Part shown: positions 1-64,000 of the stretch, in pieces
Layout of the letters: each line of letters starts with the position of its first letter
Numbering within the stretch: the stretch's first letter is position 1
Assembly (NCBI RefSeq): GCF_004341165.1
Contig: NZ_SLZR01000006.1
Coordinates: 124,001-188,000, forward strand
Length of the DNA stretch: 64,000 nt
Source of the DNA: Reinekea marinisedimentorum
Lineage (GTDB): Bacteria > Pseudomonadota > Gammaproteobacteria > Pseudomonadales > Natronospirillaceae
Direction of reading: 5' to 3'
Program-made: the position numbers and the translations under genes
Notes under the pieces: model-generated
Databases searched by the model: none
Told to the model about the DNA's origin: nothing
What the model saw: the letters and a program-made list of their open reading frames with translations, nothing else

Positions 1-2624
1 TCGCTCAGCAGCGACTGCACAACCGAAACCGCACGCGATGCATCGGTGACGTAAATGGTGGCATCGTTTTTATATTGCGGTTCAATTTTAACCGCGGTGT
101 GAGCCTTGGAGGTGGTCGCGCCACCAATCATCAGCGGTATCTGATAATCCAAACGCTGCATTTCGCGTGCAAGATGCACCATTTCATCCAGGCTTGGTGT
201 GATCAACCCCGAAAGGCCGATGACATCGACCTTTTCTTCAATCGCGGTTTTCAGAATTTTATCCGCCGGTACCATCACGCCGAGGTCAATGACTTCATAG
301 TTGTTACAGGCCAGAACCACGCCGACGATGTTTTTACCAATATCGTGAACGTCGCCTTTTACGGTTGCCATCAGCACCTTGCCGTTGGCTTTGGCACCTT
401 CGGATTTTTCCGCTTCGATAAACGGCACCAGGTGCGCGACGGCCTGCTTCATCACGCGGGCAGATTTCACCACCTGTGGCAGGAACATTTTACCGGCACC
501 GAACAGGTCACCGACGCGGTTCATGCCATCCATCAGTGGGCCTTCAATCACATCGATCGGGCGTTCAGCCTGCAGCCGGGCCTCTTCGGTATCTTCAATA
601 ATGTGGGTGGTGATGCCTTTAACCAACGCATGGGCTATGCGCTCAACAACCGGCAGGCTGCGCCATTCGGAGCTTTCTTTGGCGGCAATGGTGCCATCGC
701 CGCGGTAGTTGTCGGCAATTTCCAGCAGGCGGTCGGTGGCGTCGTCGCGGCGGTTGAGAATGACATCTTCAACGCGCTCACGCAGTTCATCGGGAATATC
801 ATCGTAAATCACCAGCTGACCGGCATTCACGATGCCCATATTCATGCCGACTTTACAGGCGTGGTACAGGAATACCGAGTGAATGGCTTCGCGCACCGGA
901 TTATTACCGCGGAACGAGAATGAGACGTTAGAAACACCGCCGCTGACGCTGGCATAAGGCAATTCGTTGCGGATGTACTCGGTTGCTTCGATGAAGTCGA
1001 CCGCATAGCGGTTGTGCTCTTCAATACCGGTGGCAACGGCAAAGATGTTCGGGTCGAAGATGATGTCTTCCGGCGGGAAGCCGTTGGCGACCAGCAGATC
1101 GTAGCTGCGTTTACAGATTTCCTGTTTACGCTCGCGGGTATCGGCCTGGCCGACCTCATCAAAGGCCATAACGACAACAGCAGCGCCGTAACGGCGGCAG
1201 AGTTTGGCCTGGTTCAGGAAGTTCTCTTCACCTTCTTTCAGCGAGATAGAGTTAACGATGCACTTGCCCTGGGCGCATTTCAGGCCGGCTTCGATGACGT
1301 TCCATTTGGAGGAGTCGACCATGATCGGCACACGTGCGATATCCGGTTCGGAGGCGATCAGGTTCATGAAGGTCGTCATGGCGGCTTCTGAATCCAGCAT
1401 GCCTTCATCCATGTTGATATCGATAATCTGTGCGCCGTTTTCGATCTGCTCCAGGGCCACGGCCAGCGCTTCATCGTACAGCTCTTCTTTGATCAGTCGC
1501 TTAAAGCGGGCAGAACCGGTGACGTTTGTGCGCTCGCCGACGTTCACGAAGTTCAGCGCATCGGTTACGGTAAAGGCTTCCAGGCCGGAAAGGCGCATCT
1601 GTGGTGTTAGCTGCGGCGCGACGCGCGGCGCAAGCTTGCTCATGGCCTCGGTTATCAGCTCAATGTGCTTGGGTGTGGTACCGCAACAGCCGCCGATAAT
1701 GTTCAGAAAGCCGGATTCAGCGAACTCGGTGACAACCTCGGTCATTTCTTCCGGAGATTCATCGTACTCACCGAATTCATTCGGTAAACCGGCATTTGGG
1801 TGCGCTGAAATAGCGCAATCGGCCACGTTCGACAGAATTTCAACATACTGGCGCAATTCGCTGGCACCAAGCGCACAGTTCAGACCAATAGAAATGGGCT
1901 TGGCGTGACGGACCGAATGGTAGAAGGCTTCGGTGGTCTGGCCGGAAAGCGTACGTCCGGAGGCATCGGTAATGGTACCGGAGATCATAATCGGCAGCTC
2001 ATGGCCGATCTCATCATAGGCCTGATGAATAGCGAAGATGGCGGCCTTGGCGTTCAGAGTATCGAAAATGGTTTCGATCAGAATAATATCGGCACCGCCT
2101 TCAATTAAGCCCAGCGTGGCGTTTTTATAGTCGGCAACCAGGGTATCGAAATCGATGGCGCGGTAACCGGGGTTGTTGACATCCGGCGACAGCGACAGGG
2201 TTTTGCTGGTTGGGCCGACAACGCCGGCTACCCAACGTGGCTTATCTGGAGTTTCAGCGGTTTTTTCATCACAAGCCTTGCGTGCCAGTGCCGCACCGGC
2301 CTTATTGAGCTCAAAAGCCAGTGCTTCCATGCCGTAATCGGCCTGGGAAACCGCAGTAGAATTAAAGGTATTGGTTTCAATGATGTCTGAACCGGCATCC
2401 AGGTACGCCTTATGAATCGCTTCGATAATATCCGGGCGGGTAATGGAGAGCAGGTCGTTGTTGCCTTTGATATCGCTTGGCCAGTCGGAAAAACGCTCAC
2501 CGCGGTAGTCCTTTTCTTCAAGCTGGTAGCTTTGGATGAGCGAACCCATTGCGCCATCTAATAGCAGAATTCGTTCTTTAATCGCAGTATGAAGTTGTTG
2601 GATACGATTTTCGCGCGTAGTCAT
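1..2624 (-). CDS. metH: Cobalamin-dependent methionine synthase, 3' end outside window
   Basis: The open frame runs from an ATG at 2624 off the left edge, giving 874 codons of a protein that is usually about 1,230 residues. MetH transfers a methyl group from methyltetrahydrofolate to homocysteine through cobalamin in the cytoplasm. The homocysteine domain carries the zinc cysteines C250 (GLNCALG) and C313/C314 (GGCCGTTP), each three residues later than in E. coli. A pterin-binding domain follows, then the cobalamin domain with the DVHDIG motif, whose H760 is the lower axial ligand. The S-adenosylmethionine reactivation domain would lie beyond the window. AAAGAGA precedes the start. The gene diverges from nfuA, and the shared 234-bp region holds a 24-bp palindrome that may be its operator. 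Confidence 0.97.
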
Positions 2625-2692
2625 GAGCGTCTCTTTACTTCTAAGGGCTTAAGTAGGGTGCAATGAAAGCCTAAAATCCGTAAAAATTCAAC

Positions 2693-2716
2693 CTATATCA
2701 AAATATTTTGATATAG
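2693..2716. promoter_or_regulatory. 24-bp perfect palindrome, likely operator for metH
   Basis: The two 12-bp arms, CTATATCAAAAT and ATTTTGATATAG, are exact reverse complements with no spacer. It lies 69 bp upstream of the metH start and 142 bp upstream of nfuA. It is AT-rich and has no following T-run, so it looks like a dimer binding site rather than a terminator. From memory, ArsR-type regulators that sense S-adenosylhomocysteine (SahR) or S-adenosylmethionine (SamR) control metH in various Proteobacteria through AT-rich palindromes, so such a regulator is the first guess. It does not match the MetJ box repeat AGACGTCT. Confidence 0.6.
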
Positions 2717-2858
2717 ATATTCTCGTGAAAGTCACTTGTCGGCTTGAAATTTTCTGGAGCTCCCCCATAAACCCGAGTAAATTAGTCGGGTATTCAATGC
2801 TTGTGAAATTGAGTTAGAATGCCAGAATTACTAAAAAATCAGATTTTCGGGGCCATGA

Positions 2859-3449
2859 ATGGATATACAACTAACGATTACCGACTCAGCACAGCAGTAT
2901 CTGGCTGAGCTTCTCTCCAAACAGAATGTTGAGGGCATGGCCGTGCGCATGTTCGTTACTCAGCCGGGCACCAAGTATGCTGAAACCTGCTTGGCATACA
3001 GCCGTCCGGGTGAAGAGAAGCCGGATGACGAGCTGGTCGAGTTGGAGCATATTCGTGTTTATCTGGAAAGCATTAGCAAGCCCTACCTGGATGAAGCTGA
3101 GGTTGATTACGCTAAAGACCGCATGGGTGGCCAGCTGACCATTAAAGCTCCGAATGCGAAGATGCCGAAGGTGAATTCTGATTCGCCTCTGGAAGATCAG
3201 ATTAACTACATCCTGTTTACCGAGGTAAACCCCGGCCTGGCTTCCCACGGTGGCGAGGTTTCCCTGGAAGAGCTGACAGAAGATAACGTGGCCATACTGC
3301 GTTTTGGTGGTGGTTGCCAGGGTTGTTCCTCTGTGAGCCTGACTCTGCAGGACGGTATTGAAAAAACGCTGTTGGAACGCTTGCCTGTGCTCAAAGGTGT
3401 GCGCGATGTGACTGACCATACCGTCACTGAAAACGCCTACTTTAAATAG
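2859..3449 (+). CDS. nfuA: Fe/S biogenesis protein NfuA
   Basis: This 196-residue protein has the NfuA layout. An N-terminal A-type-carrier-like domain (about 1-100) lacks its cysteines, and a C-terminal Nfu domain carries the cluster-binding CxxC as C153-Q-G-C156. E. coli NfuA is 191 residues with C149/C152. NfuA carries a [4Fe-4S] cluster and delivers it to apo-proteins, especially under oxidative stress or iron limitation. An out-of-frame ATG lies four bases upstream (2855), but only the 2859 ATG opens this frame. The gene stands alone, divergent from metH. Confidence 0.95.
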
Positions 3450-3470
3450 TCAGCAAAAAATCAATTACCC

Positions 3471-3503
3471 AGCCTGCGGAATCATCACGCTCTGCAGGCT
3501 TTG
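3471..3503 (+). terminator. Possible terminator after nfuA
   Basis: AGCCTGC at 3471 can pair with GCAGGCT at 3494-3500 across a 16-nt loop, followed by TTGATT. It lies 22 bp after the nfuA stop. The short stem, long loop and weak T-run make it a marginal terminator. Confidence 0.35.
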
Positions 3504-3559
3504 ATTAACTTCACTAATTCGCTCAAACTACCCGAAATATCGTTGTTACGGGCTTACCT

Positions 3560-4867
3560 TTGCAAACCTCCGTTTCTGAATCTCTATCCTTTTTCTATCG
3601 CTTTGGTGCGTCACGCGCATTGTTCACTTGGCTGCAGTTCCGTGTTTTTTTATCCGATTCGGGCTGGCAATCCCGGTTGCCGGAAGATTGCAGGCAACCC
3701 GGACTGACCGTGCGCGATACCCTGCAGAACTGGTCAGACCACAGTGCGGAAGCCGAGCTGCATTCGTTAATTTGGGTGATACTGAACATTATTGCTCTGC
3801 TGGCAGGCAGTGGTGCGATGATTGGCGCGTTGAGTTATTCCGGCCATGAGCCGGTTAATCTCTGGCTGATATTCGGGCTGTTTGCCGTCCTGCCGTTGCT
3901 GTTAACGCTCTTTGCTGCGCTTGGCTCACTGTTGCAGCGAAGCTATCGCTCCGCTCATTCCGGGAGGGTCGGGCTGGTCGTCAAAGTACTGCGGCTGCCG
4001 GAGCAATGGCTGCCCTATAGCCGGCTGATGGTTAGCTGGAGTCTCTGGCAGTCTCAATCGCTGGCGTTACTGTTTAATGTGGGTGCGCTTGCCGGTTTCT
4101 TTCTGGTGGCGCTGTTCCGCGATATATCCTTTGGCTGGTCTTCCACGCTGATTGAAGACACGGCAACCATGGTGAGCTTTTTTAAGCTGTTTACCGCGCC
4201 CTGGAATATGCTGGTGTCGTTACCGGCTGATGAAACCATATCGGCCACCCGCTTTTTTCAGAATCAGGGGATCAGCGTGGCCAGTGCAGGGCGGGTCTGG
4301 TGGCCGACGGTGGTCATGGCGGTGCTGTTTTATGGAGTGTTGCCGCGTTTGCTGCTGCAGCAGTGGCTGGCGGCAAGGTTCCGCAAAGCGCTGAGCAACG
4401 ATATCAGTAACTCCGGAGAAGTAGAGCGCTTCCTGAATGGCTGTCAGCGGGTGACAACGGAAGCTGCAGCGGCGGTGAATGAAGCTGTTGCCGAAGAACA
4501 GGGTACGAAAACCATCAGCGTCGGCTCAAAAGATTACTGCCTGATTGGCTGGCAAAACGCTCTTCAGAACAAGGCTGTGGTTTACCAATTGGGTCTGAAC
4601 AGCTGGCAACAGGATGTGCAGTGGGTAGAAGAAACCGCCGCCACGGTGCAGCAGCCTATCGTGATCGTGGTTGACGCCCGGCAAACCCCTACCGGGGAAT
4701 TGGCTGATTGCATTGAGCTGATGCAGGCACAGGGCCATAGCGTCAGTGTGGGTCTGCTGCCGGAGGTTAACGGCGATACAAATTCCGGAGCCCTGCGCTC
4801 CTGGCAGTATTTTGTTCATCAGCATACATTAGAAATGCTCAAGGTTACGGAGTTACAGCATGACTAG
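3560..4867 (+). CDS. DUF2868-type multi-pass membrane protein
   Basis: The frame gives up to 435 residues with several hydrophobic segments at about 70-95, 105-125, 165-190 and 245-270, then a soluble C-terminal half from about residue 290. Its size, membrane layout and position directly before a DUF3482-type GTPase match the DUF2868 family, whose function is unknown. It overlaps the next gene by 8 bp, so the two are almost certainly co-translated and probably form one membrane complex. The first start is a TTG without a clear ribosome-binding site, so the N-terminus is uncertain. Confidence 0.75.
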   Translation: MQTSVSESLSFFYRFGASRALFTWLQFRVFLSDSGWQSRLPEDCRQPGLTVRDTLQNWSDHSAEAELHSLIWVILNIIALLAGSGAMIGALSYSGHEPVNLWLIFGLFAVLPLLLTLFAALGSLLQRSYRSAHSGRVGLVVKVLRLPEQWLPYSRLMVSWSLWQSQSLALLFNVGALAGFFLVALFRDISFGWSSTLIEDTATMVSFFKLFTAPWNMLVSLPADETISATRFFQNQGISVASAGRVWWPTVVMAVLFYGVLPRLLLQQWLAARFRKALSNDISNSGEVERFLNGCQRVTTEAAAAVNEAVAEEQGTKTISVGSKDYCLIGWQNALQNKAVVYQLGLNSWQQDVQWVEETAATVQQPIVIVVDARQTPTGELADCIELMQAQGHSVSVGLLPEVNGDTNSGALRSWQYFVHQHTLEMLKVTELQHD

Positions 4868-6254
4868 CCCAAAGCTCGCTGTGGTCGGGCACCCGAATAA
4901 GGGTAAGTCCAGCATCGTTTCAACCCTGGTGCGTCAGGATGCCGTTGCGGTTTCCGAGCTTTCCGGAACCACGACGCAATCGCAAAGTTTTTCGATGATG
5001 GTCGATGGCAAAGAGCTGTATCAGCTGGTGGATACTCCCGGGTTTCAACGGCCGCGTCAGGTGCTCGAAATTCTGCAGGCGCAAACCCAGGATGCCTCGC
5101 AACGGAGACAGACGGTACAGGCGTTTCTGCATCAATACGCCCCCGATGGAAATCATAAATTTAAAGATGAAGCCGAACTGCTGGAGCCGATAGTCAACGG
5201 TGCAGGCATCGTTTATGTCGTTGATGGCTCGGTGCCGTATTCGCCGGAGTATGAGGCCGAAATGACCATCCTGCAGTGGACGGGGCAGCCGCGCATGGCA
5301 CTGATCAATCCGATTGGCGGCGAGCATTATGTGGAGCAATGGCAGGCTGCATTGAGCCAGTTTTTCAGCGTGGTTCGGGTGTTTAACCCGATGACGGCAG
5401 ATGGCGATAAACAACGGCAGATTCTGTCTGCCTTTGCCGAGTTACATGAGCCGTGGCGCACGAGTCTGGAGCAGGCTCAGCAACTCTTGGCTTTTCATTT
5501 GAATGACCTGCAGCGGCAGGGCGGGCAAATGATTGCCGAAGCCCTGCAGCAGATGGCGCAGTATCAGTCAAAGCTGCCTATTGTGTCGGAGCACGTGGAT
5601 TCGGCCGCTAAATATGGCCTGCGTCATCAATATGAAGCCGGGATACGCAGCCAGGAAAAGCAAATGCAGCAGCATGTCTGTGAGCTGTATTCGCACCATC
5701 AGTTGCAGCTGGAAAACGAAACGCTGGAGGTCGACTACCCGGATCTGTTCGACCGCAAGAGTTGGTATCTGTTTGGCCTCGACCGTACCAAGCTGGTGGG
5801 CTTGGCGGCCTCCGCCGGTGCCGCAGCCGGTGTGGCCATCGATGTCGGTGTCGGTGGCAGTTCACTGATGGCCGGTGCCGTGGCCGGCGGTGTGCTCTCT
5901 GGCGCCGCCACCCTTTATGCCACGCTCAAGCCTGAGCGCTTGAAGCTGAAAGGCATGCCGCTGGGCGGGCAGCAACTGGTTGCCGGGCCAATTAAAGACA
6001 TCAGTTTTCTGTTTGTTCTGTTTGGTCGGGCGGTAGAGTTGCTGGCTCAGGTATCAAGAAAAACACACGCCGATCGGCGCGTGGTGGTGGTCAGTGGTCT
6101 GGATTTTTCAGAGCGCTTTAATCAGTTAAGTAAGGTCGATCAGGTGAAGCTCACGCGCTTGCTGCAGCGCTTGCACAAGGGGCTGTCGTTTGAAGAAACC
6201 GAGCGGTTGAAGCGCTACATTATTGACCTGGTGGCTTTTGATAAGCCCGATTAA
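4860..6254 (+). CDS. GTPase with DUF3482-type C-terminus
   Basis: The 464-residue protein starts with a GTPase domain. The P-loop GHPNKGKSS is at residues 9-17 and the G3 motif DTPGF is near residue 58. A classical NKxD G4 motif is not obvious where INPIGGEH occurs, so nucleotide specificity is not certain from sequence. The second half has a glycine/alanine-rich hydrophobic stretch (about 305-350, with GxxxG spacing) that may enter or pack against a membrane. It overlaps the upstream DUF2868-type gene by 8 bp. The paired arrangement suggests a GTPase acting at the inner membrane, but the biological role of this family is not known to me. Confidence 0.8.
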   Translation: MTSPKLAVVGHPNKGKSSIVSTLVRQDAVAVSELSGTTTQSQSFSMMVDGKELYQLVDTPGFQRPRQVLEILQAQTQDASQRRQTVQAFLHQYAPDGNHKFKDEAELLEPIVNGAGIVYVVDGSVPYSPEYEAEMTILQWTGQPRMALINPIGGEHYVEQWQAALSQFFSVVRVFNPMTADGDKQRQILSAFAELHEPWRTSLEQAQQLLAFHLNDLQRQGGQMIAEALQQMAQYQSKLPIVSEHVDSAAKYGLRHQYEAGIRSQEKQMQQHVCELYSHHQLQLENETLEVDYPDLFDRKSWYLFGLDRTKLVGLAASAGAAAGVAIDVGVGGSSLMAGAVAGGVLSGAATLYATLKPERLKLKGMPLGGQQLVAGPIKDISFLFVLFGRAVELLAQVSRKTHADRRVVVVSGLDFSERFNQLSKVDQVKLTRLLQRLHKGLSFEETERLKRYIIDLVAFDKPD

Positions 6255-6256
6255 TG

Positions 6257-6284
6257 GCCCGGCGGAACAATTTGATTGCCGGGC
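6257..6284. terminator. Hairpin between convergent genes
   Basis: GCCCGGC (6257-6263) and GCCGGGC (6278-6284) form a perfect 7-bp stem between the GTPase stop and the convergent aldo/keto reductase stop. There is no T-run on either side, so termination is only suggested by position. Confidence 0.35.
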
Positions 6285-6306
6285 GTTGAGTTAGCGGTAC
6301 GCGTCG

Positions 6307-7155
6307 TTAGAAGGGTACGGTGTCGGGATCTTTTGATTCACCGCATTTGCCCGTCAGATTGGTCAGCAGGTTGAGTTCATCAACGGTCAGTTCGAAATCA
6401 AAAATATCCATATTCGCCTGCATTCTTTCTACTGTTACGCTCTTAGGCAGCGGCAAAAAGCCCATCTGCAGACTCCAGCGCAAGCACACCTGGGCGGCAT
6501 TTTTACTGTACTTATCGGCAATGGCCTGGATTTCATCAACTTTGAAAATCAAACCCTGAGCCAGTGGACTGTAGGCTTCAAGAAGCATGTCGTGCTGACG
6601 GCTGATTTCTACTGTTTGAGCATCCACATCACCCGGACAAAGACGAATCTGATGCACGGCTGGTTTTATGGTGGCCGTTTTTAACAGCTCGTTGATGTGG
6701 TGGGTGCGGAAGTTACTGATGCCAATGGCCCTGATTTTTCCCTGCTGGTAATAGCTTTCCATGGCGCGCCAGACTTCGCGGTTGCGCTGTTGCCAGTGAT
6801 CGCGGAATCGCTGCGGGCTGGGCCAATGAATGAGCACCAGGTCAAGGTAGTCGACGCCGAGCTTTTCCAGGGATTCATCCAGAGACTGAATGGTGTTGTC
6901 GTAGCCATCGATGGCGTTGGCAATCTTGGTGGTGATGAACAGCTCTTTACGGTCAACGCCGGCCAGCTTAATGGCTTTGCCGACACTTTCTTCGTTGCGG
7001 TAGCTTTGTGCGGTATCAATATGGCGATAGCCTATTTCAATGGCCTTCGCGATGGCCTCTGCACCGGAGTCATCGTCTGGTGTTTGGAAGGTTCCGTAGC
7101 CGAGCTTGGGTATTTCGACGTTGTTATTGAGTTTGTAGGTGGAGTTGATGCTCAT
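6307..7155 (-). CDS. Aldo/keto reductase
   Basis: The 282-residue protein has the family's usual length and a complete catalytic tetrad: D47 and Y52 (HIDTAQSY), K77 (FITTKI) and H110 (LIHWP). The cofactor-side motif PLPKS near residue 235 is also present. Such enzymes reduce aldehydes or ketones with NADPH in the cytoplasm. It resembles the DkgA/YvgN group, but the usual NQxEYHP segment reads HQIRLCPG here, so the substrate should not be inferred from that group. An AGAGAGGTAAGC-type ribosome-binding site precedes the ATG at 7155. It is a single gene, convergent with the GTPase operon. Confidence 0.9.
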   Translation of the reverse strand: MSINSTYKLNNNVEIPKLGYGTFQTPDDDSGAEAIAKAIEIGYRHIDTAQSYRNEESVGKAIKLAGVDRKELFITTKIANAIDGYDNTIQSLDESLEKLGVDYLDLVLIHWPSPQRFRDHWQQRNREVWRAMESYYQQGKIRAIGISNFRTHHINELLKTATIKPAVHQIRLCPGDVDAQTVEISRQHDMLLEAYSPLAQGLIFKVDEIQAIADKYSKNAAQVCLRWSLQMGFLPLPKSVTVERMQANMDIFDFELTVDELNLLTNLTGKCGESKDPDTVPF

Positions 7156-7409
7156 TGCTTACCTCTCTTTTTATGATGACTTATCAGTATCGCTGTTGCA
7201 GCACTCTAATATATCTGGTCTGCAGCAAACAGGGCTTCCTGTACAGAATACGAATTTATTGCAGATTCAAAAGCGTGACAGCCTGAGTACCAGCGCACGC
7301 TTTAGCGGTTAAAACGGGTCATTTTGGCCGCTGCTGTTTTTTACGGGCAATCAGACAGGCAATAAGCTGCTACTATAGTTGCCATTACCGTTCTTGACGT
7401 TTCAGTTGC

Positions 7410-9083
7410 ATGTTAAAAAACATCAAATCAAAATTTTTGCTGGGTTACTCACTGATAACCATCGCTTTTACTGTCACGCTAATGGGGGTTGCCTACCTGA
7501 CTGAGCGTCAGGAGCTGGCCAGACTGGCGCTGGAAAACTCCACGGCATTGTCCCGGCTGCATGCCGACCTTATCAGCAGTGAGATCCGCACCCGGGTGAC
7601 CGCACTTCAGGCTGTACGCAGCCAAATTACCGAATCCGATGGTGACATGGCGCTCATTATTAAGCACCTGGCGACGCTGATGCAGCTGGAGCAGGTGGGC
7701 TTTCTGCATGCGGCCTATGTTGATGAAGACTTTAATATTACGGATTACAACGGGGTTACAGAATCCGCCCTCGACCGCTCATTCCTGGATGATGAACGTT
7801 GGTACACGCAGGAGTTTCATGTCACGCCTCCTATTTTAGGGCGTTATACCAACAAGCCTATTATTTCTATTGGTGTCCCGGTTCTGAATGATCAGGGTGA
7901 ATGGCAAGGCGAGGTGCTGGCAGCTTTAACGCTGGAATACCTGAGCGAACGGCTGTCTGCGATCCAATTGGGTGAAGGCAGCTATGCCTGGTTGACCGAG
8001 GAGCAGGGCGATGTAATCGCCCATCCGGATGAAAGCCTGATTCTGAAAGCTAATGTGTTTGCGGCGGATGAATTAGGGTATTCCGGTTTAACGGTCATTG
8101 GTAACAAAACCCTAACCGAGGCAACCGGTTACGGTGAATACTATGATGCAAACAGCGGCGAATCGAAGATCGTGACCTTTGCAGAAATTGGCAATGTGCC
8201 AGGTTGGACGCTGTTTATTACCACCAGAAAGGACGTAATCTTTGCAGATATAGGTAATATTCTCGCTAATGTACTGGGCGCTTCGGCTATCCTGATGGTT
8301 ATTTTTTTACTGGTGGTCATGAAGATCACCAGTCGCATTACCCGGCCCATTACGGAACTGACACAGCAGGTAAAAAACTCCGTCAACGGGCATTATCAGC
8401 CCATTAACCTGAACCAGTCTGAGGATGAAATAGGCCAGCTTTCGCGCGCATTTAATGAAACCATTACAGCACTGGATGAGCATGCCCACAATCTGGAAGC
8501 GATGGTGGAGGCGAGAACTCAGGAGCTCAATACCGCCTACAGTGAACTGGAACAGACCAATCAGGCTCTGAAAGAAAAAAATACTATTCTGGAAGAAATT
8601 GCCTCCAAGGACCCGTTGACGGAGCTATACAACCGTCGTGCCTTCAACGTGTTTGCTGAAAAAGAAATGTCCCGTGCTGCCCGTCACGACAGTCCGGCCT
8701 CGCTGATTGTCATCGACATCGATCACTTCAAAAATATTAACGACAACTATGGTCATGATGTTGGTGATACGGTTTTATCGCGTATGGCGCACCTGCTGAT
8801 GCGTTACACACGCAAAGAAAATGTCGTCTGTCGCTGGGGTGGTGAAGAATTCATTATTTTGATTGCTGAAGCCAATCTCGATGTCGCGCAAAATATAGCG
8901 GAGTCTCTGCGTGAAAAAATTGCCGGCGAAGCCTTTGGGCCTTTAAAGCAGGTTACGGTGAGTGCAGGCGTTAGCAGCTATAAGGTTGGTGAGTCGTTGA
9001 AAGACTGGGTGCACAGGGCAGATCTGGCACTCTATGAAGCGAAGGCGCTCGGCAGAAACTGCGTTAGGGTGAGTGCCCAGTAA
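7410..9083 (+). CDS. Membrane-bound diguanylate cyclase with periplasmic sensor
   Basis: The 557-residue protein has a first membrane helix at about 9-30, a periplasmic sensor region (about 31-280, cache-like by layout), a second helix at about 285-306 and a HAMP segment starting SRITRPITEL. A short coiled coil leads to a GGDEF domain from about residue 395. The active site reads GGEEF at 477-481, which is a functional variant of GGDEF. Upstream, where the product-inhibition site RxxD would sit, the sequence is RKEN, so feedback inhibition by c-di-GMP may be lost. The predicted reaction is two GTP to c-di-GMP, controlled by a periplasmic signal that I cannot identify. Confidence 0.93.
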   Translation: MLKNIKSKFLLGYSLITIAFTVTLMGVAYLTERQELARLALENSTALSRLHADLISSEIRTRVTALQAVRSQITESDGDMALIIKHLATLMQLEQVGFLHAAYVDEDFNITDYNGVTESALDRSFLDDERWYTQEFHVTPPILGRYTNKPIISIGVPVLNDQGEWQGEVLAALTLEYLSERLSAIQLGEGSYAWLTEEQGDVIAHPDESLILKANVFAADELGYSGLTVIGNKTLTEATGYGEYYDANSGESKIVTFAEIGNVPGWTLFITTRKDVIFADIGNILANVLGASAILMVIFLLVVMKITSRITRPITELTQQVKNSVNGHYQPINLNQSEDEIGQLSRAFNETITALDEHAHNLEAMVEARTQELNTAYSELEQTNQALKEKNTILEEIASKDPLTELYNRRAFNVFAEKEMSRAARHDSPASLIVIDIDHFKNINDNYGHDVGDTVLSRMAHLLMRYTRKENVVCRWGGEEFIILIAEANLDVAQNIAESLREKIAGEAFGPLKQVTVSAGVSSYKVGESLKDWVHRADLALYEAKALGRNCVRVSAQ

Positions 9084-9084
9084 C

Positions 9085-9108
9085 GCAAACCCGGAGTGCC
9101 GGGCTTGC
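9085..9108. terminator. Terminator-like hairpin between convergent genes
   Basis: GCAAACCCGG and CCGGGCTTGC form a 10-bp stem with one A-C mismatch and an AGTG loop. It sits right after the cyclase stop and before the convergent YHS gene stop. The nearest plus-strand T-run (GTTTTATT) is about 10 nt further on. Confidence 0.5.
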
Positions 9109-9121
9109 TTGCGGTGAGGTT

Positions 9122-9571
9122 TTATTCCTGCAATAACTTCGGCCAGTTTTCGTCAGCCAGTTCAATGTATTTGCTGGTATCTACTTTCCATTTTTCCTGA
9201 ATCTTCGCGTTGTAGTTCAGATAGAGCTTGCCGTCAATCACGGAAAACTGTTCCGGTTCAATGCTTGCAGTTTTGCCATGCGCTACCGCCCAGGCACAAT
9301 AGCCACCGTATTGTGGTGCGTACATTTCCGGGTTGCTGACGAACAAGTTCAGGTGTTCTTCACTGGAAAAACGCCAGTCGGCTCCCTGCCATTCATACTC
9401 AAATTGCTTGCTGCCTTCTACGGCCGCATTTTCAGTAAAATAGGCAACCGGGTCGTAGCCGCGAATGGCCAGGTTGTTGTTCCACGGCGTGTAGATAGCA
9501 TCCAGAGCAACGGCCTGAGCGGCCACTGCCAGCGTTAAGAAAACAGAAATAAAAAGTTGGCGAACGGTCAT
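9122..9571 (-). CDS. Secreted YHS-domain protein
   Basis: The 149-residue product starts at the ATG at 9571, chosen over an upstream in-frame start at 9634 because AGAGG precedes it and a signal peptide (about residues 1-22, ending AQAVA) begins there. A YHS domain follows at about 36-95, with GYDPVAY at 38-44 and C92. YHS domains are short and often metal-linked, and the periplasmic versions are of unknown function. The start lies next to the stop of the DinB-fold gene, so the two are translationally linked in one operon with the OlsF-like gene. Confidence 0.85.
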   Translation of the reverse strand: MTVRQLFISVFLTLAVAAQAVALDAIYTPWNNNLAIRGYDPVAYFTENAAVEGSKQFEYEWQGADWRFSSEEHLNLFVSNPEMYAPQYGGYCAWAVAHGKTASIEPEQFSVIDGKLYLNYNAKIQEKWKVDTSKYIELADENWPKLLQE

Positions 9572-9572
9572 G

Positions 9573-10085
9573 TTAACAGGCCTCTTTGTGTTGATGGTTG
9601 CGTCGGTAGGTTGCGGTGCTGGGAGCAACGCCAATGTGATTCGGTACTGAAATACCCAGTGTTTTCGCAGCTAAAGCCGCGTATGCCAGGTGGTGTATTG
9701 AATGGTTGATCAGGTAAAGCAGTTCACGCTCAAGGCTCGATGCCAGTGTTTCGTTGAGGGTCGCATTCACACTGATTTCAGAAACGAGCTCGATGGGTTT
9801 GGATTTGTATTCAAGGTTGCTTAGCCAGACTATCAGGCTGTTAATTTGCGATTCCGCAATCAGCGCATCGGATTCTTCGTCACTGTCGCGGGTTCGCAAA
9901 TTGTAATTGATGCAGTCGTTGCTGATGCCTATCTTAACGGCACGGTAGTGATCGAGAATGTGGCGGGTATGTTCACCAATGGAGGCTACCGGGCCGTTTT
10001 TTGTGCTGTAATTTTCATCACAGCACTGAATCAGATCAATAAGTTGATTTAGAACTTCGATGTTCGCTTGGCAAAGATTGGTCAT
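9573..10085 (-). CDS. DinB-fold protein
   Basis: The 170-residue helical protein has the histidine pattern of the DinB/YfiT metalloenzyme fold, with H39, H42 and H46 near the N-terminus and H128, H131 and H132 in the fourth helix. Members of this fold include bacillithiol or mycothiol-dependent enzymes and many uncharacterised proteins, so no reaction is assigned. A strong ribosome-binding site (GGAAGGACT) sits directly before the ATG at 10085. That site lies inside the end of the upstream acyltransferase gene, giving a 50-bp overlap. The cysteine near the C-terminus (C170, last residue) is unremarkable. Confidence 0.75.
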   Translation of the reverse strand: MTNLCQANIEVLNQLIDLIQCCDENYSTKNGPVASIGEHTRHILDHYRAVKIGISNDCINYNLRTRDSDEESDALIAESQINSLIVWLSNLEYKSKPIELVSEISVNATLNETLASSLERELLYLINHSIHHLAYAALAAKTLGISVPNHIGVAPSTATYRRNHQHKEAC

Positions 10086-11829
10086 AGTCCTTCCAGTACT
10101 CTAAAAAGCTGGTTGCACCTTCCTTGCCCAGATAGCGCTTCAGGTATCGGTCGGGCATGCTGGTTAAATCCACCATAATCAGGCCGTCCAATGAGTCGTT
10201 GAAACCCCGGTTAACCGAGAATCCAACAAAGCGTCCGTTCAGGGCAAGGTAGTGACGTAACAGGACCGGTATCGTTTTTCCTGGATCACACTGACCAACG
10301 AGTTTGTTAAAGACACTGATGTCTTTTATCGAGGCCAGCATGGTACCGGTCCACACTTTACCTCTGACCCGCAGTGGCACAATTGGTTTCACATTCTCCA
10401 GAAATTTTTGCTCAGCCTGAAAGCTTTCCATCATGGCATCGGAAATAAACGCCCTGGCCATCTTTGAATGAGCGGACGAAATACTCACGCAGCCAAACAG
10501 AGTTTTGTAGTGCGGATGTTTAACAACATAGTGGCCAATGCCGCGCCACAGTGAATCCAGTGCGGCGGGGTGTCGTTGATAGTGTTCGGTGATGAAGGAG
10601 CGGCCCATCTCCAGTGCGCTGCCAACATCATTCAGGAAGCGCTCATCGTATTTGTACAGACTTCGGCTGTATAAACCGTTCACACCCTGTTGCTCAACAA
10701 TTCTGTCTGTTCTGCCAATACGGTAACCGCCAACGATGGCGTTTTGCTCGGTATCCCAGATGAACAGATGCTCGTAGTAGGGGTCGTACTGATCGGTATC
10801 CATATCATTGCCGGTGCCTTCGCCAACGGCGCGGAAGGTTTGCTCGCGGGCAATGCAGATAAGATCGAAAACCTTATTTAGTTTTTCATAGGGCGCGCAG
10901 TAAACATCGAAGCTGCCTTTGGTCAGCAGCTTATAGGGGGCTAACCCGGCAAGCTCGCGGGTGATTTCCTGCAACGGGTATCTGTTGCTTTGCTCCAGCT
11001 TTTGAAGTGGCGGCTTGGCCGTGTTGCCGGCGGTGTTGGCGAGCAAGTAAGTCGACATACGCAGCAGATCGGTCACGGTTTTTGAGGATTCCAGTTGGGC
11101 GTAGTCGCGTCGGGTTATGGCTTCGCCCACGGTCATTCGAATAGCACGGCCGGCCTTATTACTGAGTTGGCGCGGCAGCAGTGCAGTGCGCAGTCTTTTG
11201 TGAACAAGCCCCGCTAACTGGAAATATTCGGGGTTCTGGCCATGAACATAGACCGGAATGCAGGTGGCTTCGTGCTTTTGAGCCAGTCGGCCAACCATAG
11301 AATTCCATTCCCTGTCCTGAACCTGAAGATTGTTCCAGCTGCGCGAGCTTACCTGTCCGGCGGGGAAGACCAGCAGCAGGTTACCCTGTTGCAAATGATT
11401 GTGCGCTGCCCGGACGCCGGCGGTGTTCTTGTGCGCCGTTTTTTTACCCAGCACATCCACGCCCAGAAAGGTTTCTTTCAGTTCAGGAATGAGAGACAGC
11501 AGTTGGTTGGTCAGCACCTTGGTATCAGGGCGAACCGCCAGCAATGCGCGGGTAAGTGCAACCCCTTCAATGCCCCCGAAAGGGTGGTTGGCAACCACAA
11601 TCACAGGCCCGCTTTCCGGGATCACTTCTTCCAGCGCTTTGCCGTCCAGCCGAACGGTGCAGCCCAGTGCCGAAAGTGTATAGTCAAGAAAGCCCTCAAC
11701 GCTGCCTTGTTCGGGTCTGGCTTCATAGGCTTGGGCTAAGGGCTTTAATCCGAGCATGGCCTCGGCCGTATTTGCCAGCCAGGTGGGTTGGATAGGGAGC
11801 TTAAAAGGGTTGCTTGCGGGTGAAGTCAT
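10036..11829 (-). CDS. olsF: OlsF-like bifunctional acyltransferase (PlsC-like plus OlsB-like GNAT)
   Basis: The 597-residue protein joins two acyltransferase domains. The first (about 60-250) is PlsC-like, with NHPFGGIEG at 81-89 and FPAG at 155-158 in the positions of the usual HX4D and FPEG motifs. The second (about 290-500) is a GNAT-like domain of the OlsB/'putative hemolysin' type. This order matches OlsF, which makes ornithine lipids in two steps: N-acylation of ornithine, then O-acylation of lyso-ornithine lipid. An ATG at 11829 with AGAGGC upstream is preferred over a TTG at 11847. The gene leads an operon with the DinB and YHS genes. The symbol is tentative; a lipid other than ornithine lipid is possible. 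Confidence 0.7.
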   Translation of the reverse strand: MTSPASNPFKLPIQPTWLANTAEAMLGLKPLAQAYEARPEQGSVEGFLDYTLSALGCTVRLDGKALEEVIPESGPVIVVANHPFGGIEGVALTRALLAVRPDTKVLTNQLLSLIPELKETFLGVDVLGKKTAHKNTAGVRAAHNHLQQGNLLLVFPAGQVSSRSWNNLQVQDREWNSMVGRLAQKHEATCIPVYVHGQNPEYFQLAGLVHKRLRTALLPRQLSNKAGRAIRMTVGEAITRRDYAQLESSKTVTDLLRMSTYLLANTAGNTAKPPLQKLEQSNRYPLQEITRELAGLAPYKLLTKGSFDVYCAPYEKLNKVFDLICIAREQTFRAVGEGTGNDMDTDQYDPYYEHLFIWDTEQNAIVGGYRIGRTDRIVEQQGVNGLYSRSLYKYDERFLNDVGSALEMGRSFITEHYQRHPAALDSLWRGIGHYVVKHPHYKTLFGCVSISSAHSKMARAFISDAMMESFQAEQKFLENVKPIVPLRVRGKVWTGTMLASIKDISVFNKLVGQCDPGKTIPVLLRHYLALNGRFVGFSVNRGFNDSLDGLIMVDLTSMPDRYLKRYLGKEGATSFLEYWKDYDQSLPSEHRSSKSTY

Positions 11830-11847
11830 AAGGCTCTGCCTCTGCAA

Positions 11848-11866
11848 TCGGCCGTTTTACGGCCGA
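11848..11866 (-). promoter_or_regulatory. Hairpin in the leader of the OlsF-like gene
   Basis: TCGGCCGT and ACGGCCGA form a perfect 8-bp stem with a 3-nt loop. It ends 18 nt before the ATG at 11829 and just upstream of the ribosome-binding site. No T-run follows on the minus strand, so control of translation or RNA processing is likelier than termination. Confidence 0.4.
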
Positions 11867-11960
11867 GTTGTGTAGATCAATATCGGGTGGTTTAACGCAT
11901 CAGGTTACGTTGCGTTTGTTACAGGCCGATGCGATTGAGGTTGCAGTAAAATAACGGCAT

Positions 11961-13118
11961 TCAGTCGGTTTCGGCGTAGTAGGAAGAGAGTTTTTGCTCC
12001 AGCCGCCAGTGGCGGATCAGCTTACGGATCGACGGTGGTTTAAACCCACGGGTCCGATTGGCATCGCCATACTGAAAGAGCAGTTTGTACTGGTACAACA
12101 ACGCACTCATGGCGCTGCGCAGCGAGGTATTGCTGTCCCAGATGTGCAGCGGTTCAGAGCTGGCGGTGTTAATTTCAACAATCTGGATGTTTTCACCCTT
12201 ACCGAGTGATTCAACATCCTTAAATTTCACATCGAGCCGGCCGTAGTGAAAATCCGGCAGGTCAGACATCAGTGACGTCAGCTTAGCGTTGAGCTGCTCT
12301 GTAATCAGGTTGTTGGCATCTCTGAAGATGGCGCCTTTGGAATGGCTGGCAGAAAACACCAGACGGTAGGGCTCGCCGGCTGGAATAACGTTATGCCAGT
12401 TGGCTTTGTGGCGGGATTGGTACAGGTGTGTGAGCGTACCTGCACGCTCATCGCTGGCGATGAGTTCGGCCAGGGTTTTACGACCATCGCCGATCACATA
12501 GGGCGTGTACTTCAGTGCCAATGAGATGATCTTGCCCTGGCTTTCATCCGGATTTCGGGTAAAGAAGATGCCGGCTTCCGGCTCGAAATCGGCCAGTTTC
12601 TGCACAACCATCTTTGAGCTGGCAGGGTACAGATTGAAGTTCACCATCAGTTCGTTGTCGTTCTTAATGAGCTTGACGCCAACACCGCGGCAGCCAATAT
12701 CTGGTTTGCAAACCAGCGGGTAGGTGAAGCCGGCAGCGTCTATCTGATCTTTGATCGCCGCTACCTGGGTTGCCAAAGGCAACTCCGTTTTTTCAACCGC
12801 AAACCAGGGCAGAATGGTATGTTCGAGCTCTCCGCTGGCCTGTTGCAGCAGTTCACTCTTACCGATGCCGACCATGCCAGACAGTGGCAATTGAGGGTTG
12901 GCGATTAACGGCAGTGTCAGAGAGCGGTATCGTACTGACAGTGCCAGCCATTGCAGGGCAACCGGAATGTAGGTTAGCCAGCTGGGCCAGAATTCAAAAA
13001 AGGAAGTGGTTTTGCCTAGTTTCAGAGGGGGCATGCCCGGGCTGACATAGCACTGTTGGGGCGTTAGTTTTTGGCTCTGCATGGTAAGTGCTGCTCTCAT
13101 TTGTGTTGTTGAGAACAT
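11961..13118 (-). CDS. ATP-grasp family protein, substrate unknown
   Basis: The frame gives up to 385 residues. A central lysine-containing strand VCKPD (136-140) is followed by a glycine-rich loop, and the metal-binding side shows D297 (YGRLDVKF) and E316 with N318 (EINTASSE). This is the pattern of ATP-grasp ligases such as D-Ala-D-Ala ligase-type enzymes, which join a carboxylate to an amine via an acyl phosphate. The substrate is not identifiable. The start could be the ATG at 13118 or the ATG at 13082, which has GAGAG upstream. It lies 131 bp upstream of the OlsF-like gene on the same strand, so a link to amino-acid-containing lipids is possible but unproven. Confidence 0.7.
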   Translation of the reverse strand: MFSTTQMRAALTMQSQKLTPQQCYVSPGMPPLKLGKTTSFFEFWPSWLTYIPVALQWLALSVRYRSLTLPLIANPQLPLSGMVGIGKSELLQQASGELEHTILPWFAVEKTELPLATQVAAIKDQIDAAGFTYPLVCKPDIGCRGVGVKLIKNDNELMVNFNLYPASSKMVVQKLADFEPEAGIFFTRNPDESQGKIISLALKYTPYVIGDGRKTLAELIASDERAGTLTHLYQSRHKANWHNVIPAGEPYRLVFSASHSKGAIFRDANNLITEQLNAKLTSLMSDLPDFHYGRLDVKFKDVESLGKGENIQIVEINTASSEPLHIWDSNTSLRSAMSALLYQYKLLFQYGDANRTRGFKPPSIRKLIRHWRLEQKLSSYYAETD

Positions 13119-13165
13119 AGACTGCAGCCGCTCAGGAAAGTTCCCGAGCGGTAAGAAGGGTGGGC

Positions 13166-13396
13166 TTATCTCAGAGCAGAATTGAGGATTTGAGCGTGTT
13201 CGACCAGTTCTATGCCGGCGTCAGTCAGGTAGCCGCCATCGTCGGCGCTGATTAATCCTTTGTCAAAAAGTCGTTTTGCAGCCTCTATGGTTTCAGGTGC
13301 CGCATCGTGGTGGATTTTAATGCCGCTCATCATGCTGTCGCTTGGAAACTGAAGCAGCAGGTTTATTTCATCGAACATTTGGGTGCTGATTGTCAT
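13166..13396 (-). CDS. Small conserved protein, TIGR02647 type
   Basis: The 76-residue protein resembles the TIGR02647 family of short gammaproteobacterial proteins: FDEINLLLQF near the start, IKIHHDAAP at about 26-34 and GGYLTDAG near residue 55. The family function is unknown. An AGAAGAGAAAATT ribosome-binding region precedes the ATG. It stands between the ychF terminator and the ATP-grasp gene, all on the minus strand. Confidence 0.8.
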   Translation of the reverse strand: MTISTQMFDEINLLLQFPSDSMMSGIKIHHDAAPETIEAAKRLFDKGLISADDGGYLTDAGIELVEHAQILNSALR

Positions 13397-13500
13397 AATT
13401 TTCTCTTCTGATTTTTGTTGTTTTGAGTGTTGGCGTGAAACTCTATATCAAGAGTATAGATTGAGTTGATGATAAAAGTTGATTTACATCGGGCGTGCGT

Positions 13501-13528
13501 AAAAAAGGCCCCAACTGGAGCCTTTTAA
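13501..13528 (-). terminator. Rho-independent terminator after ychF
   Basis: Read on the minus strand, AAAGGCTCC pairs with GGGGCCTTT (one G-U pair) around an AGTT loop, followed by T residues. It begins 18 bp after the ychF stop and closes the ychF-side operon. Confidence 0.85.
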
Positions 13529-13545
13529 AGAGTTTTTTGGGGTGC

Positions 13546-14637
13546 TTAGACGTTAAAGCGGAAGTGCATAACATCGCCGTCCTGAACGATGTATTCTTTA
13601 CCTTCCAGGCGCCAGCGGCCGGCTTCTTTGGCACCGGCTTCACCGTTGTATTTGATGAAGTCTTCATACGAGATAGTCTCTGAACGGATGAAGCCTTTTT
13701 CAAAGTCGGTATGAATCACACCGGCAGCGTTAGGGGCGGTCGCACCGATTTTAACGGTCCAGGCACGCACCTCTTTTACCCCGGCGGTAAAGAACGTCTG
13801 CAGGCCCAAAAGCCTGTAGGCGGCACGGATAACACGGTTCAGACCCGGCTCTTCCATGCCCAGATCTGCCAGGAATTCTGTTTTCTCGTCATCGTCCAGT
13901 TCAGCAATTTCGCTTTCCAGCTTGTTGCAGATAACCACAACTTCGGCGTTTTCCGAGGCAGCGATTTCACGCACGCGGTCCAGGTAAGGGTTATCTTCGA
14001 AGCCGTCTTCATTAACGTTGGCGATATAGAGCGTCGGCTTGGTTGTCAGCAGCTGGAATTGCGCCAGGTCTTTCTTTTCATCATCGGTCAGTTCAACCGA
14101 GCGTACCGGCTTGGCTTCATCCAGGTGAGGTTTGATTTTTTCCAGCAGATCAGCATGGCGCTTGGCTTCTTTATCCTGACCTTTTGCCTTCTTCAGCAGC
14201 TTAACGAGCTGTTTATCAACGCTGTCCAGATCTGCCAGGGCCAGTTCGGTATTGATCACCTCAATATCGGCCAATGGATCAACCTTGTTGGCAACGTGAA
14301 TGACGTTATCGTTATCGAAGCAGCGAACCACATGAGCAATGGCGTCAGTTTCGCGGATGTTGTGCAGGAATTTGTTACCCAGGCCTTCACCGTTAGCCGC
14401 ACCGGCCACCAGGCCGGCAATGTCGACAAATTCCATAGTGGTCGGGATGGTCTTTTCCGGCTTAACAATGGTTGCAATCGCATCCTGACGAGGATCAGGG
14501 ACAGGAACTACACCGGTATTGGGTTCGATCGTGCAGAAAGGGAAGTTTTCCGCATCGATGCCAGCTTGTGTTAATGCATTAAACAGCGTGGATTTGCCAA
14601 CGTTTGGCAAGCCGACAATACCGCATTTAATACCCAT
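13546..14637 (-). CDS. ychF: Redox-regulated ATPase YchF
   Basis: The 363-residue protein is full length for YchF. The P-loop GLPNVGKST is at residues 8-16, and NKLE replaces the NKxD motif, which explains the family's preference for ATP over GTP. A TGS domain forms the C-terminus, ending in HFRFNV. YchF binds ribosomes and is linked to stress responses. AGGAG precedes the ATG. It lies downstream of pth, its usual neighbour in gammaproteobacteria, with a 104-bp gap. Confidence 0.97.
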
Positions 14638-14722
14638 GTTCAGTTCTCCTGATGTCTCGTAGATAACAGCCGTCAGGCTGCTAATAAAATTTAAAACGGT
14701 TTTGATTTAGGTTTCTTTGAAT

Positions 14723-14745
14723 CTGAAGCTGCACCCGAGCTTCAG
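14723..14745 (-). terminator. Hairpin straddling the pth stop codon
   Basis: CTGAAGCT and AGCTTCAG form a perfect 8-bp stem with a 7-nt loop, starting at the pth stop. No T-run follows, so it may protect the 3' end of the message or attenuate expression of ychF rather than terminate. Confidence 0.35.
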
Positions 14746-15350
14746 GATTCCAGTTTAAAACTGTGTAATTTATTCATGGCCTTTGCCCAATCGCCACTGA
14801 TGACAAGCGGTAGCTGGTCGATCGCACAATCCATTGCCCTGGCAAGGCTACTGTATTCATCTGCAGGCGCTTTGCGCAAAACGTAGTTCACTACTTCAGA
14901 TGAATGACCGGGATGCCCGATGCCTAAGCGCAGGCGGTAAAAATCTCTGTTGTTACCGAGGCTTGCGATGATGTCGCGCAGACCGTTGTGCCCACCGTGG
15001 CCGCCGCCCTTTTTGAGTCGTGCGGTTCCTGCATCGATATCCAGTTCGTCATGCGCAACCAGAATTTCAGCGACAGGTATTTTGAAAAAGTTGGCGAATG
15101 GGGCAACAGACTGGCCACTGCGATTCATAAAGGTCATCGGCTTCATTAACCAGATTTTTTCGCCACTGATAGTAATGGAGCAAATTTCAGCTTTGTATTT
15201 CGGGTCTGCCTTCCAGAAGCCAGAGTAGCGGCTTGCCAGCTCATCAACAAAGTCGAATCCGGCATTATGGCGCGTCTGGTGGTACTGACCACCCGGGTTG
15301 CCTAAACCTACGATTAATTGAATCGGATCTTTCATAGTTTGTTTTGCCAT
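14742..15350 (-). CDS. pth: Peptidyl-tRNA hydrolase
   Basis: The 202-residue protein has the Pth active site: N18, H28 (TRHNAGF), N76 (FMNRSG) and D101 (HDELDID), each eight residues later than in E. coli. It releases tRNA from prematurely dropped peptidyl-tRNA, an essential recycling step. The start at M1 gives a few extra N-terminal residues; M6 is an alternative and neither has a strong ribosome-binding site. It follows rplY in the usual order, with a terminator-like hairpin between them. Confidence 0.97.
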   Translation of the reverse strand: MAKQTMKDPIQLIVGLGNPGGQYHQTRHNAGFDFVDELASRYSGFWKADPKYKAEICSITISGEKIWLMKPMTFMNRSGQSVAPFANFFKIPVAEILVAHDELDIDAGTARLKKGGGHGGHNGLRDIIASLGNNRDFYRLRLGIGHPGHSSEVVNYVLRKAPADEYSSLARAMDCAIDQLPLVISGDWAKAMNKLHSFKLES

Positions 15351-15357
15351 AACGTAA

Positions 15358-15379
15358 AAAGGGCCTGTTCAGGCCCTTT
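15358..15379 (-). terminator. Rho-independent terminator between rplY and pth
   Basis: AAAGGGCCTG and CAGGCCCTTT form a 9-10 bp stem with a very short loop, and on the minus strand a run of five T follows. It lies 21 bp after the rplY stop and just before pth, so it probably reduces read-through into pth. Confidence 0.75.
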
Positions 15380-15400
15380 AACTAAAGCTGTCCAAATAAA

Positions 15401-16018
15401 TTATTCAGAAGCTTCTTCAGTTTCTTCTTCTGCTTCGTCGGCACCGGCATTGGCGCTAACAACAGAAACAACTGGTGCATCGTGAGATTCACCCTTGTTC
15501 AGTTCAACCAGAGTTACGCCTTCAGGCAGATCCAGTTCAGACAGGTGAATTACGCTACCAGCAGTCAGTTTTGCAACGTCAACTTCGATGAATTCCGGCA
15601 GGTTATCAGCACTGCAGGTTACTTCTACTTCAGAAGCAACGTGCTGAATGTTAGCACCGGTTTTAGCAACAACTTCTTCGTTGATGAAGTGCAGAGGAAT
15701 GCGCTTGTGAATGATAGTCGACTTGCTTACACGTTCGAAGTCGATGTGCATTGGAACGCCAGTTGCTGGGTGACGCTGAAGGTCCATGATGATGGCCTTT
15801 TCAGTGTTGTCACCAATCTTCACATCCAGGACGTGAGAATAGAACGCTTCGTTCTCCAGTGCTTTAACCAGTTCACGCAGTTCCAGAGACAGGCTCTGTG
15901 GCTTGTCAGTACCGCCGTAGATAACAGCAGGTACTTTCTGTTCACGACGCAGGCGGCGGCTCGCACCTTTCCCATGCTCTTCGCGAACAACGGCTTTAAT
16001 TTCAAAAGTTCCAGACAT
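15401..16018 (-). CDS. rplY: 50S ribosomal protein L25, long (TL5/CTC) form
   Basis: The 205-residue protein is the long form of L25. An N-terminal 5S rRNA-binding domain (about 1-95) precedes a beta-rich TL5-type domain, and the C-terminus is an acidic tail rich in glutamate. The start is set at the ATG at 16018 because GGAG lies 9 bases upstream. A longer frame from 16048 lacks a ribosome-binding site and begins inside a hairpin. It lies between prs and pth as usual. Confidence 0.95.
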   Translation of the reverse strand: MSGTFEIKAVVREEHGKGASRRLRREQKVPAVIYGGTDKPQSLSLELRELVKALENEAFYSHVLDVKIGDNTEKAIIMDLQRHPATGVPMHIDFERVSKSTIIHKRIPLHFINEEVVAKTGANIQHVASEVEVTCSADNLPEFIEVDVAKLTAGSVIHLSELDLPEGVTLVELNKGESHDAPVVSVVSANAGADEAEEETEEASE

Positions 16019-16040
16019 TTTTCTTGCTCCAAAATAAACG

Positions 16041-16065
16041 AGCAGCATTTGCGACCAATGCTGCT
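16041..16065 (-). promoter_or_regulatory. Hairpin in the rplY leader
   Basis: AGCAGCATT and AATGCTGCT form a perfect 9-bp stem with a 7-nt loop, 22 nt upstream of the rplY ATG. On the minus strand the downstream bases are CGTTTATTTTGG, a weak T-rich tract. It could partly terminate prs transcripts or act in control of rplY. Confidence 0.45.
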
Positions 16066-16132
16066 TTTCTTAAAAATGAGACCTGATAAAGTTGCGCTGA
16101 AAATGCGCTAACTGGGGTGAAATGGCTCCGAA

Positions 16133-17071
16133 CTAGCGGAACATTGCACTGATGGACTCTTCGTTGCTTACACGGCGGATGGCCTCTGCGAGTACCCCTG
16201 CCATTGAAAGCTGGCGGATCTTATCACAGTTTTTTGCCTCCGGCGAGAGCGGAATGGTATCTGTACATACCAGCTCGATAGGCGAGTTATTCAGGCGGTC
16301 TACGGCCGGGCCACTGAGTACCGGGTGGGTCGCGTAGCAAACCACTTTGTTGGCGCCAAACTGAAGCAGGGCTTCAGCGGCCTGGCTGAGTGTGCCCGCC
16401 GTATCGACCATATCATCAACCAGAATGCAGGTTCGATTTTTAACATCACCAATGATGTGCATAACCTGAGCCTGGTTGGCTTTCGGTCGGCGCTTATCAA
16501 TGATGGCCAGTTCAACACCCAGCTGTTTAGCAATAGCACGAGCACGAACGACGCCGCCAACATCCGGTGACACAATAACCATGTTCTCGTAGTTTTGTTT
16601 TTGAATGTCATCCAGCAGGATCGGTGAGCCATAGATGTTGTCTACCGGAATGCTGAAGAAACCCTGAATCTGCTCAGCGTGCAGATCCACAGTCAGGATG
16701 CGGTCAAAACCAACGGCGGTCAGCATATCAGCAACAACCTTGGCAGAGATGGGTGTGCGCGATGAGCGCGGACGGCGGTCCTGACGGGCATAGCCAAAAT
16801 AGGGGATAACCGCAGTAATACGACCGGCGGAGGCTCTGCGCAGGGCATCAGCCATGAAGATCAGCTCCATCAGGTTGTCACTGGTTGGCTGGCAGGTGGA
16901 CTGAATGATGAATGTATCTGCACCGCGAACGTTCTCGGTCAGATCAATTGAAACTTCCCCGTCGCTGAATTTACCGACGGCAGCTTCACCCAGTGGAATG
17001 CACAGACGATCAACAACTTTCTTCGCGAGTTCGGGATTGGCGTTCCCGGTAAATACCATCATTCTTGACAC
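16133..17071 (-). CDS. prs: Ribose-phosphate pyrophosphokinase
   Basis: The 312-residue enzyme makes PRPP from ribose 5-phosphate and ATP for nucleotide, histidine and tryptophan synthesis. The sequence shows GNANPELA near the N-terminus, the RQDRR segment near residue 100, and the PRPP loop motif [10 protein letters not shown] near residue 220. The start is a GTG with AAGGG eight bases upstream; in-frame ATGs three and four codons later are possible. It follows ispE, the standard gammaproteobacterial order, but no tRNA gene lies between them. Confidence 0.97.
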
Positions 17072-17141
17072 TTTTAATACCCTTGTATGGCATGAGTGGT
17101 TAAGAGAGGCTGAGTGACGTGCACCCAGCCGGAAAACTGGG

Positions 17142-18005
17142 TTAGGTTGCTAGTGCTTTAAGCGCTTTGTGTGCAGGCGAAGAACACACCCCCTTTGCAA
17201 TAAAAGGAGAAAACTCTGGGTGTTGCCGCGCAATGGCGGTCAGAACATTTCGCGCTGTCATTTCATCTTGCATCGTTAAAAATAGACATGAACCGGTGCC
17301 CGTAAGCCGGGGCTGGCCAAAGGGTTGTGCGGCCTGAAAAGCATGCTCAACCGTTGGATATATGGATCTGACCAGGGGTTCAAAGTCGTTGTGGCCGGTG
17401 TCTGCTAAAGCGGGGCGTATTGTGCTTACAGGTGTGTCGCGTGTCAAATCAGGGTTTTTAAACAGTTCCACCGTTGAAACATGCTGGTTCGGGTGGAGTA
17501 CAAGATACCACTGCTCGGCTCTCGGCAGGGGGGTTAACTGCTCGCCGATGCCTTCTGCCCAAGCTGTTTTGCCGAGAATGAACACCGGTACATCGGCCCC
17601 CAGTTTTGCGCCAATTTCCAGTAGCTGCTGCATGGGTAAATTCAGCCCGAACAGTTGATTCAGTGCCAGCAGGGTGGTTGCGCAATCTGAGCTGCCGCCG
17701 CCGATGCCGCCGCCCATGGGCAGTACTTTGTTCAGGTGTATGTGGGCGTTGAGCTTTGAGCCGGTGGCTTGCTGCAGAGCCTTCGCTGCTTTAATGATCA
17801 GGTTGTCATCGCCTTGCAAGCTTGTATTGTCGCAGCTTAACGATATACCGCCGGATGCTTTCGAGCTGAATTCCAGGGTGTCGCCATAGTCGAGCAGTTG
17901 AAAGATGGTCTGCAGTTGGTGGTAGCCGTCGGCCCGCTGGCCGATGATGTGTAAAAACAGGTTGAGTTTGGCAGGTGCCGGTATAGCAACGTTAAAAGGC
18001 TGCAC
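17142..18005 (-). CDS. ispE: 4-diphosphocytidyl-2-C-methyl-D-erythritol kinase
   Basis: This 287-residue GHMP kinase phosphorylates CDP-methylerythritol in the MEP route to isoprenoids. The N-terminal APAKLNLFL motif (about 10-18) and the ATP loop [12 protein letters not shown] (near residues 95-106) are intact, and GTGSCLF near the C-terminus is the third GHMP motif. The start is GTG with AGAGAA upstream. It sits 12 bp after lolB on the same strand, in the operon with prs. Confidence 0.97.
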
Positions 18006-18017
18006 GGTATTCTCTGG

Positions 18018-18581
18018 TTATTCGGTTAGAGTCGGGGCCTGTGGCCATTCGCGGATGACGAGTTTACCGCTTTGCTTGGCTTTGGCGAAGCTAAGTTTTT
18101 TAGGCAGGTGATCGGATTGATCAAAATAACCGTTGATCGATACGTTCCAGCCGGATTGCAGAATTCCGGTGGTTTGCCCGCTTTCATTCTGACTGGCCTG
18201 ATAGGTGACGCCGGGTGCCGGCAATGCACGCACCCAGTATTGCAGGTAGTCCAGCGGTAAATTGAGCGTGGTGTTTTCGGCCACCAGGTTGCTCAGGCTG
18301 TCTGAATAGAGCAGGTCATCGCCCCGGATAAGAACCACTAAGCCCGGCTCACCTTTAATGGTGGTTAGGCCTTGCCCGAACGGGCCGCTGAGTTCTATCT
18401 GATATTGTTCTGCCTGTTGCAGCCAATAAATATTGAAACTGCTGGATTCAGTTTCATTCTGAACCGCCATCTTACCTTTAAAGGACCAGTCAGATACCGG
18501 CTCTTCCCGGGTGCTGAACTGACTGCAGCTGAACAGAAACGTCAGGCACAGCAGGCCGGCATAGGTGCGCAGAGCATTCAT
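18018..18581 (-). CDS. lolB: Outer-membrane lipoprotein receptor LolB
   Basis: The 187-residue protein has a lipoprotein signal with the lipobox LFSC, so C19 would be lipidated, and the LolB features WSFKGKMAV near residue 32 and a beta-rich body. LolB takes lipoproteins from periplasmic LolA and inserts them into the outer membrane. It overlaps the upstream TPR gene by 4 bp and precedes ispE, the conserved hemA/lolB/ispE neighbourhood. Confidence 0.93.
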   Translation of the reverse strand: MNALRTYAGLLCLTFLFSCSQFSTREEPVSDWSFKGKMAVQNETESSSFNIYWLQQAEQYQIELSGPFGQGLTTIKGEPGLVVLIRGDDLLYSDSLSNLVAENTTLNLPLDYLQYWVRALPAPGVTYQASQNESGQTTGILQSGWNVSINGYFDQSDHLPKKLSFAKAKQSGKLVIREWPQAPTLTE

Positions 18582-20290
18582 TCCGTTGCTTCTCCAAACA
18601 GCCGCTTCAGATAGTCAATGTAGTGACTGCCCGGATAGTCCTGTTCGATGTCGGTCAGCAGGCCGCGGGCTTCCTGTGTGCGGTTCAGCTTCCAGAGTAC
18701 CTCGGCAACGTGGGCGGCAATTTCATCGTTCTGGAATTGGGCATAAGCCTTTTGCAGCCAGACTAATGCTTCTTCCAGTTCGCCCAGGCGGTACAGGACC
18801 CAGCCTTTCGAGTCCTGAAAGGCGGGGTTTTCGTTGTCTTCGGAAAGGGCTCTATTGATGTAGTCGTGAGCAACATCGAGGTTTTTACTCAGGTCTGCCC
18901 AGGTGTAGCCCAGCGCATTCAGGGCGTTCACGTTACTGGGGTCGAGATCCAAAATATGCAGCAGGTTTTGCTCCATAACCATAGCGCGCTCAGTGCCAGC
19001 AGCCATCATGGCCTGATCGTAAAGCAGCGGGATGTTATCGGGGAAGCGCTGCACGCCATCTTCCAGGGCTTGCCAGGCAAATTCAGGTTGCTCAGTGAGC
19101 TGGAAGTAATTGCTTTGAAAGCGCCAGTAGGTTGGCTCGCGGGGGGCATCTATTTGTTTCGCGCGCTCTATGGCGGCCAGGATGTCCGCCTGGTCTTCGA
19201 TGTTGCCGAGTGAGACCCATTCGGCGATGCCGGAAATCAGGTAAGGGGCCTGCTCGATTTGACTGAAGTGACTGGCGGCGGATTCGGGTTGGGCATTGGC
19301 AACATCGATGCGGCCCAGAAAATAGTGCGCTTCATCGTTAAACTCGCTGTGCGATAACAGCCGAGAGTAAAGAGCATTGGCGGTATCGTACTGTTGCTGA
19401 TCAAACGCGGCGCGCGCATAGGTGCGGGCAATTATCGGGTCAGTCGGGAATTGGGTGTGCAGTTTTGCTAGTGCGCTGATGTCAGCAGGGTAATACTGGT
19501 AGATGAATCGTGCCTGTAAAATAGCCACCTGACGATTTTGCGGATAGTCTGATCGAATCATCTCGATTTGCTGTTTTGCTTCATCGATCTGGTTTAAATC
19601 CTGAAGAAGCTGAAATCTGTACAGAGATGCTTCCAGCGTTGGTTCGATATCCAACGCGGTATCGGTCAGGGCCAGGGCGTCTTCCGAATCACTGTAAATT
19701 AACCGTGCGCTCAGATAGAAGAGGCTGGCATTTTCAGGGTAGTGCTGCTGCAGGGCTTCGAGGTTGTTGTTGAAGCTCATGCGCTGGTCGGCGTCTATTT
19801 CACTGAAGGCGGCCAACAGCAGCGTTGTTTCTGCTTCCGGATTAATACTCAGCCATTTACTCAGAGCTGCGCTGCTTTCATCAAGCCGGCCGGTTGCCAG
19901 TGCTGATAATGACAGGGCGCTGACGGCCGTTTCATCATTGGGGCGTAAGGTGTTCCACTTACTGGCAGAGATGTAAGCTTCTTCGTAGTTTTCAATCGCC
20001 TGGTTCAGCACAACGCTGCGCTGTAGTGCCTGAACATCGTTGTAGTCTTTGCCCAGCTGGCTGTAAAGCGCGGCTGCAGCACCGAGTTCCTGGCGGTTAG
20101 TGGCTATTTCAGCGAGTAACAGCTGAAACAGGTTTTCCCCACTGAGCTGTTCAACCGGGGGTTCTGAGCGTGCTGTAGATTCAGTGGTATTTTCAGTCAG
20201 GGAGCGACTATCGGACGTTGTTGCGCAAGAAGTAAAAAACACAGAGACCGCAAGTAATTGCAGTGAAGAAATAAAACGTTTAGGAAGCAT
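18578..20290 (-). CDS. TPR-repeat lipoprotein
   Basis: The 570-residue protein starts at the ATG at 20290 (AGG upstream); an upstream TTG at 20305 is less likely. The signal ends in a lipobox FTSC with C22. The remainder is made of tandem TPR-like helix pairs, clearest at about 430-560 (for example LNALGYTWADLS and DSKGWVLYRLGELEEA). Such proteins are scaffolds at the outer membrane. It overlaps lolB by 4 bp and diverges from hemA, a common arrangement in Pseudomonas-type genomes. The specific partner is unknown. Confidence 0.85.
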   Translation of the reverse strand: MLPKRFISSLQLLAVSVFFTSCATTSDSRSLTENTTESTARSEPPVEQLSGENLFQLLLAEIATNRQELGAAAALYSQLGKDYNDVQALQRSVVLNQAIENYEEAYISASKWNTLRPNDETAVSALSLSALATGRLDESSAALSKWLSINPEAETTLLLAAFSEIDADQRMSFNNNLEALQQHYPENASLFYLSARLIYSDSEDALALTDTALDIEPTLEASLYRFQLLQDLNQIDEAKQQIEMIRSDYPQNRQVAILQARFIYQYYPADISALAKLHTQFPTDPIIARTYARAAFDQQQYDTANALYSRLLSHSEFNDEAHYFLGRIDVANAQPESAASHFSQIEQAPYLISGIAEWVSLGNIEDQADILAAIERAKQIDAPREPTYWRFQSNYFQLTEQPEFAWQALEDGVQRFPDNIPLLYDQAMMAAGTERAMVMEQNLLHILDLDPSNVNALNALGYTWADLSKNLDVAHDYINRALSEDNENPAFQDSKGWVLYRLGELEEALVWLQKAYAQFQNDEIAAHVAEVLWKLNRTQEARGLLTDIEQDYPGSHYIDYLKRLFGEATE

Positions 20291-20346
20291 AAAGTACCTG
20301 TTCAACCGGCGTTCGTGTTTATTAAAACTGGGTCGAATCTAATGAT

Positions 20347-20374
20347 TTGATTGGATATTAGCATAGCCTATATC
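20347..20374 (+). promoter_or_regulatory. Possible sigma-70 promoter for hemA
   Basis: TTGATT at 20347-20352 and TATATC at 20369-20374 are separated by 16 bp, about 65 bp upstream of the hemA start, in the divergent hemA/TPR gene region. The match is partial and only suggestive. Confidence 0.3.
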
Positions 20375-20437
20375 GCCCTTTTTCAGCAAAGTCGTTAGAA
20401 TACCGCGTTTTTACAAACTCGAGAGTTCACGTTTGGC

Positions 20438-21697
20438 ATGTCATTAGTTGCCATAGGCATCAATCATAATACAGCTCCGGTAGCTATTCGGGAGAAGGTC
20501 AGCTTTTCACCGGAAGCTATGTCTGAGTCGCTGTTAGCAATACAGTCTTTGCCGGGAATTAATGAGGTTGTCATTCTCTCAACCTGCAATAGGTCGGAAC
20601 TTTATTGTGACGTCGAGCTGCCTGCTGAGGCCGTTGAAACCCTGACGCAATGGCTGGCGAATCGGCACAGCGTGGATGATAAGCAGCTGGCAAGCTGCCT
20701 GTATGTTCAAAAAGACAGTGACGCTGTTTCCCATGTCAGCAGGGTGGCATCCGGGCTCGACAGCATGGTTCTCGGTGAGCCTCAAATACTGGGGCAGTTA
20801 AAGTCTGCCTATGCGGTAGCGCGCGAGTACGAAACCGTGGGCCCTATGCTGAACTATCTGTTCCAGCACAGCTTTAAGGCGGCCAAGAAGGTTCGAACTG
20901 AGACGGCGATCGGTGAAAATGCCGTCAGTGTTGCTTACGCCGCGGTTAGTCTCTCCACGCGTATTTTTACCGACTTGAAAGAGTGCCGGGCGTTGCTGGT
21001 GGGCGCTGGCGAAACCATCGATCTGGTTGCCCGGCATTTACGCGATAAGGGGGTGCATCAGATTACTGTTGCAAACAGAACCCTCGCCCGGGCAGAAGTG
21101 CTGGCTGAGCAATTTGATGCTAAGGCCTGTTTGCTGGCCGATATACCGGACGAGCTGCCGAAAGCGGATATCGTCATTACCTCAACGGCCAGCCAGCTGC
21201 CATTAATTGGCAAGGGGATGGTTGAGCGTGCGTTAAAACTCAGAAAGTATAAGCCTGTTTTTATGGTCGATATTGCCGTACCCCGCGATATTGAATCAGA
21301 GGTTTCCAGGCTGCGTGATGTCTTTCTGTATACGGTGGATGACCTGAAAGATGTGATTGAAGGTAATCGCCGGTCGCGGGAAAAGGCTGCTGTTCAGGCG
21401 CATGAGATTATCGGTCAGCTGACTGAAGAATTCATGAAGGGTATCAATGTTCGTGGTGCCGGCAGTGTTATTAAGAGTATTCGTAATCAGGCTAATGAAA
21501 TAAAGCAGGCAGAGCTTGCACGCGCGGAGCGGGCACTCGCCGCCGGAGCCGACCCTTCACAGGTTATCGCTCAACTGGCTCATAACATTACCAACAAACT
21601 GATGCATAACCCGACTGTGGCGTTAAGAGACGCGCATGAAAATGGCCAGCCCGATGCCGGCGAATGGGCGCAGCGGCTGTTTGATATTAAAAAATAA
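20438..21697 (+). CDS. hemA: Glutamyl-tRNA reductase
   Basis: The 419-residue enzyme reduces glutamyl-tRNA to glutamate-1-semialdehyde, the first step of C5 heme synthesis. The catalytic C50 lies in STCNRSE, and the N-terminal GINHNTAP motif is intact. An NADPH-binding domain follows (VGAGETIDL near residue 190), then a helical dimerisation domain. prfA and prmC follow closely, the standard order. Confidence 0.98.
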
Positions 21698-21704
21698 GGT
21701 CAAA

Positions 21705-22790
21705 ATGAAAGAATCAATTCGTTACAAGCTAACCGAGCTTTCGGAACGCTATGAAGAAGTCGGCATGTTGCTGTCGCAGCCGGATGTAATCTCCAATCAG
21801 GATGAGTTCCGCAAATACTCGCAGGAATATGCCGAGCTGGAAGATGTCGTTAAATGTTTTGCTGAATATCAGAAAAACGAGTCTGATATTGAAGAGGCGC
21901 AACTGATGATGGAAGACTCTGACCCGGATCTTAAAGAGATGGGGAAAGAGGAATATCAGGCGGCACAGGCGCGTGCTGAAGAGCTGGATCAACAGCTGCA
22001 AATATTGCTGCTGCCCAAAGACCCGAATGACGGCAAGAACGTGTTTCTTGAAATCCGTGCGGGAACCGGCGGTGACGAAGCTGCAATTTTCTCTGGTGAT
22101 TTGCTGCGAATGTACACCCGCTATGCTGAAAAGGCAGGCTGGCGACTGGAGGTTCTGTCTGCCAATGAAGGTGAACACGGCGGCTATAAAGAGGTGATCA
22201 CCCGAGTGAGTGGCGCCAACGTCTATTCACAGCTTAAGTTTGAATCCGGTGCGCACCGCGTGCAGCGCGTGCCTGAAACCGAAAGCCAGGGCCGTATTCA
22301 CACCTCCGCCTGTACCGTGGCGGTGATGCCGGAGGCCGATGAACTGGAAGAGGTCTCGATCGATAAAAATGATCTGCGTGTTGATACGTTCCGGGCTTCG
22401 GGTGCTGGTGGTCAGCACGTTAACAAAACCGATTCGGCGATTCGCCTGACACACTTACCGACCGGTATTGTGGTTGAGTGCCAGGATGAGCGATCCCAGC
22501 ATAAGAACCGCGCCCGGGCCATGTCCCTGCTGGCGGCAAAGCTGAAAGATGCCCAGGAAAGCTCAGCCGCGAAGGAGCAGGCTGATCAACGAAAATCGCT
22601 GGTGGGCAGTGGCGACCGCTCAGAGCGGATTCGGACTTATAACTACCCTCAGGGCCGGGTTACCGATCACCGCATCAACCTGACCCTCTACAAGCTGGAG
22701 GAAGTCATGTCCGGGCAGCTGGAGCATATTATTCAGCCGCTGTTGAATGAGTATCAGGCACAGCTGTTTGCTGAGATGGGACAGGCGTGA
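21705..22790 (+). CDS. prfA: Peptide chain release factor 1
   Basis: The 361-residue factor reads UAA and UAG stop codons. GGQ is at 235-237 within [10 protein letters not shown], and the anticodon-like tripeptide occupies 190-192 as PET in RVPETESQ, where many relatives have PAT or PVT. The ATG at 21705 is preceded by AAGG and matches the family N-terminus; a longer in-frame reading from 21636 runs inside hemA and is rejected. It overlaps prmC, which methylates its GGQ glutamine. Confidence 0.98.
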
Positions 22791-23614
22791 GTCAGACTCT
22801 GGCTGCAGCGCTTTCGGCGGCACAGGCAAGTGGTCTGGATAAGTTGGATGCCGAGGTTCTCCTGGCTCATGTGCTGGAAAAGGGCCGCACCTATTTGATT
22901 GCCTGGCCGGAAAAGCAACTGACTTCCGAACAGAATGACCGCTACTCGCAACTGGTTCAGCGGCGCGCCCGTGGCGTGCCGGTTGCTTATATCACCGGTA
23001 TGCGTGAATTCTGGTCGTTGCCGATCAAAACCTCTCCGGCAACACTGATTCCGCGCCCGGATACCGAAGTGCTGGTAGAAACGGTGCTGGAAAAGCAGAA
23101 TGAAAGGCCGCTGAGCTGTCTTGATTTGGGGGCAGGTACCGGTGCCATTGCGTTGGCATTAAAATCGGAAAGGCCTTCCTGGTCGATCATGGGGATTGAC
23201 TGTATTGATGAGGCCATTGAGCTGGCCAGCGCGAATGCGCGGAATCTGTCACTGAACGTTCAGTTTACTAAGGGTAACTGGTGCGCCGGCGTTCCCGGCA
23301 GCTCGCTGGATATCATCGTCAGCAACCCGCCTTACATAGATTCAGAAGACCCTCACCTGGAGCAGGGTGATGTGCGTTTTGAGCCGAGCAGTGCGCTGGT
23401 CGCCCCGCAGAGCGGTTTTGCGGATATCGAACTGATTGCCACTCAGGCTACTCGCTGCCTGAAGCCCGGGGGATGGTTGTTCCTGGAACATGGCTGGCAG
23501 CAGGCTGAAAGGGTTCGGTCAATTCTCAGTGATAGTGGTTTTGCTGAGGTAGATTCCCGTTGCGATTACGGCGGCAACGAGCGGGTCACCTTCGGCTGCT
23601 TAAAAAACCAGTAG
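22787..23614 (+). CDS. prmC: Release factor glutamine methyltransferase
   Basis: The 275-residue protein methylates the GGQ glutamine of release factors with S-adenosylmethionine. The SAM site is DLGAGTGA (113-120) and the catalytic NPPY is at 180-183. It starts with a GTG overlapping the prfA stop by 4 bp. Its 3' end overlaps the convergent MaoC-type gene by 15 bp. Confidence 0.97.
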
Positions 23615-24292
23615 TACCACGGTTTGTGCAATACAGGCAGGTCGTCGGCAACCTTCAATTTCAACAGTAATCTCTTCGGTCACTTCCAGCCCGCGTTTAA
23701 CGCGCTGTACTTCTATGACTTTCTTGGAGCCGCGTAGCCGAGAACCGGCTTTTACCGGGTAAGGGTAGCGCACTCTGTTTAAGCCGAGGTTAACCACCAT
23801 TTTCGCTCCGGAGAAAGCATTAACCTCCGGGTTGGTGATGTTCATCAGCCTCGGTATCAGCGATAAGGTCAAAAATCCATGAGCCACCGTTGTACGGAAA
23901 GGAGATTCAATGGCCGCGCGTTCCGGGTCGGTATGAATCCATTGCTCGTCTTCGGTTACTGCCGCAAACTGATTAATACGCTCCTGTGTCACTTCAATCC
24001 ACTCACCGGTGTAGGTGACCTCATTCAGCGTGTCGGTCAGTTGCAGGTATATCTTATGAGCAGGGGAGTTGGTGTCATGGTCCCAGTACTGGTCATTGGT
24101 ATGCTCAGGCTTGAATGTCGTAACTTCCTTGACCTCAGCGTCGGCTGCCCAATTGAACCAGTGGCTGCTTTTGGCATTGTTCATAGCACCAATTAAATAC
24201 TGACGAACCTGCGGATTAAGGCGATCCATCAATTCACCGGGGTGCCTCGTTATTTGATCACTTTTTTCTCTAATCAGATCGATAACTTTCAT
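23600..24292 (-). CDS. MaoC-like hydratase with N-terminal extension
   Basis: The 230-residue protein has a hotdog-fold hydratase domain from about residue 90. The hydratase-2 type segment is VTEDEQWIHTD, which gives the expected acidic residue and histidine, followed by VAHGFLTLSL. Such enzymes hydrate trans-2-enoyl-CoA. The first 90 residues form a separate mostly helical extension that I cannot assign. The gene is alone and convergent with prmC, with a 15-bp overlap at the stops. Confidence 0.8.
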   Translation of the reverse strand: MKVIDLIREKSDQITRHPGELMDRLNPQVRQYLIGAMNNAKSSHWFNWAADAEVKEVTTFKPEHTNDQYWDHDTNSPAHKIYLQLTDTLNEVTYTGEWIEVTQERINQFAAVTEDEQWIHTDPERAAIESPFRTTVAHGFLTLSLIPRLMNITNPEVNAFSGAKMVVNLGLNRVRYPYPVKAGSRLRGSKKVIEVQRVKRGLEVTEEITVEIEGCRRPACIAQTVVLLVF

Positions 24293-24784
24293 CTGGTTTG
24301 CCGGTGCTCCGCTGGTGTTGCTGCTGTTAAGTTAAGTGGCTGCTATCAAAGTTTATTATATTGGCTATATAGACAGCTTTATATGGCATGGAAATTAATA
24401 TACGAGTGTCTTTCTTGATTGCCTGAATTGCTGAAGACCTTTATAAATCATATGCTTGGCGATTGTTTCTTTTAAGGCAATAGTCTTAGTTTAAATAGTT
24501 GAAGGTTTCGGGTGTTATTTTCCATGAATATTGCACAGTTTATCCCTTCGTTGTTGCTAATCTTCTGACTGAAGGCTGCATCGGTGTTATTGATGTGCTG
24601 ATCAATAATCGATCGCATTTAGCTTAATTTGGACGAATGTCAAATAATCAGACAAATTAACTTCCCATTCTTTTGTAAATTCAATATGGTTTTTACTGCC
24701 AGAGCGAATTAACAATAAAATTGATATTTTTTAGGAGTAGTGCGTTTTTCGGCTGCTGCTTACTGTTGAGGGGCAATTTTTAAA
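24293..24784. other. 492-bp intergenic region, divergent promoters
   Basis: AT-rich spacer between the MaoC-type gene and the HAD-like gene, which point away from each other. It holds an 8-bp inverted repeat at 24587-24608 (listed separately). I see no open frame of note, tRNA or terminator. It is long enough for a small RNA, but I see no clear one. Confidence 0.6.
24587..24608. promoter_or_regulatory. Inverted repeat, possible regulator site
   Basis: TTATTGAT and ATCAATAA are exact reverse complements separated by GTGCTG, about 180 bp before the HAD-like gene. The core TTGAT/ATCAA resembles an FNR/ANR half-site pair, but the spacer is 6 rather than 4 bp, so that assignment is not supported. 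Confidence 0.35.
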
Positions 24785-25420
24785 ATGCAGGTTTTAGTAT
24801 TTGATTTGGATACAGCGTTGTGTCCGACAAGTACTATGGATGGTATGGCTATGGCCAGCGCTATAAAGGATGTAGCAGATTGTCAGATTGCACCTGAATC
24901 CGTAATGTCATTACAGGATTGGAAATCTATTTGGTATCGCGCAGTAAAGCGTGTTGCTACAAAGCGTGAGCTCATCGAGCTGAGGCAGCGTTTCAGCTTT
25001 CATTTAAAGCGTCAGTTTTTAATTCGGCCGAGCGTCGTTCTCGGAAATTACCCCCTCATTCATCAGGTTAATAAACTGCAGGGCCATAAGAACATGGTTG
25101 TGTGCCTGGTCTCGGCAACCTGTCCGGCAGCCGTTGACATCAAGGCGCGTTCAGTAGGCCTGATGTGTCAGCAGATTCCGGTTGTTACTGGTCAAGACGC
25201 TGAAAGCCCAGAGGCTTTGTTAACGCTGGCGCAGGCTCGGGTTATGCGCAGCTATGGTCTTGATCTGAAAGGTGGTCATCTGATCGCCGGTGAAGGCTGG
25301 CAAAAAGCATCCGCACTGCTGCAGATGCACCATTGTTTGCCGGATGATTTTCTGAAAGAGGACTCTTACTCGGTTAAGCAGATTCAGCCGGAAGATCGCT
25401 TTACCGGCAATTACCACTGA
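24785..25420 (+). CDS. HAD-like protein with degenerate motifs
   Basis: The 211-residue protein starts like an HAD hydrolase: VFDLDTALCP with D7 and D9, but the conserved threonine/valine after DxDx is alanine. Motif II could be S110 in CLVSATCP. Where the acidic motif IV normally reads GDxxxD, the sequence is IAGEGWQK, leaving one glutamate (E170). This is a pyrimidine-nucleotidase-like layout with weakened chemistry, so it may be a pseudo-enzyme or have a divergent substrate. AGGGG lies upstream of the ATG. A strong terminator follows. It is a single gene with a long leader region. Confidence 0.6.
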   Translation: MQVLVFDLDTALCPTSTMDGMAMASAIKDVADCQIAPESVMSLQDWKSIWYRAVKRVATKRELIELRQRFSFHLKRQFLIRPSVVLGNYPLIHQVNKLQGHKNMVVCLVSATCPAAVDIKARSVGLMCQQIPVVTGQDAESPEALLTLAQARVMRSYGLDLKGGHLIAGEGWQKASALLQMHHCLPDDFLKEDSYSVKQIQPEDRFTGNYH

Positions 25421-25477
25421 TAGCAGAATGCCCCTCGTGAAGAGGTCTTGGCATTGGATTTTGCGGGTATTGAAACG

Positions 25478-25511
25478 AAAAAGGCCAGCCCTAACCGGGC
25501 TGGCCTTTTTT
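25478..25511. terminator. Strong bidirectional terminator
   Basis: AAAAAGGCCAGCCC and GGGCTGGCCTTTTT form a perfect 14-bp stem with a 5-nt loop and T-runs on both strands. It ends both the HAD-like gene (plus) and pta (minus). Confidence 0.93.
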
Positions 25512-25533
25512 ATGCCGTCGCTACTAGGGGCGA

Positions 25534-27690
25534 TTAGGCATTTTTCATTTGTGCAGCCTGGATCGCTGTCAGGGCAATGGTGTAGACAATGTCTTCAACC
25601 AGTGCACCACGAGACAGATCGTTAACCGGCTTGCGCAGGCCCTGAAGCATAGGGCCGATGCTCACTACGTTGGCACTGCGCTGTACGGCTTTGTAGGTGG
25701 TGTTACCGGTGTTCAAATCCGGGAATACAAAGACGGTAGCGCGGCCAGCAACCTGGCTGTCAGGCGCTTTTGACGCTGCAACAGAAGGCGTGGACGCGGC
25801 ATCGTACTGCAGAGGGCCATCGATCAGCAGGTCTGGGCGACGTTCTTTGGCAATACGGGTTGCTTCACGAACTTTTTCAACATCGCTACCAGTGCCGGAT
25901 TGACCGGTTGAGTAACTGATCATGGCGATGCGTGGCTCAATGCCGAACGCTTTAGCAGAGTCGCCGGATTGAATTGCGATATCGGCCAGCTGTTCAGCGT
26001 TAGGATCCGGGTTGATTGCGCAGTCACCATAGACCACAGCCTGATCAGGCAGCAGCATGAAGAACACAGAGGACACCAGGCTTGCGTCCGGTCGGGTTTT
26101 AATCAGCTGCAGAGCAGGGCGAACGGTGTTGGCTGTGGTGTTGACTGCACCAGAAACCAGGCCGTCTACATCGTCCAGTGCCAGCATCATGGTGCCCAGA
26201 ACGTTACAGTCTTCCAGTTGAGCTTCTGCCATTGGCGCTGTTAGGCCTTTGTGCTTACGCAGCTCAACCATCGGTGCAATGTATTTAGCTCGGGCAACTT
26301 CAGGGTCAACAAGCTCAATGCTGTCAGGCAGAACGATATCCTGAGTCAGGGCTACGCGGCGGATTTCTTCCGGGTCACCCAGCAGAACGCACTGTGCGAT
26401 GCCTTTTTCCTGACAGATAGACGCAGCACGGATGGTGCGTGGCTCTGTGCCTTCCGGCAGAATGATTCGCTTGGCCGCAGCGCGTGCTTGTTGAACCAGC
26501 AGGTGGCGGAATGCCGGTGGTGACAGGCGGCGCTCTTCAATAACTTCAGCGCGTTCAGCCAGCCATTTAGCATTAATAGAAGCGGCAACCGCATCCATGA
26601 CGCTTTCCATGCGGTTGACGTCATTCGCAGGCACTTCGGTGTTCATTGAGTTCAGGCGCTGAGCAGAACGGAAGGTGTTCAGCTTTGATGTCATTACCGG
26701 TAAGCCGCTGGTGAAGGCTGCGTGACACAGGTTCATCACATGCGTAGGTGGCATGATGTCGCCGGTTAGGATGATGCCGGCCAAAGGTACACCGTTAAGG
26801 GCGGCCATAGAAGCGGCCAGCAGAACATCGTTACGGTCACCCGGTGTTACCACCAGTGCGCCGGCTTTTAAGGTGTGCAGCATGTTCGGCATGGTGCGGG
26901 CGCAAACGGTAATGCTTTGTACCCGGCGCTCGGCAATTTGGCCTTCATTAAAGACAGTGGCACCCAGGTGGTTAGCAACATCCAGGGTACGAGGCGCAAC
27001 CAGTAATGGGTTCCATTCAACAGCGCCTAAGCACTTGAAGCCGTCATTCTGGAATACAGGCAGGATGTTTGCGTAATCTTCTGCAGGTACAACTTCAGCC
27101 GGTTCAGCAGATGCCATGCTTGGATCTTCCTCGGCAATAACCTGCTGCTCGGATGGGTCAGGCGCGCCAACCTTGTTCAGGATGCAGCCTATGACACGAC
27201 GGTGATTAACACCACCAAACAGGCTGGCTGTCATCTTGATGCGTTCGTTTAATTGCGCTGTGCTGTCGGCATTTTTAGCTGCAACCAGAATGACGTCAGC
27301 ATCCAGTGCTTTTGCCATGTTACGGTTCAGCTCGGCGATGTAGCTTTCATCCGCTACCGGCACCAGGCCTTCAACAATCAGCACATCAGCTTCTTCCGCA
27401 GAGCTTTGAGCAATCTGGATAACGTCTTCCATCAGCGGGTCGGTGTGGCCCAGTGCCAGCTGCTGTTGTGCGTGAGCCAGTTTGATCGGTTCTGCCGGGT
27501 TCAGGCCAAGGGTGGCATTTACCAGGTGTGTGGAGCGTTCAGGTTCGTTGTCGTTGCCAAACTGCTGGGCGATTGGCTTACTGAATGCAACTCGCACACC
27601 CAGCTGGTCCAATGCGCGAACCAGGCCCAGACACACGGATGTTAAACCCGTGCCGGCACCTGTTGCAGATATAAAGTAGGTATATTTCAC
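25534..27690 (-). CDS. pta: Phosphate acetyltransferase, long form
   Basis: The 718-residue enzyme converts acetyl-CoA and phosphate to acetyl phosphate. It is the long form: an N-terminal P-loop-like domain (SATGAGTGLTS at 8-18), a DRTGG-type middle domain (about 220-340) and the catalytic PTA domain (about 390-710). It starts with GTG, with GGAG about ten bases upstream, 21 bp after ackA. Together they form the acetate overflow and acetate-use route. Confidence 0.97.
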   Translation of the reverse strand: MKYTYFISATGAGTGLTSVCLGLVRALDQLGVRVAFSKPIAQQFGNDNEPERSTHLVNATLGLNPAEPIKLAHAQQQLALGHTDPLMEDVIQIAQSSAEEADVLIVEGLVPVADESYIAELNRNMAKALDADVILVAAKNADSTAQLNERIKMTASLFGGVNHRRVIGCILNKVGAPDPSEQQVIAEEDPSMASAEPAEVVPAEDYANILPVFQNDGFKCLGAVEWNPLLVAPRTLDVANHLGATVFNEGQIAERRVQSITVCARTMPNMLHTLKAGALVVTPGDRNDVLLAASMAALNGVPLAGIILTGDIMPPTHVMNLCHAAFTSGLPVMTSKLNTFRSAQRLNSMNTEVPANDVNRMESVMDAVAASINAKWLAERAEVIEERRLSPPAFRHLLVQQARAAAKRIILPEGTEPRTIRAASICQEKGIAQCVLLGDPEEIRRVALTQDIVLPDSIELVDPEVARAKYIAPMVELRKHKGLTAPMAEAQLEDCNVLGTMMLALDDVDGLVSGAVNTTANTVRPALQLIKTRPDASLVSSVFFMLLPDQAVVYGDCAINPDPNAEQLADIAIQSGDSAKAFGIEPRIAMISYSTGQSGTGSDVEKVREATRIAKERRPDLLIDGPLQYDAASTPSVAASKAPDSQVAGRATVFVFPDLNTGNTTYKAVQRSANVVSIGPMLQGLRKPVNDLSRGALVEDIVYTIALTAIQAAQMKNA

Positions 27691-27711
27691 AGAATTAATC
27701 TCCGTAAATAA

Positions 27712-28890
27712 TTAAATCAGTGCTTGTGCTGCACGTGCGATCATCAGTTCTTCAGCGGTGTTTACAACAATAGCTTTCGGGCCATTGCCTTTAGAGATCA
27801 CACCCAGCTCGTTGCCGTTGGTTTTGTTCAGCTCTTCGTCCAGCTCAATGCCCAGAATCTTCATGGTGTTGATGATCAGTGCGCGGGTGGAGCGAGAGTT
27901 CTCGCCGATGCCGCCGGTAAAGACCAGTGCGTCAAGCTGTGGCAGGCAAGCAGCCAGGCCACCCAGTTGGCGTGCCAGGCGGAAGTGGAATACATCCAGA
28001 GCCAGTTGTGCGCGCTCGTTGCCTTCTTCAGCAGCAGCTTCAACTGAACGCATATCGTTGGAAACGCCAGAAATGCCTAACAGACCGCTCTTCTTGTTAA
28101 GAACGTTGGTAATCTCTTCAATGCTCCAGCCTTTTTGATCGTGCAGGAACTGGTGCAGACCAGGGTCTACATCACCGCTTCGGGTACCCATCAACAGGCC
28201 TTCCAGAGGCGTCATACCCATGGTTGTATCAACACATTTGCCGTTTACGACAGCAGAGCAGCTGCAACCGTTACCCAGGTGGGCAGTCAGAATGCCGTGC
28301 TTTTCACCCAGGCCCAGTCGCTTGGCAGCTTCAGAAGAAACGTATTGGTGGCTGGTACCGTGCATGCCGTAACGACGTACACCCAATTCTTCATAAAGCT
28401 CGTAAGGAACACCGTAAAGGTAGGCTTTAGGTGGCAGAGTTTGGTGGAAAGCAGTATCAAACACAGTTACCTGTGGAATTTCAGGGTACAGGCTTTCCAT
28501 GGCTTCAATGCCTGCAACCGCTGCTGGGTTATGCAGAGGTGCCAGAGGAATACACTGTTTGATTTTTTCAATAACATCGGCAGTAACCAGAACGGGGTCA
28601 CTGAAGAATTCGCCGCCGTGAACAACGCGGTGACCAATAGCGACTGGCAGAGTGTCCATCAGGCCCTGTTCAGTCAGGGTATTGATGATGACTTCCAGAG
28701 TTGATCGGTAGTCGCTTTTTTCCAGCTTCAGGTTTAATTTGCCTTCTGCTGATTTGATGGTGATTTCGCCTTCCGCAGTGTTTAAACGTTCAGCCAGGCC
28801 GCTTGCGCGCTCGGCTTCAGATGACATATCGAACAATGAAAACTTAATGGAAGAACTACCAGAATTAATTACGAGGATGTTATTGGACAT
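27712..28890 (-). CDS. ackA: Acetate kinase
   Basis: The 392-residue kinase converts acetyl phosphate and ADP to acetate and ATP, and the reverse. The phosphate-binding NSGSSSIKFSLFD motif is at the N-terminus (about 8-20), and HRVVHGG, MHGTSH and GMTPLEGL are family motifs further on. It is the first gene of ackA-pta; the 550-bp upstream region is shared with the divergent binding-protein gene. Confidence 0.98.
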   Translation of the reverse strand: MSNNILVINSGSSSIKFSLFDMSSEAERASGLAERLNTAEGEITIKSAEGKLNLKLEKSDYRSTLEVIINTLTEQGLMDTLPVAIGHRVVHGGEFFSDPVLVTADVIEKIKQCIPLAPLHNPAAVAGIEAMESLYPEIPQVTVFDTAFHQTLPPKAYLYGVPYELYEELGVRRYGMHGTSHQYVSSEAAKRLGLGEKHGILTAHLGNGCSCSAVVNGKCVDTTMGMTPLEGLLMGTRSGDVDPGLHQFLHDQKGWSIEEITNVLNKKSGLLGISGVSNDMRSVEAAAEEGNERAQLALDVFHFRLARQLGGLAACLPQLDALVFTGGIGENSRSTRALIINTMKILGIELDEELNKTNGNELGVISKGNGPKAIVVNTAEELMIARAAQALI

Positions 28891-29442
28891 TTACCAGCCT
28901 GTCTGTGTTGAAGTTGATAGAAAGTAGGGCACTGTGATACCCCTGTTTGAAAGGTCTGAATTCGTTCAAATTTAAACTTATTTGTTTGTGCAATTTTAAA
29001 ATGTTCATTTTTAAGACTGTTTGATAATACAAACCTATAAGTTTTAAAAGCTTTAATTATGTAAGCGGTCGGCGGTAACCAGCAAGCGGTGGCACGGGGT
29101 GCCTGTAATAATTGTCATATAGTCATACAAATAAGGCCCGAAGGATACGCGTTTTCTGGCATCGCTCAAGTAAAAAATAGGTATTTGACCCAAATATTAC
29201 CGCTAAAACATGGCTTAAATCAGTAACTCTACAAGCTGTTAGGGAAGCTGGTAGTTTAAATAGATTGCTGCCAATGTTATCAGATTGTAACCAGGCCCGG
29301 TCTACTATTTGTGGGAGTGATCCTTCTATTAAACTGCGGGTTGCCCGGCGCTTGGAAATTGACGGCGGTTGTCTTGTATTTCTTTACAAAGTTACGCAAC
29401 ATGCTGTGGTCCCAGAGGCATTAATAATAAAGAGAGATCAAA
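28891..29442. other. 552-bp intergenic region
   Basis: This separates ackA (minus) from the binding-protein gene (plus). A short inverted repeat GGCAC-GGG-GTGCC lies near 29092. An open frame from 29265 to 29516 has no recognisable start signal, overlaps the next gene and resembles no family I know, so I do not call it a gene. The region probably holds both promoters and a long leader. Confidence 0.5.
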
Positions 29443-30630
29443 ATGAAATTAAAAAAAGCATTAGGCGTTGCAGTGGCAGCTGCTTCCATGATGAGCATGG
29501 CACATGCCGAAGTTAAAGTAGGTTTCTTAGGTGGTTTCACCGGCCCAATTGAAAGTATGACACCGGCAATCTTTGAAGGTGCCAAACTGGCTGTTGCACA
29601 CGTGAATACTCAGGGTGGTATTCTCAATGGCGATTACATCTCTATGCCAAGTGCCGATACCGGCTGTATTGATGCAGCGGCAGCTTCCAATGGTGCAGAC
29701 CGTTTGATCAACAGCGAAGGTGCAATCGCGATGGTCGGTGCGCTTTGTTCAGGCGCGGCAATTGCCGCAGCAAACAACGTTGGTGTTCCCGCGGGCGTTC
29801 TGATGATTTCACCATCCGCGACATCGCCTTCGGTTTCAGGTCTGGACGATAACGACCTGTTCTTCCGCACGGCGCCTTCCGATGCATTCCAGGCAGAAAA
29901 ACTGGCCGCATTGCTGGAATCTAAGGGTATTGAAGAAATTGCCATTACCTATGTAAACAACGATTACGGCAAGCCGTTTGCTGAAGGCCTCGAGGCTGCA
30001 TTCAGTGGTACAGTTCTGGCCAACGAAGCGCACGAAGACGGTAAAGCAGACTACCGTGCCGAGCTTGGTTCACTGGCGGCTTCTGGTGCGGAAACTCTGG
30101 TGGTTTTAGCCTATGCCGATACCTCCGGTCAGACTATCTTGCGTCAGGCTTATGAAAGCGGTGACTTCCTGCAGTTTGTTGGCGGCGACGGTATGATCGC
30201 GCAGAACCTGGTCGACGCCATTGGTGGTGACATTCTGGAAGGCATGATTGCGACCAAGCCGGGTATTCCCGATATTGTTGGCCAAAACGTTTTTGCAGAT
30301 GAAATGAGAGCAATGGCGCTGGACCCTAACGCGATCTTTGCCGGTCAGGCATATGATGCAGCCTTCCTGATTGCTCTGGCAATTGAAGAAAATGGCTCAG
30401 CTGATAAGGCTGGTTTGTCTGCGGCACTGCGTAAAGTTTCCAGCGCGCCGGGCGAAGTTATTCTGCCGGGTCAGTGGGAAAAAGCTAAGAAGCTGATTGC
30501 TGAAGGCAAAGATATTAACTACGAAGGTGCGGCCGGTAGTCATGAGTTTGATGAAAAGGGTGATGTCCCCGGCCTGATCATCGAAATGGCTGTCGAAAAC
30601 GGCAAGATCATTGAAAAGGGTAAGCTGTAA
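29443..30630 (+). CDS. Branched-chain amino-acid-type ABC transporter substrate-binding protein
   Basis: The 395-residue periplasmic protein has a signal peptide ending AHA (about 1-22), then KVGFLGGFTGP, the typical start of a Leu/Ile/Val-type binding protein, and two lobes. An AGAGAG ribosome-binding site precedes the ATG. Its natural partners are the four genes at 30699-34484, but it faces them with a terminator between, so it has its own promoter. The ligand could be another amino acid, amide or urea-like compound. Confidence 0.88.
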   Translation: MKLKKALGVAVAAASMMSMAHAEVKVGFLGGFTGPIESMTPAIFEGAKLAVAHVNTQGGILNGDYISMPSADTGCIDAAAASNGADRLINSEGAIAMVGALCSGAAIAAANNVGVPAGVLMISPSATSPSVSGLDDNDLFFRTAPSDAFQAEKLAALLESKGIEEIAITYVNNDYGKPFAEGLEAAFSGTVLANEAHEDGKADYRAELGSLAASGAETLVVLAYADTSGQTILRQAYESGDFLQFVGGDGMIAQNLVDAIGGDILEGMIATKPGIPDIVGQNVFADEMRAMALDPNAIFAGQAYDAAFLIALAIEENGSADKAGLSAALRKVSSAPGEVILPGQWEKAKKLIAEGKDINYEGAAGSHEFDEKGDVPGLIIEMAVENGKIIEKGKL

Positions 30631-30651
30631 GGTTTAGGCAAGTTTAAAACG

Positions 30652-30681
30652 AAAAAAGCGCGGTTTATACCGCGCTTTTTT
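30652..30681. terminator. Bidirectional terminator between binding protein and permease genes
   Basis: AAAAAAGCGCGGT and ACCGCGCTTTTTT form a perfect 13-bp stem with a TTAT loop and T-runs on both strands, 22 bp after the binding-protein stop and 18 bp from the convergent livM-like stop. Confidence 0.93.
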
Positions 30682-30698
30682 ATTACGCCCGAAAAGGA

Positions 30699-31979
30699 TT
30701 ATCCGTGCCGGGCAACTTTCTCCGGTATTACGCCCTTGGGTGCGTAACGCAATACCAGGCTGATGGTCAGGCCAATGACAAATACCCGGGCCTGAAGCGC
30801 TCGGCTGTCGAGATCCTGTGGCGCTTCCCAACCAACACTGTCGCCAATATTACGGATAATATCGAACACAAACAGCGCGGCAGGTTCAGACATTGTCCAG
30901 ATAATATAAACGAACACTGCGCCAAACAGTGTGCCCAGGTTGTTGCCGGCTCCACCGAGAATCACCATTACCCAGATCAGGAAGGTGTGATTCAGCGGAA
31001 TATAGCCGTTCGGGTCAAACAGGCCGTTAAAGGTCGCGAGAATAGCGCCACCGACGCCCATCAGGAATGAGCCGAAAACAAACACTTCCAGGCGGCGTTT
31101 GTTGACATCTTTACCCATGGCCAGTGAAGACACTTCGTTATCGCGAATGGCGCGCAGCATTCGGCCCCATGGCGCGTTATAGGCGCGGGTGAGCAGGAAG
31201 AAGATAAGCGCAATGACCAGCGCCGTTAATGAAAGGTAACTGGCGCGCGCCATAATAAAGCCGAGATCGGCAGCACCCGGAGTAGGCCAGGGCAGTGGCG
31301 AAACGGTGAGTGTGCCGTTGGTCAGCCAGTCGGCGTTTTTCAGAAAGGCTTTAATGATTTCTGAAATGCCCAGTGTGGCAATGGCCAGGTAATCACTGCG
31401 CAGACCCAAACAGATGTGGCCAACAAAGTAAGCGATTAACCCGGCAGCAATACCGCCTACGACCCAACCCAGCCATGAAGGCAGGCCAAAGCCGCCAATG
31501 AAGCCGACTTCTTTTTCAATAGAATCGGCCACCGGAGCCAAAGCGTTCATATAAACCAGATACACAACGCCAATTAAGACTAGGGTGACAGCCTGCTGTG
31601 CTTTTTTCGGAACACCAAAACGAGTGATTTTGATGGAACCGACGATCAGCACAATGCCGATGATCAGCTTAAGCAGTACGCTGCCCAAGTCGCCGGCCAG
31701 GCCGGATGACCAAAATTGTTCATTCACCGGGAAGCTGAACAGCATGGTGACGAAGGCACCCATGGCCATAAAGCCCATGATGCCGGCATTGAACAGGCCC
31801 GCATAACCCCATTGAATGGTCAGGCCGAATGCGATGATGGCATAACAGGCTGCCTCTACCAGCATGCGCAGGCCATAGGCTGTACCCATGAATGCCATGA
31901 TCAGCAGAATTATGGCGAACAGGCCGCCAAACAGCAGGAATTCTTTTTTATGGTTCATTAGTAACTTATTGCTCATCAC
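30699..31979 (-). CDS. livM: Branched-chain amino-acid-type ABC permease, LivM-like
   Basis: The 426-residue inner-membrane protein has about ten hydrophobic segments and the LivM family segment GLRSDYLAIATLGISEI near residue 195. It overlaps livH by 4 bp. With the LivH-like permease it forms the channel of an uptake transporter powered by the LivG/LivF-like ATPases. Confidence 0.9.
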   Translation of the reverse strand: MMSNKLLMNHKKEFLLFGGLFAIILLIMAFMGTAYGLRMLVEAACYAIIAFGLTIQWGYAGLFNAGIMGFMAMGAFVTMLFSFPVNEQFWSSGLAGDLGSVLLKLIIGIVLIVGSIKITRFGVPKKAQQAVTLVLIGVVYLVYMNALAPVADSIEKEVGFIGGFGLPSWLGWVVGGIAAGLIAYFVGHICLGLRSDYLAIATLGISEIIKAFLKNADWLTNGTLTVSPLPWPTPGAADLGFIMARASYLSLTALVIALIFFLLTRAYNAPWGRMLRAIRDNEVSSLAMGKDVNKRRLEVFVFGSFLMGVGGAILATFNGLFDPNGYIPLNHTFLIWVMVILGGAGNNLGTLFGAVFVYIIWTMSEPAALFVFDIIRNIGDSVGWEAPQDLDSRALQARVFVIGLTISLVLRYAPKGVIPEKVARHG

Positions 31980-32974
31980 AGCACCTGCCCTTTCAGAATA
32001 CCGGTCGGTTTCAGAACCAGAATGGCGATCAGTATGAAAAACGGAACGGTTATTTTGTATTCAGTCGGCACCAGCGCCAGGTTGCTGGGCAGATCCCACT
32101 CGTAGGCTTTTTCCAGCGGTCGCAGCAGAATAGCCCAGTTGAAAACGGCCAGTGTTTCCGCAAAGCCAACCACAAAGCCGCCAATGACAGCGCCATAAGG
32201 GTGGCCAACACCACCGACGATGGCAGCCGCAAAGATCGGTAACAGAATCTGGAAGCTGAGGTCGGGTTTGAGCGCAACATCGAGAGAAAGCAGAGTGCCT
32301 GCCGCTGTCGCCAGACAGCCGGCAATAACCCAGGTAACGGTCACGACAGTTTTGGTGTTGATGCCGGAAATGCGGGCCAGGTCAGCGTTATCGGAAGTGG
32401 CTCGCATCGCTTTACCCAGCCGTGAGCGGGTCAGGAAGTAGTGCAGCGCAACAACGGCGACAATGGTGAATACAAACAGCAAGACCTGGGGTTCGGTAAT
32501 AATGATTTTACGCGAGGCTAATTCCCACGGCAGTTCGAGGCGGAAGATTTCCTTGCGGTCGTCAACGAACAGGTTGCGTGAGCTGGTGCCGAAGAATATC
32601 CGCACAACACCCTGCAGCATCAATGTGACGCCGATGGAGGCCATAACCATAACCACCGGTTTTACGTTGGCTTCACGCAATGGTTTGTAAAAGGCCTTAT
32701 CAAGCCCAATGGCCAGAAAGCTGGTAATGACCATAGCGAAGGGCATCATCACAAAAGCGGTGGGTAAGCCAACAGCATGGCCGGCTTCCGGGAACATGGC
32801 AGTTAAAAACAGCGTGACAAATGCGCCTGTGGTCATCAAATCGCCATGGGCGAAATGAGCAAAACGCAGGATAGAAAAAATCAGCGTGACGCCGATGGCT
32901 CCCATCGCGTAAATAGAGCCGATCACCGCACCGGAGATCAGCACTTTATTAATAAAGAAAACTAATTCGTTCAT
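31976..32974 (-). CDS. livH: Branched-chain amino-acid-type ABC permease, LivH-like
   Basis: The 332-residue inner-membrane permease has the family segment SIYAMGAIGVTLIFSILRFAH (positions about 20-40) and multiple further helices, with GGVGHPYGAVIGG near residue 245. AGGA precedes the ATG. Gene order on this strand is livG-livF-livH-livM. Confidence 0.9.
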   Translation of the reverse strand: MNELVFFINKVLISGAVIGSIYAMGAIGVTLIFSILRFAHFAHGDLMTTGAFVTLFLTAMFPEAGHAVGLPTAFVMMPFAMVITSFLAIGLDKAFYKPLREANVKPVVMVMASIGVTLMLQGVVRIFFGTSSRNLFVDDRKEIFRLELPWELASRKIIITEPQVLLFVFTIVAVVALHYFLTRSRLGKAMRATSDNADLARISGINTKTVVTVTWVIAGCLATAAGTLLSLDVALKPDLSFQILLPIFAAAIVGGVGHPYGAVIGGFVVGFAETLAVFNWAILLRPLEKAYEWDLPSNLALVPTEYKITVPFFILIAILVLKPTGILKGQVL

Positions 32975-32990
32975 TGTTTATTCCTGTCCG

Positions 32991-33695
32991 TTAACCGCCA
33001 AGGAAGCTTTTGGCAACTTCCGGATCATTCAAAAGGTTTTCGCCGGTATCGGTAAACCGGTTACGCCCGGCCGCCAGAACAAAGCCTTTGTGAGCAATGG
33101 CCAGCGCCTGTTTGGCGTTTTGTTCGACCATCAGAATGCCAACGCCTTCTTTATTGATGGCAACGACGCGATCGAAAATTTCGTTCATGTACAGTGGAGA
33201 CAGGCCGGCAGTCGGTTCGTCTAGCAGCAGAACCTTGGGTTCAATCATCAGGGCGCGGCCCATGGCGACCATCTGCCGCTGACCACCGGAAAGTTCACCC
33301 GCTGGCTGATAGCGCTTGTCTTTTAAATCCGGGAAGTAGTGATAGACGGAATCGAGCGTGCTTTTGAAGTTGTCTTTGCGCAGGAAGGCACCCATTTCCA
33401 GGTTTTCTTCCACGGTCATGCTGACAAAAACGTTCTTTTCCTGTGGCACAAACGCCATGCCCATTTCCACCAGAAGGTGCGGTGCCTGGTTGGTGATGTT
33501 TTCACCGTTCAGTTCGATAGCGCCTTCGGTTACGTTCAGCAAACCAAATATCGCCTTCAGCGATGTCGATTTGCCGGCACCGTTCGCCCCGATAATGACC
33601 CCGACTTCGCCTTGCTCAATCGACATATTGACGCCATTGAGGATGTTCATGCCGCCATAGCCGCCATGAATATTCTTTGTTTCTATAATTGCCAT
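32991..33695 (-). CDS. livF: Branched-chain amino-acid-type ABC ATPase, LivF-like
   Basis: The 234-residue ATPase carries the Walker A GANGAGKST (36-44), signature LSGGQRQ and Walker B VLLLDEPT. Its length and the GYG...ILNGV start fit LivF. GGAGAAAAC precedes the ATG. It lies 15 bp after the LivG-like gene. Confidence 0.92.
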   Translation of the reverse strand: MAIIETKNIHGGYGGMNILNGVNMSIEQGEVGVIIGANGAGKSTSLKAIFGLLNVTEGAIELNGENITNQAPHLLVEMGMAFVPQEKNVFVSMTVEENLEMGAFLRKDNFKSTLDSVYHYFPDLKDKRYQPAGELSGGQRQMVAMGRALMIEPKVLLLDEPTAGLSPLYMNEIFDRVVAINKEGVGILMVEQNAKQALAIAHKGFVLAAGRNRFTDTGENLLNDPEVAKSFLGG

Positions 33696-33710
33696 GTTTT
33701 CTCCACGGGA

Positions 33711-34484
33711 TCAGGCAGCGTCGGTACTGCCGAAATAGGCTTCGATCACTTGCGGGTTGTTTTGGATGTCTTCGATTTTGCCTTCAACCATGACGCTGCC
33801 CTGAGCCAGTACAATAACCGGGTCGCAGAGTTTGGCGATCATGTCCATATCGTGTTCGATCACCAGAAAGGTCACGCCTAAATCGCGGTTCATCCGCAGT
33901 ATGTTGTCGGTCAGGCCTTTAAGCAGGGTGCGGTTTACGCCCGCGGCGACTTCATCGAGCAGTACTACTTTGGAATCCGTCATCATGGTGCGACCCAATT
34001 CCAGCAGTTTTTTCTGGCCACCGGAAAGGTTGCCAGCCAGTTCGTTTTTAACGTGATCGAGGCCAATGTAGTCGATCACCTCCAGCGCTTTGCGGCGGTT
34101 TTTGGTCTCCTGCCTGGCAACCTTACCCGGCTGGAACCAGGCATTGAACAGGTTTTCGCCAAGCTGTCTGGGCGGCACCATCATCAGGTTTTCCAGAGCC
34201 GTCATATGAGAAAACTCATGGGCAATCTGGAAGGTGCGCAGCAGGCCCTTACCGAACAGCGCATTGGCAGTTTGGTTGGTGACATCTTCGCCGTCGAGAA
34301 TAATGTTGCCGGTATCGAGCGGGATGGTCCCGGCGATAATGTTGAATATGGTCGATTTCCCCGCGCCATTTGGGCCGATCATGCCCGTTATGGAGCCTTT
34401 TTCGATGTTGAAGCTGCAGTCATTAATGACTTTCAGACGGCCGAACGACTTTTGGACCGACTTCACTTCGATCATGGATGACAT
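33711..34484 (-). CDS. livG: Branched-chain amino-acid-type ABC ATPase, LivG-like
   Basis: The 257-residue ATPase has Walker A GPNGAGKST (37-45), signature LSGGQKK and Walker B VVLLDEV, with the LivG-specific insert after the Q-loop and a conserved C-terminal extension. GGAG precedes the ATG. It is the first gene of the four-gene operon; its promoter should lie in the 259-bp gap to lnt. Confidence 0.92.
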   Translation of the reverse strand: MSSMIEVKSVQKSFGRLKVINDCSFNIEKGSITGMIGPNGAGKSTIFNIIAGTIPLDTGNIILDGEDVTNQTANALFGKGLLRTFQIAHEFSHMTALENLMMVPPRQLGENLFNAWFQPGKVARQETKNRRKALEVIDYIGLDHVKNELAGNLSGGQKKLLELGRTMMTDSKVVLLDEVAAGVNRTLLKGLTDNILRMNRDLGVTFLVIEHDMDMIAKLCDPVIVLAQGSVMVEGKIEDIQNNPQVIEAYFGSTDAA

Positions 34485-34743
34485 GTGTTTTGACTCTCCA
34501 CTGATAACTTAATTAAAAGTTTTGTGGTTTTAACGTACCTGCTTGAGAGCGGCCTTGTGGGCTTTAGGCTCTTGCAGAGCTTTATTGGATTCCAAAACCG
34601 TGGCGGGCGGTAATAGACGGCCGCAACCCGGTTGGATCCTTTTTTAGTAGGGAAGGAAGTGTACAGACTCTGCCCCATAAGGTCAGCCCATCGCCGGCCT
34701 AAAATTAGACTGGCCGGGCAATTAATCTGCGTTGCCAGGCGTT

Positions 34744-36276
34744 TTACTCTGCTTTTTGAACCGCTCGGCTACTGACGCGGTTGCCGAGTGCCATCATCGC
34801 CAGAATGATAAGAATTAAACCGGCCGGCAGCAGGGCACTGTTGTATGTCTGGAAGGGCGTTAAGCCGCTTCTCAGAGTTAGCTCACCTTCCAGGATCGCT
34901 TCAACAAATTGTTCGGAGCGAACGACAATTTCACCGTTGCCATCAACCAGTGCTGATATGCCATTCTGGGTTGCACGAACCATCGGCCGACCATTTTCAA
35001 TGGCCCGCATACGGGTGATCTGTAAGTGCTGATGAGGGCCGATAGAATCGCCAAACCAGGCGTCATTGCTGACCACCGCAATCAGATTAGCCTCTTTAGC
35101 CAGCCGGCGAACCAGATTCGGATAGGCGGCTTCGTAACAGATGACCGGTGCCACAAAGTAAGGCTGGTCGTTCACCGTCGCCTGAATTGGGCTTTGCCGC
35201 TCACCGGCCGGGCGCATGGTCGACATCGGTAAATCAAAGAAGGCGATAAGCCCGCGCAGCACGCCTTCCAGCGGAACATACTCGCCAAAGGGCACCAGGT
35301 GTTGTTTGCGGTACTCACCGCTGGCGGTGCCGTAACCTTTAATGGCGTTGTAGTAGGTGGTGAAGTTCTCGTGGGTAATAATGCCGGTCAGCAGGGCCAT
35401 ATCGTGCTTAGCGGCAAAGGCGTTGATGTCGGACAGGTAGGTGGGTATTTCGTCTTCCAGCCGGGTCATCGCGGCCTCCGGCCAGAGCATGAGGTCAGCT
35501 TCGCCATGAACCGTCAGTGCCTTGCCGAAGAATCTTAAGGTGGGCGTCTGTTGAGCTTCGATCCATTTGGTTTTTTGATTGATGTTGGATTGTACGGCGG
35601 CAACCCGGATGCTTTGTTGGCTGCTTGTCCAATGTGCTGCAGGGAAGGTCAGCCCGGCAGCGAGGGCAATAATGAACAGCACCACCGAGCCGAAAGCGGC
35701 AGTCATGGCGGCTTTCTTTTCGGCTTTCCAGTGCAATGCAGCAATGAGCAGCCAGGCGGCGATCAGCGCCATAATCAGGCTGAGCCCGTAAACACCGACA
35801 ACAGCCGCGAGCTGGGCTATCGGCAGGTTGATTGTGGCGTAGCCGGCAAACAGCCAGGGAATACCGGTGAATACCCATTCCCGCAGCCACTCATTCACGA
35901 CCCACCAGCAGGGCGCCAGCAGCATCAGTGCGCCGGGCAGGGATTTTAGGAATTTATGATAAAACCAGAATTGAAACAGGAAGAACAGCGCCAGTGCCAG
36001 ACAAAACCCGGCGGTTAAAAAGACCGACAGCCATACGGGTGTTTCCACTGTTTGCATGCTGCCGTATATCCATGAAACCCCCAGACCGAAGAAGCTGACG
36101 CCATAGAGCCAGCCAAGTAACGAGGCTTCTTTACTGTTTTCAGCCGTGTGATTCAGCCAGATAGCAGTGGCGATGCCAATAAGTGCCAGTGGCCAGATAT
36201 TAAAGGGTGCCAAAGCCAATGGCATGCATAGGCCCGAAATAAGAGCGGCCAGAAGCCTGAGTGGTCGGTTGAACAT
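34744..36276 (-). CDS. lnt: Apolipoprotein N-acyltransferase
   Basis: The 510-residue enzyme adds the third acyl chain to lipoproteins at the inner membrane. An N-terminal membrane part (about 1-215) is followed by a periplasmic nitrilase-like domain with the triad E267 (WPEAA), K324 (RKQHLVPFGE) and C380 (ICYEA). Its products are substrates for the Lol pathway, which is also represented in this window. It is a single gene here, without the corC/ybeX neighbour often found beside it. Confidence 0.95.
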   Translation of the reverse strand: MFNRPLRLLAALISGLCMPLALAPFNIWPLALIGIATAIWLNHTAENSKEASLLGWLYGVSFFGLGVSWIYGSMQTVETPVWLSVFLTAGFCLALALFFLFQFWFYHKFLKSLPGALMLLAPCWWVVNEWLREWVFTGIPWLFAGYATINLPIAQLAAVVGVYGLSLIMALIAAWLLIAALHWKAEKKAAMTAAFGSVVLFIIALAAGLTFPAAHWTSSQQSIRVAAVQSNINQKTKWIEAQQTPTLRFFGKALTVHGEADLMLWPEAAMTRLEDEIPTYLSDINAFAAKHDMALLTGIITHENFTTYYNAIKGYGTASGEYRKQHLVPFGEYVPLEGVLRGLIAFFDLPMSTMRPAGERQSPIQATVNDQPYFVAPVICYEAAYPNLVRRLAKEANLIAVVSNDAWFGDSIGPHQHLQITRMRAIENGRPMVRATQNGISALVDGNGEIVVRSEQFVEAILEGELTLRSGLTPFQTYNSALLPAGLILIILAMMALGNRVSSRAVQKAE

Positions 36277-36578
36277 TGAGCCATTTAACCTGTCATGGTG
36301 GAAGCACAGGCACTTTACATAAGAAACAGCAGGAACCCAATAGATCGGTGCTGCTCTTGGCTGAACCCTTATTCAGATCAACAACTTAAATTCATGGCCT
36401 GTTAATGTGTGGCCGCTAAAATTATTAATAATACTGATCGGAATTGATCAATTACCAAGCTACTCGAAACATCCGACAGGTAGACAAAAAATAATAAAAC
36501 CGCCTGCGGCGTTGTTTGACCTTAGCTTTTCATGAACCTAAACCAACGTGAAAAAAGTTAGAGTGAGATAACCACATC
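36277..36578. other. 302-bp intergenic region, divergent promoters
   Basis: It separates lnt (minus) from the six-gene envelope cassette (plus). It holds a 12-bp palindrome AATTGATCAATT at 36442-36453 and a short GC-rich repeat near 36502. I see no gene. Confidence 0.55.
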
Positions 36579-37553
36579 ATGATTAACAAATGGATTGCTT
36601 CACTGGCATTGATGCTCTTATGCCTGTCCGCACAGGCCACGACAATATTTATTGTTTCCAGTTACCACCCCGAATACCAATGGGATGCCGATTATGTTCG
36701 GGCGATTAAAGAAAATTCCTCTTCCGGGTACGAATTTATTCAGCGATCGCTGGATAGCAAGAACCTGCCGCCGGAACAATGGCAACAGAAAGCCGCTGAA
36801 ATTGTGGCTGAAATCAGAAAAACCAAGCCGGATGTTGTGGTTATTGGTGATGACAACGCACTCACCACCGTCGGGATGGAAATTAAAACCTCCGGTATAC
36901 CCATTGTGTTTCTGGGGATTAACGGTTCTGCGCGACAATACGGGCTGGGTGGCGGCTCGCCGATGACCGGCATTTATGAACGGCCGTTTATTGAGGCATC
37001 GATTCGCCACGTATCCAAGGTAACCAAAGGGAATTTACCCATTCTGGTGCTGATGGATAACTCGACTACTATGCAGAATACCGTCAGCGAAAAGTTTGCT
37101 GATCAGCGCAGTGTGGAGGTTCAGGGCACACAGGTGGATATTCTGCTGACCAACTCGGCGCGGGAATGGAAGACGGCGATCGCCGGTGCGCATGAGCGCT
37201 ACAGGGCCGTGATTGTTGGCACCTACCACACCTTACGGCATGACGACGGCGCTGCGTTTAGCGATGAGTCTGCCATGCTCTATGCTCAAACTGCGTTAAA
37301 GGTGCCGCTGTTTGCACTGTGGGATTTTTCCGTAGCGCCCGATAAAGCCGCCGGTGGCTATGTAATTTCGGCCTATGAAGAGGGTAAGTCTGCTTCGCGG
37401 ATTATTCGGCTGGTGCTTAGTGGTGTGCCGGTGAGCAGTATTGCCTCCAGCAATTCGCAAACGGGGCACTATATTTACAGTAAGAAGGCTATGGAAAAAT
37501 GGGGTATTCAGCTTTCACCGCTGGTGGCCTCCCAATCCACATTCCTTAAATAG
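36579..37553 (+). CDS. Periplasmic ABC-type substrate-binding protein (PF04392-like)
   Basis: The 324-residue protein has a signal peptide ending AQA (about 1-20). IFIVSSYHPEYQW follows, then repeated Rossmann-like strands such as DVVVIGDDNAL and GIPIVFLGING. This resembles the PF04392-type 'ABC transporter substrate-binding' family, which often serves sensors or uncharacterised transporters. It is the first of six closely spaced same-strand genes, 9 bp before the LolA-like gene. In this context it may deliver a ligand to, or sense for, the permease pair. Confidence 0.7.
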   Translation: MINKWIASLALMLLCLSAQATTIFIVSSYHPEYQWDADYVRAIKENSSSGYEFIQRSLDSKNLPPEQWQQKAAEIVAEIRKTKPDVVVIGDDNALTTVGMEIKTSGIPIVFLGINGSARQYGLGGGSPMTGIYERPFIEASIRHVSKVTKGNLPILVLMDNSTTMQNTVSEKFADQRSVEVQGTQVDILLTNSAREWKTAIAGAHERYRAVIVGTYHTLRHDDGAAFSDESAMLYAQTALKVPLFALWDFSVAPDKAAGGYVISAYEEGKSASRIIRLVLSGVPVSSIASSNSQTGHYIYSKKAMEKWGIQLSPLVASQSTFLK

Positions 37554-37562
37554 GAGCTTGCG

Positions 37563-38309
37563 ATGAGAAACAGAGCGGGAAAATTTCTGAGTACCTTGTG
37601 TTTCTTGTTGTTGCCTTACCCGCTGCTGGCAGAGGGTATCGATGGTGTTCAGTTGCTTGAAAAGATCGATAACCTCTACCAGCAGGAAAACGCCCACGCC
37701 TCCATGACTATGGAGATTGAAACCAAAGATTTCAGCCGGTCTGTTTCTCTTGATTCCTGGGCCATTGGCCTGGATTACTCACTGGTGAAGGTCACCGCGC
37801 CGAAAAAAGAGCAGGGCATTGCCACGCTTAAGCGCGAAAACGAAATGTGGAACTACCTGCCTAAGATCAACAAGGTCATTAAGGTGCCGCCCTCCATGAT
37901 GATGGGCAGCTGGATGGGTTCCGATTTCACCAATGATGACCTGATGCGTGAAGGCTCCTGGGTCGATGAATTTGATGTCACCCTGAGCGAAACCGGCAAC
38001 CTTTATCAGCTCGATCTGCTCGCCAAAGAAAACACCGTGACGGTTTGGGGTCGAATGCAGATTCTGGTGGAAAAACACAGCCTGTTGCCGGTCAGGCAAA
38101 TCTATTTCGATGAAGATGGCACCGCCATGCGCGAAATGACCTTCAGCGAAGTGAAAACATTTGATGGCGTCACCCTGCCTACCGTTCTGGAGCTGGTGCC
38201 ACTCAACAAAGAAGGCAATAAAACCCGGGTTGTGTATGAATCGATGGCGTTCGATATCGACCTGGACGAAGATTTTTTCAGCCTGCAAAACCTGAAAAAA
38301 AGACGCTGA
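37563..38309 (+). CDS. LolA-like outer-membrane lipoprotein-sorting protein
   Basis: The 248-residue periplasmic protein has a signal peptide ending LLA (about 1-23) and a beta-rich body like the 'outer membrane lipoprotein-sorting protein' family (LolA-like, COG2834). Typical features are KKEQGIATLKRENEMWNYLP and MMMGSWMGSDFTNDDL (near 75-125). Family members often accompany RND-type exporters; here the partners are LolC/E-like permeases. A periplasmic carrier of lipid or lipoprotein is the likely role. It lies 10 bp before the first permease gene. Confidence 0.8.
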   Translation: MRNRAGKFLSTLCFLLLPYPLLAEGIDGVQLLEKIDNLYQQENAHASMTMEIETKDFSRSVSLDSWAIGLDYSLVKVTAPKKEQGIATLKRENEMWNYLPKINKVIKVPPSMMMGSWMGSDFTNDDLMREGSWVDEFDVTLSETGNLYQLDLLAKENTVTVWGRMQILVEKHSLLPVRQIYFDEDGTAMREMTFSEVKTFDGVTLPTVLELVPLNKEGNKTRVVYESMAFDIDLDEDFFSLQNLKKRR

Positions 38310-38319
38310 GGCTGGCCGT

Positions 38320-39549
38320 ATGCTGATGCTCCGATTAGCATTCCGCAACATCCTGCGCAATAAGCGGCGTACCGTGCTGACCATGCTCAGCATGTTGGGT
38401 GGCTATGTTTTGCTGGTGTTGTCGCTTTCTGTGCAGAATGGCAGCTATGAGCAGGTGATCGATTTCTTCACCAAAGACAGTACCGGTCACGCGCAGATCA
38501 GTGAAGTTGGTTATCAGCAACGGGCAACGCTCTACAAGGCGGTGCCGGCCAGCGATGCCTTCTATCAGCAGCTTACTTCTTTGCCGCTGGTGAGTGCCGC
38601 GGCACCACGCATTAAGAGTGGCGCACTGGCCTATGGCGAAACAAAAAGCTTCCCTGTTCAGGTTGTGGGTGTTGATGCGCAAAAAGAAGCCGGGCTTTCG
38701 TTTCTGGCTGAAAAAATCAAACAGGGCCGTTACTTCAATGCACAGCCGAACAGCGACGGCTATTTTGAGGTAATGGTTGGCGCTGCCGTTGCCCGGCAAT
38801 TGCAGGTGGCGCTGGGTGATGAACTGGTACTGATCTCGCAAGGTGCTGATGGCTCGCTGGCCAACGATCTGTTCAGCATTGTCGGCCTGATCGGTTCAAC
38901 GGAAAGCCTGGATGCGCGCACTGTTTATCTGCCGCTGCTGGCCGCCCAGAATTTTTTTGCTATGCCGGGTGAGGCTCACTATTGGGTTGTTTTGGCAGGC
39001 AATTACCGGCAAAGCGACGAACTGACGGCACAACTGAACCAGTGGCTGGCGGATAGGCCCGAGCTTGAGGCGGCCAGTTGGAAGGTGGTGTCCGAAGAAT
39101 TCTACAAAACCATGCAGGCCGATATTGAAGGCGGCTATATCTTTTATTACATCATTATCTTTCTGGTGTGTATTGGCGTGCTCAATACCGTACTGATGTC
39201 TGTGCTCGAGCGAACCGGTGAGTTTGGTGTACTGAAGGCCATTGGCACGTCGCCCTCGCGGTTGTTCTTTTTAATCATTCAGGAAACCCTGTTACTGGCA
39301 GGCTTGAGTTGCCTTTTCGGTTTGTTGGCTGCTTTGCCGCTGAACTACTGGCTGGCCAGCACCGGCTTTGCCTTACCCGAGCCGATGGAGATTTCCGGTG
39401 TTGTTATGGCCCACATGAAGGGGCAGTGGGACCTGGCTGTGTTTGTAGAGCCGGCGTTGATTGTCATTGGCTCGGTTGCTCTGATCGCTGTGTTTCCGGC
39501 GTTGAAAGCGGCACGCATTGTACCGGTTGATGCCATGAGGGGGCTGTAA
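38320..39549 (+). CDS. ABC permease, FtsX/MacB/LolC-type, first
   Basis: The 409-residue protein has the LolC/LolE/MacB layout: helix near 18-38 after a basic start (FRNILRNKRRT), a large periplasmic domain (about 45-265), then three helices at about 270-300, 320-345 and 375-400. The FtsX core shows ERTGEFGVLKAIGTSP. It pairs with the next gene. The type usually extracts substrates from the outer leaflet of the inner membrane instead of importing solutes. Confidence 0.88.
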   Translation: MLMLRLAFRNILRNKRRTVLTMLSMLGGYVLLVLSLSVQNGSYEQVIDFFTKDSTGHAQISEVGYQQRATLYKAVPASDAFYQQLTSLPLVSAAAPRIKSGALAYGETKSFPVQVVGVDAQKEAGLSFLAEKIKQGRYFNAQPNSDGYFEVMVGAAVARQLQVALGDELVLISQGADGSLANDLFSIVGLIGSTESLDARTVYLPLLAAQNFFAMPGEAHYWVVLAGNYRQSDELTAQLNQWLADRPELEAASWKVVSEEFYKTMQADIEGGYIFYYIIIFLVCIGVLNTVLMSVLERTGEFGVLKAIGTSPSRLFFLIIQETLLLAGLSCLFGLLAALPLNYWLASTGFALPEPMEISGVVMAHMKGQWDLAVFVEPALIVIGSVALIAVFPALKAARIVPVDAMRGL

Positions 39550-39552
39550 CTC

Positions 39553-40782
39553 ATGAACCTTATCTTCAAGCTGGCACTGCGAAATATTGCGCGTAACAAG
39601 CGCCGGACGGCGCTGACGGTTTTGCTGATCAGCATGACGCTGGCATTGTTGATATTTTCCGATGGTTATATGAAGGCCATGTCGGATGTGATGATCCGCT
39701 CGGCCACGCGCCTGTACCCCGGCGATGCGCAGATCCATCAGGTCGGGTACAGAGCAGAATATGATGCCGAGCTGCCGGTAAACTCGCCGGATGCGTTGCT
39801 GGAAAAACTGCAAAGCCACCCGCTGGTGCAAAGCTATACCGTGCGCACCATGGATTTCGGTATGGTGTCGAGTACCGCCAATAATCTTTCCGTGCAGGTG
39901 GTGGGCATTCGCGCTGAAAGCGAAGCGCAGGTTTCTAAATTGAAGCAAAGCATCGTTGCCGGACGCTACCTTTCCGACGACGACGCAGAAACCCAAATTT
40001 TGATAGGCACACGCCTGGCCGAAGAGCTGGAAGCCAAACCGGGTGACCGGCTGGTGGTTTCTCTGAACAACTATGAAACTCAGGAAATTGAGCAGCGCTT
40101 GTTCCGCGTCACCGGTATTTTCAAAATGAACTCCAAGTTTTTTGATGAGGGGCTGGTCTTTATTCAGTTACCGTTGGCGCAGCAGATGCTGGGGTTAGGC
40201 TCTGCCATTCATGAAATTGCGTTTAACTTTCAGCAGGAAACACTCTCTGGCGATAAATCTCTGGCCATCTGGCGTGAGCTTTCAATCGCAAACAACCTTG
40301 CTGAAGGCTGGAAAACCCTGATGCCTGAGCTTGCCTCCATGATCGGCATGTTTGATTACAGCATGTTTATTGTCGGCGGCATTCTGTTTGTGGTCGCGAT
40401 TCTGGGGGTGGTGAATGCCATGTTTATGTCGATCTATGAACGCACTTACGAATTCGGCGTGATACTCGCCATTGGCACCCGCAGGCTGACCATCTTCAAG
40501 CTGATCATGACGGAAGGCCTTATGTTGTGCCTGGTCTCGCTGGTCATTGGTGCAGTCATCGGCACTGTCGCGGTGTTGTGGGTTGCGCATATGGGAATCG
40601 ATTACGGCGATATGGATTTTTCCGGTGTGGCCTTGGCCGAGGTACTGCGGCCGGAGCTCAGATGGCAGCAGTTTACAGAGCTGCCGTTCGCCGTTTTTTT
40701 GATGACCATGCTGGCATCGGTGTACCCGGCGATTCATGCCGCGCGTATTGTTCCGGCGAAAGCCTTGCACCGGAGTTTATAG
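39553..40782 (+). CDS. ABC permease, FtsX/MacB/LolE-type, second
   Basis: The 409-residue protein has the same layout as its neighbour: LRNIARNKRRTALT at the start, a periplasmic domain to about residue 270, then three helices, with ERTYEFGVILAIGTR in the FtsX core. The two are diverged copies of identical length, implying a heterodimer as in LolCE. It lies 3 bp after the first permease and 9 bp before the ATPase. Confidence 0.88.
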   Translation: MNLIFKLALRNIARNKRRTALTVLLISMTLALLIFSDGYMKAMSDVMIRSATRLYPGDAQIHQVGYRAEYDAELPVNSPDALLEKLQSHPLVQSYTVRTMDFGMVSSTANNLSVQVVGIRAESEAQVSKLKQSIVAGRYLSDDDAETQILIGTRLAEELEAKPGDRLVVSLNNYETQEIEQRLFRVTGIFKMNSKFFDEGLVFIQLPLAQQMLGLGSAIHEIAFNFQQETLSGDKSLAIWRELSIANNLAEGWKTLMPELASMIGMFDYSMFIVGGILFVVAILGVVNAMFMSIYERTYEFGVILAIGTRRLTIFKLIMTEGLMLCLVSLVIGAVIGTVAVLWVAHMGIDYGDMDFSGVALAEVLRPELRWQQFTELPFAVFLMTMLASVYPAIHAARIVPAKALHRSL

Positions 40783-40791
40783 GAGCTGCTG

Positions 40792-41487
40792 ATGAAACCG
40801 GTAATAGAAACACGACAACTGGGCCGCTTTTATGGCGAGGGCGATACGCTGGTACGGGCACTGCATCAGGTTGATCTGCAAATAGAACCGGGTGAATTTA
40901 CCGCCATTGTTGGGCCTTCCGGCTCGGGTAAATCAACCTTGCTGCAGTTGATGGGTGGCCTGGATAACCCTGACGAAGGCACGGTGCTGCTCAAAGAAAA
41001 GGCAATATCGGAGATGTCCGGGCGTGAGCTTTCCGATTTCCGCCGTGATCATATCGGCTTTATTTTTCAGGCCTACAACCTGATTCCGGTGTTGAGCGCT
41101 GCCGAAAACTGTGAATACATCATGTTGCTGCAGGGCATTCCCGCCGCTGAACGAAAAGCACGGGTATATGCCATGCTGGAGCAGGTGGGCCTGAAGGGAA
41201 AAGAGCAGCGCCTGCCGAATCAGCTTTCCGGTGGGCAACAGCAGCGCGTTGCCGTTGCCCGCGCGATGGTCAGCAGGCCGGATATTATTCTGGCCGATGA
41301 ACCCACGGCGAATCTGGATTCGCAAACCGGTATGGACCTGCTCGACATGATGCACGAGCTTAACCGTCAGCAGGGCATGACCTTTGTCTTTTCAACCCAC
41401 GATCCAAAAATTATGGAGCGCGCCAGCCGGTTGATTCATATAGAAGACGGCAGGGTGATTGGGGAGCAGCGGCGTGATGAAGGTTAA
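40792..41487 (+). CDS. LolD/MacB-type ABC ATPase
   Basis: The 231-residue ATPase has Walker A GPSGSGKS at 41-48, signature [14 protein letters not shown] and Walker B IILADEPT, all intact. It belongs to the LolD/MacB/FtsE group that drives FtsX-type permeases by mechanotransmission. It overlaps the next gene by 11 bp. GGAG precedes the ATG. Confidence 0.93.
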
Positions 41488-42640
41488 CGCTTCGCTGTTG
41501 CTGTTGCCGCTGATCAGTGCGCCGCTGTTTGCGCTCGATTACGACCAGAGCGTGGAAATCAGTAGCGCACTGCAGCTCAGCGATTACCCCTCTGTCACAG
41601 AAGATGGCAGCACGGTTATCAGTGGTCGTACCGAATGGCAGGGCAGCCTGGAAGGCTTCTGGAACCTGTACCTATACAGCAGCGAAAACACGCAGCTGAA
41701 TGCGCGCTATGGGCTTTCACTGCAGGGCGAAACCCGTCGCGATTTTGTTGGCGATGACGAGGCCTCTACCGCAGACTACCGCGCCTTCGATCTGGATGCG
41801 TTGCTCCTTGGCAGCGAGAGTGACCGTACCCGGTTGTACCAGCAGCTCGACCAGCTCTCGGTCACCTGGTACAGCAACGCGGGCGATTACACCCTTGGCC
41901 GCCAGCCCATTAGCTTCGGCCTGGCTAAGTTTTATTCCCCGGTCGACATCATCTATCCCTTCGATCTATACGCCACCGATACCGATTATCGCCCCGGCGT
42001 GGATGCACTGCGCGGTACCTGGCAGTTGGGTGCGTTGACAGAATTTGACGCTGGCTGGGTGTTCGGCAGTGACAGCGTCCTGTTCAGCCGTTTTAAAGCC
42101 TCCGTCAACAGCATCGATGCCGAAGCTATCGTGCTGGCCATTAATGGTGAAAACCTAAATTTTTCTCTGGGTACGCAAACGGCGATCGACGAGATAGGGC
42201 TCTGGCAGGAAACCGCCTTGCTGCTCGATGAAGATCACCACTACCTGCGGACCACGCTGGGTGCCGATTACACCGTACTGAGTGATCTCTACCTCGTCGC
42301 CGAAGTTCATTACAACGGTGCAGGTGCCCGCTCTGGTTACGACACGAACAGCGCCGGTAATTCTTTCTATCAGCTCGGTGCCATCAGTACGCTGGGCAAA
42401 TGGTATGCAAGCGTGCAGGGCAGTTACCCGGTTAATATTCTGACTTCAGTCTCATCCGGCATCTCTGTGAACCTGAACGATGGCTCTGCGCTTGCCAATC
42501 TGGCTCTGAGTGTGAACGCGACGGATGCAATGAACGTCGATTTATCTGCGGTTCTGCCGCTGGACGACGAGCATAGTTACGACAGTGAGTTTGGGCTTTA
42601 CCCGGCGTACCTGCTGGCAGAGGTTTCCTGGGTTTTTTAG
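41477..42640 (+). CDS. Outer-membrane beta-barrel protein of the cassette
   Basis: The 387-residue product begins at the ATG at 41477, inside the end of the ATPase gene; a TTG at 41459 is rejected. A signal peptide (about 1-19, ending LFA) precedes alternating amphipathic strands, and the last residue is phenylalanine (SWVF), the usual outer-membrane barrel signal. A LGRQPISFG segment near residue 140 recalls DUF1302-like proteins that accompany LolA-like/RND systems. I infer that it receives or exports the cassette's cargo at the outer membrane, but the fold and family need confirmation. Confidence 0.7.
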   Translation: MKVNASLLLLPLISAPLFALDYDQSVEISSALQLSDYPSVTEDGSTVISGRTEWQGSLEGFWNLYLYSSENTQLNARYGLSLQGETRRDFVGDDEASTADYRAFDLDALLLGSESDRTRLYQQLDQLSVTWYSNAGDYTLGRQPISFGLAKFYSPVDIIYPFDLYATDTDYRPGVDALRGTWQLGALTEFDAGWVFGSDSVLFSRFKASVNSIDAEAIVLAINGENLNFSLGTQTAIDEIGLWQETALLLDEDHHYLRTTLGADYTVLSDLYLVAEVHYNGAGARSGYDTNSAGNSFYQLGAISTLGKWYASVQGSYPVNILTSVSSGISVNLNDGSALANLALSVNATDAMNVDLSAVLPLDDEHSYDSEFGLYPAYLLAEVSWVF

Positions 42641-43118
42641 TCTTGAAGTGGTTTAACAAGGTTCGAAAATAAATTATTTCAACCCGTCCTTATCTAAACG
42701 GCTTGCTTGGCTGTTCCCACCGGATTGTTTTTATTTGTTAGTGTATTTACGTTGGTTAATTCAGCGTAATTTTCTACTGAACGTCGGTTGGCTTTTAACG
42801 AATAGACGTTCAAATAATACCCCCTTGATGTGTAAGGCTTTTGAGTGGCTTCTGCTCAACTGTGCCGTGTTTGGATGTGCGGTTTTGCTGTATTTTTTAT
42901 GTCTATATAGTTAATTAAATGGCGCTTTTTCAATTATTTGTGCTGATTTTTTTGCACGTCAATTTTTAGTTCTCTGTAAACCTCGAGTGTTCTACTACCT
43001 TCATTCTGATAGGTATCAAGAGTATGGAAAGTGAAGCGGGTTTCAGCCTGAGCTCTTCGGTATTTTTATTCATTCTGGTGACTCTTGATGTAAATAAGTG
43101 GCCTGAAGGAGATGAATA
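42641..43118. other. 478-bp AT-rich intergenic region
   Basis: It lies between the cassette's barrel gene and the acidic lipoprotein gene, both on the plus strand. ATCAAGAGT at 43015-43023 and ACTCTTGAT at 43081-43089 could pair around a 57-nt loop, just before the ribosome-binding site (GGAGATGAATA) of the lipoprotein gene. I see no gene or known riboswitch. Confidence 0.5.
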
Positions 43119-45566
43119 ATGCAATTAAATAAAATTGGATTGAGTGCCGTTATAGCCATCGCTTTAGCCTTTGCCGGCTGCTCAAGTGGTGGTTCAGATG
43201 GTGATGATTCGACTACCTACTCTGCTTCTGGTGCAGTAGCGAAAGGGATCATTATTGGTGGCCAGGTAACGGCCAGGGAGCTGGTCGATGGCGATTGGGT
43301 TGAACGTGGCTCAGCTATAACGGATGAGTCAGGTGCTTACACCCTTGATATGGAAAACTATCAGGGTGGCATTGTGGTGTTATCTGTTGCGTCGCTGCCA
43401 ACCACGGAAATGATTGATGACGATCCTTCTTCCAGTACCTTTGGTCAATCAATTGCGGCCGATCCAAACCTGGAAATGGACAGCGTTATTGGTTCTGTAG
43501 GCTCTGGTACTGTGAGTAACGTTCCCATTACTCCTTATACACACATGGCGGCGGCAATTGTCGGTAAAACTCTCGAAGCTGGCAGCCCGGTCACTGATGA
43601 TGTGGTCGACAATGCCAACAGTGAGGTTTCGGTATTGGTTGGCTTCGATGTCATAAATACAGCCGTTGTTGATGTTACCAACGCCGATGCCATGGCGAAC
43701 GCCAGTGCTTTTGAGCAGCAGGCGGCAATGCTTTGTGCAGCCGTCACAATGATGGTGGATGAATCAACTTCCCTGGCCGATGTGGTGGATCTTTTAGCAG
43801 ATTCATTTGAAGACGGTATCTTTAGTTCAACGGATGGAATACTAATAAGTGACCTGACCGATGCCTGGTCTGCGATTGCATCGAATACCGCGTTTGACGA
43901 CCTGGTTGATGATACCGTCATCCTGCAAATTGAGAATAAAACAGCAGCCATCAATACGGCTGTCGCTGCCAGTGGTGATGGAAGCTATAACCCAGAGCCC
44001 AGCGGCAATGCGGGTGACCCCGATATTGTGATCGCTAAAGCTGTGATGAGCGATATGAGATCCCTGGTCAACAATATGCTTGAGACCGATTATGACACGC
44101 CTCTCGATCTCGTTGCCGATGAAGCTGGAGATGTTGTTGATCTGTTTGATCGTGATATGGCTGCTATTGCTGAATTCACCGAGCTTGGAATTCAAACTAT
44201 GCTGGAAGAGCTTTCGCTGAGCAATGATGTGTATTTAGAAGAGCTGGAATTAAATTCGACAACAGCGGTTCAGGTCGAAGTCTATGACGAATTGGTTTAT
44301 CTGGGGGATTTAACCTTATCTGTTACCGACCCTGTGGCGGGTGCGCAAATAGTCTTATCCGGTACGTTAACCGGTTCAGGGGAGGATGCTGCCAGTGTCG
44401 TTTATAACGATTTAACGCTCAGTACGAATGTTCCGTTGGAAGATTTTCTAAATCTAATGACCGATCAGACGACCTACAGCCTGGAGGTCAGCGGTTCCGT
44501 CAGTAGTGCGGACAGCAGTATTGGAATGACAGACGGTACGGTGACGGTTGTAGCAGAAGAACCTGTTTCGGAGGGCGTCGAACCCTCGTTCAGCAGTATT
44601 AGCCTGTCGGATATGACGCTGGTACTGGATTCTGATGGCGGTACCTTTACCGGTACAGCCGGCTTTAGTTTCGTTGCTGTTGACGAGGCCAGTGTGTCTG
44701 CTCCGCTCTATGGCGATATCGCTTTTCTGACTTTGAGTAGTGTCGATTTGAGTGGTGATTTTGCGCTGGATAGCGGAGCTGAGTTCGCAGCATCTGTTAG
44801 CCTTGATCTCTCCAACTCCGATACCTTTGATATAGCCGCATTCCTCAATCAGCACAATGTGGTTTATGTATGGATGTACGATGTTCTTAGCCAAACTGAA
44901 ATTGATAACCTCGTTGCTACGGGCTTGCTGGCTAATGATTATTGGGAGCTAGACTATGGACATTATTGGAATAGTACGTTTGCGTGGACATACGATGATG
45001 TTAATGGCTGGTTAGAGGCCGATGGTTCTTATGCCAGTTTTGCAGCTGTTGTAGATCCGGAAGCCGCGCTGGCAGAAGCCATGACCAGTACGAGTGAATA
45101 TGATGTCTGGTGGATCGATCTCTGGGCCAGCTCAACGGGTGAGAGTGAACTGGAGGCAGAGATTGAATTGGGTTCATTGGATGAAACAGAAAATAGCTTC
45201 CTACAGTTAGAGTTCACACTCAGTACGGCGTTAACCGGTATTTCCGGTATGCCGAACATCGAGGTAACGGCAACGGTTGTTCGCAGCGCGCTGAATGCGG
45301 GTTCCGCTGTTGTGCAGCTGAACTGGGACGATGACCTCTATGTCATGACATTGGCAGTGGATGATTTTGACAATGAAATAGCCTCACTGACCATTACTAA
45401 CCCTGATAATGCCAGTTTGATTCTGACTAACATCGATGACGATGAATCCATGGATGAACTGACGGGTGAGCTATTGGTTGGTGATAGTAAGATCGCTGAT
45501 ATTGAAACGTTGGATAACGGCCTGGTTAAGATTACCTATATCGATGAAACCATCGAAATATTCTAA
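43119..45566 (+). CDS. Large acidic lipoprotein, function unknown
   Basis: The 815-residue product has a lipoprotein signal with FAGC, lipidating C20. A short regulatory-like beta domain follows (about 35-100: SASGAVAKGIIIGGQVTAR, TDESGAYTLDM), then a helical segment to about 300 and a long beta-rich stretch rich in D, S, T and V to the end. It is strongly acidic with few lysines. I do not recognise the family; marine gammaproteobacteria carry many such surface or periplasmic lipoproteins. A GGAGATGAATA ribosome-binding region precedes the ATG. It is followed after 12 bp by an outer-membrane protein gene, so the two probably act together. Confidence 0.75.
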   Translation: MQLNKIGLSAVIAIALAFAGCSSGGSDGDDSTTYSASGAVAKGIIIGGQVTARELVDGDWVERGSAITDESGAYTLDMENYQGGIVVLSVASLPTTEMIDDDPSSSTFGQSIAADPNLEMDSVIGSVGSGTVSNVPITPYTHMAAAIVGKTLEAGSPVTDDVVDNANSEVSVLVGFDVINTAVVDVTNADAMANASAFEQQAAMLCAAVTMMVDESTSLADVVDLLADSFEDGIFSSTDGILISDLTDAWSAIASNTAFDDLVDDTVILQIENKTAAINTAVAASGDGSYNPEPSGNAGDPDIVIAKAVMSDMRSLVNNMLETDYDTPLDLVADEAGDVVDLFDRDMAAIAEFTELGIQTMLEELSLSNDVYLEELELNSTTAVQVEVYDELVYLGDLTLSVTDPVAGAQIVLSGTLTGSGEDAASVVYNDLTLSTNVPLEDFLNLMTDQTTYSLEVSGSVSSADSSIGMTDGTVTVVAEEPVSEGVEPSFSSISLSDMTLVLDSDGGTFTGTAGFSFVAVDEASVSAPLYGDIAFLTLSSVDLSGDFALDSGAEFAASVSLDLSNSDTFDIAAFLNQHNVVYVWMYDVLSQTEIDNLVATGLLANDYWELDYGHYWNSTFAWTYDDVNGWLEADGSYASFAAVVDPEAALAEAMTSTSEYDVWWIDLWASSTGESELEAEIELGSLDETENSFLQLEFTLSTALTGISGMPNIEVTATVVRSALNAGSAVVQLNWDDDLYVMTLAVDDFDNEIASLTITNPDNASLILTNIDDDESMDELTGELLVGDSKIADIETLDNGLVKITYIDETIEIF

Positions 45567-45578
45567 AAGGATTAGTTA

Positions 45579-46679
45579 TTGATACGACGCTTCATTAACA
45601 ATGCCCGCGGTTGCGGGCATTTCCTTGGGTGTTCGCTGTTGAGTTTTATCGTCGCTGCGAGCACTCCGGCAGAGCTGAATGCCGAGCCTTATGTGTCTGC
45701 TGATTACTTCATTTACAGTGAGCCTGTTTCTGTTTCTACCGCCTTGAATGAATTGCTGGGCGATTTCAGCGCCGGTGAGCGTGCCTACTTTTACCGCTGG
45801 TACGAAGTCGGAATTGTTTTCGATAATCGTTGGGGTTTTGGTTATGTTGATCGGCGGGATTATTCGCTGAGGTTTTCCCGCGATGCCGCAGAACTGGTCG
45901 GTACTGTTGTGAACGGCGATGAGTTGGAAACGGGTCGTGAATACGACATTACTCTGGAGTCGTATGGTGTCGACAGTGAAGGTATGCGGTTTTTTGTTCG
46001 CCCCGACTTAAAGCCCTGGCTGAATATGGAGGTTGGGCTTTCGTTATTGAAGTCTTACTCTCTGCTCGACGGTAGCGTTTCCGGAACGGCGTCTGCTGTT
46101 GCATCCGATGAATATGAATATTCTTTGGCCGTTGATTATTACTATACGGACGACATTCTGTTTGAACGTAGTGTCGAGGATGTCACCGGCTTTGGCGCTA
46201 CACTGGATATAGCCCTGTCCGCGCAGTTGAATGCTAACTGGCGCTGGGATGTTAGAGTTCATGACCTGTTGGGTGCGCTGTATTGGGAGGACGTGCCCAA
46301 TACCCTGGCAGAAGCCTATAGCGATAGAGTCACCGTTACCGAAGCGGGCTATGCCGAATGGGATCCGGCCGTTTCCGGGGTTGAAACCAACGAAGATTAT
46401 GTTCAATGGCTGGAGCGCAGGATTAACAGCGAGCTTTATTGCCGCTATGGAAGGCTGCGTTGCGGTATTGGTGCTCAATATTGGGTTGATGATTTATTAA
46501 CCCGTGCCGGTATCGGTTATCAGTTCAAAAAATTAAATTTTTTTGGCTGGTATTGGCGGGAAAGCTCCGCTGTCGAGCTTGCCGTCTCCTGGCCGGTGCT
46601 TTCTGTCAGTGCCGGTGTCGATAATATTAACCCTGAAGAGGTCAAAGCGGCTTTCGTTGCTGTAATGCTGAATTATTAG
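45579..46679 (+). CDS. Predicted outer-membrane protein paired with the acidic lipoprotein
   Basis: The 366-residue product starts at TTG 45579 with AAGGA about ten bases upstream. A signal peptide (about 1-36, ending LNA) is followed by alternating strands rich in tyrosine, tryptophan and phenylalanine, and the chain ends in tyrosine (AVMLNY), as expected for a beta barrel. I recognise no family. Codons 7-15 fold into a strong hairpin (listed separately), which could control its translation relative to the lipoprotein. It is convergent with the flhB-like gene, 18 bp away. Confidence 0.6.
   Translation: MIRRFINNARGCGHFLGCSLLSFIVAASTPAELNAEPYVSADYFIYSEPVSVSTALNELLGDFSAGERAYFYRWYEVGIVFDNRWGFGYVDRRDYSLRFSRDAAELVGTVVNGDELETGREYDITLESYGVDSEGMRFFVRPDLKPWLNMEVGLSLLKSYSLLDGSVSGTASAVASDEYEYSLAVDYYYTDDILFERSVEDVTGFGATLDIALSAQLNANWRWDVRVHDLLGALYWEDVPNTLAEAYSDRVTVTEAGYAEWDPAVSGVETNEDYVQWLERRINSELYCRYGRLRCGIGAQYWVDDLLTRAGIGYQFKKLNFFGWYWRESSAVELAVSWPVLSVSAGVDNINPEEVKAAFVAVMLNY
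45600..45621 (+). promoter_or_regulatory. Hairpin over the start of the outer-membrane protein gene
   Basis: AATGCCCGC and GCGGGCATT form a perfect 9-bp stem with a GGTT loop, 33 bp after the lipoprotein stop and within codons 7-15 of the next gene. Only TTCC follows, so it is a weak terminator at best; it may lower expression of the second gene. Confidence 0.45.
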
Positions 46680-46697
46680 TGCAATTGAAGTGCAGTA

Positions 46698-47033
46698 CTA
46701 AACATCCGAATAAGTCTTTCTCACCTTATCATAAGCCGCCTTCGTCGCCGTGGGCGAAAAGCCTTCCGGCACCTCATTCCGGGCAAAGTAAGCAAAGGCG
46801 ATCGCGCTGGCAACCCATTCGAACAGCTGCGGTGGCACGGCATCGCCAATGTTAATTTGGGTGAGCAGGTTTACCAGGTCTTCATCTTCATAAACCGGCA
46901 CCTTGTGCTCTTTCGCCAGTTGCAGAATTTCCTTCGCCTGTTCGTTCTCGCCAATGGCCGAAACGATGGGTGTTTTCCGGCCCTTGTACTGCAGCGTGGC
47001 CACTTTATTGGGTTCGGTTTCTTTCGGGCTCAT
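46698..47033 (-). CDS. Orphan FlhB C-terminal-like protein
   Basis: The 111-residue protein matches only the cytoplasmic C-terminal part of FlhB-type export switch proteins: LQYKGRKTPIVSAIG, LAKEHKVPVYEDEDL and the following helical end. The membrane domain and the NPTH self-cleavage site are absent; the sequence begins where the cleaved fragment begins. It overlaps the fliK-like gene by 4 bp. Small FlhB-like proteins of this type (FhlX/YlqH) are known in other bacteria, where they can support flagellar export. Role here is inferred only. Confidence 0.8.
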   Translation of the reverse strand: MSPKETEPNKVATLQYKGRKTPIVSAIGENEQAKEILQLAKEHKVPVYEDEDLVNLLTQINIGDAVPPQLFEWVASAIAFAYFARNEVPEGFSPTATKAAYDKVRKTYSDV

Positions 47034-48523
47034 GTGCGTATATCCACCAGGTGGTTGTCTCGGTCGGTTTGGTTATCTTCATTAACCCGCTTGGGCATGC
47101 CGTGCTTGGTTTGCAGGGTTCGTTCACCCAGGCCGGCGGTCCATTGGTGCAGGTGGTTGAGCAGAGTGTTCATGTGCGCCAGGGTGGCGGTATCTTCGCT
47201 CCAGAAGGTGAGCGCCGTATGGTCATCGCTGTAGTCGATATCGGCGCACACCTGTGAAAGCGGAGCCATGGTCAAATAGATTTTCATGCGCCAGTGGCGC
47301 GGCTGCTTTTCTTTTTTAGCCTTTTCGTCTTTGTCACTTTTCGGTTTTTCCTGCCACCACTCTATGTCGGCCCAGCTGGTCAGGCCAAGCCAGATGAGCG
47401 GTAATTGCATTTGATGAACGGCGGGTTGATCGGCGGCGGCAAAGTGCTGCGTTGCAGTTTGTACGGCAAGGTTCTGAATGCGGGCCTGGCTGCTTTCCAG
47501 CCAGTTGCGCAGGTTGAGCAGCTGGGCATCGTCTGCCGGTGACGTTGCGGCTTTAGCTGCCGGGCCGGGTAAATCGGCTTCTTTTACCAATGCCTGAACA
47601 GCGGTCTGTTTTAGCAGCTGCTGCAGTTCCTGCGGTGAAGCCTTGATCAGCTGGTCTATTTTGCTGATCCATTGACTCAGCGTGACCTCCAATGGCACAG
47701 CGCGCTCTTGGCGGGCGGGCTCTGTCGTCGGGGCATTCAGGCTGGTGTGTGCAACCTGCGCTGGAGCCGTGGGTTGTTGATTGGGCGTAGTGGCGGTTGT
47801 GCCTGCATTATGGGTGTTGGTTAACGGCACACTGACGGCCGCTGCCGGGGTATTGCCAATTGCACTGGCAGCCGTGCCCGCTTGTGCTTGCCCGGAAGCC
47901 GCAGTGGATGGCGCTAATGCTGTCTTTTTAGCAGCGGTGGGCACAAGTGCTGGCCAGCTCTTTTGGGTGGAAAGCGGGGTGAATTCCTGAACCCAGCGCT
48001 GCAGCGTGCTGCCGGTGAGTTCTGTGGGCCGCTGGTTCAGCCATTGCACCAGCGGCTTTAAAGACGGGTAGGTTTCCGCAAGTTGCGCCAGGGCAGACGT
48101 TTTAGGCAGCGTATTGGTCTGCTGGCTGTCGGCTTTGGGTAAAATGTGAGCTCGCCAGAAGTCGAGTTCAATGGCCGCGAGTTTGGCAAATTGCTCGCCG
48201 GTCAATTTATTTACCGGCCGGTAGATTTGCTGTTCGTTTAACTCCAGCAACATGGAGGTGCCGGGTTTAACGTAGTTGGCAGACTGAACGGTGATTGGCG
48301 GGGCGCTCTTCGGGTCGTTCTGCAACAATACTTCGTACAAACCGCCCTTGGCGCCTTCCATGATGGCTTTGGTTTCCAGCACAACGGTGAGTAATGGCGT
48401 GGTCAAAAACGGCTTTGCGGCGCTTTCATGCCGGGCAGGGGCTTCGGGCAGGCCGGTGCCGCGGTGAACTCCGGTACTTGCTACGGTGCTGTCATTGGGT
48501 AAACGTATGCCGTCGCCGACCAT
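47030..48523 (-). CDS. FliK-like flagellar hook-length control domain protein
   Basis: The 497-residue protein has a proline/alanine/threonine/glutamine-rich, probably unstructured N-terminal and middle region and a folded C-terminal part (about 385-485, from RHWRMKIYLTM). That C-terminal part resembles the hook-length control (Flg_hook) domain, with few other recognisable features. FliK measures hook length and switches the export gate through FlhB-C. No other flagellar gene is nearby, so this is an orphan pair with the FlhB-like gene. It diverges from ccmA. Confidence 0.75.
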   Translation of the reverse strand: MVGDGIRLPNDSTVASTGVHRGTGLPEAPARHESAAKPFLTTPLLTVVLETKAIMEGAKGGLYEVLLQNDPKSAPPITVQSANYVKPGTSMLLELNEQQIYRPVNKLTGEQFAKLAAIELDFWRAHILPKADSQQTNTLPKTSALAQLAETYPSLKPLVQWLNQRPTELTGSTLQRWVQEFTPLSTQKSWPALVPTAAKKTALAPSTAASGQAQAGTAASAIGNTPAAAVSVPLTNTHNAGTTATTPNQQPTAPAQVAHTSLNAPTTEPARQERAVPLEVTLSQWISKIDQLIKASPQELQQLLKQTAVQALVKEADLPGPAAKAATSPADDAQLLNLRNWLESSQARIQNLAVQTATQHFAAADQPAVHQMQLPLIWLGLTSWADIEWWQEKPKSDKDEKAKKEKQPRHWRMKIYLTMAPLSQVCADIDYSDDHTALTFWSEDTATLAHMNTLLNHLHQWTAGLGERTLQTKHGMPKRVNEDNQTDRDNHLVDIRT

Positions 48524-48671
48524 TCAATAAGCCTTTTATATTTCGCGGATCTGTAAGGTTAGTATAAAAGGTTATCGGCCGGCGCCCTCTGGTATTTAAT
48601 ACTACTTTGTAGGGTCGATAAGCTCTAAAAGCTATGTTTATAATGACCTATTCATCTATTTGGAACGCTTT

Positions 48672-49304
48672 ATGACAAAGCTGGCAGTGGCCAATAATCT
48701 CTTCTGTGAACGTGATGATCGAATACTGTTTAAAGATCTGTCCCTGAATATTACTCAGGGCGAAATTGTTCATATAAAAGGCCCTAACGGAGCCGGTAAA
48801 ACAACCCTGTTGCGACGACTGATTGGCCTCAGCTGGGTGGTAGAAGGCGATCTAAGCTGGCATGAAAGTGTTTCTGAATCCGGAATTCGCCCAGACGGCC
48901 ACCGCTTCTGGTATCTGGCGCACCGGCCGGCGGTTACGCTGATGCAAACCCCCCTGGAAAACCTCGCCTTTGCCGTTGCTATGCATCAGGCAGACGTCTC
49001 AGAGCCATCGCTTTGGGCTGCCCTGGCCGATGTCGGCCTGAAAGGCTTTGAAGATGTACCAGCCCATAGCTTGTCTGCCGGGCAGCAACGGCGCGTGGCA
49101 TTAGCGCGCCTGTACCTGAATTTGCCACAGATAAAGCTATGGGTCTTGGATGAGCCCTTCACCGCACTTGATGTTCAGGCGGTTTCGCAGCTTGAAACGA
49201 CGATTGAATCCTTTGCTGAGCAGGGTGGAACCGTGATTATGACCAGTCATCACGGCCTGCATCACACCTCTGTTCGTGAGCTTCATATCGGGGCGGCTGC
49301 GTGA
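48672..49304 (+). CDS. ccmA: Heme exporter ATPase CcmA
   Basis: The 210-residue ATPase has Walker A GPNGAGKTT (37-45), the CcmA-type signature LSAGQQRRVALAR and Walker B WVLDEPF. It releases heme-loaded CcmE from the CcmC/D complex. The ATG at 48672 follows GGA at a good distance; an in-frame TTG at 48660 is less likely. It overlaps ccmB by 4 bp. Confidence 0.96.
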   Translation: MTKLAVANNLFCERDDRILFKDLSLNITQGEIVHIKGPNGAGKTTLLRRLIGLSWVVEGDLSWHESVSESGIRPDGHRFWYLAHRPAVTLMQTPLENLAFAVAMHQADVSEPSLWAALADVGLKGFEDVPAHSLSAGQQRRVALARLYLNLPQIKLWVLDEPFTALDVQAVSQLETTIESFAEQGGTVIMTSHHGLHHTSVRELHIGAAA

Positions 49305-49972
49305 TTAAACTTGTTCAACATACTCTACAGCGTGAACTGACCCTGGCTTACCGGCGCAGGGCAGACCTGCTCAACCCACTGTTTTTCTTTGTGCTGGTGG
49401 TTAGCCTGTTCCCTATGGGTATTACCACAGATCTGGATAAATTAACCGAAATGTCCGGAGGTGTGCTTTGGGTTTGTGCCTTACTGGCCTCGCTGCTTTC
49501 GCTGGATTTGATGTTTCGCAACGATTTTGAAGATGGCTCGCTTGAGCAAATGCTGCTTTCCAGTGCGCCTCCCCAGGTGATTGTTCTTTGTAAAATTTTC
49601 TGTCATTGGCTGGTTACCGGGGTTCCACTAACGCTTTTGTCGCCATTGCTTTCTATAATGCTGGCGCTGCCTGGCCATGCTCTGCCGGTGTTAATGGCTT
49701 CACTGCTTCTGGGCACATTTTCTCTGAGCTTAATTGGTAGTATTGGCGCGGCGTTGACCGTAGGTTTGCGTAAAGGCGGTCTGTTGCTGACCATATTGAT
49801 TATGCCGGTGCTGGTGCCGGTCCTCATTTTTGGTACTTCAACCGTTCAGGCGATAGTGTTAGGTTTAGCCTGGCCGGGGTACTTGGCATTTTTAGGGGCA
49901 TTTACGGCCGGGGCTTTTGCCCTGGCTCCGTGGCTTACGGTGGCTGCGTTAAAGGTCAGTGTGTGTGATTAG
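49301..49972 (+). CDS. ccmB: Heme exporter permease CcmB
   Basis: The 223-residue protein has six hydrophobic segments and the family start LQRELTLAYRRRADLLNPLFFF. It forms the CcmAB transporter. A 104-bp gap separates it from ccmC. Confidence 0.95.
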   Translation: MIKLVQHTLQRELTLAYRRRADLLNPLFFFVLVVSLFPMGITTDLDKLTEMSGGVLWVCALLASLLSLDLMFRNDFEDGSLEQMLLSSAPPQVIVLCKIFCHWLVTGVPLTLLSPLLSIMLALPGHALPVLMASLLLGTFSLSLIGSIGAALTVGLRKGGLLLTILIMPVLVPVLIFGTSTVQAIVLGLAWPGYLAFLGAFTAGAFALAPWLTVAALKVSVCD

Positions 49973-50076
49973 TGTGGCAGTGATTGCTGACCTGAAGCGG
50001 GCAGTGACTGCAAATGAACTTTTACAGCTTTTATAAGTATAAGAATGGTTAGGACAATTCTGGAGTTTTCAGCCTG

Positions 50077-50835
50077 ATGTGGCAGTTATTTGTTCGATGG
50101 TTTCATAAGTGGAGTTCACCCAAGTGGTTTTATGAGATGTCTAAGCCGTGGAGCTTTTGGCTCGGCTGGGCGGCGCTTCTCATAACAACAACCGCCATTA
50201 TCTGGGGCCTTGGTTTTGCTCCGGTAGAGCGGTTGCAGGGCAACAGCTACCGAATTATTTTCATTCATGTGCCTTCTGCGTTTTTGTCAGAAGCCATATA
50301 CGTGACCATCGCCATTGCCGGTGCCATTGGCCTGATCTGGCGAATTAAGCTTGCGTACTACGTGGCCAAAATCTGTGTGCCGCTGGGCATGAGTATGGCG
50401 TTTCTGGCGCTGGCGACCGGCGCTATCTGGGGTAAGCCTACCTGGGGGCATTGGTGGGTATGGGATATGCGGATCACCTCCATGCTCATTTTGCTGCTGC
50501 TCTACATTGGCTTGTGGGCACTGCACAATGCCATGGAACGGCCGGAAAGCGGAGACCGAGCCGCGGCGATACTGGCTTTGGTCGGTGTGGTGAATATTCC
50601 GGTGATTAAGTTTTCAGTAAACCTCGTTACTACCTTGCATCAACCTGCCACGCTGAAATTCACAGAAAAGGCGCCGATGCACATCAGTATGCTCATTCCG
50701 TTGCTGCTTTCTATTCTCGGCTTCTACCTTGCGTTTCTGGCACTGATGCTGGTTCGCTCACGGATCGAAATTTTGCGCCGGGAACGTAAAGCCAAGTGGG
50801 TACAGCAAGAAATTGAACAATTAGGAAATCGTTAA
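50077..50835 (+). CDS. ccmC: Heme-handling protein CcmC
   Basis: The 252-residue inner-membrane protein carries the tryptophan-rich WWD heme domain (GKPTWGHWWVWDMRITS near 120-140) and flanking histidines (FIHVPSAF near 65). It loads heme onto CcmE. Its stop codon overlaps the ccmD start. Confidence 0.96.
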   Translation: MWQLFVRWFHKWSSPKWFYEMSKPWSFWLGWAALLITTTAIIWGLGFAPVERLQGNSYRIIFIHVPSAFLSEAIYVTIAIAGAIGLIWRIKLAYYVAKICVPLGMSMAFLALATGAIWGKPTWGHWWVWDMRITSMLILLLLYIGLWALHNAMERPESGDRAAAILALVGVVNIPVIKFSVNLVTTLHQPATLKFTEKAPMHISMLIPLLLSILGFYLAFLALMLVRSRIEILRRERKAKWVQQEIEQLGNR

Positions 50836-51008
50836 TGCCGTTTGAGAACATTTCAGAATTTATCGCCATGGGCGGCCACGGTTTATACGTTTGGCTGTCT
50901 TATGCGATTGCGGCTGTGGTTATCGGTTATAACCTCATCAGCCCGCGCATGGCCAAAAAACAACTCTATAAAGAACATCAACGCAAACTACGCCGGGAGC
51001 AGTCATGA
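50835..51008 (+). CDS. ccmD: Heme exporter protein CcmD
   Basis: The 57-residue protein has FIAMGGHGLYVWLSYAI, one membrane helix and a basic tail (KKQLYKEHQRKLRREQ), all typical of CcmD. The ATG overlaps the ccmC stop by one base, and its stop overlaps the ccmE start by 4 bp. CcmD helps release holo-CcmE. Confidence 0.93.
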   Translation: MPFENISEFIAMGGHGLYVWLSYAIAAVVIGYNLISPRMAKKQLYKEHQRKLRREQS

Positions 51009-51442
51009 ACCCTAAAAGAAAACAACGTCTTATTCTGATTCTATTGGGGGTGTGCGGGCTTACGGTCGCGGTATTTCTGGTTATTTTCGCTCTGAGACAA
51101 AACCTGAATTACTTCTTTACCCCGCTGGAAATCTCCAACGGAGCGGCACCGAGCGAGCAAGTTATCCGTGCCGGCGGTATGGTGCTTCCCGGCTCCATTG
51201 CGCGTGAAGATGGCTCTCTGGTGGTCAACTTTAAGGTGACCGATTATGCCGCCATCATCGATGTCAAATACGATGGCATTCTGCCGGATCTGTTCGAGGA
51301 AGGGCAGGGTGTGGTTGTTATCGGTAAGCTTGATGATAACGGCCTGCTGACGGCTGATTCGGTGTTGGCCAAGCATGACGAAACCTACATGCCGCCTGAA
51401 GTTACCCATGCACTGGAGCAGGCTGAAAAAGCCGCCAAATAA
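51005..51442 (+). CDS. ccmE: Heme chaperone CcmE
   Basis: The 145-residue periplasmic chaperone has one N-terminal membrane helix and an OB-like domain. Heme is bound covalently by H124 in the HDETYMP motif, with Y128. It carries heme from CcmC to CcmF. Confidence 0.97.
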   Translation: MNPKRKQRLILILLGVCGLTVAVFLVIFALRQNLNYFFTPLEISNGAAPSEQVIRAGGMVLPGSIAREDGSLVVNFKVTDYAAIIDVKYDGILPDLFEEGQGVVVIGKLDDNGLLTADSVLAKHDETYMPPEVTHALEQAEKAAK

Positions 51443-51457
51443 ACACTCGGAGTATTC

Positions 51458-53425
51458 ATGTTTCCAGAATTCGGACAATTCTCGCTTATTCTTGCCTGGG
51501 TGTTTTCGCTGCTGCTGGCCGTAATGCCATTGGCGGGCGTGGTGCTGAAGAAGCAAGCCTTGCAGCAAACGGCCACAGCCCTTTCCTGGGCGGTATTTTT
51601 CTTTTTGGCGGTGGCCTTTGCCATTCTGTTGCACGCCTTTTATCACGATGATTTCTCGGTTGCGGTGGTTGCGGCCAACTCCAACAGTGCCTTGCCGTGG
51701 TATTACAAACTTTCAGCAAGCTGGGGCAACCATGAAGGCTCCATGCTGTTGTGGGTATTGTTGCTCTCAACCTGGACCGTCGCCGTGGCGCTGTTTGCCC
51801 GTACCTTAACGGTCGAGCTGAAGGGCTCGGTATTAGGCGTGCTGGGTATTATCGCCTTTTGTTTTTTGAGCTTCGTACTGTTTACCTCGAACCCGTTTGA
51901 ACGCATTTTGCCGATGGTGCCGGCTGACGGTTCCGATTTGAATCCGTTGCTGCAGGATATTGGCCTGATCCTTCACCCACCAACGCTGTATATGGGCTAT
52001 GTCGGTTTTTCGGTGGCCTTTGCCTTTGCGGTGGGTGCGCTGATAACCGGCCGCTTCGATGCCAGCTGGGTACGCTGGTCGCGCCCCTGGACCAATACCG
52101 CCTGGGCATTTCTGACCATCGGTATTGCGCTGGGCAGCTGGTGGGCCTATTACGAACTCGGTTGGGGCGGCTGGTGGTTCTGGGACCCGGTGGAGAATGC
52201 CTCCTTCATGCCGTGGCTGATTGGTACGGCACTGATCCACTCGCAGGCGGTTACTGAAAAGCGCAACCTGTTTAAAAGCTGGTCGGTGTTGTTGGCTATC
52301 TTTGCGTTTTCGTTCAGCCTGCTGGGTACCTTCCTGGTTCGTTCCGGGGTGCTCACCAGTGTGCATGCATTCGCAGCCGATCCGGAGCGAGGCATGTTCA
52401 TTCTGCTGATTCTTGGCTTCACCATCGGTGGCAGCCTGCTGCTGTATGCTTTTAATGCCGCCAAAATTAAAACCAGTGGCAGCTTCGAGCTGGTATCGCG
52501 CGAGTCCTTCCTGCTGATGAACAACATCCTGCTGGTGGTGATCGCGTTTGCGGTGCTGTTCGGCACACTGCTACCGTTGCTGGCCGATGCTTTCAGCTGG
52601 CGCAAACTGTCGGTTGGAGCACCGTTTTTCAATAGTGTCTTTAACTTCCTGATGGTATTTCTGCTCAGCCTGTTGGGTATTGGTCAGCTGTTGCGCTGGA
52701 AAAAACACAACAAGAAGGGGTGGCGAATTACGCTGTTGATTATGCTCGTCAGTGCCGTAGTTATCGCCCTGATTCTGCCATGGACGCTGTCCGGTAAGCT
52801 GTACTGGCAGGTCTGGCTGGGTATGGCGCTGGTGTTCTGGGTTGTTGCCAGTTTGGTAAACATGGTTATTGAACGAACCAGGAACAGCCGTTCGTTTATA
52901 GCCGGTATACGCAAGGCCGGTGTCGGTTTCTGGGGTATGTGGCTGGCGCATTTAGGCCTGGTGGTTTCTACCACTGGGGTTGTATTGGTCTCTAATTTCG
53001 ATATTGAAAAAGACTACCGGGTAGAAGAGGGGGATTCGGTTCAGCTCAATAACTATCGTTTTGATGTTGATCGTTTCCAGATCATTCAGGGGCCAAATTA
53101 CGTTGCCGACCGCGGCGTGGTTTCTATTTACCGGGATGATAAAAAAGTGGCTGAAGTGAACCCGGAAAAACGCTATTACAGCGTGCAGGGTAATGTCATG
53201 ACCGAAGCTGGTATTGATGGCAGCCTGCTTCGCGATCTTTATGTGTCGATGGCCGAGCCGCTGGATGATAGCCGTAAGGTTTGGTCGGTTCGTCTGCAGG
53301 TGAAGCCATTCGTCAGCTGGTTGTGGTGGGGCGCTGCCCTAATGGCTCTGGGCAGTATTGTCAGCATTACTGACCGTCGCTACCGGTTAAAAACATCCTC
53401 AGCTTCTGTGGAGAAAACGCTATGA
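51458..53425 (+). CDS. ccmF: Cytochrome c heme lyase subunit CcmF
   Basis: The 655-residue inner-membrane protein has many helices and the WWD domain GGWWFWDPVENASFMPWL (near 238-255). With CcmH and CcmI it attaches heme to apocytochrome c. It overlaps ccmG by 4 bp. Confidence 0.97.
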   Translation: MFPEFGQFSLILAWVFSLLLAVMPLAGVVLKKQALQQTATALSWAVFFFLAVAFAILLHAFYHDDFSVAVVAANSNSALPWYYKLSASWGNHEGSMLLWVLLLSTWTVAVALFARTLTVELKGSVLGVLGIIAFCFLSFVLFTSNPFERILPMVPADGSDLNPLLQDIGLILHPPTLYMGYVGFSVAFAFAVGALITGRFDASWVRWSRPWTNTAWAFLTIGIALGSWWAYYELGWGGWWFWDPVENASFMPWLIGTALIHSQAVTEKRNLFKSWSVLLAIFAFSFSLLGTFLVRSGVLTSVHAFAADPERGMFILLILGFTIGGSLLLYAFNAAKIKTSGSFELVSRESFLLMNNILLVVIAFAVLFGTLLPLLADAFSWRKLSVGAPFFNSVFNFLMVFLLSLLGIGQLLRWKKHNKKGWRITLLIMLVSAVVIALILPWTLSGKLYWQVWLGMALVFWVVASLVNMVIERTRNSRSFIAGIRKAGVGFWGMWLAHLGLVVSTTGVVLVSNFDIEKDYRVEEGDSVQLNNYRFDVDRFQIIQGPNYVADRGVVSIYRDDKKVAEVNPEKRYYSVQGNVMTEAGIDGSLLRDLYVSMAEPLDDSRKVWSVRLQVKPFVSWLWWGAALMALGSIVSITDRRYRLKTSSASVEKTL

Positions 53426-53955
53426 AGATTCGGCCGCTGGTTATTTTGCCGCTTGTGTTTGTATTTGCGCTGTTTGCCTTATTTGGCTATGCGCTGCTTT
53501 CCGGGGTTGACCCAAAAGAGGTGCCTTCTGCACTGACCGGGAAAGCATTGCCTGGCTTTCAGCTGGCATCTCTGCAGGATGAAAACACTGTGATTACCCG
53601 GGAAGAGATTATCGGCGAGCCTATGTTGATGAATATTTGGGCTACCTGGTGCAGTTCCTGTAAGTATGAACATCCGGTGCTGAATGCTCTTTCAGCCGAT
53701 GGTGTGAAAATTATTGGCATTAACTATAAGGATGAACGCGATCTGGCGCTGAAGTGGCTTCAGGATTACGCCGACCCTTACGCACTCGATATATACGACC
53801 CTAATGGGGATCTTGGTTTTGACCTGGGTGTAACCGGCGCGCCGGAAACCTTCTTTATCGATTCAAAAGGTCAGGTTCAATACCGCTACCAAGGGCCGAT
53901 CACCCATGAGATCTGGCAGCAAAGCCTGAAGGCAATTTACGATGAAATGGTTTAA
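53422..53955 (+). CDS. ccmG: Thioredoxin-like CcmG (DsbE)
   Basis: The 177-residue membrane-anchored thioredoxin reduces apocytochrome and CcmH. The active site is WCSSC, C77/C80, where WCPTC or WCVPC is more usual. An N-terminal helix (about 5-25) anchors it. It overlaps ccmH by 14 bp. Confidence 0.95.
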   Translation: MKIRPLVILPLVFVFALFALFGYALLSGVDPKEVPSALTGKALPGFQLASLQDENTVITREEIIGEPMLMNIWATWCSSCKYEHPVLNALSADGVKIIGINYKDERDLALKWLQDYADPYALDIYDPNGDLGFDLGVTGAPETFFIDSKGQVQYRYQGPITHEIWQQSLKAIYDEMV

Positions 53956-54412
53956 ATATTTATTGGTTGTGTCCGTATCACTGTTCAGCTTTTTACCGCT
54001 GAGCAGTTATGCGGCAGATGAGCTGCTGGTTTTTGAAAGTGAAGAGCAGCGCCTGCGCTACGTTGATTTGACCTTTCAGCTGCGCTGCCCGAAATGTCAG
54101 AACCAGAATGTGGCCGACTCTAACGCACCTATTTCGGAAGATATTCGTGAAAAAACCTATCAGCTGATTAAAGAAGGTTACAGCGATCAGGAAATCATCG
54201 ACTTCATGATCGAGCGATATACCGAGTTCGTGATCTATAAGCCGCAAATGTCGCTCGTGACCGTATGGCTATGGGTGCTGCCCGGCCTGGTACTGTTGGG
54301 CGGGTTGGCTGCACTTATTTACCTGACCCGGTCGCGCAAGCAGGTCGATGAAGAGTCATTGACCGATGAAGAACGTGAACGTCTTAATTCAATTTTGAAG
54401 GATGATGCCTGA
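53942..54412 (+). CDS. ccmH: Cytochrome c maturation protein CcmH
   Basis: The 156-residue protein has a signal peptide (about 1-25), the LRCPKCQ motif with C49/C52, and a C-terminal membrane helix (about 102-122). It is the short form, with the TPR part on separate CcmI. It overlaps ccmI by one base. Confidence 0.96.
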   Translation: MKWFKYLLVVSVSLFSFLPLSSYAADELLVFESEEQRLRYVDLTFQLRCPKCQNQNVADSNAPISEDIREKTYQLIKEGYSDQEIIDFMIERYTEFVIYKPQMSLVTVWLWVLPGLVLLGGLAALIYLTRSRKQVDEESLTDEERERLNSILKDDA

Positions 54413-55608
54413 TGCTGGTTCTGTCTTTGTGGGCAATTCCCGCGCTGATTTTTGTTATTTATGTCGTCCGTTTAAGGCCGGCTAAAACCGCCGCTGAAGA
54501 TTCGGTAACACGGTCCATTAGTATTCACCGGGAGCGTCTGGCAGACCTGGAAGCCCAATTGGCGGCCGGTAGCCTGACTGAGGCTGAATATAAGTCTTTC
54601 AGGCTGGAAGAAGAAAAGGCCTTGCTGGCCGATACCGGTCATCAGCAGGCCATGACACGGGGCGATAGCCGGTTGCCGTGGTTTTGGGCACCGCTGTTGA
54701 TGGTGTTTGTTTTTGCCCTGGCAAGCTTTACCTACAGCAAAATTGGTGCAGAAAAGGCCGTGAATGTTCAGCAGCAGTTTCAGCAGATTTCTGCCGGCGA
54801 AGAGATTCAGCCGGAAGCTCTGGATCAGGCACTGAATGATTATCAGACCCTGCTGGAATCGCAACCGGAAAACATCGAAGGCTGGTTCCAGCTGGCCAGA
54901 ATGCAGATGGATTTGCAGCAGTATGAGGCAGCCTACAATAGCTTTGCTCAGGTATTGAGTGAGCTTCGCAAGGTCGACCATAACGCCGATGATGAGGCGA
55001 CCATCCTGGCCTATATGGGGCAGATAGAGTTCTCGCTCGGTAAGCTGGAGCAGTCTCTGGCCTTATTTGAGGAATCTTTGCAGTTCGGAAAAAGCAACAC
55101 CGCACTCGGCTTGGCAGGGCGTGTTGCCTATGAGCTGGCACAGTATGAAAAATCCATCGATTACTGGACGCAGCTGAAAAACGCCAACCCTAACTCCGAC
55201 ACTCAGATTATCGATGGCTTCATTGAGCAATCTATCAGTGCCCTAAAGGAGCAGGGTATCGTCTACGACCCAGGCACGCAGGTGACGGTGCAGATCAGCC
55301 TGCCGGCTGCGTGGCAGGGCTTAACTTCCGATGCGATCTTATTTGTTTATGCACGTCCAGTTGGGCAGCGCATGCCGCTCGTTGCTAAACGGCTGCCGGT
55401 GACCGGTCAGCAAATGACGGTGGTTTTATCGGAACGCGACAGCATGAGTGGCGCCGGCTTTGAAGGCCTGGACGAAGTTGAAGTGACCGCCCGGGTGTCA
55501 TTAACCGGTGTGGCCAACCAGCAGCCAGGCGATTGGCTGGGCGATGTAGCCATTGCGGCGCTATCAGAATCTGAATCGTCTGTTTCAGTCAGTATTGCGC
55601 AGCCTTAA
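54412..55608 (+). CDS. ccmI: Cytochrome c maturation protein CcmI
   Basis: The 398-residue protein has two N-terminal membrane helices (about 3-20 and 83-103), a TPR region (about 140-290) and a C-terminal beta domain. It binds the C-terminal helix of apocytochrome c. It is last in the ccm operon. Confidence 0.92.
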   Translation: MLVLSLWAIPALIFVIYVVRLRPAKTAAEDSVTRSISIHRERLADLEAQLAAGSLTEAEYKSFRLEEEKALLADTGHQQAMTRGDSRLPWFWAPLLMVFVFALASFTYSKIGAEKAVNVQQQFQQISAGEEIQPEALDQALNDYQTLLESQPENIEGWFQLARMQMDLQQYEAAYNSFAQVLSELRKVDHNADDEATILAYMGQIEFSLGKLEQSLALFEESLQFGKSNTALGLAGRVAYELAQYEKSIDYWTQLKNANPNSDTQIIDGFIEQSISALKEQGIVYDPGTQVTVQISLPAAWQGLTSDAILFVYARPVGQRMPLVAKRLPVTGQQMTVVLSERDSMSGAGFEGLDEVEVTARVSLTGVANQQPGDWLGDVAIAALSESESSVSVSIAQP

Positions 55609-55618
55609 CCGCTTTGCC

Positions 55619-55649
55619 GGGCTCGTCGCTGTGTTTGGCTGGCGAGCCC
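55619..55649 (+). terminator. Possible terminator after ccmI
   Basis: GGGCTCG and CGAGCCC form a 7-bp stem with a 17-nt loop between ccmI and the convergent HD-GYP gene. The following T-run is weak. Confidence 0.4.
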
Positions 55650-55653
55650 CTGA

Positions 55654-56928
55654 TTATTGCTTTTCCTCTCGTCTTTTCTTTAACATCTTTTCAATATGGC
55701 TTTTCACATCGATGCCGGCCGTGCCGTTCGGCAGTTCTTTTTCAATATGGTAATGCCGGTATTTCTCATTGGTTAAATCAATCAGCATTTCTTTGCTGCG
55801 CAGTTTTTGATGCTCGTCTGTAATGACGGCAAGCTTTGGTCGCAGAGGTTTATCTTCATTAGACTTGGCGACGATCGCGATTTGCCCGCTTTCCAGCTGC
55901 ACAAGGCTGCCGGTATTGTAAAAGCCAATGCATTGAATGAATTCTTTGGCAAGTTGGGTATCGAACTGGCTACCGGCATTTTCAAAAATAACCCTCAATG
56001 CCTGAAACGATGATTTGCCGCGCGTATAGCAGCGGTCACTGGTCATGGCATCGTAGGCATCAACAATGGTAACAATTTTCGCGTAGTAAGGGATTTGCGC
56101 CGACGTTAACGAGCGGGGGTAGCCGCGACCATCCACCCGTTCATGATGGCTGTGGGCGACATCTACGGCATACCGGCTTTCACCCTTCAGGGCCATCAGA
56201 ATATTTCGGCCGTAGGTGGAATGCTCAGCCATGATGTGGGCTTCTTCTTTCGTCAACCGGCCGGGCTTATTGAGAATTTCCTCCGGAACTTTGCTTTTGC
56301 CAACGTCATGCAGCAGGCCGCACATGGCGATGATTTTAATTTCAAATTCCATCAACCCCAGGTGACGGGCAAAGGTCGCGCACAGGATGCACACATTCAT
56401 GCTGTGTTCGGCGGTATAGGCGTCTTTGTTTTTTAACAGCGTTAAGTACTTCAGTGTGTCTTTGTTATCGAGTACCTGATCAACAATTTTTTCAACCACG
56501 TTTCTGCATTCGTTGATGTTTAGCGTATTGCCGACGCGTAAGCCATCCATCACAGAGGTAGCCAGTGCCCGCGCCGAGGTGAAGGTCATATAGGATGACT
56601 CGATCGCCTCATCAAAACTGACCCGGTTCAGGTATTTAACACGGGTTTTACTTTGTGGCCCGCGAAGAAGTGCGGTCGCCGCCGTTTTTTGCGGCTCGGC
56701 CTTGCCGATACGGCTTTGCAGTTCTTCGAGCTGTTCAATGCGTACCTGCACATAGACGTAATTGCACTGGTACTGTAGCTGGTGAAGTTCTTCCAGGGTG
56801 CGGATGATAAAACTTTGCAGCAGGAACGGGGTTTCTTCCCACGGACGATCGAGCTTCACGACGTGCATACCGATCTCCAGTTTGCTGACGGGGACTTCAA
56901 TGTCCTGATAGGTTTTGCCTTTCATCAT
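55654..56928 (-). CDS. HD-GYP c-di-GMP phosphodiesterase
   Basis: The 424-residue protein has an N-terminal DUF3391-type domain (about 1-120) and an HD-GYP domain with H207/D208, K211, H236, H261/H262 and the GYP motif at 269-271 (DGRGYP). All metal-site and GYP residues are present. It hydrolyses c-di-GMP in the cytoplasm, the opposite of the cyclase at 7410. It is a single gene between ccm and smc. Confidence 0.93.
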   Translation of the reverse strand: MMKGKTYQDIEVPVSKLEIGMHVVKLDRPWEETPFLLQSFIIRTLEELHQLQYQCNYVYVQVRIEQLEELQSRIGKAEPQKTAATALLRGPQSKTRVKYLNRVSFDEAIESSYMTFTSARALATSVMDGLRVGNTLNINECRNVVEKIVDQVLDNKDTLKYLTLLKNKDAYTAEHSMNVCILCATFARHLGLMEFEIKIIAMCGLLHDVGKSKVPEEILNKPGRLTKEEAHIMAEHSTYGRNILMALKGESRYAVDVAHSHHERVDGRGYPRSLTSAQIPYYAKIVTIVDAYDAMTSDRCYTRGKSSFQALRVIFENAGSQFDTQLAKEFIQCIGFYNTGSLVQLESGQIAIVAKSNEDKPLRPKLAVITDEHQKLRSKEMLIDLTNEKYRHYHIEKELPNGTAGIDVKSHIEKMLKKRREEKQ

Positions 56929-57206
56929 GATGGGCTGTCTGAAGGTAATCTGGTGAACATAGCTTAATGATAGTTATCCGTGCCGCACTTGCTAGGCATT
57001 TGAGGGAAGTTAAGCGTTAATTGGGTTTATTGCTGCCACCCGGATGCCGGGGTAAATGAAAATAACTGTGATGCAAATCATAAAGGTAGGGCGACTCAGG
57101 AATAAGTTGTTGTTTCTGAAAAGAAAAGTAGAACTGACTATAGGTTTTCACAAAGGCCAAGAGGCGATAGAATCGATGGCTTGTGTAGCATCTAAGATAT
57201 CGCCGA

Positions 57207-60200
57207 ATGCGCCTGAAGAGTATCAAACTGTCCGGTTTCAAATCTTTTGTAGACCCGACGCGAATTCCGTTCCCGACTAACCTGTCGGCCATCGTCGGCC
57301 CTAATGGCTGTGGTAAATCCAACACCATCGATGCCGTGCGTTGGGTGATGGGTGAATCTTCAGCCAAACACTTGCGTGGTGAATCGAAAACCGATGTTAT
57401 CTTCAACGGCAGTAATTCGCGCAAGCCGGTCAGCCAGTGCAACGTGGAGCTGGTGTTTGATAACTCAGATCACACTCTGCGGGGTGAATTCGCCGCCTAC
57501 AACGAAATTTCTATTCGCCGTCGTGTTACCCGCGATGGCGATTCCAGCTATTTTTTGAACGGTGCTAAATGCCGCCGTAAAGATGTAACTGATCTGTTTC
57601 TGGGGACCGGTCTGGGGCCTCGCTCCTATTCAATTATTGAACAGGGCATGATCTCTCGGCTGATTGAATCGAAACCGGAAGAGCTGCGCGTCTATATTGA
57701 AGAGGCTGCGGGTATTTCCCGCTATAAAGAGCGCCGTCGTGAAACCGAAAACCGCATGCGCCGCACCCATGAAAACCTGGAGCGCCTGACAGACATCCGC
57801 GAAGAGCTGGAGCGTCAGTTAGCGCATTTGCATCGTCAGGCTCAAGCCGCTGAAAAATATAAAAACTTTAAGGAAGAAGAGCGCAAAACCAAGGCTCAGC
57901 TCTCAGCACTGCGCTGGCAGCGACTGAACAGCGAGGTTCAGGAACAGGAGCTGAAGATCGCTGAGCTGGAAACCAAATACGAAAGCTTTGTTTCCCAGCA
58001 ACGCCATATCGATACTGAAATGGAAGTCGTCCGTGAGCAGCATCACGATGCGACCGAGGCCTTTAACCGGGTTCAGGAGCGCTACTACCAGCTGGGTAAC
58101 GAGATAGCCCGTTTTGAGCAGACGCTGGCGCATCGGCAGGAGCAATCCGCACAGCTGCTGCAGGATATTCAGGAAGCCGAGCGACTGATGCAGGAGGCGG
58201 TTTCAGAAACGGAAACCGACTCTGAACTGGTTGAAGAAAAGATTGAAACGCTGACATTTCTGGAGCCAGAGATCGAAGCCGCTGCAGAAAAAACTGAGAT
58301 CGCTCAGGAGCAGCTGGCCGAGCTGGAAGAAAAACAATCGGCCTGGCAGGGCAAGTGGGATGCATTCAATCAGAATGCTCAGGGCCCCAAGCGCCAGGCT
58401 GAGGTTGCGCAATCGCGTATTCAACATTTGGAGCGCGTGCTCGAGCAATACCACCGCCGTCAGGAATCGCTGCACCGCGAACGGCAGCAGATTGCTGACA
58501 ACCCGGAATCTGAAGCGCTGGCGCAGTTGGTTGAAGAGTCTGACCTGCTCGATGAAAAAACCGAAGAGCTGCAAATGCAGCTGGAAGACCTGACCGATCG
58601 CCAACAGCAGCACAGAGAGCTGGTTGAGGCTAAACGTCTGGCGCGCGATCAGGCGCGGCAGGAGCTGCAGCAGAAGAGCGCCCGCCAGAGTACGGTTAAG
58701 GCTTTGATTAAAGCCGCTATGTCGGAAGAATCACCCGGTGTGCAAAACTGGCTGGCCAGTCATCAGCTGCGTGAAGCCCGCCGTCTGGCACAGGATTTAC
58801 ACGTTGAAGCCAGCTGGGAAGGCGCTGTAGAAACGGTGCTTGGCAGTTCGCTGCAGGCGATTCAGGTTGAAAACATTGCACAGTTACCGGAAGCCCTGGA
58901 GCGCTTTAAAGAGGGTGAGTTGACGCTCATAGACCGAAGTTCCGTTGTCCATGCCGGCGGCGAATCGCTGTTGAGTAAGGTCTCCGGCAGTGCCGATCTC
59001 AGTGGTTGGCTCGGTCAGGTATTGATTGCCTCTAACCTGCAGCAGGCGTTAGACCGCCGTGCTTCTCTGCAGCCGGGCGAAAGCCTGATCACGCCTGAAG
59101 GTATCTGGCTGGGGCCAAACTGGCTGCGGATGCGCCGTGGCGAAGACAGTCAGCACGGTTTGCTGAGCCTGCAGCAAGAGCTGGAAACGCTCGATGAACT
59201 TGTCGATGAGCTGGAGGTCACAGAGGAAGACGTCACAGTCGGTCTGGAGATGGCGCAGCTGCAGTTGAAAGCCGTTGAGGACGAGCGCGAACAGACCCAG
59301 CGGGAGTATCAACGGCTGAGTCGTGAACAGGCCGAACTGAAAGCCCAGCTCAGCGGTAAACGGGTACAGGCCGAGCAGCTCAAGGAGCGCAAAGGTCGGC
59401 TGGATCAGGATATCGCCGAAGTTGAAGCGCAGATGATAGAAGAGCGCGAAGCTCTGGCAATGACGCGGGAAGAATTACAGCAAGCGCTGGATTCCATGGA
59501 AGACGATGTTGAAGAGCGAGAAGCCCTGCTTGGTGAGCGCGAAGAATACCGCATTGAAATCGATGAAAAGCGCGATCTTGTCCGGCAGTCCCGTGATGCC
59601 CAGCATCAGTTGCAACTGAAGCAGCAACAGCTGCAATCGGAAGTCGACTCTTACCAGACCGCGTTGGAGCGGGCCAAGACCCAAAAGACCCGTGCCGTAG
59701 AGCGTGTCGAAAGGCTGAAGGCGCAGTTGCAGGAAAAAGAAGACCCATCTGACGACATTCAGTTCGAGCTGGAAGCCCGTTTGGAGCAAAGGCTGGAGCT
59801 GGAAAGTCAATTGAGCGAAAAGCGTATTGTGGTTGAAACCGCAGACAGCAAAATGCGTGAAATGGATCAGAGCAGGCACACGATTGATCAGCAGGCAATG
59901 ACGGTTCGCAGCGAGTTAGAGCAGAGCCGTATGTCTGCCCAGACGGTGATGACCCGCCGTGCAACCTTGCAGGAGCAGCTTCAGGAGCAGCAGTACGATT
60001 TAGCGACCGTACTGGAAAACCTGCCGGAAGAGGCGAATGAGGCTGACTGGGAAGCGTCGCTGGAGCGCCTGGCCACGCAGATTCAGCGGCTGGGGCCAAT
60101 TAACCTGGCGGCTATTGAAGAGTATCAGACCCAGAGCGAGCGTAAGCGTTACCTGGATGAGCAGGATCAGGACTTACAGCGGGCGCTGGAGGTTCTGGAG

Positions 60201-60704
60201 GGTGCGATTCGAAAAATTGATAAAGAAACGCGCACCCGATTTAAAGAAACGTTCGACAAAATTAATGCGGGCCTGAAAGAGCTGTTTCCGAAGGTTTTCG
60301 GTGGCGGTCATGCTTATCTGGAATTGACCAGTGAAGATCTACTCGACACGGGTGTCGCCATCATGGCGCGTCCACCGGGTAAGAAGAACAGCACCATTCA
60401 TCTGTTATCAGGTGGTGAGAAGGCGTTAACCGCCATCGCACTGGTGTTCTCGATCTTCAGGTTGAACCCTGCGCCGTTCTGTATGCTCGATGAAGTTGAT
60501 GCGCCACTGGATGATGCCAATGTTGGTCGCTACGCTAAGCTGGTAGAGGCGATGTCTGAGCATGTGCAATTTATTTATATCACTCACAACAAGGGCGCAA
60601 TGGAAATGGCTCACCAGTTGATGGGTGTGACTATGAACGAACCCGGGGTTTCTCGTTTGGTTTCGGTCAATGTTGAAGAAGCCGCCGAATTAGCCGCAAT
60701 GTAA
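57207..60704 (+). CDS. smc: Chromosome partition protein SMC
   Basis: The 1,165-residue protein has an N-terminal Walker A GPNGCGKSN (31-39), a long coiled coil, a hinge (about 500-640), a second coiled coil, and near the C-terminus the signature LSGGEKALTAIA (about 1067) and Walker B FCMLDEVDAPLDD. It organises chromosomes by ATP-driven DNA loop action. scpA and scpB are not in the window. zipA follows 16 bp later, as in Pseudomonas. Confidence 0.98.
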   Translation: MRLKSIKLSGFKSFVDPTRIPFPTNLSAIVGPNGCGKSNTIDAVRWVMGESSAKHLRGESKTDVIFNGSNSRKPVSQCNVELVFDNSDHTLRGEFAAYNEISIRRRVTRDGDSSYFLNGAKCRRKDVTDLFLGTGLGPRSYSIIEQGMISRLIESKPEELRVYIEEAAGISRYKERRRETENRMRRTHENLERLTDIREELERQLAHLHRQAQAAEKYKNFKEEERKTKAQLSALRWQRLNSEVQEQELKIAELETKYESFVSQQRHIDTEMEVVREQHHDATEAFNRVQERYYQLGNEIARFEQTLAHRQEQSAQLLQDIQEAERLMQEAVSETETDSELVEEKIETLTFLEPEIEAAAEKTEIAQEQLAELEEKQSAWQGKWDAFNQNAQGPKRQAEVAQSRIQHLERVLEQYHRRQESLHRERQQIADNPESEALAQLVEESDLLDEKTEELQMQLEDLTDRQQQHRELVEAKRLARDQARQELQQKSARQSTVKALIKAAMSEESPGVQNWLASHQLREARRLAQDLHVEASWEGAVETVLGSSLQAIQVENIAQLPEALERFKEGELTLIDRSSVVHAGGESLLSKVSGSADLSGWLGQVLIASNLQQALDRRASLQPGESLITPEGIWLGPNWLRMRRGEDSQHGLLSLQQELETLDELVDELEVTEEDVTVGLEMAQLQLKAVEDEREQTQREYQRLSREQAELKAQLSGKRVQAEQLKERKGRLDQDIAEVEAQMIEEREALAMTREELQQALDSMEDDVEEREALLGEREEYRIEIDEKRDLVRQSRDAQHQLQLKQQQLQSEVDSYQTALERAKTQKTRAVERVERLKAQLQEKEDPSDDIQFELEARLEQRLELESQLSEKRIVVETADSKMREMDQSRHTIDQQAMTVRSELEQSRMSAQTVMTRRATLQEQLQEQQYDLATVLENLPEEANEADWEASLERLATQIQRLGPINLAAIEEYQTQSERKRYLDEQDQDLQRALEVLEGAIRKIDKETRTRFKETFDKINAGLKELFPKVFGGGHAYLELTSEDLLDTGVAIMARPPGKKNSTIHLLSGGEKALTAIALVFSIFRLNPAPFCMLDEVDAPLDDANVGRYAKLVEAMSEHVQFIYITHNKGAMEMAHQLMGVTMNEPGVSRLVSVNVEEAAELAAM

Positions 60705-60720
60705 TGCGTGGGTAGAATAT

Positions 60721-63860
<3,140 letters not shown>

Positions 63861-63947
63861 TTTACAACGTTTTATTAACTGGTGCACTTCTCGCACCATG
63901 CTGCTTGGGTATCATCAAATACCGAGCAAGGAATATATGAGAGCCTA

Positions 63948-64000
63948 ATGGATCAAGAAACAATTGTTTATGGCGTCATTAAAGACGTAGCAACCAACGA
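63948..64000 (+). CDS. Start of an unidentified gene, cut by window edge
   Basis: An ATG at 63948 with GAGAG a few bases upstream opens a frame of 17 full codons to the window end (MDQETIVYGVIKDVATN). The fragment is too short to identify. Confidence 0.5.
   Translation, partial: MDQETIVYGVIKDVATN

Follow-up and report, generated by a model that had tools for sequence, protein, structure and literature searches.

The nearest published analogue that we found for the gene cassette described here is BBJ23-29 of Borrelia, in which a MacB-like ABC transporter, a LolA-like carrier and an outer-membrane barrel are clustered (PMC13078400). In contrast to our cassette, this spirochaete system is reported to have an Omp85/BamA-type barrel and a homodimeric permease, along with three further proteins, two of the TPR type and one unknown (PMC13078400). 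LolA-like carriers proposed to be dedicated to an outer-membrane lipid or pigment are described for ApeLMN (PMC8253772) and LolA2/LolB2 (PMC11885536). However, the aryl polyene (Ape) and flexirubin genes are tied to biosynthesis genes, the former with an RND pump and a LolB-like protein and the latter with LolB2, and the available text of the two reports mentions no ABC/barrel block (PMC8253772, PMC11885536). Bacteroidota operons combining ABC ATP-binding proteins, an MMPL transporter and a lipoprotein-sorting protein present a further mixed layout (PMC10434189). MacB homologues are described as including LolCDE/LolDF, FtsX, YbbAP and others (PMC5985334, PMC8277102). MacAB-TolC has the same permease domains as our cassette (MacB_PCD and FtsX), but it employs an adaptor and TolC instead of a carrier and barrel, and its ATPase is fused in MacB rather than separate. 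A cluster on contig C31 of the same genome looks like the MacAB-TolC type. Among literature titles and abstract openings, with subscription journals mostly outside, no description of the block in Pseudomonadota was found.

The window that we analyzed is a stretch of 64,000 nucleotides from Reinekea marinisedimentorum. Its ORF listing confirmed six ORFs between positions 36579 and 42640, all on the + strand. The run begins with a PF04392-type periplasmic binding protein (324 aa; 36579-37553; PF04392, 1.3e-10) and continues with a PF17131-type, LolA-like periplasmic carrier (248 aa; 37563-38309), two permeases of 409 aa each (38320-39549 and 39553-40782), an ATPase (231 aa; 40792-41487) and an outer-membrane barrel (387 aa; 41477-42640). 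The successive gaps of 9, 10, 3 and 9 bp agree with the 3-10 bp given in an earlier note on this DNA, as does the 11-bp overlap between the ATPase and barrel genes, which assumes an ATG start for the barrel at 41477 instead of the longer ORF from the TTG at 41459. A scan of the region gave two promoter-like sites, both on the - strand, against 6.6 expected, and terminator-like sites at 42747 and 42864, 3′ of the barrel gene. Since 17 terminator-like sites occur across the region, we make no claim on promoters or terminators.

The conserved unit consists of the last five genes: the LolA-like carrier, two FtsX/MacB-type permeases, the ATPase and the outer-membrane barrel. This complete set was present in 18 of 20 loci from relatives, in 18 of 23 class-level loci (the remaining five are truncated by contig ends) and in 17 of the 20 phylum-level loci fetched. 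It was also seen in Vibrio campbellii and once in Bacteroidota, on a Persicobacter plasmid. Because the order of the last five genes is the same in most fetched homologous loci, the arrangement is not due to chance. In 228 other class-level genomes, a carrier of the strong-scoring group occurred with the barrel in 19, the carrier alone in two (both truncated by contig ends) and the barrel alone in none (Fisher p = 9e-26). The profiles applied to the relatives and to V. campbellii derive from these very loci; compared with the window barrel alone, the V. campbellii barrel matched only at 4e-5. Some loci deviate: one (L050) has no recognizable barrel and a TonB-dependent receptor downstream, another (L126) showed neither ATPase nor barrel, and gene order differs in a third (L053). 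The earlier note had placed the barrel in the system, and these counts make it a regular component. The distribution of the block is nevertheless patchy, as a strong carrier match was missing in 207 of the 228 genomes and in 6 of 22 genomes of the own family, one of them from the same genus.

The cassette resembles the Lol pathway in its type VII ABC transporter with FtsX/MacB permeases and ATPase, in its LolA-fold carrier and, as we infer, in its direction from inner to outer membrane. It differs in that its proteins score under the Lol cut-offs, its carrier is of the PF17131 type and not PF03548 LolA, and a barrel stands where Lol has the LolB lipoprotein. The cell's own Lol parts were also found, namely LolA (the only PF03548 match in the genome, at C3:179339), LolF with a LolD-like ATPase, and LolB at 18018 (PF03550, 2.9e-33), where the earlier note had placed it. 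Taken together, the cell's own Lol parts and the scores under the Lol cut-offs indicate that the cassette works like Lol but is not Lol, which upholds the earlier proposal of a Lol-like trans-envelope route distinct from the main Lol system.

The carrier matches PF17131 (LolA_like) at 9.4e-47 and 159.5 bits, over the Pfam cut-off of 30 bits; as this was its only Pfam match at E<=0.1, it does not belong to PF03548. Its model (pLDDT 87.6) has 9tp6, 4z48, 3bk5 and 3buu as best solved matches, and the predicted fold reaches Z 24.6-25.9 to these chains against Z 9-13 to true LolA chains. The most conserved segment of the alignment, residues 105-128 (VIKVPPSMMMGSWMGSDFTNDDLM; 37875-37946, + strand), has a mean column conservation of 0.89 versus 0.62 overall and probably forms part of the lid over the groove. 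The LolA carrier has a conserved Arg in its β2-β3 loop (Arg43 in E. coli). No conserved Arg was present in the loop after strand 2 of 21 aligned carriers, with the loop placed by eye from the model. As the earlier note had stated, LolA-like proteins do accompany RND exporters: an MMPL-type gene lies beside six of seven lower-scoring class-level loci, one of these pumps having been tested by Pfam.

The ATPase has an ABC_tran domain, and its Walker A, LSGGQ signature and Walker B were recognized by eye. Its best NCBIfam model is LolD, at 230 bits versus the TIGR02211 cut-off of 308, and it reads QAYNLIPVL where the cell's own LolD-like ATPase reads QFHHLLPEF; QFHHLLP is a characteristic LolD stretch. 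Each permease has MacB_PCD and FtsX domains by Pfam, and both show the type VII ABC architecture, each with four membrane segments and a MacB-like periplasmic domain. The best solved relatives of both are LolF and LolE. Their scores of 112 and 135 bits nonetheless lie under the cut-off of 362 for the lolCE equivalog TIGR02212, on which the cell's own LolF reaches 460 bits. Of the 62 loci with two permeases, 51 contribute exactly one of theirs to a single clade (support 0.89); 200 shuffles gave at most 41 such loci. The 11 loci not split by this clade are six with both permeases fused in one frame (a Pfam check was made on one of them) and L053, L103, L126, L128 and L129. Typing the permeases by best profile was also tried and rejected, as it gave no two clean clades (best F 0.76). 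The Hook is described as the means by which LolC recruits LolA (PMC8277102). Judged by eye, the equivalent permease loop is 4-5 residues shorter here than in LolF. That a Hook is not evident in the permeases may count against a lipid exporter, and the patchiness of the block does count against it.

The barrel has a signal-peptide-like start, 18 long predicted strands (counted by hand on the model) and an invariant C-terminal Phe. At E<=0.1 it has no match in Pfam or NCBIfam, and by sequence it matches no solved chain. Its predicted fold is OprD-family/AlgE-like, with Z of about 22-24 to OprD-family porins, chitoporin, MOMP and AlgE, and the best matches tie within Z 1. Pfam found no Omp85 domain in it; no Omp85 chain was among the fold matches listed, a listing that excludes nothing. 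The best-conserved part of the alignment is residues 141-177 (GRQPISFG...SPVDIIYP...YRPGVDA; 41897-42007, + strand), which in the model span the end of strand 5, the next long loop and the start of strand 6; this would be the third outer loop if a porin topology holds. The predicted fold is that of a porin/AlgE-like channel and not of a LolB-like receptor, yet the barrel could plausibly act in place of LolB. The fold is common to porins and AlgE, which pass water-soluble molecules, and is not that of a lipid inserter, a point against a lipid exporter.

In RND/MMPL exporters that have LolA-like and DUF1302 partners, such as Ame of Castellaniella (PMC6394551), the carrier is of the PF17131 or DUF1329 type and the barrel, distantly related to ours, has the motif GRQ...G...D...P, the GRQ being common to the cassette barrel and the DUF1302-type barrels of RND cassettes. 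In contrast to the cassette, these exporters are powered by an RND pump; no RND (MMPL) pump is present in the window cassette, which has ABC genes. Loci with RND, LolA-like and DUF1302-type genes in this survey were L104, L106 and L108-L110. Two tested barrels of such exporters match PF06980 (DUF1302), whereas the cassette barrel has no Pfam match to it at E<=0.1 and only a distant profile similarity (77-96%), and its membership in DUF1302 was therefore ruled out. The hhalign result hinges on one intermediate sequence, L107, with 95.8% when it was in the set and 77.1% when it was not. Controls gave at most 0.8%; they comprised a reversed alignment, a TonB receptor, two proteins from the window and one of 458 aa from the C31 cluster. 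The barrel-like proteins of Bdellovibrio, an E. coli plasmid, L053 and Persicobacter gave 1.1%, 72.6%, 84.6% and 99.4%, respectively. The distant relationship to the DUF1302 barrels of RND/LolA-like cassettes implies that similar exit parts seem to use two motors.

Based upon these observations, we consider it probable that the five genes encode a self-contained trans-envelope exporter that carries not bulk lipoproteins but an amphiphilic lipid or lipid-linked metabolite. The ATPase and the two unlike permeases, together a type VII (MacB/LolF-fold) ABC transporter, would lift the cargo off the inner membrane, the LolA-like carrier, with its predicted open-barrel fold, would ferry it across the periplasm, and the predicted 18-strand barrel would take it from the carrier. 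Bulk lipoproteins would use the cell's own LolA, LolF/LolD and LolB. Cargo and direction rest on protein families, since no gene for a cargo was found repeatedly beside the cassette. Among the 22 widest flanking-ORF clusters listed for 63 loci (every ABC-type locus fetched apart from L053 and L132), none extended beyond three independent groups, and the ones that came so far look like generic genes. When the RND loci were clustered as well, no family reached more than three groups of ABC-type loci either. As a compact set that brings its own motor, carrier and exit, stands apart from Lol and is kept in several families, the five genes offer a candidate lipid route that can be tested directly.

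The earlier inference of a separate, Lol-like export route with a barrel stands, but its six-gene unit and the role given to the binding protein do not. A six-gene system that responds to a ligand, with the PF04392 protein sensing or supplying it, could be argued from the position of this protein's gene here, on the carrier's strand and 9 bp ahead of the carrier gene, and from the unrelated SBP_bac_3-GGDEF protein upstream of the V. campbellii cassette. Absence of the binding protein and the barrel from most related loci, or homologues scattered in no conserved neighborhood, had been named in the earlier note as evidence against its own reading. The barrel and neighborhood are conserved, whereas a profile search found the binding protein in none of the 65 fetched loci, although its absence at L097, L103, L112 and L125 says little because less than 0.9 kb of sequence lies upstream of the carrier there. 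It was not found at the relatives' loci by tblastn either; its four closest homologues sit elsewhere in the relatives' genomes, and other genes fill the slot upstream of the carrier in those looked at. The six-gene reading is thus contradicted as a general rule and very improbable; the binding protein would be a locally acquired accessory gene, a passenger.

We judge rather unlikely a second, specialized lipoprotein-sorting route, in which the ABC transporter would extract a subset of lipoproteins and the barrel would place them on or through the outer membrane. The best permease scores do fall on the lipoprotein-releasing LolF and LolE, and 10 of the 16 family loci have lnt upstream of the cassette. 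However, all Lol models score under their curated cut-offs, the ATPase is without the QFHHLLP stretch of the cell's own enzyme, the carrier loop has no conserved Arg, no lipoprotein gene was noticed recurring beside the cassette, and the lnt neighborhood was seen only within the family, where it goes along with liv-type genes. The same neighborhood bears on a possible role in expelling toxic compounds of a hydrophobic kind, such as solvents, terpenes or antimicrobial lipids. Efflux of this sort has been proposed for RND systems that have DUF1302 and DUF1329 partners; one such system, Ame of Castellaniella, is named for apolar monoterpene efflux (PMC6394551). The kinship of the barrels speaks for efflux, and a patchy distribution would fit an optional defense, but the block is fixed at one place beside lnt in those ten loci and no catabolic gene family recurs next to it, which leaves efflux quite unlikely.

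Returning to the lipid exporter, we tentatively suggest, at somewhat less than even odds, that it represents an undescribed class in which one exit module, a LolA-like carrier with an AlgE-like GRQ-loop barrel, works with exchangeable motors in the inner membrane. The motor would be a heterodimeric type VII ABC transporter in this cassette, an RND pump in other systems and, in further versions, an ABC transporter with a single permease. If so, many Pseudomonadota would possess in the ABC form a standing route for a lipid of the outer membrane or cell surface; to our knowledge, it is still poorly understood how many lipids beyond lipopolysaccharide and lipoproteins arrive at the outer membrane. 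Exit parts in common with RND systems would show evolutionary re-powering of carrier-barrel pairs. One single-permease ABC version sits inside a natural-product-like cluster.

Our analyses have shown that the conserved unit at this locus consists of five genes, which encode a LolA-like carrier, two FtsX/MacB-type permeases, an ATPase and an outer-membrane barrel (window 37563-42640, + strand). An earlier note had described a six-gene cassette that also contained a binding protein (36579-37553), and an ORF check of the window recovered all six ORFs just where they had been placed. However, a profile built from the binding protein and four of its homologues detected it in none of 65 fetched loci (20 from relatives, 23 class-level, 20 phylum-level, and those of Vibrio campbellii and Persicobacter), so the unit is five genes rather than six. 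Pfam searches assigned the binding protein to ABC_sub_bind (PF04392), the carrier to LolA_like (PF17131), both 409-residue permeases to MacB_PCD and FtsX, and the ATPase to ABC_tran; no family was assigned to the barrel, the last ORF. The second permease shares 64-68% identity with proteins encoded in three Reinekea records.

Some match to the carrier at E<=0.001, often a weak one, was present in 31 of the 38 genomes of the first sample (own included). Loci were fetched from the 20 best-scoring other genomes, and tblastn together with profiles built from these same loci showed the gene order carrier, permease, permease, ATPase, barrel in 18 of the 20. In locus L050 no barrel could be recognised, and L053 is a diverged form with a different gene order and a weakly Wzi-like protein. 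Carrier scores in the class-level sample (229 genomes, own included; threshold 1e-25) fell into two groups, with 23 loci from 21 other genomes at E<=6e-66 and seven loci at 2e-28 to 7e-26. All five genes were present in 18 of the 23 strong loci; contig ends cut the other five, and in three of those five genomes a barrel match lies on another contig. At the phylum level (299 genomes, own included), 55 genomes had a carrier at E<=1e-30, and from the 54 others 20 loci were chosen by hand for their scores and for the length of contig around them; one family contributed 16 of the 20. Seventeen of the 20 loci have all five genes, two are cut by contig ends, and one (L126) shows neither ATPase nor barrel within 3.7 kb after the permeases. 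Loci L087 and L125 were counted as complete though one gene in each spans two frames. All five genes also occur in the same order in V. campbellii (L079, itself a profile row) and on a plasmid of Persicobacter (Bacteroidota; L132, not a profile row). The co-occurrence that the earlier note had proposed to check holds for the carrier, permeases, ATPase and barrel in most fetched loci.

The binding protein is a passenger of the cassette, with which it is possibly co-transcribed in this genome. It was present in nine of the 38 first-sample genomes (own included), and tblastn gave no match to it in the relatives' loci. Its four closest homologues (44-47% identity) sit away from the cassette, three beside unrelated genes and the fourth placed by coordinates only. 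A second PF04392 copy in the same genome (33% identity; locus L074, G000:C2:131929-132858) lies on another contig, away from any cassette. In the relatives examined, the slot 5′ of the carrier holds other genes, which by the look of their sequences encode a methyltransferase, an EamA-like protein, a thiolase-like protein (opposite strand) and a cNMP-binding-like protein. In V. campbellii, an SBP_bac_3-GGDEF protein (L079 4409-5851), with an unrelated binding domain, occupies the same place directly 5′ of the cassette.

Sequence comparison indicates that the cassette is distinct from the cell's own Lol system. The genome encodes a LolA (PF03548 match at C3:179339, in contrast to PF17131 for the carrier here), a single LolF-type permease that exceeds the cut-off, next to a LolD-like ATPase, and LolB at 18018 in the window, in agreement with the earlier view that the cassette is not the main Lol system. 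The cassette permeases scored 112 and 135 bits against a Lol cut-off of 362, and its ATPase 230 bits against a LolD cut-off of 308. No conserved Arg was found in the loop after strand 2 of the aligned carriers; P. gingivalis LolA3 is likewise described, in a passage of PMC13103446, without one.

The best solved relatives of both permeases, each with four hydrophobic regions, are LolF and LolE. In a tree of 129 permease modules, one clade (support 0.89) splits the permease pair in 51 of 62 two-permease loci, taking exactly one member of each; the loci of the window, Vibrio and Persicobacter are among the 51. In 200 shuffled pairings at most 41 pairs (mean 32) were split in this way. Both permeases form one protein in six loci (L096-L100 and L130), where the order is carrier, ATPase, fused permease and barrel; the 842-aa protein of L098 has two MacB_PCD and two FtsX stretches. 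We infer from these sequences that the pair acts as a heterodimer.

The predicted carrier structure (pLDDT 88) has a LolA-like fold, with P. gingivalis LolA3 (Z 25.9, 2.3 A, 219 residues), 4z48 and 3bk5 tied as best matches, and its residues 105-128 are better conserved than the whole (0.89 vs 0.62). The predicted barrel (pLDDT 84) is built of 18 long strands, and its fold is similar to those of OprD-family porins, chitoporin, MOMP and AlgE (Z about 22-24); its best 41 matches aligned over 283-322 residues at 2.6-3.8 A rmsd and 6-11% identity. Its best-conserved 15-residue windows start at 136-142 and 171, in a stretch that runs from the end of strand 5 through the long loop into strand 6; one at 270 is nearly as well conserved. 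If the topology is that of porins, this loop of the model would take the loop-3 position, usually a constriction.

LolA-like proteins of this type were said to accompany RND exporters, and this was seen among the seven lower-scoring class-level carriers, which lie in other cassettes: an MMPL-type gene adjoins six of the seven, as does a longer barrel-like protein, and the block's permeases occur in none of the seven loci. One of these pumps was tested and matches MMPL; of three barrels put to the same test, two match DUF1302 and the third (L107) nothing. Five barrels of these cassettes share a GRQ motif and, as a set, matched the cassette barrel in hhalign at 95.8% with L107 and 77.1% without it (controls 0.8% or less). 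By these comparisons, the cassette barrel is distantly related to the barrels of MMPL-type cassettes, and two motors, ABC here and MMPL-type elsewhere, may serve a similar exit. Single-permease versions with an ATPase, a LolA-like protein and a barrel-like protein were found on a Bdellovibrio plasmid, whose barrel shows no similarity to that of the cassette (hhalign 1.1%), and on an E. coli plasmid (L080, NZ_CP060058.1, about 350-10000), whose barrel is weakly similar (72.6%). The latter version shares its cluster with genes for ketoacyl synthase and crotonase and was found by near-identity search in two of 5426 complete E. coli genomes.

Families, gene order, co-occurrence and predicted folds are established here. 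Based on passages of the Lol and MacB literature (PMC5985334, PMC8277102), we predict that cargo would be extracted in an ATP-driven step, passed on to the LolA-like carrier and delivered by it to the outer-membrane barrel. No neighbour gene that could point to the cargo recurs beside the cassette loci. An amphiphilic lipid would be the preferred cargo, because bulk lipoproteins have their own separate route and because LolA-like carriers elsewhere have been proposed to serve lipids and pigments (passages of PMC8253772 and PMC11885536). The block could instead export hydrophobic toxic compounds, as proposed for RND systems with DUF1302/DUF1329 partners, and its patchy distribution keeps this explanation alive. 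Within the window's family, 16 of 22 genomes (own included) had a strong carrier match (E<=3e-62); one first-sample genome of the same genus had none at this threshold, and 207 of 228 other class-level genomes lacked a strong match. Searched alone at E<=1e-10, the barrel profile hit 19 of these 228 genomes, all among the 21 with a strong carrier, leaving two with the carrier only (G089 and G163, in both of which a contig end cuts the cassette), none with the barrel only and 207 with neither (Fisher p = 9e-26, which overstates independence because the genomes are related).

We met no published description of the five-gene block in the literature searched; papers beyond that set could differ. 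Among published systems, the nearest analogue found is Borrelia BBJ23-29 (PMC13078400), which was proposed on computational grounds and has an Omp85 barrel and one permease. The block is set apart from it by its barrel, its paired permeases, its gene set and the taxa that carry it. Upstream of the cassette and divergent from it lies lnt (apolipoprotein N-acyltransferase; 34744-36276), which lies close to the cassette in 10 of the 16 loci fetched from the family, along with liv-type ABC genes. On the 3′ side (43119-46679) are an 815-aa protein, with an N-terminus that looks lipoprotein-like by eye, and a 366-aa protein; neither has a Pfam family or was found by tblastn in the relatives' loci. 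Outside the class, a single family (f205; genomes of ~1-3 Mb) supplied 48 of the 54 non-own carrier genomes of the phylum sample, and the block may be common in it.
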